In this document: positions 1 through 48,252 of the stretch, in pieces
Position numbering within the stretch: position 1 is the first letter of the stretch
Layout of the letters: each line of letters opens with the position of its first letter
IMG/VR virus record: IMGVR_UViG_3300047557_004483
Span: 64,001 to 112,252 of that record
Source: a virus
Strand: one strand, 5' to 3'
Length of the DNA stretch: 48,252 nucleotides
Made by a program: the position numbers and the translations under genes
Notes under the pieces: model-generated
Told to the model about the DNA's origin: nothing
The model's input: the letters and a program-made list of their open reading frames with translations, nothing else
Database searches by the model: none

Positions 1-29
1 CAAAATCCCTTCTATACTTTTTTATAAAA

Positions 30-602
30 TCAAACATTTTCATTCGGTTTTGTTCTTTTTCTTGAGGCCAATATTTTTGACCATTTTGATTTGAATTTTT
101 CGTAAAACTGTTGAAGTTTATTGACCATATTCAAAAATTCCTCATCTACTTTGATTGCCGTTCCATTTACGTAGATTCCACTGTCCTCTCCTATAGTCAA
201 AATAAATTCAACATCCTCATCGATAATTTTACCAGACCACTCCACACTATTCGAATAAACATTCAACTCGTTGAAGTCAACTAAATCAGAGACTTCATCA
301 ACAAACTCATCCATCGTTTCTTGGAATGCTAACTTCTCTTCTGATGTGATTTCAACATCGCTTTTTTCTTTACCGTGCATTGATATTATTCCACCCGATA
401 TTCTATATTTTTGAACTACGTCATCTGGTGATTCTTCTTTTTCTACTTTTGCAGTTTCGAACTCATCATTATCTTGGTCTATCTTATCTTCAATACTTTT
501 AGCAATATTGTCTTTTTGTATTGTAACTTGTTCTTTAAGTAATCTTGACTTATTCAATAAAGATTTTATTTGGTCGTATTTTTCATCATGATAGTTACCC
601 AT
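30..602 (-). CDS. Hypothetical acidic protein, 190 aa
   Basis: I do not recognise this protein. Residues 1-60 are charged and helical-looking, and about residues 10-40 could form a coiled coil. Residues 65-175 look like a compact alpha/beta domain with alternating hydrophobics (for example EFILTIGEDSGIYVNGTAIKV). The C-terminus is basic (SRKRTKPNENV). The ATG at 602 overlaps the stop region of the upstream amidase gene by 8 nt, so the two are probably translationally coupled. It is the last complete gene at the left edge. No enzymatic motif is visible. Confidence 0.75.
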   Translation of the reverse strand: MGNYHDEKYDQIKSLLNKSRLLKEQVTIQKDNIAKSIEDKIDQDNDEFETAKVEKEESPDDVVQKYRISGGIISMHGKEKSDVEITSEEKLAFQETMDEFVDEVSDLVDFNELNVYSNSVEWSGKIIDEDVEFILTIGEDSGIYVNGTAIKVDEEFLNMVNKLQQFYEKFKSKWSKILASRKRTKPNENV

Positions 603-1191
603 GTTCTATTTTTTTTAAAAATTTTTCAAAATCGAAAGCTGGACTCAAATCCGTAAATCTTGTATCGAAATTACTCCTTGATACTATGCCCTCGAAGTTT
701 TTTATTCCTTCTATTTTAGTGTTATGTCCTGTACATTTTTTGGAAATTTCTAAATTTTCACAAATCTCTTTACACAACTCAGAAAGACTTTCCATTTGCT
801 GTTCAGGATAAAAGTCCCAAAAAAAATAATCTCTCCATTTTTTTTCGAAAACTTCTCCTTTATAAATACTCTTGTTCCAGTTAATGTAGTCAGATGAAAG
901 CGGTTTTCTCTCAAGCCACCCTAAATTCTCGAGACTAATTACTATAGAATTTTTGTTTATCTTCTCTTCTTCGAATATGTTAGAAAATTTGTTATTCTGG
1001 AGGGTGTTCAAAATATCACCCTTTTTGGTTATTATATAATGCGGAATTTTATTATATTTCCCATTATATCTAAATTTAAGGGAGGTCAAATATTCATTGA
1101 CCTCCCTTGATGTATGACACAGAATTATTTGTGACTTTCTTTTGTGTATACCCTCAGACTTAAACTCTTCTAAAAGGTAAGTTTTATCCAT
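595..1191 (-). CDS. Probable N-acetylmuramoyl-L-alanine amidase (endolysin)
   Basis: Likely a peptidoglycan amidase (Amidase_2 / T7-lysozyme-like fold) that cuts the MurNAc-L-Ala bond at lysis. Seen: an N-terminal strand ending in a His (IILCHTSRE), the PHYIITKKGDIL strand pair typical of the family, an ISLENLGWLE segment matching the family's 'xIEN' strand, and a C-terminal GHNTKI...LSPAFDF segment in the position of the usual GHxxI...DPGxxFdW motif with the second His and an acidic third ligand. The ATG at 1191 gives 198 aa and an 8-nt overlap with the upstream gene. An in-frame ATG at 1263 would add 24 residues but overlap by 80 nt. Neighbouring membrane genes fit a lysis group. The zinc ligands are assigned by eye only. 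A perfect 12-bp inverted repeat lies inside the gene at 1078-1108. Confidence 0.68.
   Translation of the reverse strand: MDKTYLLEEFKSEGIHKRKSQIILCHTSREVNEYLTSLKFRYNGKYNKIPHYIITKKGDILNTLQNNKFSNIFEEEKINKNSIVISLENLGWLERKPLSSDYINWNKSIYKGEVFEKKWRDYFFWDFYPEQQMESLSELCKEICENLEISKKCTGHNTKIEGIKNFEGIVSRSNFDTRFTDLSPAFDFEKFLKKIEHG
1078..1108. other. Perfect 12-bp inverted repeat inside the amidase gene
   Basis: AAGGGAGGTCAA (1078-1089) and TTGACCTCCCTT (1097-1108) are exact reverse complements around a 7-nt loop. In the minus-strand mRNA the 5' arm contains GGAGGT, a Shine-Dalgarno-like core buried in the stem. The stem encodes SREVNEYLTSL of the amidase. No U-run follows, so it is not a classical terminator. 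Confidence 0.6.
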
Positions 1192-1972
1192 TTCTATTGA
1201 TATAAGATAATCTTTTAATAGTTGTCCCACTTTCTCCCTGTTGAATGTCTTCAGGTTCTTCAATCGTCATTTCTTCGGGATTAAGAGGTTCTTGTTTTGT
1301 AACAACCTCAGGAGTTTCTTCCAAAGTCTTGAATTTATTTTGATTGATTTCCTTAAGGGCTCTTTCCAACTCGGCCAATTGTTGTTCGGTGGGTACGAAC
1401 TTCTCACTTTCTATTTTTGCTTCTTCCTTACCTGCAAGAATACTCAACTCATCTATGTTTTTTTCTTCAATTTGTTGTGGTATCGCTTGTAGTTCTCCTT
1501 TTTTCTTTTTTTCTTCTTCTTCAAATTTTACAAGCATATGTAAGAATGAAAGAGAAATTATTGGTAACATCCCACCAGAAAAAAGTGCCAAGAACCTCTT
1601 ATGGCCGACCATGTCACCAGACTCTACCCCCATAAAACTTACAATTGGGTCAACTAGCTCAACCCAATCGATGAAAGATTCCGAGGTAATATCTATAAAT
1701 TGATAAGAAAAATATATGTTACCTAAGAATTGTATCAAGGTAACAATCGCAAAAGGAAAATAAACTTTTTTACCCATTTGGGCTGAAATTGCAGCTAACG
1801 CCGAGAGAGCTGCAATTTCAATACCAATGGAAAGATATATCGCCCAACTAAGTGGATTCGAAATACCATACCATGTAGTTACGTGTGATATTGAAACAAA
1901 CGCAACTGCAAGTATCGGAACTAAGAATGCGGTATAAATTAGTGTTTTGAAATTTCTTTGAAACCAATTCAT
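1184..1972 (-). CDS. Integral membrane protein with acidic cytoplasmic-type tail, 262 aa
   Basis: About four hydrophobic helices occupy the first two thirds: residues ~10-28, ~40-64, ~72-92 and ~128-148. A highly charged tail follows (EEEEKKKKG, then Glu/Gln-rich sequence to residue 262). No known family is recognised. It sits between the small TM/coiled-coil gene and the amidase, with only a few nucleotides of spacing on both sides, so it is probably co-expressed with them. A role in lysis (holin-like) or superinfection exclusion is possible from context, but it is larger than typical holins and nothing in the sequence decides. Confidence 0.72.
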   Translation of the reverse strand: MNWFQRNFKTLIYTAFLVPILAVAFVSISHVTTWYGISNPLSWAIYLSIGIEIAALSALAAISAQMGKKVYFPFAIVTLIQFLGNIYFSYQFIDITSESFIDWVELVDPIVSFMGVESGDMVGHKRFLALFSGGMLPIISLSFLHMLVKFEEEEKKKKGELQAIPQQIEEKNIDELSILAGKEEAKIESEKFVPTEQQLAELERALKEINQNKFKTLEETPEVVTKQEPLNPEEMTIEEPEDIQQGESGTTIKRLSYINRNG

Positions 1973-1977
1973 TTTTG

Positions 1978-2253
1978 TTATTTAAGTTTTTTTATCTCTT
2001 CCTCGATTTCAGTTTGTCTTCTAACATCTAATAGTTTTCTATCAGTTGCCTGAATCATCCTTTTTTCCGCTTCTAAACCAGAAATTTTCAATTCTTTCAA
2101 AAGTTCCGTTTTGGTATAGGTTGAATCTTTGATGGACTTTATTTCATTTTTAATTTTAGAAATTTCTCTTGAATCACTACAACCCTTGAAAAAGGCTAGT
2201 AGGGAAATTACAAGAACAATTACAGTAAAATTTTCTTTAATAAATTTTTTCAT
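1978..2253 (-). CDS. Small TM plus coiled-coil protein, spanin-like architecture
   Basis: 91 aa. An N-terminal hydrophobic segment (about residues 8-24, NFTVIVLVISLLAFF) is followed by a Cys (FFKGC) and then a long charged helix with heptad character (residues ~28-90). This is the architecture of an inner-membrane spanin (Rz-like) or, if the Cys is lipidated, of a unimolecular spanin. The residues before the Cys are a poor lipobox, so lipidation is doubtful. Proximity to an amidase gene supports a lysis role, but the assignment is architectural only. It follows the 135-aa secreted protein gene by 13 nt. Confidence 0.6.
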   Translation of the reverse strand: MKKFIKENFTVIVLVISLLAFFKGCSDSREISKIKNEIKSIKDSTYTKTELLKELKISGLEAEKRMIQATDRKLLDVRRQTEIEEEIKKLK

Positions 2254-2266
2254 GATAAATAATATC

Positions 2267-2674
2267 TTAGTGTTTGTTGAACCTATACACAGGAACTTTT
2301 AATCCTATAGTTCTCAATCTGTCGTTAAAAGAACTTGTAAATGCAAGTCTAACCTGTTCAGAAATTCTAACATCTACTCCGAATATTGGTTCGAATTTAT
2401 GATTCTGTAAATAACAACCAGCAAGCATGAAACCTACGTTGTTTTTCCATGCTGAATGTCTGAAACCTACAGTTGACATGTCTTGTCCTGCAAGAACTTT
2501 CGAATATGTTCCGACTGCAGTCAATTCTTTTGTTATGTTTCCACTAACCTCCAACTGAGAAAAACCGTAGTTTTTTCCTCTGTAAGTTACGTTTCCACCT
2601 TGTACTGAAACCAATTGTGCTTTGGACACCATGAATGATAGTGTCATCAAAAATGCGAATAAAATTTTTTTCAT
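2267..2674 (-). CDS. Secreted protein with Bacteroidetes-type signal peptide, 135 aa
   Basis: Residues 1-19 form a clear signal peptide (MKKILFAFLMTLSFMVSKA) with predicted cleavage before Gln20, the 'KAQ' pattern very common in Bacteroidetes exported proteins. The mature part is rich in alternating hydrophobic/polar strands (for example GGNVTYRGKNYGFSQLEVSG and HKFEPIFGVDVRISEQVRLAFTSS), suggesting a small beta-barrel or beta-sandwich in the periplasm or outer membrane. It is the first gene after the sigma-factor gene and has an AATAAATA element upstream at 2691-2698. The host source of the signal peptide is inferred. Its function is unknown; an outer-membrane lysis partner or a receptor-blocking protein are candidates. 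Confidence 0.68.
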   Translation of the reverse strand: MKKILFAFLMTLSFMVSKAQLVSVQGGNVTYRGKNYGFSQLEVSGNITKELTAVGTYSKVLAGQDMSTVGFRHSAWKNNVGFMLAGCYLQNHKFEPIFGVDVRISEQVRLAFTSSFNDRLRTIGLKVPVYRFNKH

Positions 2675-2690
2675 AATTTTTTATTTTCTT

Positions 2691-2698
2691 AATAAATA
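2691..2698 (-). promoter_or_regulatory. Candidate late-promoter-like element (coding strand TATTTATT)
   Basis: The coding strand reads AG-TATTTATT-AAG, 16 nt upstream of the ATG at 2674 and within the 39-nt gap after the sigma gene. The same octamer precedes four other minus-strand genes in this window. Function is inferred from recurrence only. Confidence 0.35.
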
Positions 2699-2713
2699 CT
2701 AAAAATTTCAGGA

Positions 2714-3511
2714 TTATAAATAATCAAACAAAGAACCTGACTCATTTCTAAGTTTTCTAAGTGCCTTTTCTTTGATTTGTCTGACCCTTTCTTTAGTTAA
2801 TTCGAAATCATTTCCAATGTCTTCTAATGTTCTTGTATTACCTGATAAACCGAAATAATCTTCAATTATTATACGTTCTCTTTCGTCCAAAACATCGAGC
2901 ATCGATAGTAATTTATCTTTTAAAGTATGTTCGGTATTTAATCCTGAATCAGGACTTTCGACGTTAGGGTTTATTACAACATCCATCAAGGTATCTCCGT
3001 CTTCATTAAGTGGTGTTTCAAGGTCAACAGTATATGGTAAGTTAGCAAACCTATCAGATAACTCTTCTCCATTTATTTCTTGTTCCTTTTTTGCCTTATG
3101 TAATTCTTGAACTACGTTCACAGGGAACCTAATGGTTCTCGCGTTCTCATTTAGCGACTGTAATATAGATTGTCTAATCCACCAAACAGCATATGATATA
3201 AACCTCAAATTTTTCGACCAATCAAAGTTCTCTATCGCCTTTAAAAGACCATAGTTACCTTCAGCAATTAAATCTGAAAGGTCTAGTCCTTGGTTTTGAT
3301 ATTGTTTACTTACAGTAATAACAAACCTCAGGTTACCTTCTAATATTTCTTTTTTAATCTCTTCCTTTTGTCTTGGAGTTACACTTCCAGAAAGCATAAG
3401 TTTTGCCAACTCTTTTTCTCTTTCAGGTGTCATGACAGTCAACTTCCTGATGTCTTTAAGATAAACTGAAATCTCTTCTTGATTAATTGGAATTACTGAT
3501 TTTTCTTTCAT
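2714..3511 (-). CDS. RpoD-family (sigma-70 primary-type) sigma factor, 265 aa
   Basis: Directs RNA polymerase to promoters. Seen in order: a short region 1.2 (EEISVYLKDIRKLTVMTPEREKELAKL), region 2 (NLRFVITVSKQYQNQGLDLSDLIAEGNYGLLKAIENFDW, then FISYAVWWIRQSILQSLNENARTIRFP), region 3, and region 4 with a helix-turn-helix (TLEDIGNDFELTKERVRQIKEKALRKLR). There is no large region 1.1. Length and the QYQNQGL...AVWWIRQSI blocks resemble the short Bacteroidetes housekeeping sigma rather than T4 gp55 or ECF factors. It probably reprograms host polymerase to phage promoters. The gene starts 3 nt after the preceding gene. Region 2.4 and 4.2 specificity residues cannot be matched to a promoter by eye. 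Confidence 0.93.
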   Translation of the reverse strand: MKEKSVIPINQEEISVYLKDIRKLTVMTPEREKELAKLMLSGSVTPRQKEEIKKEILEGNLRFVITVSKQYQNQGLDLSDLIAEGNYGLLKAIENFDWSKNLRFISYAVWWIRQSILQSLNENARTIRFPVNVVQELHKAKKEQEINGEELSDRFANLPYTVDLETPLNEDGDTLMDVVINPNVESPDSGLNTEHTLKDKLLSMLDVLDERERIIIEDYFGLSGNTRTLEDIGNDFELTKERVRQIKEKALRKLRNESGSLFDYL

Positions 3512-3514
3512 TTT

Positions 3515-4042
3515 TTATTTTTTTGAATATTCTGACAAAACGTCTTTTTCATAACTGGTTAGTGAATCAATACCTTTATCTTTTATCTTGTCTAATATTG
3601 AATCTAATGATGGTTTTTTATCATTCTTGATTAACTCCAAAAGTGATGCCAAATTTTCATATTCAGACTCATCTTCTTCTTCGAATTGAGCTCGAGTAGT
3701 GTTTTGACTCAATCTGATTTCAGAAGAATTATCAGACTCTAAATCCATTAAATGTTCATATGTTACTTGTGGAAAAGAAACTGACACCTTGTCATTCATT
3801 TCTGTCAAAATAAATGACATACCCACTCCATCACTTTCAATACATGATTTAATATAATAATTGATTTCCTCCATGGGTACCTCTGTTCCAAAGTGGAAAA
3901 CCGATGCACCCTTACTGAATTGAAACTTAATCTGTGGTGTATCCACAAGTGGTGTTAGAGAAATTGCAAAATTTTTCAAATAATTAATGCTCTCAGAATC
4001 CTGTAAATAATCACCAAATACTACTAATAAAAATTTTTTCAT
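3515..4042 (-). CDS. Hypothetical protein with C-terminal DUF6576-like helix motif
   Basis: 175 aa. Residues 1-110 look like an alpha/beta domain (KKFLLVVFGDYLQDSESI...). Residues ~118-145 are acidic and probably disordered. The end, SLDSILDKIKDKGIDSLTSYEKDVLSEYSKK (residues ~145-175), resembles the short 'LDxILDKIxxxGxxSLTxxEKxxL' tail found on many Bacteroidetes proteins (DUF6576-like). That tail is a host-lineage signature rather than a function. The gene is immediately upstream of the sigma gene (3-nt gap), so the two are probably co-transcribed; a regulator or sigma partner is possible but unproven. Confidence 0.72.
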   Translation of the reverse strand: MKKFLLVVFGDYLQDSESINYLKNFAISLTPLVDTPQIKFQFSKGASVFHFGTEVPMEEINYYIKSCIESDGVGMSFILTEMNDKVSVSFPQVTYEHLMDLESDNSSEIRLSQNTTRAQFEEEDESEYENLASLLELIKNDKKPSLDSILDKIKDKGIDSLTSYEKDVLSEYSKK

Positions 4043-4062
4043 AATCTATAACACAAATTTAA

Positions 4063-4590
4063 TTAAACTCTTTTAGAATGCGAAATAACTTGATAAAAAT
4101 CTTTTTTCCCTTCACAATAACTTTTGACTAAAATTAACAAATCCTTGAACATAAATGCCTTTGGATTTTGTTTTTCGCACTTGATAAATAACTCTATCAT
4201 TATACATAAAAATTCAATACTATATTCTCCCAACATACCTAAGGTAGAATACTTAGAATCGAATTTTTGCAAATATCTAATCTGATAATTGTTCCTTTCT
4301 TCCACAGAACTGAATGGGTTAATTATATCGTAGTGTTCTAACCAATCATTGACAAAATTCAAAACCTGAGGTTTGGCGTTCTCACTTTTTATCAATAAAT
4401 CAACAACCCAATGTGTGTGTGATGGAGCTCTTAGTCTTTTATTTGGTGAAAGATATTTTACAACAAAATCTAATTCGGGGTTTGACCCTCTATTCCCTTG
4501 ATATATTGCGACGAAAGTACCATCTCTCAATTCCCAATATTTTAAGGGGAGATGTTCTGCTCCCGTTTTTTTAAATTGCAACTTCTTCAT
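4063..4590 (-). CDS. Hypothetical protein, 175 aa
   Basis: Not recognised. The ATG at 4590 (MKKLQFKKTGAEHLPLKYWEL) gives a 20-nt overlap with the upstream gene. The longer open frame to 4707 would overlap by 137 nt and is translated from sequence that encodes the upstream protein, so I reject it. The N-terminal 75 residues look beta-rich (DGTFVAIYQGNRG, LDFVVKYL) and the rest helical. It probably belongs to the same small-gene run as its neighbours. Confidence 0.68.
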   Translation of the reverse strand: MKKLQFKKTGAEHLPLKYWELRDGTFVAIYQGNRGSNPELDFVVKYLSPNKRLRAPSHTHWVVDLLIKSENAKPQVLNFVNDWLEHYDIINPFSSVEERNNYQIRYLQKFDSKYSTLGMLGEYSIEFLCIMIELFIKCEKQNPKAFMFKDLLILVKSYCEGKKDFYQVISHSKRV

Positions 4591-5062
4591 ATAGATAAAC
4601 TCTACCTTTTTGTCCTGAATGTTGTTCGTACCATTTTTCATTCTCATCCATCCAAACATATGGTGAGGATGGGTCGACGTTCCATTTATACCTACTGTAA
4701 AACTCAAAGTCTTTCTTCAACAAGTTTGCTTTATGTGAATCGTGAAATTTAGTTTCACCCCACCATTTTGGATAATAAATTGCTTCATTTACGTCTTCAC
4801 GTACCATAGTATTTTTGAATCCTCTTTTAATCCATTCCTCGAGCGATAAGTTGTAATAAACTTTGAGAAGTGGAACATATTTTCTCCACATTACAGAACA
4901 AGGATGATTTAACCATCCCTTGTATGGGGTTCCATCTAATTTTGGTCTACCTGTAATTGCAGACAAGATTTGATATGTTTCGACTCTCTGTTTACCTAAT
5001 CGTTTGTTATCAAGAACTTCTAATGATTTTATTAAGTCGGGGTAGGGTAAAAATGTTTGCAT
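4571..5062 (-). CDS. MSMEG_6728-like protein, possibly related to pyrimidine-dimer glycosylases
   Basis: 163 aa. The N-terminus MQTFLPYPDLIKSLEVLDNKRLGKQRVE is characteristic of a widespread bacterial and phage family (MSMEG_6728-like) sometimes linked to the T4 endonuclease V / Pyr_excise group. A conserved NHPCSVMWRKY...LKVYYNLSLEEWIKRGF segment follows. If the link is right, the protein would excise UV photoproducts from DNA, but catalytic equivalence to T4 DenV Thr2 cannot be shown here. The first ATG directly abuts the upstream gene's stop codon (5063). Confidence 0.68.
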   Translation of the reverse strand: MQTFLPYPDLIKSLEVLDNKRLGKQRVETYQILSAITGRPKLDGTPYKGWLNHPCSVMWRKYVPLLKVYYNLSLEEWIKRGFKNTMVREDVNEAIYYPKWWGETKFHDSHKANLLKKDFEFYSRYKWNVDPSSPYVWMDENEKWYEQHSGQKGRVYLYEEVAI

Positions 5063-5530
5063 TTAATTTAGTATTAATTCTGATAAACCTTTAACTTCAA
5101 TATCAAATTTAAGATAAATCTCATAGTTCAAATATGATGAGTTATTTCTTGCAAAGATACTAACTTTCTGATGTTCTTCCTTCGTTAATTTTACAGTTGA
5201 GCAGTATTTTTTTAGACAAAAAATGAATTCTTCTTGAGACATATTTTCATTCCTATCTAATTCAGAAAAAATAAATTTCATCGCAAAACTTCTTTGAATG
5301 TAATGGTCATCGACTAATTCTGCAACAGGAATTTTTTTTCCTTCTTCTGAAACTAATTTAGTTTTAAAATATACCGCTTGAGAAATATCCCAAACAGGAT
5401 TTCTGTTTCTAACGAAGAAACTCCTACTTTTGACTTCATCGTTTTTGATTTTTCTATATCTTGGTAATAATGCTTTAAAATCTTCTAACGTTTCAGATAT
5501 TTTATCCAACTGATTATTATTCATTCTCAT
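5063..5530 (-). CDS. Hypothetical protein, 155 aa
   Basis: No recognised family. Mixed charged protein with a probable N-terminal helix (NNNQLDKISETLEDFKALLPRY). The start is either the ATG at 5530 or the second ATG two codons later. The last codon abuts the start of the downstream gene. A 36-nt gap separates it from the upstream glycosyltransferase gene. Confidence 0.68.
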   Translation of the reverse strand: MRMNNNQLDKISETLEDFKALLPRYRKIKNDEVKSRSFFVRNRNPVWDISQAVYFKTKLVSEEGKKIPVAELVDDHYIQRSFAMKFIFSELDRNENMSQEEFIFCLKKYCSTVKLTKEEHQKVSIFARNNSSYLNYEIYLKFDIEVKGLSELILN

Positions 5531-5566
5531 GGAGAAAAGTTTATATATTCGAAGATATGGAAAATT

Positions 5567-6499
5567 TTAATAAGTTGAGTATTTTTTTTCGAATTCGTTA
5601 AGAAAATCAATTTTTTCCTGATAACCTAAGAATAAAGGTGCAAAGTCTATTGGAATTTCACCTGGTCCTGTTCTTTCATGAATCATTTTGGAAAGTACAT
5701 GGTCCCTTACTTTATAGAACATATCGTCTCTTCTTGCAATAACATAATCACCATTCTCAACGGTATTTGAAGCTCTTTTCTGAATACCGAATGATGTTCC
5801 ATCTCTAACCCACATATCACTAGCAGAAGTAAACCAATAGGATAATTCATCATTTTGGTGCCCCCATAAAAAATCGTAATGTATTTTTAAATCTTCACCA
5901 ACTATAACTTCAGGGTCGTATCTATAACTTTCAGCAACTTTTCTTGAGAAAAGAACTAACCTTGCATAGTTTGGGTTACTTATACCATCAACTAGCGGGT
6001 CTTTACCAAAAAACATATTACCTCTGTAATCAATGTAATTTGCCCCCCAAAGACTGCCGAAATTACCTGATGCGAGTTGAGCATCGTTTCCATTTTTTCT
6101 TGGAAAAATTGAATCGCAAGGACATGTTGCCATCGCATCCGTGTTCGGATATTTTTTCAAATGTCTTTCTACTTGTTGTAAAAAGGTTGGATAAAAGAAA
6201 TCATCTCCATCTAATTGTGTTAGATGTGTAAAGTCTTTAGTCATGAAATATTCGAATACAGTATTCTTACCTGTTGAAGGCGTGCCATCTGACTTGGTGA
6301 CCACATAGGGTATATGGTTATTTTCACAATATTTTGCCATTTGACTCACAAAACTACTATCTACACTATTGATTACCAAATGAACTTCATACTTTATAGA
6401 ATAGTTTCTTTGGTTTAATGCTGTTTGTATACATCTAATTGCTCTTGAGACATCCGAAGATACCAGAGGACAAATCATTAATTTTATTTCTTTACACAT
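5567..6499 (-). CDS. GT-A fold (family 2-like) glycosyltransferase, 310 aa
   Basis: Probably transfers a sugar from a nucleotide donor. Seen: an N-terminal Rossmann-like start (MICPLVSSDVSRAIRCIQTALNQ), a second strand-helix unit (YEVHLVINSVDSSFVSQMAKYCENN), the DxD-type metal/nucleotide motif in HLTQLDGDDFFYPTFLQ (about residues 93-110), and a C-terminal acidic motif (VGEDLKIHYDFLW) in the place of the usual GT2 catalytic acidic residue. The start ATG overlaps the gp46-like gene's stop by 1 nt (TAATG), so it is translationally coupled to a DNA-repair gene although its role is unrelated. It may act on phage DNA, on virion glycans or on a host polymer. It could belong functionally with the glycan island at 40-47 kb. 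Confidence 0.82.
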   Translation of the reverse strand: MCKEIKLMICPLVSSDVSRAIRCIQTALNQRNYSIKYEVHLVINSVDSSFVSQMAKYCENNHIPYVVTKSDGTPSTGKNTVFEYFMTKDFTHLTQLDGDDFFYPTFLQQVERHLKKYPNTDAMATCPCDSIFPRKNGNDAQLASGNFGSLWGANYIDYRGNMFFGKDPLVDGISNPNYARLVLFSRKVAESYRYDPEVIVGEDLKIHYDFLWGHQNDELSYWFTSASDMWVRDGTSFGIQKRASNTVENGDYVIARRDDMFYKVRDHVLSKMIHERTGPGEIPIDFAPLFLGYQEKIDFLNEFEKKYSTY

Positions 6500-8874
6500 T
6501 ATTGACTTACTTTTGAAATGTTATCGCTTTTTGTTATTCTAACGACGTTATTAGCCCAATTATTGACTAATGGGTTATGAGTTATGACAAATATTTTTTC
6601 AAAATAATCCCTCATTTTAGTAAAAAATTCTCCCACCATTTCTAAGTTTTCATTACTTATTTTACCGAAAACTTCATCCCAAACTATAATATTTGGTTTA
6701 GGTAGAGAACAGACTTTAGAAAGAACTGCCCTCAAAGCCATAGCCGCAATACTTCTTTCGTATCCCGAACCTGAGGTTATTAATTTCTCAATACCGGTAT
6801 TATTATCAATCATAATAAATTCTACCTCATTTTTTTCATTGATTCTAATCTCCAAATTGAAGTATGCAGAATCCATCATCAACCTTTGAAGTTCTTGATT
6901 TATCAACGGCATCATGGTTTTCATTATATTTTTTGATATTCCATTTTTACCGAAGACATCCAAGTATATTTTATAAACTTTCTCTCTTTCAAATTCCTCG
7001 ACAATTTTAGTAATATTTTCATGATTTTTACTAATTCTGTCTTGGTAATTTTTGATACTAATTTGGTTGGAGGTAATTATTCTCTCATATCCTCTCTTCT
7101 CATTAATCAACTCATCAATTCTCATATTAGCCTTGATTAGTTGCCCATCTATTTCTTTATTCTTTTTAATCTTATCCTGAACTTCAAGGAACCTCCTTTT
7201 CTTATCTTTGAGTTGGTCTAACTTGATAGTAATAGATTCCAAGGTAATCTCAAACTTTTCTTTGATAAGTTTATTTTTTTCATACTCATCAAAGTCCTTC
7301 TTGAGCTGTATATATGATTTTTCCTTGTAATCTAAATCTTTCAGTTGTTTAGATAAGTTATCTACTTTTTTCTCCCAATCACCCAATTCATCAATCTTTT
7401 GTTTGGTCAAAGCCGCTTCCATCAGTTTTATACCACAATGTTCACACTGTACCCCATTACCAAACTTTTTTATCAGTTGTTCAATATCCTCCACCTTATT
7501 CTGAGCAAGAATCAAATCATTATTTACTTTCTTGAATGACTCCTTTATCTCATCGTGTTTATCTTCATGATAAAACTCTTTAGGTTCTACAATTTTTACC
7601 TCACTAATTTTTCTATTGGTATCAATTTTTCTTGCTTCAAAATCATTTATTTCAGAGTCCAAAACTACAGGATTCAAAACAACTAGCTCTTGTTCCAAAT
7701 CATTGAATTTAGACTTTAGAAGGTTTTCTTTATAGTCTTGTCCCTTCTTTAGTCTACTATCAACGTCGTCGATGTTTTTATTGGAGCCTTCTATTTCAGA
7801 CTGTAAACCTTCAATGTCTTTTGTGAGAGACTCTATTTCCTGTTTCAATGATTCCCTGTCATACAAGTTGGAAATCATACCTTTAGAGAAATTCGAATAT
7901 AATTCTTTTCCTATTTCTTCTTTCTTTTTCAAAAATTCCAATCCGAGAAATCTTGATAAAACTTGTCCTCTTGCGGTTGGCTTTGATTCCAAGAGTTCTT
8001 CCAAATTAGAAGCTGTTGTCAGAATTGTCATCAAGAAGTCGTCCATAGTCCCGATTGACTTTTTGATAAAGTCTTCGGTTTCTCTTCTTTGTTCTCCGGT
8101 AAAATTCTGAAGTTGACCATCAGCTAGTTTTTTGAAAAAGTCCAATTCAGTTTTAACAGTCCAATCACCGTTTTTACTTTTTTTCCTTTCAATTTGTCGG
8201 ACTAAAATATAGTCTTCTCCATCGATTTGAATCTCACCTCTAACTGAAACTTTATTCTTATCAGTAAACCTGTTGAATATTTCTTCGGCTTTGCTTGTCT
8301 TTGTTGTCGTATTAAAGAACAAAAAGATTAGTAAGTCTACAGTTAAAACTGTTTTACCTCCGAAGTTTGGAGGGTTAGATTCGACAACAGTAATTCCATT
8401 ACATTTATCAAAATCTAATACTTGATTTTCTCCGTAAGAAAGGAAGTTAGAAAATTCAATCTTCTTTATATACCACCTTTTGAAAGCAGTAACACTTGTG
8501 TCTTCGCTAATTATTTTATTTTCAACTGCCAAGTCAATATTCATCACATCTTCGAAAGATTGGTCTAATCCTTTCGATAAAAGATAACTTCTAATCAACT
8601 CTCTTTGATAATTTTTATCTAAGATATTGAAAGATACATCAACAGTTTGTTGGTTCTCCTCTGTAGATTTTACTTTGGTGATAACATTAACGTTAGTTGT
8701 AATATACTTTTTTTGAAAGTATTGTTTAACTGACTTCAATCTTTCCTGTGTGAAGTTCTCGGGTGTATCTTCCCAAATTACTTGCACATAAGGATTGTCT
8801 AAACTCTCAATATCAATTTTTTTTGACATAGTGTTATAGTTAAATTCTGGAGTTGGATTGAATAAATCCCACAT
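6499..8874 (-). CDS. SbcC/Rad50-like ATPase, T4 gp46-type recombination endonuclease subunit
   Basis: ATPase partner of the Mre11-like nuclease, acting in phage recombination-dependent replication and end processing. 791 aa. An N-terminal extension of ~130 aa precedes the ABC-ATPase start (WYIKKIEFSNFLSYGENQ). The P-loop region near residue 165 reads NPPNFGGKTV, lacking the usual first Gly. Long coiled coils flank a zinc-hook CEHC near residue 475. Near the C-terminus lie the signature TSGSGYERS (~700), Walker B with catalytic acid NIIVWDEVFG (~727-736) and the switch His in FVITHN. The ATG at 8874 follows an A-rich stretch five bases after the preceding stop. A second ATG at 8829 is possible. 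Confidence 0.93.
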   Translation of the reverse strand: MWDLFNPTPEFNYNTMSKKIDIESLDNPYVQVIWEDTPENFTQERLKSVKQYFQKKYITTNVNVITKVKSTEENQQTVDVSFNILDKNYQRELIRSYLLSKGLDQSFEDVMNIDLAVENKIISEDTSVTAFKRWYIKKIEFSNFLSYGENQVLDFDKCNGITVVESNPPNFGGKTVLTVDLLIFLFFNTTTKTSKAEEIFNRFTDKNKVSVRGEIQIDGEDYILVRQIERKKSKNGDWTVKTELDFFKKLADGQLQNFTGEQRRETEDFIKKSIGTMDDFLMTILTTASNLEELLESKPTARGQVLSRFLGLEFLKKKEEIGKELYSNFSKGMISNLYDRESLKQEIESLTKDIEGLQSEIEGSNKNIDDVDSRLKKGQDYKENLLKSKFNDLEQELVVLNPVVLDSEINDFEARKIDTNRKISEVKIVEPKEFYHEDKHDEIKESFKKVNNDLILAQNKVEDIEQLIKKFGNGVQCEHCGIKLMEAALTKQKIDELGDWEKKVDNLSKQLKDLDYKEKSYIQLKKDFDEYEKNKLIKEKFEITLESITIKLDQLKDKKRRFLEVQDKIKKNKEIDGQLIKANMRIDELINEKRGYERIITSNQISIKNYQDRISKNHENITKIVEEFEREKVYKIYLDVFGKNGISKNIMKTMMPLINQELQRLMMDSAYFNLEIRINEKNEVEFIMIDNNTGIEKLITSGSGYERSIAAMALRAVLSKVCSLPKPNIIVWDEVFGKISNENLEMVGEFFTKMRDYFEKIFVITHNPLVNNWANNVVRITKSDNISKVSQ

Positions 8875-8879
8875 ATTTT

Positions 8880-9059
8880 TTACTCGAATGATTCAGTTGC
8901 ACCTGATTCAGTCATTTTTTTAATTTCTTCGAGCTGTTTTTTCATAGACTCGTTGAATAGTTTTTGCATTGCAGATTGAGCTGCTCCAATTTTCTGATTT
9001 CTTGATTGTACTTTTTGTCTGTGGGCTTTAGCTCCACCTCTAACTTTTGATTTTGCCAT
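8880..9059 (-). CDS. Small basic protein, 59 aa
   Basis: An open frame from ATG at 9059 to TAA at 8880 fits exactly between two genes (5-nt gaps on both sides). The translation begins MAKSKVRGGAKAHRQKVQSR and ends EEIKKMTESGATESFE, so it has a strongly basic N-terminus and a helical acidic C-terminus. The arrangement, base composition and A-rich leader match real neighbouring genes. Function unknown; the basic N-terminus suggests nucleic-acid contact. It lies directly upstream of the gp46-like gene. Confidence 0.7.
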   Translation of the reverse strand: MAKSKVRGGAKAHRQKVQSRNQKIGAAQSAMQKLFNESMKKQLEEIKKMTESGATESFE

Positions 9060-9064
9060 ATTTT

Positions 9065-9415
9065 TTAATTTTTGTTTGGTCTATTTTCTTCGAACCACTC
9101 CACTATTGAATTAATTGCCCATGTTCCTCCTGATGCTAACATACCATCAAAGAACCATGAAACAAAATTATTCACCCCGAGAAGTTCATGAACAGGTGAA
9201 TATAAGAAAATTCCGAAAAAGAATCCAACCCAAGTTGGCGCACACATCATGCATTTCAACATATCGGAAAGAAAGACCCAAAACCCATGTAACGGAGCAA
9301 ACTCATTTGCCGCCCATTTATTTATTTGATTCCTTGGTCCATTAAAAATACTTCCGTAAACTAATATGTTACTCATTCCATAAGATAACAATATCCATAA
9401 AATTAACTGTGTCAT
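9065..9415 (-). CDS. Small membrane protein, DUF1360-like, 116 aa
   Basis: Three probable membrane segments: residues ~2-22 (LILWILLSYGMSNILVYGSIF), ~60-78 (APTWVGFFFGIFLY) and ~86-105. A CMMCAPTWVGFF motif matches the CxxC-x-x-W-x-G pattern of DUF1360-like membrane proteins seen in many phages and spore formers. Molecular function unknown. It is sandwiched between the gp46 and gp47 genes with short spacings, but nothing in the sequence ties it to recombination. Confidence 0.72.
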   Translation of the reverse strand: MTQLILWILLSYGMSNILVYGSIFNGPRNQINKWAANEFAPLHGFWVFLSDMLKCMMCAPTWVGFFFGIFLYSPVHELLGVNNFVSWFFDGMLASGGTWAINSIVEWFEENRPNKN

Positions 9416-9421
9416 ACTTTT

Positions 9422-10072
9422 TTATTTATATAATGTATCATTCAGGTTTGACCCTCTCAAGAAAGCCGCACCCGCATTTTGTTTATAATTCTCAAAATTA
9501 GTGATTATTTTTTCTAATTCCTCAATTTTTTTATTTTTTTCTCCCAAATCGTGTTTCAGTTTTTGTAAGGTCTGAGTCAACATTTCTGTTTTACTGTTAT
9601 CTTGGACAACAACTTCTTTTGTAATTTCTTTAATTACTTCTTTTTCAACCACCTGTGGTTCTCTATTCTCTAATTCTTTAATTTTATCCAACAGAATTTC
9701 AATCTCTGAGTTGTCGTAAACATTTACTATTTTTTCGACAATTTTTTCTACAGGAACCTCTCTAATTACCTCTCTATCAACATATTCCACAACTCTAACT
9801 TCCGTGGGAGGTGTTGGGACTTCCTTGATAATTTCTACGGTCACTTCCTTAATCACTTCGACCTCTTTTACAACCTCTACGGGTCTATCAACATACTTGA
9901 TAACTTCTTTTTCAGTTATGGTCCCACCTGAAGACAACAACCCATACTTCTCAATCCTAAAACCTTGTAAATAAGAACTCTTGAGAACTTCATCCTCAAC
10001 CAACCCATTCAAATCACAATAGGATTTCAGGTCTTTGTATTCTTTAGTTGAAAGTGATATTGTTTTCTCCAC
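9422..10072 (-). CDS. Coiled-coil protein with Val-Glu/Lys dipeptide-type repeats, 216 aa
   Basis: Residues ~50-150 consist of imperfect repeats of alternating Val/Ile and charged residues (YVDRPVEVVKEVEVIKEV, EKIVEKIVNVYD, EKEVIKEITKEVVVQ). Residues 155-195 are a canonical coiled coil (KLKHDLGEKNKKIEELEKIITNFENY). The N-terminal 45 residues (SLSTKEYKDLKSYCDLNGL...) may be a small helical domain of ribbon-helix type. Such VEK/VDR repeats are common in phage scaffold-like or linker proteins, but no function is assigned. It starts 8 nt after the gp47-like gene ends. Confidence 0.7.
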   Translation of the reverse strand: MEKTISLSTKEYKDLKSYCDLNGLVEDEVLKSSYLQGFRIEKYGLLSSGGTITEKEVIKYVDRPVEVVKEVEVIKEVTVEIIKEVPTPPTEVRVVEYVDREVIREVPVEKIVEKIVNVYDNSEIEILLDKIKELENREPQVVEKEVIKEITKEVVVQDNSKTEMLTQTLQKLKHDLGEKNKKIEELEKIITNFENYKQNAGAAFLRGSNLNDTLYK

Positions 10073-10080
10073 TTTGATTT

Positions 10081-10860
10081 TTAATAGTTTACCAGTTTTT
10101 CAGTTCCTTCTGTCAAAGACTCAAAAGAGTTGATATAAAAAGAAAGGAATGGTTTAGGATTTGGTAAATCAACAAATGTGTATTCATCAGTTTCTACATC
10201 ATATACCCCATATCCATGATTTCTTACTGTCTCACCAAAGTTTTGTTGGATGGTTGACCCAACCATGTAAGCCTTCTTTTTGCCAGGTATATCGAAAACT
10301 TGTCTTTTATGGATATCACCACACAAAACTATATCGCATCCTTTGAACTTATCTTTATCATACCCTTCCTCAAACTTATATCCAATATCAGTTGTGAGAC
10401 CTTGTATAGGACCATGAAAAAGACCTATATTCTTTTTACTACTTTTTGATATGTCGGGAGGTAGATTATGTTCAACCAATGAGTAAACACACCAATTTAT
10501 ATTTTGGTCTTCGTACACTCCTCGATTTTTGAGATAAACAATATTTTCATCTTGGAGTGAATCTACGATAGGTGTGAGAGCATCTAGTCTTGAACTATTA
10601 TTCTCCAAGAAGTCGTGATTACCGATTACAATGATAGTTTTAGCAATTTTAGAACATTCTGTGAGAACCCATGCAACAAACTCAACGAGTTCAGGTGTCA
10701 TCTGATTCTTTGAATGTACCAAGTCACCGGTAAAAACAATTCTATCAGGAGCAATGGAACCCCACTCACTGAACATTTGCTTCAGTATCTTTTTGTAGAG
10801 TTCGTGGTCTTTAAATAATCTGATATGTAGGTCCGAAAAATGAACTAATCTTTTTATCAT
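10081..10860 (-). CDS. Mre11/SbcD-like metallophosphoesterase, T4 gp47-type nuclease
   Basis: Nuclease subunit partnering the gp46-like ATPase for double-strand end resection. 259 aa, short as in phage gp47. All metallophosphoesterase motifs are visible in order: DxH in HFSDLHIR (near residue 10), GD in RIVFTGDLVHS (~45), GNHD in IVIGNHDFLE (~80), a late His in LFHGPI (~145), and GDIHKRQVF (~180). The two partner genes are separated by three small genes, unlike the tighter T4 arrangement. The ATG at 10860 is preceded by an AT-rich 21-nt gap. Confidence 0.93.
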   Translation of the reverse strand: MIKRLVHFSDLHIRLFKDHELYKKILKQMFSEWGSIAPDRIVFTGDLVHSKNQMTPELVEFVAWVLTECSKIAKTIIVIGNHDFLENNSSRLDALTPIVDSLQDENIVYLKNRGVYEDQNINWCVYSLVEHNLPPDISKSSKKNIGLFHGPIQGLTTDIGYKFEEGYDKDKFKGCDIVLCGDIHKRQVFDIPGKKKAYMVGSTIQQNFGETVRNHGYGVYDVETDEYTFVDLPNPKPFLSFYINSFESLTEGTEKLVNY

Positions 10861-10881
10861 ATTATAGTATAATATAGTAAA

Positions 10882-11730
10882 TTATTTTTTGAAATTCAAA
10901 TATTTGTTCACATCCATATCCATCACTATATTAATGATGTCTTTAGGAACACGATATTCCTCAAAGGTTGCATCCTCTTTGAGATGTGTTATGATACAAC
11001 CGTAAAGTTTGATGTTTTCGAATTTACTGCCTTCAAGCATTTTAAGTAATAACTTACCGTATAAAGGTAACTGAACATAGTAGTGTCCAAGTGCAGTATT
11101 TGGATAGTTTTCAAATGGACTATACATTCTTTCAGTAAAATCATTCTCAACAAAATTCTTAGGTTTATTGGTCTTCCAATCTGTAATCATCAGACCATAT
11201 TCTGAATTTGTTTTGTTGTGTATCAACCAAACTTTATCGGGCTGACCGGTATACCCAAGTTCAGGATGTCCTAAGACCATTTCTGTATCCAATAGAACAG
11301 AACCTCTTTTTTTCATCAAATCAAGGTATACTCTGCCAGCACCAATCATCTTATCACTTTTCATAAGTTGGGTCAAGTCACACTCAAATATTGGTTGTCT
11401 AACGTCCTTGAAAGAACCGTACATGTCAACCAAAGCTTTTTCCAAAACGAAATGGACTCTACTTCCTAAGTTCGTAGAATATTCACCAGCCTTTGACCAC
11501 TCTTCGAGTAGTTCTTGTTGTCTCTGTGGGTCACCTTTGGCTTTGTTAAAAGCTGCTTCTTCAGTTGGGAATTGTTTATAAAACATTTTCAAAACTTTAG
11601 AAACTGAAGGATAATCTGTCCTTCCATTCATTGTATAGATATGGTCTTCCTCTTTGAAGGTAAGACCTAATTCTTTTTGTTTTTGGGAAACGATTTCACG
11701 TATTTCTTTGGAGATAGATTGTAAGTCCAT
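10882..11730 (-). CDS. PD-(D/E)XK nuclease, RecB/Cas4-like exonuclease, 282 aa
   Basis: Likely DNA exonuclease or nickase of the PD-(D/E)XK superfamily. Seen: TGQPDKVWLI (about residues 155-165) giving the conserved Asp, the catalytic strand GLMITDWKTNK (about residues 178-188, D-x-K form), and a downstream QLPLYGKLLLKML helix with the Gln/Tyr typical of RecB-type nucleases. The N-terminal third (DHIYTMNGRTDYPSVSKVLKMF) is common to phage members. No Fe-S cysteine cluster is evident, so Cas4 proper is unlikely. It sits between gp47-like and primase genes, in keeping with a replication or recombination role. Confidence 0.85.
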   Translation of the reverse strand: MDLQSISKEIREIVSQKQKELGLTFKEEDHIYTMNGRTDYPSVSKVLKMFYKQFPTEEAAFNKAKGDPQRQQELLEEWSKAGEYSTNLGSRVHFVLEKALVDMYGSFKDVRQPIFECDLTQLMKSDKMIGAGRVYLDLMKKRGSVLLDTEMVLGHPELGYTGQPDKVWLIHNKTNSEYGLMITDWKTNKPKNFVENDFTERMYSPFENYPNTALGHYYVQLPLYGKLLLKMLEGSKFENIKLYGCIITHLKEDATFEEYRVPKDIINIVMDMDVNKYLNFKK

Positions 11731-11733
11731 GTT

Positions 11734-11901
11734 TTATTTTTGAAATTTTGGAGTGAGATATTGAATTAGGTATTTTGCGTAATCTGTCAACAAATCATGA
11801 CCTTCGAATTTAAATACCTCTGTTTTGTTTTGGAGTGCGGTTTGGTAACTTTTTCTCAGATTTTCAAAAGTTTCGGGGGTGAAGGTAATTGTATTGTTCA
11901 T
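11734..11901 (-). CDS. Small hypothetical protein, 55 aa
   Basis: A complete frame runs from ATG at 11901 to TAA at 11734, 3 nt before the start of the nuclease gene and 29 nt after the primase stop. The translation starts MNNTITFTPETFENLRKSYQ and ends TDYAKYLIQYLTPKFQK. It is a mixed-charge, probably helical protein without recognised family. Tight fit and A-rich context support a real gene. It may be a small regulator of the neighbouring nuclease, but this is only positional inference. Confidence 0.66.
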   Translation of the reverse strand: MNNTITFTPETFENLRKSYQTALQNKTEVFKFEGHDLLTDYAKYLIQYLTPKFQK

Positions 11902-11930
11902 TTTGAATGATTTATGCTAAGATACGTAAA

Positions 11931-12860
11931 TTATTTGATTTCGAAAAAATAATCTTTTATTTCCCCCCTCAAATCACAGACATCCTTGTCTTTAGGTAAT
12001 TTCACTATTTTAATCCTATTATATAACTCACCTCCATTTAATTCATGGTAAATCTTTAATCCATCCTGCCACGCATCACCGTCGGTACAGATGATTATAT
12101 CAGATTTGGCTTTATTGTATAATGTCTCGAACAATAACGAACTTATCTTCTTTCCTAACATCGGGATGGAATTCTCCAAGAAAAAACCATCAAAAACACC
12201 TTCTACTAAAAAAATGTCTTTTTCCCAATCTATAAGATGTTCATTGAATATTATCTTGTCTTTTTCTGCTGTAGGGTTTTTGTATTTCATTTTTCTTGGT
12301 GTCCAAGCGCGGGCAATGAAATAGTTTAATTCATCATTACTGTTGAATGATGGTACAATGATTCTGTATGCAAAGTTTCCCTGAACTGTATACCCTATCT
12401 TATACTTTTCAATTATTTCATCAGTGATACCTCTTGATTTCAGGTACCTCATTGCCTCGATGTGTGGTATGAACCTTGAGTTAGATTCTGCAAAAGTCAT
12501 GAATCCCTCAGGAAGTCTTAGTTTCGGTATCTTCTTGTCTAATTGTTTTTGTTCTTCAGGTTTGATTAGATTATAAACCTTTTTTTGTTTTTTGGTTCCA
12601 AACTGGTCGAATAATTTCCCTAATGGTCCTTGGGTACCGTCAGTGTCGGCACAAGCCCAACATTTATAAACATGTCTAAAATAATTGATTTCTAAGTTAC
12701 CCTTTCCGTCACCTTTTTCTAAACCCTTTTCTCTAGCACAAACAGGACAGTCGAAAGATATTTGACCTTTCGACTCATAGTGTTGTTTATCATTACCCAA
12801 AACATCTCTGAGCAACTCAACTAAAACCTCAACTTCCTCAGAAACATTCCTTAAATCCAT
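11931..12860 (-). CDS. DnaG-type DNA primase (zinc finger plus TOPRIM), 309 aa
   Basis: Makes RNA primers for phage DNA replication. The N-terminal zinc-binding domain has Cys38, Cys41, Cys67 and Cys70 (DCPVCAREKG ... YKCWACADT). The central part (GFMTFAESN...YLKSRGITDEIIEKYKIGYT) resembles the primase core N-terminal subdomain. A TOPRIM domain at about residues 213-275 has the Glu in DIFLVEGVFDG and the DGD of IIICTDGDAWQDG. It is shorter than bacterial DnaG because the C-terminal helicase-binding domain is missing, as in phage primases. The start overlaps the upstream gene by 10 nt. Confidence 0.92.
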   Translation of the reverse strand: MDLRNVSEEVEVLVELLRDVLGNDKQHYESKGQISFDCPVCAREKGLEKGDGKGNLEINYFRHVYKCWACADTDGTQGPLGKLFDQFGTKKQKKVYNLIKPEEQKQLDKKIPKLRLPEGFMTFAESNSRFIPHIEAMRYLKSRGITDEIIEKYKIGYTVQGNFAYRIIVPSFNSNDELNYFIARAWTPRKMKYKNPTAEKDKIIFNEHLIDWEKDIFLVEGVFDGFFLENSIPMLGKKISSLLFETLYNKAKSDIIICTDGDAWQDGLKIYHELNGGELYNRIKIVKLPKDKDVCDLRGEIKDYFFEIK

Positions 12861-13258
12861 TCAACTTGTTTGATTTTTAAATTATTACCCGCTTCAACAC
12901 CAAATGTAAGAAGAAATTCGTTAACATCATTTAAAATGTATCTTCTAATTAGCCTATTAACTTTGATTTTGGAAACTTCCGACTCTTTCAATATTTCTGA
13001 ACCGTACCAATCTTCTCTAGAGCCCCACTTAGCTAAAAGTTTCCCTTTTAACACCAAGTCAATTTCATAATAACTCTGAGAAAATTTGGAATAGGGTCGA
13101 TATTTCCTTATTCTCTTGATTGAGAAGTTTCCATCCAAACACTTTTTCTTCGAAACAAAAGGGGAGTTTCTACTTCCATCCAAGATTTCTAAGTCTTTCC
13201 CGTATTTTTTAACCAAACGGTTTACGTAAACTGTCTCAGCGTCTTTTATTAAGTCCAT
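12851..13258 (-). CDS. Hypothetical protein, 135 aa
   Basis: Not recognised. Basic, with a beta-rich middle (SYYEIDLVLKGKLLAKWGSREDWYGSE). It overlaps the primase gene by 10 nt and is probably translationally coupled to it, so a replication accessory role is plausible but unproven. The start ATG at 13258 is 28 nt downstream of the resolvase gene. Confidence 0.68.
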   Translation of the reverse strand: MDLIKDAETVYVNRLVKKYGKDLEILDGSRNSPFVSKKKCLDGNFSIKRIRKYRPYSKFSQSYYEIDLVLKGKLLAKWGSREDWYGSEILKESEVSKIKVNRLIRRYILNDVNEFLLTFGVEAGNNLKIKQVEWI

Positions 13259-13286
13259 GAGACAAAGATAAGGAGAATTTGACTTT

Positions 13287-13889
13287 CTACCAAATTTTTT
13301 CCATTTTCATATATCCTAAAACTGCAGTATATGCGTCAGATTGGTCGTAATTTTCTTTCTTAAGTGTATTATTTTTTGTATATAACCACGTTATTTGGGG
13401 TTCCCTTTTTGCAACTTGTTCCCAAATTATGACTTTTTTGTCAATATCTTTGTTGAATCCTCCAAAAAGAACAAACTTCCCTTTAAGGTTCTGTTCAACC
13501 AAAAAAGGAAATGCAAATTTCCTTGCATTGTAAGTTGAAATAAATTCAGGTACTATACCTAAAACATCATAAACTTCTTTACATACTAAAGTATTATACC
13601 TGATAAGGGTTCCAACAGTATAAACATTGTTGGAGTTCAAAAGTGGTTCTTCGATGACAACTTTTTGTACATTCAAACCCACGTAAGACATAAGTTTTTC
13701 TCGAGTGACTTCACTTTTTTTCATCAACTCAAGCATTTTGTTTTCACCTTCAATTTTTGGTTTCGGTGAAATGTGTGTCAATTCTAATAACTGTTTGCTT
13801 CCAATATCAAATAAAGCAACTCCAATTGTTTTTGTTGAAATATCCAATCCCAATACTTTGGGTGAATCTTTTGAAATATTTTTCTTCAT
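13287..13889 (-). CDS. RuvC-fold Holliday-junction resolvase-like nuclease, 200 aa
   Basis: RNase H-fold endonuclease expected to resolve branched DNA in replication, recombination or packaging. Seen: the first strand with catalytic Asp16 (KVLGLDISTKTIGVALFD), a second-strand acidic pair near residue 80 (KVVIEEPLL), and a C-terminal acidic motif near residue 185 (NYDQSDAYTAVLGY) matching the family's D-x-x-D/AxxxA helix. The length is right for phage RuvC-like resolvases. It lies 1 nt downstream of a virion gene, at the junction of structural and DNA-metabolism blocks. Confidence 0.87.
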   Translation of the reverse strand: MKKNISKDSPKVLGLDISTKTIGVALFDIGSKQLLELTHISPKPKIEGENKMLELMKKSEVTREKLMSYVGLNVQKVVIEEPLLNSNNVYTVGTLIRYNTLVCKEVYDVLGIVPEFISTYNARKFAFPFLVEQNLKGKFVLFGGFNKDIDKKVIIWEQVAKREPQITWLYTKNNTLKKENYDQSDAYTAVLGYMKMEKIW

Positions 13890-13890
13890 A

Positions 13891-16050
13891 TTAGAAATCT
13901 AATTTCACTACAAACTGTTGTATCCCTTGTCTTAACTGAGGGGATTGTAGCTTAGATATAACAATAAGGTCTAAGTTGGAATCGTAAAGTCCTATTTCAG
14001 TAACATAAGAAGTTGTTCCTGAAGTCCATGTAGGATTGGAAGTGTTAGTGAACTGATTACGCCCTAAATTTACCAAATACTTCATCTCATAAATTGTTGC
14101 CGAGATGTCAGTTTCGAAAGCTCCGTAAAAATAATATTCATCACCAAAATTTAAAATTTCAGGACTACCGTTAGGAACCAATGAAATATAATTTGATAGA
14201 TTATATAAAGTTGCCGAAGCAAAATTATTGTCATCAATAATGAAAGTTGTACCTGTCATTGCCGATTGTGCAATTAATCCACCTGATACAACATCACTAC
14301 TAAAATCTATAGAGTACCATTGTGTTGGACTTGGTCTCGTGTCTCCTGAAACTTTTTGGACTAATACTTTGAATCCTGTTGCAGTAAAACCTGAAAGTGG
14401 TGTGGTATTCAAGAATGGAAATTCTGAACCAAACTTAATTGCAACATTCTGTGAGTTATCCGTACATCCTGTTGAAGGTCCTCTAACTACAGAATAGTAA
14501 TTACAGTGCATTGAGTTTGTCCACCCTGTAGACTCGAACAAGTATGTCACCCAAAGTCTTTCTACATCATTATCTAAAAGACCTTGAGAATTAATATTAT
14601 TCGAAGAACAAACGTTTGGAGCTACTGTTGCAACTTGTGGGGCTGGAAGTGTCCAGTTTCTGTTTGATTTGTAAGACATTGCCGCAATTACCTCTTCATC
14701 GTCAATTACAATTATTTGTTGGTCAGGGAAAACTTTACCTATTCTATTCAAATTATTGTTTGCATCAGGGTTCAAATCATAAAGATGATAATACCTAATA
14801 CCAGGGTCATTCATGTTAGAATTGACACTTGATTTAATATAATATGGTGTACATAAGTCGTAACCCGGTGGGTCAATCATAAATGTCTGTCCTATAGTCG
14901 TTCCGGTCGTTTTGTGCCATAGTAATGTCGGTATTGATAGTTTGAGGTGTCTAGCTAATCCAATTGTATCTATGGGGTTCTGAGGGTCAAATGGCTGTGT
15001 TGAAAACTTTTCACCATACACAAAATCAATATCCTGATTTGTGTAATGTATAATCGCAATACATTTTTGGTCTTGTGGTCTAACCACTATCTTTTCATCT
15101 AAAGAGTTGTAATAGAAAGTTTGACTTGTATCAGTTTGTCCACTTGATTGTTGGTAACCCAAATATTCTTTAGTTCCAATATATGATACTGACCCAAATT
15201 TTGTATAATCTTCATAAGTGTTACTAAATAATCCAGCAGGACTTTCAGACCATGGAATATTCATATTCCAAACAGGCGTATTTTCTCTCGCACTTACGTC
15301 ACATGGTGATTCAAAATTTAAAGTATCGGTTTCCCAAAAAGGAGCTGGTGTTACAAAATCGTAGAGCACTGTCATACCTGAAGGATATATCGCAACCCTT
15401 CCATATTGTCCTGATGAAGCAATTCCTACATAATCAGGTGTCGGTCTATCAACAGTGATTGTTGGTAAATTTACTGATTGTATTTTATATGTTAAAACAG
15501 GAACTGTATTAACGTCTTGGCAGCTTCCCACCCCATCCAAAAATATTGTTATTAAATCACCGACAGCTGGAGTTCCAGTTGTTGGTGCACATGTGTCAGA
15601 AATCAACGTAATTGTTGTAGTTCCTGTAAGACCTACAAGTTCTACCCAATAATTTGAAGTAATTGTAATTGCTGAAGAAGTTATAATTGTCCAAGGACTA
15701 GTATTTCCACTGAAAAAACCTTTCGAGGTTGCACTATTATATACTTCTTCTATATTACTATCTTGAAAAGGAATTCCGTAAGTACCACCTTGGTTTCCTG
15801 TAACGTAATATGGATATTTAATATTCTGTTTGTTTGACTGAGGTGAACCTGAGTCATTTTGAGCATTAAATGCTGGCATTAGAATATTATTATTTGTAAG
15901 GTTGTAGTTAGGTACCGCATTGTATGCAACTTCACTATCTCCAACTTGAAAATAAGAAATATTGAAGTTACCTTGAGATAATTTTCTCCTTCCAACGTCA
16001 GTCAACCTGGTGTTGATAAGTCCTGCGGTATTTTTGATTATATATGCCAT
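13891..16050 (-). CDS. Virion structural protein, probable tail/baseplate component, 719 aa
   Basis: The N-terminus AYIIKNTAGLINTRLTDVGRRKLSQGNFNISYFQVGDSEV and the C-terminus SYVTEIGLYDSNLDLIVISKLQSP...FVVKLDF are the two hallmarks of a phage structural family seen in large tailed phages, with T4-type baseplate/fibre-network proteins sharing the 'TEIGLYD...VAKL' end. Between them the protein is beta-rich and Asn/Thr/Pro-rich with several Cys. It has no TPT stalk. It is the last virion gene before DNA metabolism, and a candidate promoter-like element precedes it. The exact position in the particle is inferred. Confidence 0.72.
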   Translation of the reverse strand: MAYIIKNTAGLINTRLTDVGRRKLSQGNFNISYFQVGDSEVAYNAVPNYNLTNNNILMPAFNAQNDSGSPQSNKQNIKYPYYVTGNQGGTYGIPFQDSNIEEVYNSATSKGFFSGNTSPWTIITSSAITITSNYWVELVGLTGTTTITLISDTCAPTTGTPAVGDLITIFLDGVGSCQDVNTVPVLTYKIQSVNLPTITVDRPTPDYVGIASSGQYGRVAIYPSGMTVLYDFVTPAPFWETDTLNFESPCDVSARENTPVWNMNIPWSESPAGLFSNTYEDYTKFGSVSYIGTKEYLGYQQSSGQTDTSQTFYYNSLDEKIVVRPQDQKCIAIIHYTNQDIDFVYGEKFSTQPFDPQNPIDTIGLARHLKLSIPTLLWHKTTGTTIGQTFMIDPPGYDLCTPYYIKSSVNSNMNDPGIRYYHLYDLNPDANNNLNRIGKVFPDQQIIVIDDEEVIAAMSYKSNRNWTLPAPQVATVAPNVCSSNNINSQGLLDNDVERLWVTYLFESTGWTNSMHCNYYSVVRGPSTGCTDNSQNVAIKFGSEFPFLNTTPLSGFTATGFKVLVQKVSGDTRPSPTQWYSIDFSSDVVSGGLIAQSAMTGTTFIIDDNNFASATLYNLSNYISLVPNGSPEILNFGDEYYFYGAFETDISATIYEMKYLVNLGRNQFTNTSNPTWTSGTTSYVTEIGLYDSNLDLIVISKLQSPQLRQGIQQFVVKLDF

Positions 16051-16054
16051 TTCA

Positions 16055-16062
16055 AATAAATA
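16055..16062 (-). promoter_or_regulatory. Candidate late-promoter-like element (coding strand TATTTATT)
   Basis: The coding strand reads AGA-TATTTATT-TGAA, only 4 nt before the ATG at 16050, within the 26-nt gap. If it is a promoter the transcript would be leaderless, so an mRNA element is equally possible. Confidence 0.3.
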
Positions 16063-16076
16063 TCTTTTTTTACATT

Positions 16077-18479
16077 TTAACAGAAGACTTGTGAACCACC
16101 AGGACTCAATACTGCCCCTGTTACTTGTCCTGTGCTTGGATTAACATAATATAATCCTGTTTGATACGAACAATAACTGTATCCGAGTAAAGGTGATGGT
16201 GAAGTTGGATTGCCTCCAAAAATAGTAACTCCTACTCCGAATGATGGTGCATTTATAATTCTTAATGGTGAAGAAGTTTCATCAATACATGCTAAGGATG
16301 TTGTTTCACCAACACCTAAAACTACTTGACTATAGTTTTGTGTTGCACCCCCATCTCCGAAGCTTATCGAATGTTGTAATCCACCAGACGAAGTACTATT
16401 AGTATTAACCGTACAACACTGACATCCGTTGACAACTCCTTGTAGAGGTAGTACTGATATTTCTTGTTGTAAGTTAGTTACACAACCGTTAGATGCTGAA
16501 ACTCCTGAAGTTATTGATAGACTTGAGTCACTCACACCACTAACCACAGTTCCTGCCGACATTGTAACATTATAAGATTGTAGAATGGTTCTTGTTTGAG
16601 TGGTGAATGGTGAACAATTTGGTCTTCCGTTAACCGATGTATTAGTATTTGTAGAGTTTGGATTAACTAATCCTGACCCAACATATACCTGACTTACCGA
16701 TGAAGTAACACCTGAACCTGGAGAATTCATAATTTGTATTGTTTCAATATTCAATGCGAAACTCAAGGTAGTTCCAACAGGTATCGGTGGAGTAACATTC
16801 ACCTGCCAAGTTGCTCTACGAAGATTTCTACTTAGATTTTGTAAGTTAGTATTTGCAATTGAAAGAGAATATGTTGTAGGTGCTCCTGTTTGAGTTATAA
16901 CTACGCTTCTTTGAATTGTTAATCCTGTTGTATCTTTAACAACAACATTATATGTGTTTGGTGAAAGTCCGTTGAAAACACTCGAAGTTGTATATGTCGT
17001 ACCACCATTTATCGAATATTGATATGGCGGTAATCCTCCTGAGGTTACCACACTGATGCTTCCATCATTACCACAATCACTATTTTCTGAGTTAATTACC
17101 ACAGTCATAGGTGTATATGTTGGACAAGTACCTTCCAATACTACAACTTGCGGTATTGGGGTTGTTGTTGCTCCAACGACAGTCCAATTAGAAAGTGGTG
17201 GTGTTGAAGTTGTTGTACTTACAACAGTTCCTCCATTTACTGAAAGTCCATTTATTTGCCACCTTTGGTTCGAAACGTTCCAAGCCATAGTATATGAACC
17301 TGACACCCAAACAGGTCTTGTGTTGACTATTCCGTTGTAAGTAAATTGTATTGGTGCTAATGCTGGAACCAAACCACTTATCAACACACATAGTGATGAA
17401 TAAACTGGTTGAGTTGATGGTGTTGGGGTTAATGTCATTGTTGGCGTTGGTGACGGTGCAATAGCATCAACAGAACAGAATGTGTTAGCTGTATAGTCAC
17501 CATAGAAGTCAACAACAACAGCTTCGTATGTTCCTTCTTTCAATCCAGTTCGTGTAGCATTTTTACTATTACTATCTGCCCAATAAATTGAATATGGACT
17601 TGTTCCACCTGTAATGTCCAAAGTCAATACACCATCAAAACTTGAAGCATTACTTGGTTGAACTAAAGTTCTACAAGTAACTCCCATATCAAATAATGTA
17701 AATACAGAACAATTATTCTGTAAAGTTATTACCTGTGTTGGTGCTGGGGTTCTTGTTGGTGTCAGTGTTGGTGTGGGTGAAGATGTTGTCGTAGGTGTTA
17801 TTGTTGGTGTTGGACTTAAAGTAGGTGTGATACTTGGGGTTGGAGTTGGGGTTGGGGTTCCACAACTTGTAGTTGCTACAATACCTGAATTAGTAATACC
17901 TAAATTAGGTCTTTGCGGGTTATAAATTATTACAGTACCAACATCGGTCCCTGAAATAAATGCACCACAACAATCAGTATAATAATGAGAACCAGTTGTT
18001 GTACCTGAAACACAAAACAATGTAGTCGTAGTTGGGGTAATCGAAGGTGTCGGTGTATTTGATGATGTCACAGTTGGTGTAGCAGTTCGAGTAGGCGTTA
18101 ATGTTGGTGTTCGAGTTTGGGTATTTGTCGGGGTTAAAGTGGGTGTTGTAGTAGTTGTGGTTGTTGGCGTAGGTGTTGGTGTTGGAGTTTCAGTTGGTGT
18201 TGGGGTTGGACAACAACTTATTGTTGTATTTGAAGCAGTCGATTGTCCTGCAGCCGGACTATCATTTTTATAGTAGAAAGAACTCGGAGAAGAACTTCCT
18301 GTGACACAAATATCACTTGGGTAGGTTCCGGCAACTGTATATGACCTATCAAAAGGAATTCCGTTACAATCAACGTAAGATATATAGACGGTATTATTGG
18401 GGAACGAGGAGTTACCCGTTGCATCATCCAAGTCCGCTTGAGCAATTATTACGTCATATAATGTACAGTTACAGGCCAA
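16077..18479 (-). CDS. Modular fibre/adhesin protein with Thr-Pro linkers, 800 aa, TTG start
   Basis: Probable tail fibre or virion adhesin. Residues 1-88 form a Cys-containing module (LYDVIIAQADLDD...VYISYVDCNGIPFD) that recurs in the 1917-aa protein. TP linkers at about residues 90-155, 205-250 and 340-357 separate further beta-rich modules. One (TVVINSENSDCGNDGSISVVTSGGLPPYQYSINGGTTYTTSSVFNGLSPNTYNVVVKDTTG) looks like the SprB-type repeat of Bacteroidetes gliding adhesins. The start must be TTG at 18479: in frame upstream is TAA-AAA-GAA-CAA-TTG and no ATG lies near. The A-rich leader AAAAAGAACA fits a weak Bacteroidetes RBS. Confidence 0.78.
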   Translation of the reverse strand: MACNCTLYDVIIAQADLDDATGNSSFPNNTVYISYVDCNGIPFDRSYTVAGTYPSDICVTGSSSPSSFYYKNDSPAAGQSTASNTTISCCPTPTPTETPTPTPTPTTTTTTTPTLTPTNTQTRTPTLTPTRTATPTVTSSNTPTPSITPTTTTLFCVSGTTTGSHYYTDCCGAFISGTDVGTVIIYNPQRPNLGITNSGIVATTSCGTPTPTPTPSITPTLSPTPTITPTTTSSPTPTLTPTRTPAPTQVITLQNNCSVFTLFDMGVTCRTLVQPSNASSFDGVLTLDITGGTSPYSIYWADSNSKNATRTGLKEGTYEAVVVDFYGDYTANTFCSVDAIAPSPTPTMTLTPTPSTQPVYSSLCVLISGLVPALAPIQFTYNGIVNTRPVWVSGSYTMAWNVSNQRWQINGLSVNGGTVVSTTTSTPPLSNWTVVGATTTPIPQVVVLEGTCPTYTPMTVVINSENSDCGNDGSISVVTSGGLPPYQYSINGGTTYTTSSVFNGLSPNTYNVVVKDTTGLTIQRSVVITQTGAPTTYSLSIANTNLQNLSRNLRRATWQVNVTPPIPVGTTLSFALNIETIQIMNSPGSGVTSSVSQVYVGSGLVNPNSTNTNTSVNGRPNCSPFTTQTRTILQSYNVTMSAGTVVSGVSDSSLSITSGVSASNGCVTNLQQEISVLPLQGVVNGCQCCTVNTNSTSSGGLQHSISFGDGGATQNYSQVVLGVGETTSLACIDETSSPLRIINAPSFGVGVTIFGGNPTSPSPLLGYSYCSYQTGLYYVNPSTGQVTGAVLSPGGSQVFC
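17400..18212 (-). repeat. TP-linker tracts of the 800-aa fibre (three tracts)
   Basis: Thr-Pro-rich linkers lie at roughly 18015-18212, 17733-17865 and 17405-17460, made of TPTPTPT/TPTLTPTRT-type units, separated by Cys-containing modules. They are shorter and more degenerate than the stalks of the 1917- and 1404-aa proteins. Confidence 0.75.
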
Positions 18480-18492
18480 TTGTTCTTTTTAT

Positions 18493-18500
18493 AATAAATA
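18493..18500 (-). promoter_or_regulatory. Candidate late-promoter-like element (coding strand TATTTATT)
   Basis: The coding strand reads CTTGTTATTTATT-ATAAA, 13 nt upstream of the TTG start at 18479. The 13-mer CTTGTTATTTATT is identical to the one upstream of the 1118-aa fibre gene (38082-38094). Confidence 0.38.
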
Positions 18501-18534
18501 ACAAGTTTTTCTTTTTTATGAAGTCAAAAGAATA

Positions 18535-21500
18535 TTATACACTACAACTATCACCAGGAGCTGACCAAAAACTACCACCTGCTGAAGATGGAAAACCATT
18601 AACGATTATGTAAATACTGCCGACACTCCTTGCACACACAGGATTACTTGGTGTAACAGTACCCCTATTTAACGTTTGATTAACTCCACTACAATCTACA
18701 TATTCAAAATAAACACCACTTTCAGAGTTATCTATATCAGTTTGGTCAGCAGTTGCAATATATTCGAAACATGGAATTGGTGTTGATGATGGAGTTTCAG
18801 TCGGAGTTGGTGTTGAAGTTTCTGCCGGAGTTTGACTTGTTGTAACTGTGACCGTTGGAGTAATCGTTGGGGTTGTTGTAATTGTTGGTGTAGGAGTTTG
18901 TGATGGACAAGTAGAACAATTTGTCACTGCCAAAACTTGACCATTAGTACCAATTTGTATTGAGTATTCAGTCGGAGCACCCCAAGTTGTTTTAAACCAT
19001 TGACTATTTCCGTTGAACAAGGTTGTAAGGTTGATATCTTGATAAACAATGTCATTAACTGTTGGCGTAGAGTCTGTTGGATTGACATATCTAGTTTGTG
19101 AGTAAGTTGTCAATCTACAAGCCACACAATCATCGTTTTGTGGTGTTGATAATTGAATTGCTGAACCCAATGGAGTTGTTGTAGGTGTTATTGTTGGAGT
19201 AACAGTATTAGTTGGTGTTATTGTTGGTGTAGTTGTAACAGTAGGTGTTGGAGTCAAAGAAGGTATTGTACTACAATCAACAACATCAGATATCAATCCT
19301 CCAGTACCAATTCTAACTGCCCATGATGAACCACCTCTAAACATTTTATGATACTGTTCTCCACCATCGTAGAATGTTGTAAGTGTCGATTCATTGTAAA
19401 CATAAATTCCAGTCTGTGGTGTTGTATATGTTGGGGGCAAATATTTCACAGTTCCACCAAGAACACCATTTCTACAAGCATTTTCTGCCGTAGTGAAGTT
19501 GGTTGGGTCTAAATTATATTGAATTCCTGGACTTGTTGGTGTAGGTGTTGTTGTAGGTGTCGCAGTATTAGTTGAAGTGATTGTAGGTGTTGTTGTTGGA
19601 GTTATTGTATTTGTCGGTGTTAATGAATTGGTAGGAGTTATCGAAGGTGTTGCTGTTCTTGTAGGTGTTGCAGTGACCGTAGGTGTTGGAGTTGTAGTGA
19701 CTGTAGGTGTAGGAGTTAGTGAAGGTATTGTACTGCAATCAACCACATCAGATATTAATCCTCCTGTACCAATTCTAACCGCCCAAGATGAAGCACCTCT
19801 GAACATTTTATGATACTGGTCTCCACCATCATAAGTTGCCGTCAGGTTTGAATCATTATAAACAATAATTCCGGTCTGTGGTGTTGTGTATGTAGGTGGT
19901 AGGTATTTCACGGTTCCACCAAGAACTCCATTTCTACAAGCATTTTCAGCTGTTGTGAAGTTAGTTGGGTCTAAATTATATTGAATTGCCGGACTTGTTG
20001 GTGTAGGTGTCACTGTTGGTGTTCTTGTAATTGTTGGGGTCACAGTTCTTGTTATAGTTGGAGTTACTGTATTGGTAGGTGTGATACTATTTGTCGGTGT
20101 AGATGTTATTGCCGGTGTATTTGTAGGGGTTGGAGTTGCAGTCACGGTAGGAGTAGGAGTTACACTTGGACAAGTTGAACAATCTTTAACCGCCAATACG
20201 ACTCCTGATGCACTTATCTGAATAGAATATTGTGTTGCATTTGGACTCCACGAAGTTTTGAACCATTGACTTGCACCATTGAATACGTTTGTCAAAGTAG
20301 AGTTAGTGTAAACAACATCATTCACTGATGGTGTGGTATCAACAGGACTAACATAACCAACAGTACTATACGTCGTCAATCTACATGCAACGCACTCATC
20401 ATTCTGAGCTGTAGCTAATTGGATTTGAGTTCCAGGTGAAGTCACTGAAGGCGTAGGTGTCCCTGTCCTTGTTGGTGTTGAAGTATTTGTTGGCGTAACA
20501 GGAGGTGTTGCAGTCCTAGTTGGTGTTATACTCGGAGTCACTGTTGGTGTAGATGTTATTGTTGGTGTTTGAGTAGGAGTTGATGTTGGCCTCACGCAAG
20601 AAGTAAATGTTCCTGCACTATACAATGTTTTATTTATCGGATTTTGTGATGTATAACCGGTGATTGAAACACTTGTTATTTGTCCGTTATAAGCTTCAGG
20701 TAGTTCTAATAGTTTAGATGATTCTGAGCCTTGTATTGATATTGTGTAAGAACTATCGAAAGTTGAAGCGGTATAAATCGCAGCAACAAATTGAACCCCG
20801 TATCCACTGTTTGTTGTATCTCCCGATATTGTTTTTATTATGAAATTTATACCTGAACCAGTGAGTGTACAAACTTGTTCTTGGTCTATTAATAAAGTAT
20901 TTGACCTAAAGTAGAAAAAACTCTCCTCTAAGGTTAAAATTTCATTGTAGTAGAAAGATTCTGCTTCTTCGTAGGTAGTAGCAATTCCATTATTAGTTGT
21001 ATAAGTATAAAAAGTATCTGCAGAAACGGGTGTTCTAACAAAACCTCTTTTAATTTCTGAGCTATTATAAAATTGTGAAGTTCCCCACTTTTTAGGGACA
21101 AGAATCGATTCCTCAGGTTGTGCAGAACTTGTATACCATCCACTCGTGAAGTCTTTTTGAGTTTGTATTACATTTTTAGTTCCACCTGTTAATGTTGATG
21201 TTACTGTTGTGCTGGCGGAAGAGGTCATTATGAAGATATCTTCAACTGTCCCTGATAAGACGAGAGCAAATTCTCTATAGTTTGTTTCAGTTTCATATGC
21301 ATAATATCCGCTCAGAACTTGACTAAATCCATCAGAGTCCAAATATATCTTTTTACCAATTGTTAAACCTGATAAATTTGTATTATCGTAAAAACATGTT
21401 ACCTCTCTCGGTAAATCTTCAATCTTTATTTCGTGGGAAAAAACAAATATTCCACCAACCGTATTGGAATTGTAAGTATAACTTGCAAAGGTTGGTTGAG

Positions 21501-24147
21501 TATCTGCGGTAACTGTATTGAAAAATCTTTGTGCTTGTTCATCCGCATCTACCTGCGAAATTTCTGAAGTAAAAAATCCTTGCTCGAGTTCAAACTCATT
21601 CGGAAGAGGAATGTTCATTTCTCCTATCGTATCAACGCCACCATATGTTGTACCATTAATAGAATTACTTTGATAAGTTGGTAAAGTTGTATACCTGTCG
21701 GGCACACCTGAGACTAAAGGTAACAAAAATAAGTCACCTATTATGGTAATATTTGTCGATGGAGAATCTGGAAGTATACTGTATTGTCTTGGTGTTCTTG
21801 TGGCCGTATATGATACTTCTTTGTGAGTGACAGTTCCTGAAGAAAGTGTGTAAAAATACGCACCGTCACATACATAACCCGTCGGAACGGTACTTGTAAA
21901 GAATCTATCATAATATAAAGTACTTCCTGTAAATATGTACGGTGTGTTGGTGGTCAAAACTCGTAGTTCTTTACAACATTCTGTAATTAGCTTGTTTAAT
22001 CTCAAAGTCCACGCAATTATCCCTAAAACAATAAGAACAACTGCAACTATTATAGCAATTTTGGGATTACTAACACACGCGGTAACTACTTTGTCAATTA
22101 TTTGTATTTTTCCTGTTCTTCCTCCATTCCAGTTTCCTATTTTCATTGCATTTCTTCTCTGTATCCTTTGAGCTTTTTGAGGACTTATAGTTCCGTTTCT
22201 ATATCCTCCTCCACCCGTCACAACGACTTTCAATACTAGTAATCCCGCAACAACTGCGGCGGTTCCAATTATCGTATTTATTATACCAAATGCATTATTT
22301 CTCATTGCAGTTTCCAAGCCGTCATACTTTGTACGAGCACCTGTAAAATTGTCTAAATAAGAATTCAATAAGTTAGTATAAGCATTTCCAAATTTTACGA
22401 TTGCATATTCAGTACCTGTTACAACATAACAATTGTTGTTGGCTGCCGGGTCTTCAACATCAATCAGATTGAAAAACTTATCATTGGATTGAGCTTTTAC
22501 TGTGTCTAATCCCATATAGTATCTATACCCTGCCGGTTGAATAACATTCGCTTGGAGTACCTTGTCACGTATCACTCCCATATCCGCAACCATGTGAACA
22601 CAGGTGGGTAATAGTCTTCGTCCAGTTGCAGGTGTTTCTATAATTTGGTTTGTAAAAAGAGAGGTTATTTTTTCTACGTCAGCATATCTTTTGAAAGCCT
22701 TTTTAGTTATTTTATATTGTGTTGTTGTTCCCCAATCCCTTCTAAAAGGGGAACCCACTTTATAGGTTGCACCACTTACAGAGTACCAGTAAGGAAATGC
22801 TGGTTGAATGAAATAATTATCGTTGAATAATACAGTGCTGTTTTTGGTCCAAGAAGCTAATGGAGTTATAGAATAAACTTTAGTTGTAAGTCTAGGACTA
22901 ATAATTGAATCATAAGCCGAGTATACGTGTAATCCAGCGTTATATTTGTAAATGGGAATTCCAGTACAACTTGAACTTATAGTTGTAGTAATTTGGGGTC
23001 CCAAATTTTCAGCTTGTCCTTTACCTAAACAAATTTTTACTTTCAACAATCCACTTCTAGGAGGAATAACTCTGAAGGTAACACTACTTACAGATGTATC
23101 TATCCTATATAAACCATCTTCGTATTGTGGAATGAAAAAAGGAGTCTGCGACACCGGAGTATCAGAATATGATACTTCACCAGGAGCTTGGACTGTTCTG
23201 CTAAATGCATCATCTTCGAAGGTTACATAAGTATAAAAAAGTGCAGGTGCGGTTTTGGTTATGGTAATACTATATATAGAATTTGAACCGCCTGGAAATT
23301 CTATGGTCGCACAATGTATCGAATATTGTTTAAAAGAATATTCACCAGCAATAAAAGTGTCATTTGTTCTCTCTTCCGTCTCGATTAATGGGTTTATATA
23401 TGTATATCCTGTTGGATTGTGTGTATATGTCGACGTTCCACTACAAGATATCAACGCACAATTATTGTTACAAATACCTATCAAAGTTTGTGTAAATGTT
23501 GAACCATCGTAATACCAAACTAAACCTCTAGTACGACCACCAACGTCTGGCGGAACAATTCCTGAGTTATCTCCCCAATATCTGTAATACCCTGTTGGAA
23601 GAGGGATTGTAAGTTGGTCATCTAAAAACCAAACACCTTCATAAAAAGGGAAACCGACATTCCCATCTGTAACAAGTGCATATACTTTGAAGAACTCCGT
23701 ATCGATGCAATCACAAGTGTCTAAAAAAGTAGTACCGCTACAAAAAGTACCTTCCACTAAGTTAGTACTACAGTCTAACCCAATATTTAACTGACCTGTA
23801 GTTCCACCTGAAGTGGTTATTTCAAGAGTAATATAATTATTTTGACCAGGATTTTCACCAAAATCTAAAAAGTGAATCAAATCTCTAGATGAAGTAATGT
23901 TTCCCAAGTTCCATGTTTGTCCTGTAACTTGAACATTGTCTCTATAATATATTATAGAAATGTTGACTGAGGAACCATTGTTAGATATATAATCGAGTGG
24001 GATTAAAATAAATTCTTTATTAACATCCACAACCAAAAATTGTATATAGGTTGTAGAAGTACCTGTCCATTTAAACTCTTGGACACTACCACACTCATTT
24101 GTTAAATCAGTTCCTACGGGGGGACAATAGACTGTTACTTCATTCAT
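18535..24147 (-). CDS. Giant virion protein with internal TM pair and four fibre modules, 1870 aa
   Basis: Residues 1-1185 are beta-rich sequence with scattered Cys. The region contains two strongly hydrophobic helices, residues ~620-643 (GIINTIIGTAAVVAGLLVL) and ~697-715 (IAIIVAVVLIVLGIIAW), joined by a very basic Gly/Arg loop. Residues ~1187-1870 alternate TP linkers with four modules in the order A-B-B'-A' (A: IQLATAQNDECVACRLTTY...; B: IQYNLDPTNFTTAENACRNG...), each ending DCSTCPS or DCSTIPS. A final Cys module (YFEYVDCSGVNQTLNRGT) closes the protein. Probable tail fibre or adhesin. The TM pair is odd for a fibre and suggests membrane insertion or a hydrophobic assembly core. Start ATG at 24147, 11 nt after the preceding gene. 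Confidence 0.78.
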   Translation of the reverse strand: MNEVTVYCPPVGTDLTNECGSVQEFKWTGTSTTYIQFLVVDVNKEFILIPLDYISNNGSSVNISIIYYRDNVQVTGQTWNLGNITSSRDLIHFLDFGENPGQNNYITLEITTSGGTTGQLNIGLDCSTNLVEGTFCSGTTFLDTCDCIDTEFFKVYALVTDGNVGFPFYEGVWFLDDQLTIPLPTGYYRYWGDNSGIVPPDVGGRTRGLVWYYDGSTFTQTLIGICNNNCALISCSGTSTYTHNPTGYTYINPLIETEERTNDTFIAGEYSFKQYSIHCATIEFPGGSNSIYSITITKTAPALFYTYVTFEDDAFSRTVQAPGEVSYSDTPVSQTPFFIPQYEDGLYRIDTSVSSVTFRVIPPRSGLLKVKICLGKGQAENLGPQITTTISSSCTGIPIYKYNAGLHVYSAYDSIISPRLTTKVYSITPLASWTKNSTVLFNDNYFIQPAFPYWYSVSGATYKVGSPFRRDWGTTTQYKITKKAFKRYADVEKITSLFTNQIIETPATGRRLLPTCVHMVADMGVIRDKVLQANVIQPAGYRYYMGLDTVKAQSNDKFFNLIDVEDPAANNNCYVVTGTEYAIVKFGNAYTNLLNSYLDNFTGARTKYDGLETAMRNNAFGIINTIIGTAAVVAGLLVLKVVVTGGGGYRNGTISPQKAQRIQRRNAMKIGNWNGGRTGKIQIIDKVVTACVSNPKIAIIVAVVLIVLGIIAWTLRLNKLITECCKELRVLTTNTPYIFTGSTLYYDRFFTSTVPTGYVCDGAYFYTLSSGTVTHKEVSYTATRTPRQYSILPDSPSTNITIIGDLFLLPLVSGVPDRYTTLPTYQSNSINGTTYGGVDTIGEMNIPLPNEFELEQGFFTSEISQVDADEQAQRFFNTVTADTQPTFASYTYNSNTVGGIFVFSHEIKIEDLPREVTCFYDNTNLSGLTIGKKIYLDSDGFSQVLSGYYAYETETNYREFALVLSGTVEDIFIMTSSASTTVTSTLTGGTKNVIQTQKDFTSGWYTSSAQPEESILVPKKWGTSQFYNSSEIKRGFVRTPVSADTFYTYTTNNGIATTYEEAESFYYNEILTLEESFFYFRSNTLLIDQEQVCTLTGSGINFIIKTISGDTTNSGYGVQFVAAIYTASTFDSSYTISIQGSESSKLLELPEAYNGQITSVSITGYTSQNPINKTLYSAGTFTSCVRPTSTPTQTPTITSTPTVTPSITPTRTATPPVTPTNTSTPTRTGTPTPSVTSPGTQIQLATAQNDECVACRLTTYSTVGYVSPVDTTPSVNDVVYTNSTLTNVFNGASQWFKTSWSPNATQYSIQISASGVVLAVKDCSTCPSVTPTPTVTATPTPTNTPAITSTPTNSITPTNTVTPTITRTVTPTITRTPTVTPTPTSPAIQYNLDPTNFTTAENACRNGVLGGTVKYLPPTYTTPQTGIIVYNDSNLTATYDGGDQYHKMFRGASSWAVRIGTGGLISDVVDCSTIPSLTPTPTVTTTPTPTVTATPTRTATPSITPTNSLTPTNTITPTTTPTITSTNTATPTTTPTPTSPGIQYNLDPTNFTTAENACRNGVLGGTVKYLPPTYTTPQTGIYVYNESTLTTFYDGGEQYHKMFRGGSSWAVRIGTGGLISDVVDCSTIPSLTPTPTVTTTPTITPTNTVTPTITPTTTPLGSAIQLSTPQNDDCVACRLTTYSQTRYVNPTDSTPTVNDIVYQDINLTTLFNGNSQWFKTTWGAPTEYSIQIGTNGQVLAVTNCSTCPSQTPTPTITTTPTITPTVTVTTSQTPAETSTPTPTETPSSTPIPCFEYIATADQTDIDNSESGVYFEYVDCSGVNQTLNRGTVTPSNPVCARSVGSIYIIVNGFPSSAGGSFWSAPGDSCSV
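18905..20427 (-). repeat. Four fibre modules in A-B-B'-A' order with TP linkers
   Basis: Module A1 lies at ~20162-20427, B1 at ~19727-19987, B2 at ~19265-19527 and A2 at ~18905-19162. Each has about 85-90 residues and is separated from the next by TP linkers. B1 and B2 are almost identical in protein but differ at many third codon positions. A1 and A2 share DECVACRLTTY or DDCVACRLTTY, SQWFK and the CSTCPS ending. Confidence 0.8.
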
Positions 24148-24158
24148 ATATACTATAA

Positions 24159-24464
24159 TTATGGCGTAGGATTATTAATAACTGCGTATGCATTTCCGAG
24201 TAAAGTTTGTTGTAAGTTCAGAATTCTTATAATATCGTTATATTGTTGTTGGTCAACATCTGCAGGAAATTCCCCATCCCAAATATATTGTCCTTCTTTA
24301 TCACTGTATAACAATAAATTAGTTTTTCTAGCCTGTTGCAAATACAAACTAAAATGAAGTTGGAAATAGTTTACATTTTCTGAGATTTGAAACCATACTA
24401 CTTTTCCAACATTTCCGAAGTAGCTATTATATGTCACTTGAGGTATTGATAATGGTGTTGCCAT
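24159..24464 (-). CDS. Small hypothetical protein in the fibre cluster, 101 aa
   Basis: No recognised family. Sequence rich in Tyr, Phe, Asn and Gln (VVWFQISENVNYFQLHFSLYLQQARKTNLLLY...), without signal peptide, TM or TP repeat. It sits between the two largest fibre genes with 10-11-nt gaps and is surely co-transcribed with them. A fibre-assembly chaperone or a small virion subunit is plausible from position only. The 34708 and 40229 genes are similarly placed small proteins but are not visibly homologous. Confidence 0.7.
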   Translation of the reverse strand: MATPLSIPQVTYNSYFGNVGKVVWFQISENVNYFQLHFSLYLQQARKTNLLLYSDKEGQYIWDGEFPADVDQQQYNDIIRILNLQQTLLGNAYAVINNPTP

Positions 24465-24474
24465 TTTTTTTTAT

Positions 24475-27400
24475 TTAGTTTGGATTATCTGCCTGCCCAA
24501 CACAAGCTCCTAAGTTTACTATTCTACCACCTGTTGGTGTTGTTCTTGAACAAACCGGTCCTGCGTTTGCTCCTGCTTGTACGAATATTTGTGTGGTAAT
24601 TCCTGTAGAACAATCAACATATTCATATGTTGTACTGAAACTATTTGGACCTAAGTAATAACTTATGCATGATGCATTATTTGATGGTGTAATTGTTGTT
24701 GTAGGTGTTGGAGAAGGTACAAGTCCTGAAGTTTTTGTAGGTGTTGGGGTTAAGGTACTTGTTGGAGTTGGTGTCAATGTTGTACAATTCGAACAACTTG
24801 TACTTGCAGTCACTGTGTTGTTTCCGTTTATCACATTAACTAATCTATATTGACCACTGTATTGAATATAATATGAACCTGTACTATATTGACCAAATGA
24901 TGGATTTGTATATGTTGTACAGTTACAGAATGAAGTACCGTTACCTTCTGTAGGGTCAGGGTTGAATAATATTGCATTACAAGCCCCGGCAATCGTTCCA
25001 TATAGGTCAGACGTTACTTCTGAGAATAGAGGTGCGTTACAATTATAGAGGTAAGGACAACTCACACAAACATCCATGGTCACATTATTGAAATTACCTG
25101 AACTGTTATTGGCAAAAACAGATAAGTCCATCGCAGTTCCCAAATTAAATCCTATAAATCCAACCGTCTTTGTTATTGATTGTGTTGGGGAAGTAAATTG
25201 AAATACCTCACCTAACCCCTCTTGTAAATTACCAACGAATACTTCAAAAATACTCGTTGCGCCAGTCACTGATATTGTAACATCAACATTTCCATAACTT
25301 TGTCCTAATTCTACAATTCCATTGTATGTTGTAGCGTTTGGCTCAGTTATTATCAAATTGAAGCAAGTATCACAAGTATATACGACAGGTAGACAGTTTG
25401 CCACAGGAACAATTGATGAAGTTATATTCGTATAACAATCATTTCCATTATAGACTATACACAAAATTGGCGCTACCCCGCAGTTATCGATACAAACATC
25501 AGTAGCATACGTTCCTGAAAAATTATAAGTATTTTGATTTATTGTATTATCATTCAAACAATCAGGGTAAGTCAAATAAACTGCGCCATTATCACTCAAG
25601 TCCAAATCTGCTTGCGTTATGATAACATCATAACTAGTACAACCTGTACAATATCCTGCAGATGTTGTCACTGTTGGAGTCACAGTATTTGTTGGTGTAA
25701 GTGTATTAGTCGGAGTTATAGTATTAGTTGGAGTTATTGTATTAGTCGGAGTTATTGTTGGGGTATTTGATGATGTTGCTGTTGGAGTTGTAGTTGGTGT
25801 TGTCGTATTCGTAGCAGTTATTGAAGGTGTTACAGTTGGTGTTGTCGTATTTGTCGGTGTTGGCGTTTGTGATGCACCTTCGCTCATTGTCATTGTTGGA
25901 GTAACACTATTAGTAGGAGTTATTGTTGGCGTGACAGTTGGAGTTTCCGTATTAGTTGGAGTCACTGTATTTGTTGGTGTCTCAGTGTTCGTAGGTGTGA
26001 TAGTATTAGTTGGAGTTATCGTTGGTGTTTCCGTATTAGTTGGAGTCACTGTATTTGTTGGTGTCTCAGTGTTCGTAGGTGTGATAGTATTAGTTGGAGT
26101 TATAGTTGGAGTTTCTGTCAAAGTTGGTGTTGGTGTTTGAGAAGCTCCCTCACTTGGAGTATTTGTCGGAGTTATGGTATTTGTCGGAGTTATTGTTGGA
26201 GTAACAGTATTTGTTGCAGTTATCGAAGGTGTAACTGTTGGTGTTTCAGTGTTTGTTGCAGTTATCGAAGGTGTAACTGTTGGTGTTTCAGTGTTTGTTG
26301 CGGTTATAGAGGGGGTTACTGTCGGAGTTTCAGTATTTGTTGCAGTTATAGAAGGGGTTACTGATGGTGTAGTTGTATTTGTCGGAGTTATGGTAGGAGT
26401 TTCTGTCAAAGTTGGTGTTGGTGTTTGAGAAGCACCTTCACTTGGAGTATTAGTAGGAGTTATGGTATTTGTTGGAGTTATTGTTGGTGTTTCAGTATTG
26501 GTAGGGGTTATAGTATTTGTCGGAGTTATTGTCGGAGTTTCAGTGTTTGTTGGAGTAACCGTATTTGTTGGTGTTTCAGTGTTTGTAGGCGTAGTAGTGT
26601 TAGTCGGTGTAATAGTGTTAGTTGGAGTTATTGTTGGTGTTTCAGTATTTGTAGGCGTAATTGTGTTCGTTGGAGTTATCGTAGGAGTATTAGACCTAGT
26701 CGGTGGAGGGAATGTTTCTGTTGGAGTAGTTGTTATGGTGTTGGTTGGTGTTATCGTAGGTGTTTCAGTATTTGTAGGTGTCTGTGTATTAGTCGCTGTC
26801 ACAGTGTTAGTTGGTGTAATAGAAGGTGTAACTGTTGGAGTTGGTGTTAAAGTAGGTGTTGGTGTTTGAGATGCTCCTTCACTTGAGGTATTTGTTGGGG
26901 TTATAGTATTAGTTGGTGTAACAGAAGGAGTTTCAGTAATAGTTGGAGTTATAGTTGGGGTAGTTGTATTTGTGGATGTTACTGTAGGTGTATTAGACCT
27001 AGTCGGTGGAGGGAATGTTTCGGTCGGTGTTGTTGTTACTGTATTAGTAGGTGTGATGGTTGGTGAAGTTGTATTTGTTGGTGTTATTGTATTAGTCGGA
27101 GTAATAGTGTTAGTTGGTGTTATTGTATTAGTCGGAGTAATAGTGTTAGTTGGTGTTATTGTGTTTGTTGGTGTTATAGATGGTGTTGTTGTATTTGTTG
27201 TTGTTACCGTAGGAGTATTAGACCTAGTCGGTGGAGGGAATGTTTCAGTAGGTGTAGTTGTAACTGTGTTTGTTGGTGTTATAGTATTAGTTGGAGTTAT
27301 CGTTGGAGTAATAGTTGGAGTTTGAGTATTTGTTGCTGTAGGTGTTTGTGATGCACCAGGACTACTTGTGTTAGTTGGTGTTACAGTATTTGTTGGAGTT

Positions 27401-30228
27401 ATGGATGGTGTAAGAGTATTAGTTGGAGTTAACGTGTTTGTCGGGGTAACAGTATTAGTAGAAGTTATGGATGGTGTAATAGTGTTAGTTGGTGTTATTG
27501 TATTTGTAGGTGTGACAGTGTTGGTTGGTGTTATAGTGTTAGTTGGTGTTATTGTTGGAGTGTTAGACCTTGTTGGCGGAGGGAATGTCTCAGTCGGTGT
27601 AATTGTAACAGTATTTGTCGGAGTTATTGTTGGGGTTTGAGTAACAGTTGGCGTTACAGTATTAGTTGGTGTTACTGTTGGAGTGTTAGACCTAGTCGGT
27701 GGAGGGAATGTTTCTGTTGGTGTAGTTGTAACAGTGTTTGTCGGAGTTATAGTGTTTGTTGGAGTTATCGTATTTGTTGGTGTTACAGTATTTGTCGGTG
27801 TAATAGTATTGGTAGGAGTTATTGTGTTTGTTGGTGTAATTGTATTAGTTGGAGTTATTGTTGGAGTATTAGACCTAGTCGGTGGAGGGAATGTTTCAGT
27901 TGGAGTTGTTGTTACGGTGTTGGTTGGTGTAATAGTATTAGTCGGAGTGATGGTGTTTGTTGGTGTTATGGTATTAGTTGGTGTTACAGTGTTGGTTGGT
28001 GTTATTGTATTAGTTGGTGTTACAGTGTTAGTTGGAGTTATGGTTGGAGTGTTAGACCTAGTTGGTGGAGGGAATGTTTCGGTTGGTGTAGTTGTAACAG
28101 TATTTGTCGGAGTTATAGTGTTTGTTGGAGTTATCGTATTAGTTGGAGTTATTGTATTAGTTGGTGTTATAGTATTTGTCGGAGTGATTGTGTTAGTTGG
28201 AGTTATCGTATTAGTTGGAGTTATAGTATTGGTTGGGGTTATGGTGTTAGTTGGAGTTATTGTGTTAGTTGGAGTTATGGTGTTAGTTGGAGTTATTGTT
28301 GGAGTGTTAGACCTTGTTGGTGGAGGGAATGTTTCGGTTGGGGTATTAGTTACGGTATTTGTTGGAGTAATTGTATTAGTTGGTGTTGTTGTGTTAGTTG
28401 GTGTAATAGTATTAGTAGGTGTTTGGGTATTTGTTGGTGTAATAGTATTAGTTGGTGTTATTGTGTTTGTAGGAGTTATTGTAGGAGTGTTAGACCTTGT
28501 TGGTGGAGGGAATGTTTCGGTTGGGGTATTAGTTACGGTATTTGTTGGAGTAATTGTTGGTGTTTCTGTGTTGGTAGGAGTTAAAGTATTTGTTGGTGTT
28601 ACGGTATTAGTTGGAGTTATAGTATTAGTAGGGGTAATTGTAGGCGTTTCTGTAACAGTTGCCGTTGGAGTTTCAGTCGGTGTTTCTGTAATAGTTGGAG
28701 TTGGGGTTGAAGTTTGTGTTGGAGTTGGAGTAAGTACACAATTGATAGGGAATGGAGCAGTGACTGTATTTCCAGAACCAATAAAAAAGACTTGTCCAAC
28801 GGAAATCGAACCTGTAGGCCCCAAAATAGGAACTCCAGTACAACCTACTCTATAGAACCTATTAGCGAGTCCTGTTAATATTGCAGTTGGATATAGATTT
28901 TGACCAGTATTAACTGTTCTGTTATAGAAATAATACGGTGGAAAAGTTGTTCCATTCGCTAGTGGAGGAGCTTGTATCTGAAATCTCGACCCAACAGCTA
29001 TATCGTCGAAATTGAGGGACTTACTACACGCATTATTACCTCCAGGTACTAATGTATTATTAACCAAATATAAACAATTGTTTGATGCACAAGCCTCTTC
29101 CAAAGTAGTACCCACGGAAACTGGAATGACTTGTCTTGCTGGTTGGCAGTTTCCAGGACACAAAGTTCCATTAGAACCATCAGTTCGTATTAATCTTGGC
29201 ACAAGTGTTCCTGTAGTCGGATTTGTTACCATTTGTATTTGTATGAACCAACCATCATAAACAAAATAAATTCCCGCAGGAATTGTTGAAGTGAAAGCCG
29301 GAACATTTAAAGGTGTTCCCGAACAATCACTATAGAAAGTCATGTTTGCACAATCATAAGGTGCAACACTTCCCATCGTAGAACTCCAAAAAGTCAGAAT
29401 GTCAGCACTTATATCTGTTTCTGTGTATACATAAATTGTAATAGAACCAACCGAACCTGCGAAATTATTCATCGCCTCATTCATGGTATTACCCGTATAA
29501 ACAGTAATTTCTTGACAAAATCCTCCAGCAATAGGAACTGCTAAAACTGTTGCATTTGTTTGTAGTTCTGTAGTGGTAAATCCTGAACTTGAACCAGAGT
29601 TATAGGTACCAATTGTAGTACTTAATTCAGTCATAACCCCTCCTACTTCTTGGAAGAATTTCAGACTTTCATATCTTGTTTGGTCTATGTTTTCAAATGG
29701 TATGCCTATTGTGATAGGATAGGTAATATTAATTCCACTTGTTTCAAAACTATAAGATTCAATAGTATTTGAAAGGTAATAATTTGTTGTAATCACATTA
29801 CCTGTTAAATTAGTTCCCTCGGTTATATTTTCTTCGGAACCAGGTATCACTGAAAAATATCCTCCAGGAGCGCCAGGAACTGTTCCACCACTTGTAAATT
29901 CTATTGTGACAGGTGTTCCTGAGTTTGGTATCGAATAATTAAAACTTGTACCAGCACTGATTGAACCTTGTGGAATATCAATCGCCGATATTGCATATAT
30001 TTCTTGAGCCCATGAGAGCGAATCATTACTACCTTCTATTGTAACAAGTGAAATACTTGGGTTAGCAAGTCCTGAAAATGTGATAACACCGGTTTCTCCA
30101 TCGATTGAAATATAACTATCTATATCAGGTTCCGTCGAAACAATTTCATATAGTTCAACTTTCCCTCCTAATTTTATGGGAAATTTTTGACTTACTTCAT
30201 TAGGTCTTGATATTATATAACTCGGCAT
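24475..30228 (-). CDS. Giant mucin-like fibre protein with ~1000-residue Thr-Pro stalk, 1917 aa
   Basis: Probable tail fibre or adhesin. Residues 1-~498 form a beta-rich N-terminal region with Cys modules. Residues ~499-1522 are a low-complexity stalk of TITPTN-type hexapeptides, about half Thr, with almost no charged residues apart from Glu and Arg in cassettes. The stalk contains nine copies of a [14 protein letters not shown] cassette and five SEGASQ/SPGASQ cassettes. Residues ~1523-1917 are C-terminal Cys modules, including [12 protein letters not shown]...VYLTYPDC and a final [10 protein letters not shown]. The regular Thr-rich, proline-stiffened stalk suggests an extended rod. It is a likely O-glycosylation substrate given the nearby TibC-like enzyme (inference). 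The opposite strand is open across parts of the repeat by codon coincidence. Confidence 0.82.
25943..26110 (-). repeat. 84-bp near-perfect tandem duplication in the stalk
   Basis: Positions 25943-26026 and 26027-26110 match almost exactly (28 codons each, in frame), differing only at the ends. The unit carries [16 protein letters not shown]-type sequence. Confidence 0.8.
26221..26346 (-). repeat. 42-bp tandem repeat (14-residue [14 protein letters not shown] unit)
   Basis: Three consecutive 42-bp units at 26221-26262, 26263-26304 and 26305-26346. The first two differ by one base and the third by several. A fourth, degenerate unit follows. Confidence 0.85.
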
Positions 30229-30243
30229 CTCGTTTTGTTACAA

Positions 30244-30251
30244 AATAAATA
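30244..30251 (-). promoter_or_regulatory. Candidate late-promoter-like element (coding strand TATTTATT)
   Basis: The coding strand reads GAAG-TATTTATT-TTG, 15 nt before the ATG at 30228, inside the 41-nt gap between the two giant TP-stalk genes. Confidence 0.38.
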
Positions 30252-30269
30252 CTTCGAATAATGATTATA

Positions 30270-33200
30270 TTATGCACATGCCCCAGCATCTGTTAATCCA
30301 CCATTAAGATAATTTTGAGAAAGGTAAGAAGTTGGGTTAATGTATATTATCGAAGCACTAAGTAAGAAATCATCAGGTCCTGTTGAAAGTGTACTGAAGT
30401 CTTTAGAACCATTTGCAGGAATGAACACTTGTGTGAAGTTACCTGGTCCTGTTTCTATAGTTTCATAGTCAATACCAATTTCAATCTGAGTCAAAACGTT
30501 AACTGAGTTTGTTCCATAAGCTCCAGGAGTCGCATCTGCATATCCATTGAAAGTTATCAACCACTCTGAACCATTGAATTGTGGTACAGGTTCAACGCAC
30601 ACACTTATATAGATGTCTAAGAATGGTGTTTGTGTCACTGTAGGAGTAATAGTTGTTGTTGGTGTTATTGTTGGAGTATTAGACCTTGTCGGTGGAGGTG
30701 CCGTTTCGGTAGGTGTGACTGTGGTAGTATTGGTTGGAGTTATCGAAGGAGTAACAGTATTAGTTGGTGTTATTGTAGGAGTTGTTGTTGTGGTAGGTGT
30801 ATTTGTTCTTGTAGGTGGTGGAGCAGTTTCAGTAGGTGTAATACTCGGTGTTATTGTTGGAGTGGCAGTACGAGTTAGAGTTGGTGTTGGTGTATTAGTT
30901 CTTGTAGGGTTAGGGGTTCTTGTATTTGTTGGTGTTATTGTGTTAGTTGGAGTTATTGACGGAGTCGCAGTCCTTGTTGGAGTAATAGTATTAGTTGGAG
31001 TTATTGACGGAGTAATAGTATTTGTTGGAGTAATAGTATTAGTTGGAGTAATAGTATTAGTTGGAGTTATTGACGGAGTAATAGTATTAGTCGGAGTTAT
31101 TGTGTTGGTTGGAGTTATTGAAGGAGTAACTGTATTTGTTGGAGTAATAGTATTAGTTGGAGTAATAGTATTAGTTGGAGTTATTGTGTTGGTTGGAGTT
31201 ATTGAAGGAGTAACTGTATTAGTTGGGGTTATTGTGTTTGTCGGGGTTATTGTGTTGGTTGGAGTTATTGAAGGAGTAACTGTATTAGTTGGAGTAATAG
31301 TATTAGTTGGAGTTATTGATGGTGTCGCAGTCCTTGTTGGCGTAATAGTATTAGTTGGAGTTATTGTGTTGGTTGGAGTTATTGAAGGAGTAACTGTATT
31401 AGTTGGGGTAACTGTATTAGTCGGAGTAATAGTATTCGTAGGTGTTATTGATGGAGTAACTGTATTAGTTGGGGTAACTGTATTAGTCGGAGTAATAGTA
31501 TTCGTAGGTGTTATTGATGGAGTAACTGTATTAGTTGGAGTAATAGTATTAGTTGGAGTTATCGATGGTGTTACACTATTAGTTGGAGTGATTGTGTTAG
31601 TAGGGGTTATAGATGGTGTTAATGTATTAGTTGGAGTTATTGTGTTAGTTGGAGTTATTGTATTTGTTGGTGTAATTGACGGTGTTATTGTATTTGTTGG
31701 TGTAATTGTATTTGTAGGTGTGATAGATGGAGTAAGAGTATTAGTTGGCGTTAAAGTATTGGTTGGTGTAATAGATGGAGTAGTAGTATTCGTTGGGGTT
31801 ATTGTATTTGTAGGAGTTATTGAAGGTGTTGTAGTGTTAGTTGGGGTTATTGTATTTGTTGGAGTTATTGTATTCGTTGGTGTAATTGATGGTGTTATAG
31901 TATTAGTTGGCGTGATGGTATTAGTTGGTGTTATTGATGGAGTGATAGTATTGGTTGGAGTGATGGTATTTGTAGGAGTTATTGAAGGTGTTGTAGTGTT
32001 TGTTGGAGTAGTTGTATTTGTTGGAGTTATTGTATTAGTTGGAGTTATTGAAGGTGTTATTGTATTTGTAGGAGTAATTGTGTTAGTAGGAGTATTAGTA
32101 TTGGTAGGTGTGATAGATGGAGTAATAGTATTTGTTGGTGTTATTGTATTCGTTGGTGTTATGGTGTTGGTTGGAGTTATAGATGGAGTAACTGTATTAG
32201 TTGGGGTTATCGTAGGGGTGTTAGACCTAGTTGGCGGAGGGAATGTCTCAGTCGGCGTATTTGTTACAGTATTGGTTGGAGTTATCGATGGTGTTATTGT
32301 GTTCGTTGGAGTAATAGTGTTAGTTGGAGTTATTGTGTTCGTTGGAGTAATAGTGTTAGTTGGAGTTATTGTGTTCGTTGGAGTAATAGTATTTGTTGGT
32401 GTTATTGATGGTGTGACGCTATTAGTTGGAGTTATTGTATTAGTTGGAGTAATAGTGTTAGTTGGTGTTATTGATGCTGTTACAGTATTGGTTGGAGTAA
32501 TAGTATTTGTCGGTGTGATAGTATTCGTTGGAGTTATCGATGGTGTTATTGTGTTCGTTGGAGTAATAGTGTTAGTTGGAGTTATTGTGTTCGTTGGTGT
32601 AATAGTATTAGTTGGTGTTATTGTGTTAGTTGGTGTAATAGTATTCGTTGGCGTTATTGACGGAGTAATAGTATTAGTTGGTGTTATTGTGTTAGTTGGT
32701 GTAATAGTATTCGTTGGCGTTATTGACGGAGTAATAGTATTAGTTGGTGTTATTGTGTTAGTTGGTGTAATAGTATTCGTTGGTGTTATTGATGGTGTTA
32801 TTGTATTTGTTGGAGTAATAGTGTTAGTTGGAGTTATTGTGTTCGTTGGTGTAATAGTATTAGTTGGTGTTATTGTGTTAGTTGGTGTAATAGTATTCGT
32901 TGGCGTTATTGACGGAGTAATAGTATTAGTTGGTGTTATTGTGTTAGTTGGTGTAATAGTATTCGTTGGCGTTATTGACGGAGTAATAGTATTAGTTGGT
33001 GTTATTGTGTTAGTTGGTGTAATAGTATTCGTTGGTGTTATTGATGGTGTTATTGTATTTGTTGGTGTTATGGTGTTGGTTGGAGTTATAGATGGTGTTA
33101 CACTATTAGTTGGGGTTATCGTAGGGGTGTTAGACCTAGTTGGCGGAGGGAATGTCTCAGTCGGCGTATTTGTTACAGTATTGGTTGGAGTTATCGATGG

Positions 33201-34484
33201 TGTTATTGTGTTCGTTGGAGTAATAGTGTTGGTTGGTGTAATAGTATTAGTCGGAGTTATTGTGTTAGTCGGAGTTATAGATGGTGTAATACTATTAGTT
33301 GGTGTTATTGTGTTAGTAGGTGTTATTGTATTGGTAGGTGTAATTGTGTTAGTGGGTGTTATTGATGGCGTAGCTGTGTTAGTAGGAGTGATTGTGTTGG
33401 TTGGAGTTATCGTATTAGTCGGAGTTATAGTATTAGTCGGAGTTATAGTATTAGTAGGAGTTATAGTATTAGTAGGAGTAAGAGTATTTGTAGAAGTTAC
33501 TGTAGGAGTATTAGACCTAGTTGGTGGAGGGAATGTCTCAGTTGGAGTAATTGTAACAGTAGTTGTTGGTGTTAATGTATTAGTTGGAGTAATTGTGTTG
33601 GTTGGAGTTATTGTGTTGGTTGGTGTTATAGATGGTGTTACTGTATTTGTAGCTGTTATTGTATTTGTAGGTGTTATTGTATTAGTTGGTGTCTGTGTAT
33701 TGGTCGGACTGTTAGTATTAGTTGGGCTTATAGATGGTGTAATTGATAATGTTATTGTTGTAGTAGGTGTTAGAGTTTGGGTGGCGGTAATAGTTGGTGT
33801 TTGAGTAATAGAGGTTGTTGGGGTTTGTGATGGTGTCAAAGTTTGAGTAGGAGTTGCTGTTTGTGGAGGCGTTCCGGTTGGTGAAGGTGTTTGAGTATTT
33901 GTTGTCGTTGGAGTTGGTGATGGTGTTTGTGTTGGACTACTTGTCTGCGTTGGAGTAAGGGTTATAGTGGTTGTTGGTGTTGCAGTATTGGTTGGTGTTA
34001 TTGATGGCGTTACTGTATTAGTTGGGGTTATTGTGTTAGTTGGTGTGATTGTAGGTGTTATTGTATTTGTTGGTGTTGGAGTTCTTGTAAAACAAGGAGG
34101 TAAAGGACTTATCGGTAGTGTTCTTGTAGGAGTTGCAGTATTTGTTGGTGTGACCGGTATTGTGGTGCTTGGACTTGGGGTTATTGTCGGGGTGTTTGTT
34201 GCAGTTACTGACGGTGTTGTTGTCGGAGTATCGAATGGTGTTGCGGTGACAGTTGGTGTCGGCGTCTCTGTTACGTAAACCCATTGCAAAAATTCACAAG
34301 CGTCATTATCTACTATTTTTATTATAAAATTATTGTCAGCATATGGTGGGGGTACTGTGAAAGAAATCGGAAATGTAGTTGCTGAAGTAACAAATACACA
34401 GTTAGCACTAAAAGAATCACAATAGTATATATCTACCGGGGTATTTGCTGTTACTGATTGTATTGTTACTAATTCTGAAGCCAT
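30270..34484 (-). CDS. Giant mucin-like fibre protein with ~1200-residue Thr-Pro stalk, 1404 aa
   Basis: Residues 1-~70 are a small domain ([20 protein letters not shown]...[20 protein letters not shown]) homologous to the whole 74-aa protein encoded just upstream. Residues ~72-1285 are an almost uninterrupted TP stalk with one Cys near residue 130, three [11 protein letters not shown] and two TETAPPPTR cassettes, and a 22-residue higher-order period (three TITPTN plus TITPS). Residues ~1286-1404 form a compact beta-rich C-terminal domain ([27 protein letters not shown]). The ATG at 34484 forms a TAATG overlap with the upstream stop. The ATG at 34517, 11 codons earlier, would overlap the upstream gene further and is less likely. 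Confidence 0.82.
32195..32321 (-). repeat. 127-bp exact dispersed repeat, copy 1
   Basis: Identical to 33104-33230, offset 909 bp (303 codons, in frame). It includes a [11 protein letters not shown] cassette and its flanks. The match ends abruptly on both sides. Confidence 0.9.
32557..33060 (-). repeat. Exact 252-bp tandem duplication in the fibre stalk
   Basis: Positions 32557-32808 and 32809-33060 read identically base for base (84 codons each, in frame). Each copy contains three 66-bp superrepeats plus one 18-bp unit. Sequence just outside differs (gttattgtgttc before copy 1 versus gttattgtattt at its end), which fixes the unit boundaries. No synonymous change has accumulated, implying very recent duplication or ongoing gene conversion. 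Confidence 0.9.
33104..33230 (-). repeat. 127-bp exact dispersed repeat, copy 2
   Basis: Second copy of the segment at 32195-32321, containing the [11 protein letters not shown] cassette. Confidence 0.9.
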
Positions 34485-34708
34485 TAGATTACTGTTGTTA
34501 CTCCTGTTATTGAACAATTGTTAAAATCAATCGCCTTTATCATATATGATGTTCCTGTATTATAAGGTTCTGGTATATCAAACACATAAGGAAATTCTGA
34601 AGCAGTTATAGTATTAATATAAAAACAAGAATCCCCCGTCGGTTGACAAACATAAATATCAAATGGTGTTTGTCCTGTTATATTATTTATTGTTGCCTGT
34701 ATTGCCAT
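34484..34708 (-). CDS. Small fibre-associated protein, stalk-less paralogue of the next fibre's N-terminal domain
   Basis: 74 aa ([62 protein letters not shown]). It aligns by eye with residues 1-65 of the 1404-aa protein: TPxDIYxCD/Q, a second Cys, xFPxxFxxPxPY, xFIIKxxDxxxC. It lacks any TP tract. The start overlaps the upstream fibre stop as TGATG and its stop overlaps the downstream start as TAATG, so three genes form a translationally coupled chain. It could be a capping or docking subunit that co-assembles with the larger fibre (inference), or a remnant of a gene split. Confidence 0.75.
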
Positions 34709-37700
34709 CAGTATTGACTTAATGGTGATTTAGTTACTGTTGATGGTGTTATCGACAAAACAGAGAATACTGTTTTGGTAACAGCCGAACAATTTCCGTC
34801 CAAAGGACATTGCTCTAAATTATAGGAAGTGAAGTTTTGTGTTACAAACGAACTACCAGCAGGTATTGTGATGAAAATTGTTTCATAATTTGTTCCCGAG
34901 CAATCGGTAACTTCTAAACTTACTTGGACAGTTATATCAACCGTAGTTATTGTTTGTGTGCCATCGGAATTGAAATTTGTTACTCTCAGAGTGGTCTCCG
35001 ATTTACTATATCCACCACAAAAGTCTGGTTGTCCTGTAACGAAACCATCATTATTTATCGTAATTTGAGAAGTTGTAGTTGGGATTCCATTGATACATTC
35101 AGAACAATTGGAATAAATCAATGTTCCGATACTTGTAAAATAATTTCCATTCCAACTTGTCGCAACTACATTAATAGGTGGAACATAGCTTGAAACAAAC
35201 GCTCCAAGATATGTCCAACAATTACCCACACTATCTTTGAATCTCTCATTCACTCGTATACTTGGTAATTGTGTTGTTTGAATTATTTGATTATTCAAAT
35301 ATGGATTGATTTGTAGTGGTTGACAACTTTCATAAACATAAACGAAGGTCATAGGACTTGAAGTTAATGTTGGTGTTATTGATGGAGTCGGTGTTATACT
35401 AGCAGTTACCGATGGTGTTGGTGTTACGCTAGCCGTTACCGATGGTGTCACACTTTGTGTAAGTCCCGGTGTCTTAGTTATTGTAGGTGTCACTGAAATT
35501 GATGGAGTAATTGTTGGTGTAATCGTCGGTGTAGGTGTAGTCGTTGTTGTTGGTGTAATTGATGGCGTTGGTGTTGGACTTGGTATATTTGAACATTCTG
35601 CATAAGTACCATAAATTCCAAAAATACTTTGAACAGAGCTGTTCGATGATAGATTGGAATCATTTCTTAAATAAGTTACACATAGATTTTGTCCGTTTAT
35701 TGTTGCTGCTATAGTAATTCCAACAACAATTGGAGTATCATTGAATATTAATGGGTCTGAAGTGTAGTACTCTGTTCCTGTTGACTCATCTAACAATACT
35801 TTTACAGATGCACAAATGAATTGGTTTTGTATAATTTCAAATGTTGCAGAGCCCGAGAAGGTCACGGGAATTGTTGGTGTAATCGTAGGAGTTGGTGTCG
35901 GTGTAACATTTGAACTCGGCGTATAAGCACTTAGAGAAAAATCAATACCAACCGAGTTACAATATTGTCCTGAAGGAGTTGGTGTTGGGGTCAATGTCAT
36001 TGCGCTGAGTGAAAAACCAACAACGTCACAGGATATGGCTGTAGATGGTGTCGGCGTAATCTGACAATCGAAATACGCATTGAAATCGAGAATATCGCAA
36101 TCAACAGGTGGTGTTGGAGGAGGTAAACAAGCTCCAACAGTGAAAACATTTCCGTCTAAGTCAGGACAGGTAGAACGGCAAGGATAAGCCCCCCTGATAA
36201 TACAAGGACCTCCCAAATATGTACTTAAACACCAACTTGTTCCATTGAAGAATATAATTCCGTATTGTGTTCCTCCCCCTTCATAATATGGGTAACAATT
36301 ATAGTAACCTCCGTACCACGTATAATTTCCAGTGAGTGCAGACAAACTATCTAATCCTGTATCTAAACAATAAACAAAATTTTCACATGTAAAAAATGTA
36401 GAATTCGTTGGTGTTGGTGTCGGTGATACTGCCGGTGTAGGTGGCGGAACACAACTTTCACAATTATTCGATATTGGCCCTTGTAAATATGGACCACCAG
36501 GCCCTGAAAATTCTTCGAAGTAATAACATTCTCCGTTATAAACATATGTCCCACCAGGGAATGCGGTATCTTCATCTATCAACGCATAAAAAACAGTGCC
36601 GGTTCCACATTTCAAAAGAAGCGCCGCTCTTCTCCCTACTCTTGGGCAAATCGTTTCCGCACAATCGAAAATTTCCGTAAAAGTAACCCCAACCGCATTG
36701 AATAGAGGGCCGGTATTTGTATTTGCTGTGTATGTTGCACATCCTTCAAACTCAGTGCTTCCCGTTATAAAATATACGGAACCCAACGTCAAAGATTGAA
36801 GTGGTCCTGCAAATCTAAAAATAATTCCACTGTCACAATCAATAAACTGAACAACAATTCCTGGAGGTGCAGGTGTTTGAGTTACAGAAGGAGTAAGTGT
36901 GGGTGTTGTAGTTGGTGTTGATGTAATCGTAGGTGTTGGTGACTCGGTTGGAGTAGATGTTTGAGTAGGTGTCGGTGTTTCAGTATTAGTTGGTGTAATT
37001 GTAGGTGTCGGTGTTTCAGTATTAGTTGGTGTAATTGTAGGTGTCGGTGTTTCAGTATTAGTTGGTGTAATTGTAGGTGTAGGTGTTTCAGTATTAGTTG
37101 GTGTAATTGTAGGTGTAGGTGTTTCAGTATTAGTTGGTGTAATTGTAGGTGTAGGTGTTTCAGTATTAGTTGGTGTTAAAGTATTAGTTGGTGTAATTGT
37201 AGGTGTAGGTGTTTCAGTATTAGTTGGTGTAATTGTAGATGTAGGTGTTTCAGTAGGTGTCGGTGTTTCAGTAGTTGTAGGAGTTTGTGTTGGGGTAATG
37301 GTTGGTGTTTCTGTCAATGTTGGTGTTGGTGTTTGTGAGGCTCCTTCGCTTGGGGTATTGGTCTGAGTTGGTGTATTAGTTGGAGTTTCAGTTGGAGTTG
37401 GAGTTTCAGTTGAAGTTATAGTTGGGGTTGGGGTTGGTGTGAGTGATAATGGTCCACAATAGCTTCCACAAATACTAACGTCCGCAATACTCCAACTTAT
37501 ACAATCAGTGGTTTGTCCAGGAGAACAGTAAATATCATTAGTATATAGAGAATCCTCAATTGCACAATTAATGATTGACTGTTGTCCACCTGGTCCTCCT
37601 GGTGCGGAATGAGAGTTTAATACACCATCACAATCGAGATAGTAAACAGTTTTAGTTGAACTATAAAAGTTTATAACCTCGTACTGTCTACAAGAAACAC

Positions 37701-38064
37701 ATCCTGTTGATGGTGATATTGTTACAGTGGGTGTTGGTGTTGGTGTTGGGGTCTCACCAGGTCCTCCTCCTCCTGTTGTTGAGGTAGGCGTTTGGGTGGG
37801 TGTTGAAGTTGCTTGAGGTGTTGGTGTCACACACCCAAAACACGGCTCATTACTTTGTGTTACGTTGATACAATCAATGGTTGTATTATCACAAGCATTC
37901 CCGAAAAAAAAGATACTGTTTTCCGCAGCACAAGGAATATTAGTTTGTTGTCCATTACCCGGAGCAGATATTGAAGATGGGGTGTCATCACATGCAGTAT
38001 AAAAAATAGTAACCGCACTTGAATAATAATTGACTATTTCATATGTATAACAACATAACGCCAT
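34708..38064 (-). CDS. Cys-rich modular fibre/adhesin with TP linkers, 1118 aa
   Basis: Two N-terminal paralogous Cys modules (residues ~3-75, [23 protein letters not shown]; and ~125-200, [23 protein letters not shown]) are joined by a TP/Gly linker. A ~185-residue TP stalk (about 209-395) carries a 36-bp tandem repeat. More Cys-rich modules follow (about 396-830), including three short C(D/N)xxxF-SLSA-type repeats. A second TP linker at ~828-908 precedes a C-terminal beta-rich domain ending [13 protein letters not shown]. Over forty cysteines is high for a virion fibre and suggests disulphide or metal stabilisation outside the cell. Start ATG at 38064, with a candidate promoter element 17 nt upstream. 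Confidence 0.78.
36880..37440 (-). repeat. Thr-Pro stalk of the 1118-aa fibre
   Basis: About 560 bp of [12 protein letters not shown]-type units plus one [17 protein letters not shown] cassette that is also found in the 1917-aa protein, linking the two stalks by shared sequence. Confidence 0.88.
36967..37236 (-). repeat. 36-bp tandem repeat, seven units
   Basis: Units start at 36967, 37003, 37039, 37075, 37111, 37147 and 37201. The first three are identical. Units 4, 5 and 7 differ from them by one synonymous base. Unit 6 carries an 18-bp insertion (an extra TLTPTN). They encode [12 protein letters not shown]. Confidence 0.92.
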
Positions 38065-38081
38065 TAATAGTATTTCTTTTC

Positions 38082-38089
38082 AATAAATA
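38082..38089 (-). promoter_or_regulatory. Candidate late-promoter-like element (coding strand TATTTATT)
   Basis: The coding strand reads CTTGTTATTTATT-GAAAAG, 17 nt before the ATG at 38064, in the 108-nt intergenic region. Its 13-mer is shared exactly with the element at 18493. Confidence 0.38.
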
Positions 38090-38110
38090 ACAAGAATTTT
38101 AGTTTTATTA

Positions 38111-38130
38111 GAAATAATACATATTATTTC
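38111..38130. other. AT-rich inverted repeat in the 108-nt fibre intergenic region
   Basis: GAAATAATA (38111-38119) and TATTATTTC (38122-38130) are perfectly complementary around a 2-nt centre. No U-run follows on the minus strand, so it is a poor intrinsic terminator. It may be an operator or a weak hairpin between two fibre genes. Confidence 0.4.
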
Positions 38131-38172
38131 AGAATATTAAACGAGATTGAAACTTACTTTCGATTTATATTA

Positions 38173-40047
38173 TTAATAGATAAAGTAAGGTGGGGGGTTT
38201 ACCCACGAAGTATTACCAGCAATTCCACTCGCACCAGAAACTTTTTGCGATAATTTGTTAGATGGTTCTCCTTCAGTTGAAACGTAAATTACTTGGAAAC
38301 CTAAATTATATATTAACAAATCATAGGTCATACCATATACATCACCCAAGTAACTGAACATTCCCCTTATATTGTTTAAGTCTGTGTAACTTGTTCCAGT
38401 ATATCCACTGAGATTAAGTTCAGTTATTGTATTTCCTGATGCATCAAACAAAGTTGCATAACTTATACTATTTCCTGTATTAATATATGTCAAAGCATAT
38501 TGGTTTGTTATTGGGTCATACAAAACATCCCCATTTACGATACAGTTAGGACATTCTCCCGATAAAGAAAATACCAATTCTGAGGTAGAGGCCGATAAGT
38601 TCAATCTGTAAACACTATTTGTTGCAATTAGTAGTGTATTATCATCAACAGCAGTCATGCCTGAGCCTACTAAACTTGGGAAAGAATATGTTGTATCAAA
38701 AGTTACCGAGAACGGTACCTTAACATAATCATAAGAATAGATGTAACCCAAAGTATCATTAATGAAGATTTTATTATCAGTAATACCAATATTCAAACTT
38801 GTTCCTGATGTTGCGGCACTGAACAAATAACCGATAAGATTTGTATCAGGATTGTATCTATAAATTGAGTTATCAGTACTATCGATGAACATAGTATCCC
38901 CACTATTGAAAATAGGAATTGATGTTGGAGTTGGTGTGATTGTTGGAGTAGGCGTTAAAGTTAATGTAGGTGTAATTGTTGGAGTAACAGTAGGGGTTAT
39001 TGATGGTGTTGGAGTTGGAGTTGGTGGTGTGACTGAGAATCTTGGTGACTGAGCAACCAAATTCAAGAATATTTCTTGAATGTCCAAAGCAAAATCATAA
39101 ACATAAACATTCGATATTAACCCGTCGAAATATTCAGAAGAGGAAATATTTCCAACGCCCACAGTTAAGTTGGAAATAGTTGTGACATTGTGAGATGACC
39201 CTGGTTGGTCTGAGCCAACTAAGATTCCATCCAAATATATTTTTCTATCAGTTCCGTCGAAAGTTGCAACTATATTGTGCCATGCACCAGTACTAACAGC
39301 AACTGTCGCTGTTAAATCATTACCTTGCCACGAATTAACTATTCCTGTTGAAGTTAGTTTAAGGATGTTGGCCTGATTTGTACCAGAATAGTTACCCCAC
39401 GAAATAATTACCTTATTACCTAATGTAGTCGGTTTTACCCAAGTTGTGATTGTATATTCATCATTACCATTCGGTATATCAGTAACCGCCGAAAAACTGA
39501 CATAAGAGTTTCCTGACGATGAAAATGAAAGTGAACCACTTGCATCTGAATTGTAAGATACGTTATTTAATAATCCGTGATTGTTTTTACCTGATAAGTC
39601 GTCCCATTTTGTTCCAACTAATGGATAGGATAATGTATAGCCAGCATCCAAATATAAAGTTAATCCTTCAGATACTAATGTAGAACAGAATATATTTTGA
39701 ATACCATATTTACCCTCCGATTCTAACCATCCCACAGCATCTTCTATAGTTGTAAATCGAGGTTGCCCAAATCTATCTGGTAAACCGTTTATAAGTCCAA
39801 CAAGTAAAGAATCTGTCTTAGCTGAAGTACCCCAAAAAATTGGGTAGGAATTCGCCTCAGTCGTCAACCCTTGGGAATAACTATCTGAGACTATTACATA
39901 ACCTATTATTGGTGTATAAGCGTACCATCCCGTTTTCACAGTAGGTCCATAGTCTACGTCAGCAACACCGTAAGACATCTGATTTTTCTTCAAAGAGAAA
40001 TTCAGTGTCGTACCACTATTATAATGAACAGGATTGGTTGCTGGCAT
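38173..40047 (-). CDS. Virion fibre protein with LamG-like lectin domain, 624 aa
   Basis: Likely receptor-binding fibre. Residues 1-125 form an N-terminal part (FSLKKNQMSYGVADVDYGPTVKTGWYAYTP...) that may attach to the tail. Residues ~128-338 are a clear concanavalin/LamG sandwich: LYLDAGYTLSYP, W-DLSGKNNHG, TITTWVKPT, GAWHNIVATFDGTDRKIYLDG, FDGLISNVYVYDFALD. A short TP hinge lies at ~341-379. The C-terminal ~245 residues repeat IYRYN / YSYDYV / VYRLN-type strands consistent with a small beta-propeller. A LamG domain on a phage fibre points to carbohydrate binding on the host surface. It starts by TAATG overlap with the 60-aa upstream gene. Confidence 0.85.
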   Translation of the reverse strand: MPATNPVHYNSGTTLNFSLKKNQMSYGVADVDYGPTVKTGWYAYTPIIGYVIVSDSYSQGLTTEANSYPIFWGTSAKTDSLLVGLINGLPDRFGQPRFTTIEDAVGWLESEGKYGIQNIFCSTLVSEGLTLYLDAGYTLSYPLVGTKWDDLSGKNNHGLLNNVSYNSDASGSLSFSSSGNSYVSFSAVTDIPNGNDEYTITTWVKPTTLGNKVIISWGNYSGTNQANILKLTSTGIVNSWQGNDLTATVAVSTGAWHNIVATFDGTDRKIYLDGILVGSDQPGSSHNVTTISNLTVGVGNISSSEYFDGLISNVYVYDFALDIQEIFLNLVAQSPRFSVTPPTPTPTPSITPTVTPTITPTLTLTPTPTITPTPTSIPIFNSGDTMFIDSTDNSIYRYNPDTNLIGYLFSAATSGTSLNIGITDNKIFINDTLGYIYSYDYVKVPFSVTFDTTYSFPSLVGSGMTAVDDNTLLIATNSVYRLNLSASTSELVFSLSGECPNCIVNGDVLYDPITNQYALTYINTGNSISYATLFDASGNTITELNLSGYTGTSYTDLNNIRGMFSYLGDVYGMTYDLLIYNLGFQVIYVSTEGEPSNKLSQKVSGASGIAGNTSWVNPPPYFIY

Positions 40048-40229
40048 TATTTATTTTTTCTAGAATTCTTTGATTCTTTTATTTTATAGATTTTTAACAA
40101 TCTCAAAGAGTCCAAATAATGCTTTTCCAACTTATCCAATTCTTCAATTGGTAACCCCGATTCGCAAGCACGATTGTATTGCTCCTCCGCTTCTTGAATA
40201 ATACTTTTGATTGTTTTCAGAAGTTTCAT
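40047..40229 (-). CDS. Small charged helical protein, 60 aa
   Basis: MKLLKTIKSIIQEAEEQYNR... is entirely helical-looking with Lys/Glu patterning and a basic tail (KESKNSRKNK). It overlaps the LamG fibre gene by 1 nt, so it is translationally coupled and may help that fibre fold or attach. No family recognised. The coding strand has a related AT-rich TATTATTTAT stretch 21-30 nt upstream of its ATG. Confidence 0.65.
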   Translation of the reverse strand: MKLLKTIKSIIQEAEEQYNRACESGLPIEELDKLEKHYLDSLRLLKIYKIKESKNSRKNK

Positions 40230-40269
40230 ATCATATAAATATGAATACTCACATAAATAATACGGGAAC

Positions 40270-41112
40270 TTATGTCCTTGATATCATTGAAATTCCATCT
40301 GATGAATGATGTGTGAAGTTATTCTCTTTTATCCAATTAGTAATTAACTCTTTATCTTCTTCACTCAAATTGAAATCCTCATATATTATAAAGTTAGGAA
40401 TATTTTCTTTTGTCAAACTCAAAATAAGTTTTACATCCAATCCTTCAACATCCATGTGAATCCAATCTAAATTCCCACCAATAGATTTAATTAACTCATT
40501 TAATGATATAGAGTTTTTAACTGATGAATTAACTTCTTCCGTTTCCCAACTTCTTATCACCCTTTCAACTACGGAGTTTGTGTACCCCCTACCTCCCTCA
40601 AAAAATTCTACCTCACCTCCGTTAGGTGTAATAATTTCTTTTATTAAAGTAATTCCTGTTCTACCTTTGTAATTTTTTTCTAATTTTTCATATTGTTTGT
40701 CTGAAGCCTCAACCAAATAAACATCACTCATAAAATTCCTAACCAAAGGAACCCATTCGCCAAATTCACCATCATGTGTTCCTATCGCCAATCCTTTTGG
40801 GGTTTTCCCTGAATTAACTAATCCTTTACAGTACAACCATAAAGATTTATAAAATATGGAACCATGTTGAAAAATATCCCAATGATACTTAGTAACAAAT
40901 TTATTTTGATTATCTAATATGATGACATCATAGATTTCGTTTTGTCCAAATTTTGCCCACATGTTTTCATACAGCTTGGTAGACCAAACAACCTCTTTTG
41001 AAATTGCTTGTTTAATCTGAATCGTTAAGGGTAATTGGTCTTCTTTAAATACTTTTTTAAGTTCTCCTGTGGTTACTACTATTTTTCCACCACTATAGTC
41101 AATATTAATCAT
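40270..41112 (-). CDS. FkbM-family SAM-dependent methyltransferase, 280 aa
   Basis: Probably O-methylates a sugar. Seen: GLAIGTHDGEFGEWVPL (about residues 95-111), which fits the SAM-binding motif I of FkbM/Methyltransf_21 proteins, a motif II acidic strand VYLVEASDKQYEKLEKNY, and the diagnostic post-motif DWIHMDVEGLDVKLIL (about residues 218-233), followed by PNFIIYEDFNLS. Its start overlaps the acetyltransferase stop by 4 nt (ATGA), so it is coupled to a glycan-modifying gene. Role inferred: capping of glycans built by the glycosyltransferases of this island. Confidence 0.88.
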   Translation of the reverse strand: MINIDYSGGKIVVTTGELKKVFKEDQLPLTIQIKQAISKEVVWSTKLYENMWAKFGQNEIYDVIILDNQNKFVTKYHWDIFQHGSIFYKSLWLYCKGLVNSGKTPKGLAIGTHDGEFGEWVPLVRNFMSDVYLVEASDKQYEKLEKNYKGRTGITLIKEIITPNGGEVEFFEGGRGYTNSVVERVIRSWETEEVNSSVKNSISLNELIKSIGGNLDWIHMDVEGLDVKLILSLTKENIPNFIIYEDFNLSEEDKELITNWIKENNFTHHSSDGISMISRT

Positions 41113-41654
41113 AAATGCTTATCAATAAATTCATCTATTTTATCTGACCACATTAACATAGCTTCAGTTTTGATTCTATCTTCAGTCCAATCCCACCATT
41201 TGATTTTTAATAATGAGTCAATCTGTCTTTCATTGAATCTGTACTTAACTATCTTAGCCGGATTTCCAACAACAATTGCGTATGGTGGTATATCTTTAGT
41301 GACAACCGAATTTGCACCAACAACACTTCCGTTATGGATTTTTACTCCTGACATTATTGTAGATTTTGCACCAATCCATACATCGTTTTCAATTATAATA
41401 TCACCCTTACATGAAGGATGTCCCATATTCATATGTAAGTTTGCTATTTCAGGAGTAACGGGTCCCCATAATTGTGAGCTTGTTGTTATCCAATCAGGTC
41501 TGTGATTTGCATGTAAGAAAAAATTACAATCCCTACCTATAGAGTTGTATTTACCAAGATGAATGTGAAAATCATCACTCCAACTTATAATATTAACATT
41601 TCTGTCGAAGTAAGTTCCTCTGTCAGCGTGCCAAAGATGTAAATTTTCAATCAT
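41109..41654 (-). CDS. Left-handed beta-helix (hexapeptide) acetyltransferase, CatB/XAT-like, 181 aa
   Basis: Transfers an acetyl group, most likely to a sugar hydroxyl or amine. The hexapeptide repeat helix (IHLGKYNSIGRDCNFFLHANHRPDW) includes the catalytic-type His in NHRPDW. A GDIIIENDVWIGAKSTIMSGVKIHNGSVVGANSVVTKDIPPYAIVVGNPAKIVKYRF block is typical of the family, as is the short C-terminal WWDW helix of CatB/WcaF-like enzymes. Length 181 aa fits the family. The gene lies 1 nt after the GT-like protein gene. In a phage, this is best explained as glycan decoration. Confidence 0.9.
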   Translation of the reverse strand: MIENLHLWHADRGTYFDRNVNIISWSDDFHIHLGKYNSIGRDCNFFLHANHRPDWITTSSQLWGPVTPEIANLHMNMGHPSCKGDIIIENDVWIGAKSTIMSGVKIHNGSVVGANSVVTKDIPPYAIVVGNPAKIVKYRFNERQIDSLLKIKWWDWTEDRIKTEAMLMWSDKIDEFIDKHL

Positions 41655-41655
41655 T

Positions 41656-42582
41656 TTAAATCTTTTCTAAAGTATTATGTTTAATTTTTTCCAAAATTTG
41701 AGAAATGTCATGAACTTCATTTTGATATTTTAGTTTGACTTTTTTTAAGTTAATTTTGTTGAACCCTAAATTAATTATATCTAAATTATTTATAGTATAC
41801 TCCGTCTCTTTATCTTGGATAATCAAAGAAACTTTTTGTTCATTCATATTATCGTAAAATAATAATTTAATTGGTTCGAGTGTCTCATCGTTTTTTTCAA
41901 TAAAAAATTTCAAACCCTTTATTGGTGAAAAATTAAAAAAATCGTGTTCCTGATAATAGTAAATTTCATCTTCAACAGGAGTTTGTTCAATAGTATAATT
42001 TAATATTTTTTCTTTATTGTGTAACCAAACGAAAGCGTCCGCACCTCTGAGTTCGATATAACTTTCTTTAGTTATTTTTGACGCAAAATTTTGTAGATTT
42101 TCCTTGTTGAAAATCATGTAATGAAGCCCGACATCCCAAATCTTATTTTGTCTTTTTGACGGATAAACTGAGTTTGTTTTATCCGAATAAAATCCAGAGA
42201 TGACATTATCGTCAATTTTCAAATCGTATATGATGTGAAAGAACTGTTCATATCCTAAATTGAGTGAAATTTCACTAAGTTGTTTCACTTGATAAAGTCC
42301 TGCAAATCCATAATCAGGATTAGTGGCTGCAATTTTATAGTTTGACATTTCGGAAGATAGTATTCTCCAATGATACATTGACCTCTCGGGCCATTCTAAC
42401 ACCAAATTATCTTTAGTCAGAAAAAAATAATCACATAAGTCAACTATTTGTTTTTCCAAATAAAAGGGACTAATTAAAACCACGTCAATATTGTGACTTT
42501 TGATTGTTCTAATATTTTTTTCTAATACTTCAAGTTTTTTTTTGGTATCACAAAACGAACTTATTAGGGCTACTTTCCTCAT
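41656..42582 (-). CDS. Glycosyltransferase-like protein of unknown family, 308 aa
   Basis: The N-terminal MRKVALISSFCDTKKKLEVLEKNIRTIKSHNIDVVLISPF has the form of a GT-A Rossmann entry. An acidic motif in FFHIIYDLKIDDN (about residues 114-126) sits where a DxD-type motif would. This protein aligns by eye with the 320-aa protein at 43199-44161 (LIxSxxxxxKKExxLxxxxxxxxxxxxDIxxxxxxF, similar central motif), so the two are paralogues. No Pfam family is recognised with certainty. The rest is helical and aromatic-rich. Probably part of the glycan island. Confidence 0.6.
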   Translation of the reverse strand: MRKVALISSFCDTKKKLEVLEKNIRTIKSHNIDVVLISPFYLEKQIVDLCDYFFLTKDNLVLEWPERSMYHWRILSSEMSNYKIAATNPDYGFAGLYQVKQLSEISLNLGYEQFFHIIYDLKIDDNVISGFYSDKTNSVYPSKRQNKIWDVGLHYMIFNKENLQNFASKITKESYIELRGADAFVWLHNKEKILNYTIEQTPVEDEIYYYQEHDFFNFSPIKGLKFFIEKNDETLEPIKLLFYDNMNEQKVSLIIQDKETEYTINNLDIINLGFNKINLKKVKLKYQNEVHDISQILEKIKHNTLEKI

Positions 42583-42587
42583 TTATA

Positions 42588-43178
42588 CTAATTTTGATTT
42601 TCAATTATACCAATACCTCCCCAATGATTATTACTCATAAACCAATATTTGTTGACATCCATATCATTCCAAAAATTACTAACAAAACAAGCTGCCTTTG
42701 CGTGGAACTCAGATTCTTTTATATCATGAAATCCAATCAACCCACCATTTTTAACAAACTCCTTATACATGAAATAATCTAATTTTACCCCGTTTTCTGA
42801 ATGGTCTCCATCAATAAATAAAAAATCTAACTTTTTATCTCCGAGTATATTTTTTATTTGACGATGAGTTTTTAATGAATGAGAATCCCCGTTTATTATA
42901 TAAACCTCGTCCCCCATTTCTTTAAGTCTTAAGTCTCTTTTATCCACATCAAAATTTGTTGTTCCCCATGGACCATGAGCCCAGTCCAAAGAAATTTTAA
43001 TCCCTTCTGTCCCAGTAATTCTACTCCAACAAATAAAAGTACCCCCTTCATTTGTCCCAATCTCCATAAAATTTTTTATTTTTTTAGTTTTCAAAAAATC
43101 TAAACAACTCAAAATTTCATATCTGTTTTGAGCCATCCCCAATTGGTAAGCCTCTTCTATAATATATAAATTATCCAT
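42588..43178 (-). CDS. Class I SAM-dependent methyltransferase, CmcI/Methyltransf_24-like, 196 aa
   Basis: SAM-binding motif I is in FMEIGTNEGGTFICWSRI (about residues 37-54). A DxxxGDSH region (EVYIINGDSHSLKTHRQI) and the DFLFIDGDHSENGVKLDYFMY strand are the metal/substrate strand of the CmcI and Methyltransf_24 groups. GGLIGFHDIKES follows. Likely O-methylation of a glycan or another small acceptor. It sits between the two GT-like paralogues with short gaps, so it is co-transcribed with them. Confidence 0.85.
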   Translation of the reverse strand: MDNLYIIEEAYQLGMAQNRYEILSCLDFLKTKKIKNFMEIGTNEGGTFICWSRITGTEGIKISLDWAHGPWGTTNFDVDKRDLRLKEMGDEVYIINGDSHSLKTHRQIKNILGDKKLDFLFIDGDHSENGVKLDYFMYKEFVKNGGLIGFHDIKESEFHAKAACFVSNFWNDMDVNKYWFMSNNHWGGIGIIENQN

Positions 43179-43198
43179 ATGTTTTCTTTATAAAAAAA

Positions 43199-44161
43199 TT
43201 ATTCGGAGTTTTTGAATTTTATAAAATTTTTACGAGTAAAGTTTTCATACCCTATCTCATTGAAATCCCAATAGTGAGAAATTTCGTTGTTAATTATTAA
43301 CGTTAAATTATCTATTTTATCATATGATTCTAATTCTCTGAAAATCCAAATTTTTGGTTTAATTTCTATACTTATTAAACTTTTTTTATTTATGATTAAG
43401 CTTACTTCGAATGTTTTGTCTGAATCACTATTCCAACCGAAAAAAAACATTTTCTTACTTGATTCGTGATATATTGGTACCATCCAACGATTCAATGCAA
43501 TTTCATCATGTAACCCAACAAGAATATTGTGTTTTTTCAATTGCTCTTTATCTTTACATAATACAGGTTGCGATTTATCAATTAAACTTTTTTCATATTC
43601 TTCGGAAAGTTTAGAAGTATTTCCATTAAAAAAATCTAATATTTTTTTATCTGATAGTTCAAACCACTCGTTTGAAATTTTATTCAAATTAAAAGAAATC
43701 GGTGCCGAGGGTAAGGGGAATAATTGTGTAATATAATATATTATATTGTAACTTTCCAGTAAATTGGAGTTTTCTTGTAATTCAAGAAGATTGTTAATTC
43801 TAGAATCATATTCAAAAAAATGAACCTTTTCATAACCTAAACTTTTAGCATAAGATAACCCATGTAATAATAGTTTTATCATGGCAAATGCATGATTCCC
43901 TTTGAACGTTTCGGTGCTAGATATCATGAAACCCTCGTCTTTAAAAACCATTACACTTTTTTGATTTATGTCTGTTAGAATTTTATTTTCGGAATCACAA
44001 ATAACAAAGTTTGATTTTTCAAAAATATCTTTTGGAATGAAAATATGTGTGGATATCATTATATCATACTCCTTATCAATCACATCATTCACTAACTCTC
44101 TTAACATCTGTTCTTTTTTGCTATTTGATGCATGAGAAGTTATTAAAATTAATTCTCTCAT
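43199..44161 (-). CDS. Glycosyltransferase-like protein of unknown family, 320 aa
   Basis: Paralogue of the 308-aa protein at 41656. It begins MRELILITSHASNSKKEQMLRELVNDVIDKEYDIMISTHIFIPKDIFEKSNFVICD, has the central aromatic-acidic motif KVHFFEYDSRINNLLELQ (about residues 116-133) that parallels FFHIIYDLKID of its partner, and has a long beta-rich C-terminal part (MFFFGWNSDSDKTFEVSLIINKK). It is the first gene of the minus-strand glycan operon and is divergent from the GT4-TibC fusion gene. Function as a glycosyltransferase is inferred from motif shape and context. Confidence 0.6.
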   Translation of the reverse strand: MRELILITSHASNSKKEQMLRELVNDVIDKEYDIMISTHIFIPKDIFEKSNFVICDSENKILTDINQKSVMVFKDEGFMISSTETFKGNHAFAMIKLLLHGLSYAKSLGYEKVHFFEYDSRINNLLELQENSNLLESYNIIYYITQLFPLPSAPISFNLNKISNEWFELSDKKILDFFNGNTSKLSEEYEKSLIDKSQPVLCKDKEQLKKHNILVGLHDEIALNRWMVPIYHESSKKMFFFGWNSDSDKTFEVSLIINKKSLISIEIKPKIWIFRELESYDKIDNLTLIINNEISHYWDFNEIGYENFTRKNFIKFKNSE

Positions 44162-44265
44162 TGATTTTTATGTATTTAAAATTCTTCCGTAATTCTGTGT
44201 ACCCTTTGTACCATAATGTTTAAATTATAAATCATTAACATTATATTTTCAATAAAAGATTTCAA
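44162..44265. promoter_or_regulatory. Divergent intergenic region between minus- and plus-strand glycan genes
   Basis: The 104-nt AT-rich spacer must carry at least the plus-strand promoter for the GT fusion and probably the minus-strand glycan promoter. A TTTG (around 44207-44210) is followed by AT-rich sequence, but I see no convincing match to the Bacteroidetes -33/-7 (TTTG / TAnnTTTG) pair and no AATAAATA element. No coding frame or hairpin is visible. Confidence 0.5.
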
Positions 44266-46560
44266 ATGTTTATCCCTAAAATATACGCTCACGGTTCTTA
44301 TATAGGAAATACTGGATATAATCATCATACAAGGGATTTTTTCAGAAAATTAAGTTTACATTGTAATATCAAGGTAAGAAACTTTACTGTGGGTTCTACA
44401 TGGGATGGTTATAATTTATACCCCCACGATAACGAACCATACATAAATGATGTAGACAAATCCATCTTATACCAACAAATACTTTGGTCAAAAGACAAAA
44501 CTAGAGAAAATTTTTCTATATACCCGTCAATAGATAAAGAATTCTCACACGATGTTAATTTAGTTTTATGTGAAACAAATCATTACATATTCTACGATGA
44601 TTATGTGGGACCAAAAATTGCATATAACGTTTGGGAGACAACTTTACAACCTGAACAATTCTTCAATAGATTAAAAGAGTTTGATGAACTTTGGGTTCCT
44701 TCAAAATGGCAAAGAGATTGTACAATAGCACAAGGTTATGACCCCAATAAAATAAAAGTAGTTCCTGAAGGAGTTGATGACAAAGTTTTCTTCCCAAACC
44801 CACAAGTTAAAAACCAGCTTACGTCAGATGGTAGGTTTAAGTTTTTCTTAGCAGGAAGGTGGGACTATAGAAAATCAATAAAAGAAATTATAGAAACATT
44901 TATCAATACGTTCGATAAGGATGAACCTGTAGATTTATTAGTTTCAGTAGACAATCCGTTTTCGAATGATGGAATGAAAACCACAGAAGAAAGATTAAAA
45001 TTCTACGGGTTGGAGGATGATAGAATCAAAGTTTTACATTTCCCTTCGAGAACAGATTACGTAGACATATTGAAAAGTTGTCATTGTTTTGTTTCTTGTG
45101 CAAGGTCTGAGGGTTGGAATCTTCCTTTAATTGAATCTATGGCTTGCGGTACGCCTTCAATTTATTCGAATTGTTCAGGTCAGTTAGAATTTGCTGAAGG
45201 AAAAGGTATACCTGTCAATATTTTAGGTGAACAACCAGCATCTAATGGAACTTACAATCACTTCAATGAAATGGTTGGAAACTACTACGAACCTGACTTC
45301 ATAGACCTATCTTTCAAAATGAGAATGGTTTATAAAAACCACAGTGAGTATAAACAAAAAGCAATCAAAGAATCTGAAACCATTCGTGAGAATTTCAATT
45401 GGGATAAAATTGGAAAGTTGGGTTATGAAACTATCAAAGAATTTGTGTCAAAATCAAAATACAAACCAAAGAAAAAAATGGAAACAAATAAAATTCAAAT
45501 AAATTATATAGATGGTCCAAAAGTTGAAATTCTGGGACCTAACGAAAATTTGTATAAGGTAGAGTTTATTAATAAAACCACAGGAGAAGTTTTACACTCT
45601 GAAACAATTAAAAATAACATGTGGGTTGCTTGCGGTAAAAAATATTTCATACCTTGGGTCATAAAAATAAATGATGTAGTTTATGATGAATTCAATTTGG
45701 AAAATAAAAGAGTTTTGATATCGATAGAATCCAAATCAATCGGTGACACTTTATCTTGGGTTCCATATGCTGTTGAGTTTCAGAAGAAATATAAGTGTCA
45801 CGTTATCTTATCTTCTTTCCATAACCAATGGTTTAAAAATACAGAACCTTATAAAGACATAGAATTTATTGAACCGGGTCAATCCACGCCTTGCTTTGTT
45901 GTGTATAGAATTGGGTGGTTCAAAAATAATGAAGGTAAATTTAAAAACACAAATTTAAATCCAACTCAAGTTAATACAATACCTCTACAAAAAACTGCTA
46001 CTGATATTTTAGGATTGGATTACATCGAAGTTAACCATGGTATCAAATTCAAACCAAAAAAGAAACCAATAGATAGTAAATACATAGTCATTGGTCCCAT
46101 ATCAACCGCAGGTTTGAAAGAATGGCCCTATGAAAATTGGTCAGAATTATCAAAATTATTAAATAACGAAGGTTATATAGTTGTCTCACTAACAAAAGAC
46201 AAATTCAATTTACCTAATGTTGCAAATTATGTTACAAGTGATTGGGATGAAATTTTCAATTTTTTACATCATTCAGAATTTTTTATAGGTTTGAGTTCAG
46301 GTTTATCTTGGGTCAATTGGGCATTAGGTAAACATACAGTAATGATATCAGGTTTTAGTTCTGATGACCATGAATTCCAAAATAATGTTACGAGAATATC
46401 AAATCAGGTGTGTATTAAGTGTTGGAATGACCCCGTATTTACATTTGATGGAGGTGATTGGAATTGGTGTCCGGTATATAAAGGGACAGAAAGACAACAC
46501 ATATGTCAAAAATCAATAACAGTAAGTCAAGTATTTAATAAAATTAAAAACCTTTTATAA
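44266..46560 (+). CDS. Two-domain glycosyltransferase: GT4 domain fused to TibC/Aah-like protein O-heptosyltransferase, 764 aa
   Basis: Residues 1-~400 are a GT-B family 4-like transferase (VPEGVDDKVFFP, FFLAGRWDYRKSI, then the E-x7-E motif in SEGWNLPLIESMACGTPSI). Residues ~405-764 match the TibC/Aah autotransporter strand-loop-strand O-heptosyltransferase family: INYIDGPKVEI, NNMWVACGKKY, SIGDTLSWVPYAVEF, PLQKTATDILGLDY, LSSGLSWVNWALGK, and a four-Cys metal-finger Cys716, Cys719, Cys735, Cys747 (CIKCW ... WCPVYKGTERQHIC). TibC-type enzymes transfer heptose to Ser/Thr of repetitive adhesins. Met405 lies exactly at the domain boundary. One of only two complete plus-strand genes. The donor sugar is unknown. 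Confidence 0.85.
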   Translation: MFIPKIYAHGSYIGNTGYNHHTRDFFRKLSLHCNIKVRNFTVGSTWDGYNLYPHDNEPYINDVDKSILYQQILWSKDKTRENFSIYPSIDKEFSHDVNLVLCETNHYIFYDDYVGPKIAYNVWETTLQPEQFFNRLKEFDELWVPSKWQRDCTIAQGYDPNKIKVVPEGVDDKVFFPNPQVKNQLTSDGRFKFFLAGRWDYRKSIKEIIETFINTFDKDEPVDLLVSVDNPFSNDGMKTTEERLKFYGLEDDRIKVLHFPSRTDYVDILKSCHCFVSCARSEGWNLPLIESMACGTPSIYSNCSGQLEFAEGKGIPVNILGEQPASNGTYNHFNEMVGNYYEPDFIDLSFKMRMVYKNHSEYKQKAIKESETIRENFNWDKIGKLGYETIKEFVSKSKYKPKKKMETNKIQINYIDGPKVEILGPNENLYKVEFINKTTGEVLHSETIKNNMWVACGKKYFIPWVIKINDVVYDEFNLENKRVLISIESKSIGDTLSWVPYAVEFQKKYKCHVILSSFHNQWFKNTEPYKDIEFIEPGQSTPCFVVYRIGWFKNNEGKFKNTNLNPTQVNTIPLQKTATDILGLDYIEVNHGIKFKPKKKPIDSKYIVIGPISTAGLKEWPYENWSELSKLLNNEGYIVVSLTKDKFNLPNVANYVTSDWDEIFNFLHHSEFFIGLSSGLSWVNWALGKHTVMISGFSSDDHEFQNNVTRISNQVCIKCWNDPVFTFDGGDWNWCPVYKGTERQHICQKSITVSQVFNKIKNLL

Positions 46561-46928
46561 TGGAAATACAAGTTGGACTTGGAGAAATTATTGATAAATT
46601 ATCAATATTAATGATTAAAAAAGAAAACGTCGTTGACCCTATTAAATTGAATAATATAAATAAAGAATTAGAATACCTAAACCGAATTGTTGAAAGTCTA
46701 CAAATTGATGCTGAGGATATTTTTTTATTGAAAGAAATTAATAAAAAATTGTGGCAAATTGAAGATGATATCCGTAACAAAGAAAGAAATAAGGTATTTG
46801 ACGATGAATTTATATATCTCGCAAGACAGGTGTATATCACTAACGATTTAAGAGCTGATGTGAAAAGGAAAATAAATGAAAAATATTCCTCAGACTTTAT
46901 TGAGGAAAAATCGTATTCTGAATATTAA
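46560..46928 (+). CDS. DUF6165-like protein, 122 aa
   Basis: [39 protein letters not shown]...[19 protein letters not shown]...[26 protein letters not shown] is the full-length pattern of DUF6165: GELIDKLxIL, DxxKLxNIxxEL, NxxLWxIEDDIR, FxxLAxxVYxTND. The family is commonly encoded next to glycosyltransferases. The start forms a TAATG overlap with the GT fusion, so it is translationally coupled to it, which supports a partner role. Molecular function unknown. Its stop codon overlaps that of the convergent collagen-like fibre gene. Confidence 0.85.
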
Positions 46929-48252
46929 TCAGTTGGATATTTGTCAACATATTCAATATCGAACCTTTCGATATCTTTTCTTTCTGCTAAAATTATAAAA
47001 TAAGTATTTATAACTCCAGTTTCTGATTCGATTAAGATTTTATTATCTAAAATACTTCTTACATAGTGTACTGTAGGAGTCCCTTTGGGCGTCAATTGAA
47101 CTGTCATTGAGTCTTCATATACCAAATTAACCCAATAATCTGGTAGATATATTAAATTTTCAGTAGTATACCCTCTTAGATAAACGCCATGTTCAGGCCC
47201 TTCGAGCACACCATATCTGAGTCTGAACCCTTTTTTTGTTGGGTGTATTATATCGAAGGATTTTGTTGTTGCAACTATATCTCCAACCACAGTTAATACT
47301 GTTCCATCGAATGTCATGTTTGGTTCCCCGTTCAAAGTACCAGGTGTATTACTACCCGTAATTACTCTATTATCAGCGTTGTTATTTATAGTCGCAGTTC
47401 CAGGAGCACCTTGAGCACCTTGAGGTCCTTGTGGACCAACTGCTCCTTGCGCACCTTGACCTCCTTGAGCACCCTGAGGACCTTTAGCACCTGTAGGTCC
47501 AATAGCTCCTTGAGCTCCTTGTCCTCCTTGAGCACCTGTAGGTCCAATAGCTCCTTGAGCTCCTTGTCCTCCTTGAGCACCTGTAGGTCCAATTGCACCT
47601 TGAGCACCTTGAGGTCCTTGTGGACCAACTGCTCCTTGAGCACCTTGTCCTCCTTGAGCACCCTGGGGACCTTTAGCACCTGTAGGTCCAATAGCTCCTT
47701 GAGCTCCTTGTCCTCCTTGAGCACCTGTAGGTCCAATAGCTCCTTGAGCACCTTGTCCTCCTTGAGCACCTGTAGGTCCAATAGCTCCTTGAGCTCCTTG
47801 TCCTCCTTGAGCACCTGTAGGTCCAATTGCGCCTTGAGCACCTTGAGGTCCTTGTGGACCAACTGCTCCTTGAGCACCCTGAGGACCTTTAGCACCTGTA
47901 GGTCCAATAGCACCTTGAGCACCTTGAGGTCCTTGTGGACCAACTGCTCCTTGAGCACCTTGTCCTCCTTGAGCACCTGTAGGTCCAATAGCACCTTGAG
48001 CACCTTGAGGTCCTTGTGGACCAACTGCTCCTTGAGCACCTTGACCTCCTTGAGCACCTGTAGGTCCAATAGCACCTTGAGCACCTTGAGGTCCTTGTGG
48101 ACCAACTGCTCCTTGAGCACCTTGTCCTCCTTGAGCACCTGTAGGTCCAATAGCACCTTGAGCACCTTGAGGTCCTTGTGGACCAACTGCTCCTTGAGCA
48201 CCTTGACCTCCTTGAGCACCTGTAGGTCCAATAGCACCTTGAGCACCTTGAG
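46925..48252 (-). CDS. Collagen-like (Gly-X-Y) tail fibre protein, C-terminal part, cut by the right edge
   Basis: The real minus-strand frame is open from the edge (48252) to TAA at 46925, 441 codons, with no stop. The first ~285 residues are Gly-X-Y triplets ([15 protein letters not shown]..., GAVGPQGPQ). A spacer ([41 protein letters not shown]) follows. A C-terminal domain ([31 protein letters not shown]...LPDYWVNLV) resembles the end domain of T4-like cyanophage fibres. It lacks an obvious S74 autoprotease dyad. Triple-helical collagen stalks are common in phage fibres. The 5' end lies outside the window. A frame starting 1-2 bases away also reads open through the repeats but is not the gene. 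The stop shares TTAA with the convergent plus-strand gene. Confidence 0.85.
47399..48252 (-). repeat. Collagen-type tandem repeat, 81-bp unit (27 residues)
   Basis: Successive units are offset by exactly 81 bp over the right end (for example the caatagcacc mark at 47986, 48067, 48148 and 48229). Further left the unit is partly deleted or rearranged. It encodes [18 protein letters not shown]-type triplets and is cut by the window edge. Confidence 0.93.

Follow-up and report, generated by a model that had tools for sequence, protein, structure and literature searches.

A TibC-type glycosyltransferase fusion as the core of a candidate O-glycosylation cassette for phage tail fibres

Why would a phage keep a run of glycan-type genes in the midst of its tail fibre genes, and on which molecule would their products act? 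This question is raised by a window of 48,252 nucleotides, covering bases 64001-112252 in the 112-kb record of an uncultivated virus, in which a check of the open reading frames confirmed seven adjacent glycan-type genes (positions 40270-46928), every one of them at the place given in an earlier note on this DNA. The island lies between fibres with Thr-Pro (TP) stalks on one flank and a collagen-like tail fibre on the other. Of 29 genes tested in the window, none shows a Shine-Dalgarno-like leader, the leaders being A-rich; genes without such leaders fit a Bacteroidota host.

The core enzyme of the island is a 764-residue protein (44266..46560, + strand), assigned by family, profile, fold and alignment, in which a GT4 domain (about residues 94-385) is fused to a TibC/Aah-type domain (about residues 408-762). 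The GT4 half scores 50.8 with PF00534 (cut-off 26.4) and matches phrog_2170, and a separate search with it led to Streptomyces and Rhodococcus phage glycosyltransferases. The fusion passes the cut-off of PF01075 (31.7, cut-off 22) and stays below that of TibC_1st (21.9, cut-off 27). With TIGR04414, the Aah/TibC family, it reaches 233.5 bits and passes the NCBI equivalog cut-off of 200 bits; the same family scores 317.4 bits in the distant Microcystis phage Mel-JY01 and 304.7 bits in LR756501. Compared with PDB 4rap, the TibC half gave an E-value of 4e-39 by sequence and 1e-67 with a family profile, and the best Foldseek match of the fusion model (pLDDT 84, falling below 50 in the iron-finger loop, residues 728-744) was the TibC fold (E = 6e-26). 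The relationship of the C-terminal half to TibC is strong in both sequence and fold.

We used the functional residues of TibC described in PMC4358343 to assess conservation in an alignment of 24 proteins, namely that of the window and 23 others, some of which are close to each other. The catalytic base and three of the four donor contacts of TibC are kept in the fusion family, since D494, T614, K618 and W682 (the base D110 and the contacts T226, K230 and W305 of TibC) are invariant in 24/24. The iron-finger cysteines C716, C719, C735 and C747, equivalent to C339, C342, C358 and C370 of TibC, are likewise invariant in 24/24 and have the same spacing. The region of the beta-hairpin thumb of TibC aligns with the fusion, but its Phe-Val tip is not evident there. 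In PMC4358343, Arg-286 of TibC is described as contacting adenine N1, which explains the specificity for ADP-sugars. This position holds V, S, I, A or L in 23 of the 24 proteins (Ile in that of the window) and R in one, suggesting that the donor may not be ADP-heptose. The TibC/Aah-like fusion named in the earlier note is upheld as to the TibC relationship, and heptose as its sugar is uncertain. By its sequence, the fusion is very likely a protein glycosyltransferase that acts in the manner of TibC; the TibC sequence, the fold and the kept catalytic and metal residues support the proposal that a phage protein O-glycosylation system stands beside the fibres.

The remainder of the island comprises an FkbM-type methyltransferase (40270..41112, - strand) with a marginal family score (23.5 against a cut-off of 22.7 in Pfam, and 30.8, below the cut-off of 37.7, in NCBIfam); a hexapeptide acyltransferase (41109..41654, - strand; family score 38.4, cut-off 27), a candidate for glycan O-acetylation; a Methyltransf_24-type methyltransferase (42588..43178, - strand; 47, cut-off 26.3), which may O-methylate sugars and whose CmcI match stays below the cut-off (16.4, cut-off 23.2); a DUF6165 protein (46560..46928, + strand; 31.8, cut-off 27), encoded directly after the fusion gene; and two further putative glycosyltransferases. 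Most of the families named beforehand thus passed curated cut-offs, with FkbM marginal and the CmcI and TibC_1st matches too low. The two "GT-like paralogues" are GTp1 (43199..44161, - strand), a putative glycosyltransferase of the GT-A fold that ends in a beta domain, and its divergent paralogue GTp2 (41656..42582, - strand), recognized by a shared BLAST cluster and alignment. Neither has a match in family searches, but the fold of GTp1 and the shared cluster support the call: Foldseek aligned the AF2 model of GTp1 (pLDDT 92) with the GT-A glycosyltransferases 3cgx, 6p61, WrtF and glycogenin (best E = 9e-6; TM-scores of 0.28-0.54, the matches being partial), and GTp1, GTp2 and proteins of the relatives fall into one BLAST cluster. 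The acyltransferase is 71-82% identical to its counterparts in several relatives, and its nearest solved relatives are the xenobiotic acetyltransferases CatB/Vat; a drug-resistance gene was ruled out, since scores of about 122 bits stay below the cut-offs for CatB (350) and Vat (300).

Gene clusters for surface polysaccharides commonly contain GT4, GT-A-like, methyl- and acyltransferases, and many of the weak matches that the fusion and the acyltransferase gave are to enzymes of this kind, which would be in line with an island that alters the lipopolysaccharide or capsule of the host during infection, for example blocking a second phage. We regard this as quite unlikely, because the conserved core belongs to the protein-directed TibC type, has an iron finger, is located among fibre genes (beside a sheath gene in about 20 loci) and tracks one kind of fibre, as described below, and because family searches gave no match to a flippase or membrane acyltransferase among the seven island genes. 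It is extremely improbable that the glycosyltransferases act on the phage's own DNA, as those of T4 do. The virus has T4-like replication genes, and phage glycosyltransferases can act on DNA according to PMC12619734, but no gene of the thymidylate-synthase/hydroxymethylase family was found in the 112-kb record, which may be incomplete, and the TibC-type core and the fibre neighbourhood also argue against DNA as the target.

The earlier note had proposed the TP stalks as acceptor. The window encodes two large TP fibres, one of 1917 aa (24475..30228, - strand) with a stalk of 1051 aa holding 481 Thr, and one of 1415 aa (30270..34517, - strand) with a stalk of 1233 aa holding 547 Thr. Taken whole, the longer fibre has 594 Thr, 123 Ser and 12 Ser-Gly, and the shorter one 565 Thr, 81 Ser and no Ser-Gly. 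The same region encodes a TP-containing protein of 1118 aa (34708..38064, - strand), probably a fibre, a minor-tail-like protein of 624 aa with a short TP linker (38173..40047, - strand) and, judging by its place, a probably structural protein of 1870 aa with TP linkers (18535..24147, - strand). Long antisense open reading frames within the TP repeats (for example 30613-33804, + strand) were taken as repeat artefacts.

On the other flank, the window end cuts through a collagen-like (GAQ/GPQ/GPT) tail fibre, of which the C-terminal part lies inside (46925..48252, - strand). A near-identical record (L002), with 2 differences in the 13,987 bases that overlap the window, extends past this end and contains the full form, a protein of 748 aa with 20 Ser that matches phage tail-fibre families. 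Three more GAQ-type collagen-like proteins are encoded in tandem by the same virus outside the window (G000:C1:44904-51286). The near-identical record also contains a (GSS/GTS)n fibre gene starting 2,257 bases past the window end; lying 2.3 kb beyond the window, this fibre was out of the earlier reader's view. The first 600 aa of its Gly-Ser-Ser/Gly-Thr-Ser (GSS/GTS) part hold 319 Ser and 78 Thr. The sequence D-S/T-[AILVMT] is the O-glycosylation motif of Bacteroidota. We found no such motif in either TP stalk, as had been claimed, nor in the 600 GSS/GTS residues just mentioned, and the argument that a phage enzyme would be needed consequently applies to both.

Relatives of the fusion occur in 31 viral contigs, including the window's own virus. 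A scan of bacterial genome contigs gave one relative, in the MAG contig L428 (JAAEPJ010000383.1), which may itself be phage. By BLAST cluster, 17 of 33 loci have FkbM relatives, 22 have GT-A-like paralogues and 12 have the acyltransferase; a contractile-tail sheath gene lies in the neighbourhood of 20 loci and a tube-like gene in that of 19. A sheath match was found in 25/33 records; in L012 the sheath is over the Pfam cut-off and the tube is not. Single annotated loci add epimerase, PglD-like, GT2, nucleotidyltransferase-phosphatase and 2OG-oxygenase genes, the first four kinds being what the building of a glycan needs. Heptose biosynthesis genes, guessed from lengths in L011-L013, were ruled out for L012, where a protein of 193 aa proved to be a 2OG-Fe(II) oxygenase and none of the other candidates tested matched a heptose gene.

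Several features of single islands stand apart from this pattern. 2OG-Fe(II) oxygenases (PF13640, PKHD/prolyl-hydroxylase-like) occur in the islands of L011-L013, L015, L024, L025 and L008, as judged by Pfam for L012 (2208-2789) and L008 (1336-3189) and by BLAST cluster for the others; the gene at L008:1336-3189 joins this domain to GT2 and TPR. Among L011-L013, L015, L024 and L025, a collagen-like protein containing Pro occurs in those records that show a fibre, and hydroxylation of phage collagen is thus possible; the window's record has no match to PF13640. Two islands also contain a radical-SAM/SPASM-like gene (L012:4995-5840) or an amine-oxidase-like gene (L008:4359-5594). A second, shorter TibC-type copy of 292-297 aa directly follows the fusion in L007, L021, L022, L023, L029 and L032, and at L029:8775-11074 the fusion is interrupted and runs in two frames, of 250 and 473 aa, which may be an assembly error.

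The usual partner of the enzyme in the longer records is a giant protein of Gly-Ser-Ser/Gly-Thr-Ser triplets, the longest reaching 4507 aa and 1406 triplets, with almost no Pro in the repeats. We detected an S74 tail-fibre chaperone at 2 of the 9 GSS/GTS C-terminal fragments tested (L017, L032), and also at a tenth fragment, from the Thr-rich collagen of L013. The GSS/GTS proteins of L003, L005 and L006 have a C-terminal domain in common with the window's collagen-like fibre (56-58% over 155 aa). The pairing recurs in two distant phages, Mel-JY01 and LR756501. In Mel-JY01, 202 Gly-X-Y triplets rich in Ser/Thr lie less than 2 kb from the enzyme, and six neighbouring genes gave no NCBIfam match. 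LR756501 (735 kb) has a shorter repeat less than 4 kb from the enzyme, and no Ser/Thr repeat was found within 20 kb of the TibC-only protein of LR756504. Among the annotated neighbours, which are part of all neighbours, there is no autotransporter adhesin; the repetitive neighbours are phage fibres.

To assess which fibre type accompanies the enzyme, we compared the 15 enzyme-bearing records of at least 35 kb, a table that omits G019 and G023 (partial; near-copies of G016 and G024) and in which the window's own virus, G001, is the source of its GSS/GTS entry. A (GSS/GTS)n fibre is present in 13/15 and TP stalks in 9/15; after merging near-copies by hand (G003/G027 and G004/G005, by eye, leaving 13 distinct records) the counts are 11/13 and 7/13. 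The two records without GSS/GTS end 2.9 kb from the enzyme (G026) and 8.9 kb away, inside a collagen-like fibre (G024). Four of the six records without a TP stalk (G010, G012, G029, G031) have FkbM and GT-A-like relatives; of the others, G016 has the acyltransferase only and G026, which ends near the enzyme, a GT-A-like gene only.

We then compared records by fibre type, using a TibC-domain profile search of whole records. The TibC-type enzyme was found in 24/80 GSS/GTS-fibre records (80 of 120 stretches, among the matches listed; 74/80 with at least 15 triplets in one frame), in 5/80 TP-stalk records (80 of 120, among the matches listed; 78 new ones plus L197 and L234, which were negative in the GSS/GTS survey) and in 4/50 GAQ-collagen records (50 distinct records, the first among 80 listed). 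G143 was positive in both the GSS/GTS and the TP survey. The difference between the GSS/GTS records and the 78 TP records was significant (p = 1.5e-4; length-stratified permutation p = 5e-5), also with shared records removed (23/77 versus 4/77; p = 8e-5), these statistics including near-copies and host group being a possible confounder. In records of at least 50 kb the enzyme was seen in 16/27 GSS/GTS versus 4/34 TP records. Among TP records of any length whose stalk has at least 200 aa, it was seen in only 3/29.

Not every observation on the GSS/GTS fibre points the same way. The enzyme was seen in none of the other 56 of the 80 GSS/GTS records, many of which are fragments. It lies within 10 kb of a GSS/GTS repeat in 13 of the 24 survey records, but no closer than by random placement (combined p = 0.18; 24 survey records, repeats of the retrieved stretches only), and proximity was rejected as proof of pairing in this wide set. 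In a control restricted to the sheath lineage (36/80 loci, those of about 10.9 kb or longer), GSS/GTS accompanied 4/14 enzyme-bearing versus 1/22 other loci (p = 0.06), a link that is only suggestive, and a sheath-lineage phage with a 7-kb GSS/GTS fibre region (L163/G059) gave no TibC-type match.

The choice of residue also bears on the acceptor. According to PMC4358343, TibC modified Ser, not Thr, in one mapped TibA peptide, where a Gly comes directly after one of the two modified sites. Because the GSS/GTS part is Ser-rich and the TP stalks are Ser-poor, serine points to the GSS/GTS fibre. It appears unlikely that the enzyme O-glycosylates Thr in the TP (TITPTN) stalks, whether these are its sole acceptor or share that role with the GSS/GTS fibre. 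In its favour, the TP fibres adjoin the island in the window and accompany the enzyme in part of the longer records, and the two stalks together offer 1,028 Thr with no Bacteroidota O-glycosylation motif; the preference of TibC for Ser in the mapped peptide, the six longer records without a TP stalk and the rarity of the enzyme among TP-fibre records count against it. The TP stalks thus found no support as acceptor, and they look less likely in this role than the GSS/GTS fibre.

The collagen-like fibre with GPT triplets adjoins the island as well, Thr-rich collagens occur in G002, G010-G012 and G024, and collagen-like proteins of the BclA type are reported to be glycosylated. We nevertheless consider it very unlikely that Thr of GPT triplets would be the main acceptor, as in spore BclA proteins, given the few Ser of this fibre and the lower frequency of the enzyme in GAQ-collagen than in GSS/GTS records (p = 0.004; 16/27 versus 4/17 at 50 kb or more, p = 0.03). 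Together, these results make it somewhat more probable than not, as far as sequence can tell, that the island is a phage cassette which O-glycosylates tail fibres and that the GSS/GTS fibre is its main acceptor.

In the proposed mechanism, a nucleotide donor would supply the sugar that the TibC half attaches to serines in the (Gly-Ser-Ser/Gly-Thr-Ser)n stalk of the giant tail fibre. Lengthening of the glycan could then fall to the GT4 half together with the two GT-A-like paralogues, and the FkbM and Methyltransf_24 proteins and the acyltransferase could cap it with methyl and acetyl groups. A cytosolic enzyme using nucleotide sugars would suit proteins that fold in the cytosol, and the sugar coat might make the stalk stiffer, keep it soluble or mask it. 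The acceptor, the donor, the order of the steps and the benefit of the cassette are what we infer; what we observed is the family and fold of the TibC half, the conservation of its active site, its gene neighbourhood and its co-occurrence with GSS/GTS fibres. As a tentative and more specific picture, a TibC-type enzyme fused to GT4 and retuned to a sugar other than ADP-heptose may heavily glycosylate the serines of (GSS/GTS)n fibres as a "bottle-brush", served by a dedicated methyl- and acetyl-capping island, in distantly related phages and on fibres that can reach more than 4,000 residues.

The closest known systems are the TibC/Aah heptosyltransferases (BAHT family; TIGR04414; PDB 4rap, 4rb4), which have the same fold, catalytic Asp, Thr/Lys/Trp contacts and iron-finger spacing and likewise have long repetitive surface proteins as partner. 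In contrast to them, the enzyme described here is fused to GT4, encoded by a phage and adjoins tail fibres, is surrounded by methyl-, acyl- and further glycosyltransferases, and has Arg-286 replaced in nearly all aligned proteins. TibC itself has a beta-hairpin thumb with a hydrophobic tip and forms a dodecamer ring. In mycobacteriophages, whose virion glycosylation was reportedly described by Freeman et al. 2023, a phage glycosyltransferase coats the phage's own virion proteins, as is likewise proposed here. In that work the capsid and the tail-tube C-termini are reported to be modified, whereas here the core is of the TibC type and the likely partner is a repetitive tail fibre. A trait of phage virion glycosylation, a glycosyltransferase encoded with virion structural genes, is found here (fibre neighbours, sheath). 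The BclA spore proteins also have Gly-X-Y repeats with Ser/Thr, and an O-methyl sugar is reported in the BclA glycan, but the GSS/GTS repeats here are almost without Pro. We know of no TibC-type enzyme in BclA systems. The moraphages, jumbo phages predicted to infect Bacteroidota (PMC12619734), have core glycosyltransferase genes; the accessible part of that article describes no fibre role for them, and the words "TibC", "collagen" and "heptosyltransferase" are absent from its main text.

A full-text literature search, which was not exhaustive, found no work linking a TibC-type enzyme with phage fibres. If the proposed cassette is true, it would offer a reason for the large sets of glycan genes that such phages have next to their tail genes, and hyperglycosylation of the TibC type would extend from bacterial adhesins to virus fibres. 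For long phage fibres of low complexity, the fusion and the GSS/GTS stalk would provide an enzyme and a substrate that can be tested as a pair.

Follow-up and report, generated by a model that had tools for sequence, protein, structure and literature searches.

TibC and Aah belong to the family TIGR04414, whose name and known function, to our knowledge, refer only to virulence enzymes that modify autotransporters. BclA is a collagen-like spore glycoprotein which is O-glycosylated at GPT triplets, and a worm cuticle collagen is stabilised by glycosylated threonine. The residue roles of TibC used in this study (catalytic base, contacts to sugar and adenine, thumb) are taken from PMC4358343. R286 touches the adenine, and TibC lost all or most of its activity when this residue was changed to Ala; the dodecamer requires a beta-hairpin thumb whose tip carries two hydrophobic residues (PMC4358343). 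Aah accepts both heptose isomers. In mycobacteriophages, phage-encoded transferases decorate virion proteins, namely capsid and tail tube subunits, according to the account of Freeman et al. (2023) cited in PMC12619734.

Here, we analyzed a window of 48,252 nucleotides of DNA from an aquatic bacterial virus (IMG/VR record IMGVR_UViG_3300047557_004483, positions 64,001 to 112,252), in which a GT4 domain is fused to a TibC-family domain (Table 1). This protein resembles TibC and Aah in its profile match, its full-domain fold, the barrel in the model, the four cysteines and four active-site residues. It differs in being fused to GT4, in three features of the TibC half described below and in its location in a phage genome. 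Moreover, no NCBIfam match to the strand-loop-strand repeats of autotransporters was found in six large proteins of the window and one of the sister contig. Like BclA, the locus would involve an O-linked sugar on Thr of a collagen-like repeat, but BclA is modified by different transferases, its repeat is proline-rich and it does not come from a virus. With the mycobacteriophages the locus would share phage-encoded transferases acting on virion proteins. In the account cited above capsid and tail tube are glycosylated, whereas a fibre of the G-[ST]-S or collagen-like type is the candidate acceptor here. Actinophages matching the fusion gave GT4-like matches only.

Table 1. Fusion gene, its domains and surrounding features (positions in the window).
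Feature	Position	Strand	Evidence or remarks
GT4-TibC fusion glycosyltransferase	44266..46560	+	764 aa, ATG start
GT4 (retaining GT-B) domain, residues 1-398	44266..45460	+	PF00534; Foldseek MshA 3c4q, PBCV GT 3oy2
TIGR04414 (Aah/TibC) domain, residues 408-762	45487..46551	+	profile match, 4rb4 fold match
Predicted TibC-type N-terminal beta-barrel, residues 409-480	45490..45705	+	PF21129 E 1.9e-4 (below cut-off); beta strands in model
Asp494 codon, equivalent of TibC catalytic base Asp110	45745..45747	+	alignment; role from eLife PMC4358343
Putative iron-finger region, Cys716/719/735/747	46411..46506	+	alignment to TibC
DUF6165 protein, 122 aa	46560..46928	+	PF19662 31.8 bits, cut-off 27
Collagen-like tail fibre protein, GAQ/GPT repeats	46925..48250	-	PHROG tail fiber; cut by contig end
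GT-A-like sugar transferase, unannotated	43199..44161	-	AF2 pLDDT 91, pTM 0.86; Foldseek
Methyltransferase (Methyltransf_24)	42588..43178	-	PF13578 47 bits
Protein distantly related to 43199-44161, GT-A-like as judged from the alignment	41656..42582	-	shared invariant Y and YD
Hexapeptide-repeat acetyltransferase	41109..41654	-	PF00132; CatB/Vat similarity far below cut-offs
FkbM methyltransferase with TibC-barrel-like N-terminal domain	40270..41112	-	PF05050 23.5 bits
Thr/Pro-rich repeat proteins, alternative acceptors	30270-34517, 34708-38064, 38173-40047	-	sequence

TIGR04414 aligns with residues 408-762 at 233.5 bits (curated cut-off 200), and a sequence search matched the C-terminal part to the TibC structures 4rap/4rb4 with an E value of 4e-39. 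The profile assignment is specific, since ordinary GT9 relatives in 369 genomes from the class of a TibC-bearing bacterium reach at most about 35 bits; just two genes in these genomes exceed the cut-off. The GT4 profile PF00534 matches residues 185-309 with 50.8 bits (cut-off 26.4), and the GT4 motif E282-x7-E290 is invariant in 20 of 20 aligned homologs. An AlphaFold2 model of the fusion, with 20 relatives as input, reached a mean pLDDT of 82.7 and a pTM of 0.54, which makes the placement of one half relative to the other uncertain. In a Foldseek search with this model TibC ranked first (4rb4, TM 0.79 of the target, E 2.6e-25), followed by GT4 enzymes such as MshA; a GT-B fold is predicted for both halves, with a TibC match over the full domain. 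The barrel profile PF21129 scored 21.9 bits against a cut-off of 27, yet the model aligns with TibC across 378-382 columns. The identity of the domains as GT4 and TibC-family is near certain. The sequence-only reading, which had expected such a fusion with a TibC-family domain in residues 405-764 and a SIGDTLSWVPY block (residues 491-501), is borne out in these points.

By alignment, D110, T226, K230 and W305 of TibC correspond to D494, T614, K618 and W682 of the phage fusion. Over 54 TibC domains W305 is invariant, while D110, K230 and the four cysteines are nearly invariant and T226 is likewise present in almost all; the D110 position holds Asp in 51 domains and is gapped in the other three, which are short copies. 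Cys716/719/735/747, in which a four-Cys iron finger had been recognised before, pair one to one with Cys339/342/358/370 of TibC, iron binding itself being putative. The iron-finger cysteines do not align in two further GT4-TibC proteins (L505 and L241), which keep D110, T226, K230 and W305.

Three features set the phage fusion apart from TibC. R286 is replaced by I663, and Arg occupies this position in only 10 of the 54 domains; P300 is replaced by Ser, as in Aah. At the thumb tip (F265/V266), nearly all phage members of the 54-domain comparison have a gap or unrelated residues, although one alignment puts N651/V652 of the fusion opposite. With these thumb residues absent, a TibC-like oligomer is not supported. 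The loss of R286 and of the thumb indicates that substrates are handled differently than in TibC. Of 29 long records, one (G096) has the ADP-heptose synthase domain TIGR02199 above its cut-off and another (LR756504) has GmhA; both carry solo TibC-like genes. A profile scan for TIGR02199 and GmhA found neither on the contig of the window. Because R286 is lost and the tested ADP-heptose genes are missing from the contig, the donor of the TibC half is not established as ADP-heptose and may be a different one. Of the earlier designation as an O-heptosyltransferase, membership in TIGR04414 therefore stands, but the heptosyl part is uncertain.

The linker between the two halves (residues 391-408) is the least conserved stretch, with 27% identity. 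Met405, which had been proposed as an internal start producing the second enzyme alone, has no counterpart in the aligned relatives; in three of these the linker contains a Met at another position. As this residue is unique to the sequence and the linker poorly conserved, the internal start was rejected. A short second TibC-like gene (292-297 aa) is located directly downstream of the fusion in six loci (L007, L021, L022, L023, L029 and L032). These copies have no barrel and begin near the catalytic Asp block. They were considered as products of internal starts and ruled out, since they form a separate deep clade in the tree.

Near full-length relatives of the fusion are encoded on 31 viral contigs (57-100% identity). 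An alignment scan of viral contigs with the TibC domain revealed at least 562 relatives. At the best 80 of these loci, fusions to GT4 account for 74 ORFs, and what remains are truncated or split genes and second small copies; as the ranking follows similarity to the fusion of the window, this proportion is not general. The fusion is an old, widespread and recurrent architecture, present in dozens of aquatic phage contigs. The sequence-only reading had noted neither this nor the link with G-[ST]-S repeat fibre genes described below. In Microcystis phage Mel-JY01, GT4 and TibC form the opposite ends of a protein of 1227 aa, whose middle segments resemble, by eye, the separate 43199-44161 and methyltransferase proteins of the window (L033 insert). 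Methyltransferase, PIG-L or GT32 modules are added in some relatives: an FkbM module lies inside the fusion of L174, a PIG-L deacetylase module inside those of L190, L208 and L236, and L499 combines FkbM, a GT32-type module, GT4 and TibC in one protein of 1454 aa. Fused PIG-L or methyltransferase modules fit with a sequential glycan pathway, and the PIG-L members would fit an N-acetylhexosamine which is added by GT4 and then deacetylated. The well-supported branches of a tree of 54 TibC domains require at least three changes of the long GT4 partner, and at least four changes of a short, divergent GT4 partner are likewise forced, which shows that GT4 partners were repeatedly gained, lost or exchanged.

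In related phages, the fusion genes adjoin genes for tail sheath, tail tube and baseplate hub. A scan of a bacterial and archaeal genome collection gave six TibC-domain relatives. One of them (L238) is a fused gene beside tail sheath and tube genes and clearly belongs to a phage, and solo TibC-like forms occur in two bacterial MAGs. Among annotated phages, no relative of the window was found at the DNA level. The locus L512:1187-5314 (G078) encodes a GT4-TibC protein of 1375 aa with an intein in the GT4 half (splicing and LAGLIDADG matches). In L029:8775-11074 the fusion is split into two ORFs of 250 and 473 aa by a frameshift or a sequencing error.

Collagen-like genes were found in 22 of 34 fusion loci compared to 6 of 120 control loci, and in 21 of 23 against 3 of 22 long records. 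Collagen-like repeats in general were dropped as the partner since none of 45 classical GPQ collagen records has TIGR04414, and the association was narrowed to G-[ST]-S repeats. The collagen-like repeats of the fusion loci are mostly GSSGTSGSS, with Pro at about 5% of X positions and less than 1% of Y positions. In the forward direction, G-[ST]-S repeats occur in 16 of 32 fusion loci and in none of 120 random viral loci; the other half of the fusion loci has no such repeat in the examined flank, some flanks being short and some containing GPT/GTT collagen instead. For the reciprocal test, the sole criterion for choosing viral contigs was a degenerate DNA pattern encoding G-T-S/G-S-S repeats, and those that were long and truly repetitive were retained. 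Among the matches listed, 20 of 50 such records carried TIGR04414; of the 19 with a length of at least 60 kb, 13 did. Many of the 30 repeat-bearing records without TIGR04414 are fragments. The proportion of 20/50 is significant against the GPQ set (Fisher P 3e-7) and against 48 viral records chosen by a random 15-mer, none of which has TIGR04414 (P 2e-7). The GT2 family shows no such bias (11 of 50 G-[ST]-S records, 11 of 45 GPQ records).

The 20 positive records comprise 14 verified GT4 fusions (in one of them GT4 falls just short of the cut-off), four solo genes and two candidates which have the right length for a fusion. In 13 of the 20 the repeat gene is located at most 4.4 kb from the TibC gene, where about five would be expected under uniform placement; as both genes are found in variable tail modules, some closeness is to be expected. 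Three bacterial solo TibC-like genes (L239, L240, L545), none of them chosen for repeats, have G-[ST]-S repeat ORFs nearby as well. The genomic linkage of TIGR04414 with G-[ST]-S repeats is specific, although it can reflect a common phage lineage, which the controls do not fully remove.

A phage O-glycosylation system which acts on the phage's own repeat fibres is the best reading of these results and probably the correct one. The G-[ST]-S repeats of these fibres are likely, though by no means certain, acceptors, judged from genomic association. The fusion would be a soluble, two-headed protein O-glycosyltransferase of a tailed phage, used during virion production. Its TibC-family half would place the first sugar onto Ser/Thr of the low-complexity Gly-[Thr/Ser]-Ser repeats of collagen-like fibres and the GT4 half the next sugar, and the neighbouring GT-A-like transferases, methyltransferases and acetyltransferase would complete the glycan. 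The proline-poor repeat fibre would thereby be made soluble or stable, or be masked. We infer the acceptor, the donor sugars and the order of TibC initiation and GT4 extension; the coupling of initiation with elongation in one enzyme, as suggested before, is plausible. As a possible but doubtful extension, TibC-family enzymes may glycosylate Gly-[Thr/Ser]-Ser repeat proteins in general, both in phages and in bacteria, the O-linked sugar taking the stabilising part that falls to proline/hydroxyproline in ordinary collagen. Triple-helix folding of proline-poor phage fibres would then require prior glycosylation by GT4-TibC machines, which were assembled several times.

It is unlikely that the order is reversed, with GT4 initiating and TibC extending, or that the halves work independently or on different proteins. 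The GT4 partner type does vary along the TibC tree, the loss of R286 means that the TibC half may take a different donor, and lone phage GT4 proteins occur (phrog_2170). However, the characterised TibC and Aah act directly on protein (PMC4358343), and the bacterial solo TibC-like genes lie beside the same G-[ST]-S repeats with no fused GT4.

The phage itself encodes several candidate acceptors. The fibre next to the fusion consists mostly of GAQ/GPQ with some GPT and few Thr. The contig L002 represents the same phage (13,987-base overlap with two mismatches) and runs on into a second collagen-like gene, which has 198 consecutive G-[ST]-S triplets just past the end of the window. About 20 kb of Thr/Pro-rich repeat proteins are encoded within 16077-40047 on the minus strand; the 38173-40047 protein has a LamG-type lectin domain (PF13385). 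Long mucin-like Thr/Pro-rich repeats thus lie close to the cluster, and it could be argued that the main acceptors are these virion proteins at 30-40 kb, or the GPT triplets of classical collagen fibres, and not G-[ST]-S. Stretches rich in Thr/Pro occur in 6 of 34 fusion loci against 1 of 120 controls, and some fusion loci have only GPT/GTT-rich collagen. We regard this as quite unlikely, since Thr/Pro-rich proteins are present in only a minority of fusion loci and TIGR04414 is missing from the GPQ collagen records.

Glycosylation of the phage's own fibres must also be weighed against an action on the host. Glycosyltransferases near tail fibres of aquatic phages have been proposed to act on the host surface (PMC7029224), so that the enzyme would alter LPS, capsule or O-chain during infection and exclude competing phages. 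GT9 is the family of the LPS heptosyltransferases (PF01075) and the phage has UDP-galactopyranose mutase and GT2 genes. This is nevertheless improbable: the domain belongs to the protein-modifying TIGR04414 subfamily and is not WaaC/F-like, and surface remodelling offers no obvious reason for a link which is specific to G-[ST]-S genes and absent in other collagen phages of equal GT2 content. Glycosylation of phage DNA, a role usually proposed for phage glycosyltransferases (PMC12619734), is extremely unlikely for a protein-modifying subfamily whose gene adjoins fibre and tail genes and for which profile scans show no relationship to known DNA glucosyltransferases.

TibC-like phage proteins as such are not new. 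A fold search also detected the TibC-like domain in A0A6J5SVC1, annotated in UniProt as 'Glycosyltransferase Aah/TibC', and in A0A6J5SUQ0 (924 and 936 aa, uncultured Caudovirales phage). These are annotations only; our literature search found no description of their fusion, recurrence or acceptor, no paper tying TibC or a heptosyltransferase to phage fibres, and no report of a recurring fusion of GT4 with TibC or of its specific tie to G-[ST]-S fibres. TIGR04414 now emerges as an enzyme that is widespread in phages and joined to a second transferase, and a reciprocal test with controls links it to G-[ST]-S fibre proteins. This link allows a concrete acceptor motif to be predicted for many phage glycosyltransferases and suggests a route to stability for a proline-poor collagen-like fibre. 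Virion fibre glycosylation in aquatic phages becomes testable in a named phage, Mel-JY01.

Several neighbours of the fusion gene may contribute to the glycan. The N-terminal domain of the FkbM protein matches the TibC barrel in hhalign with a probability of 90 and an E value of 1.8e-6, a score that 0 of 60 column shuffles reached. This suggests that the barrel common to both is a shared module for docking or substrate binding. In the C-terminus of the 43199-44161 family, such a barrel was considered and rejected, as hhalign covered 13 columns only with a score within the shuffle range. The top Foldseek matches of the 43199-44161 model are GT-A sugar transferases with modest scores, and a C-terminal beta domain is predicted in addition. 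The family of this protein and the 41656-42582 protein has no Pfam or NCBIfam name, and many relatives are found in fusion loci. A UDP-galactopyranose mutase gene and two GT2-type genes are located on the same contig (G000:C1:19026-22511), a hint of galactofuranose in the phage glycan. The ATG of the DUF6165 gene overlaps the stop codon of the fusion (TAATG), and DUF6165 homologs also lie near the fusion in L022 and L029.
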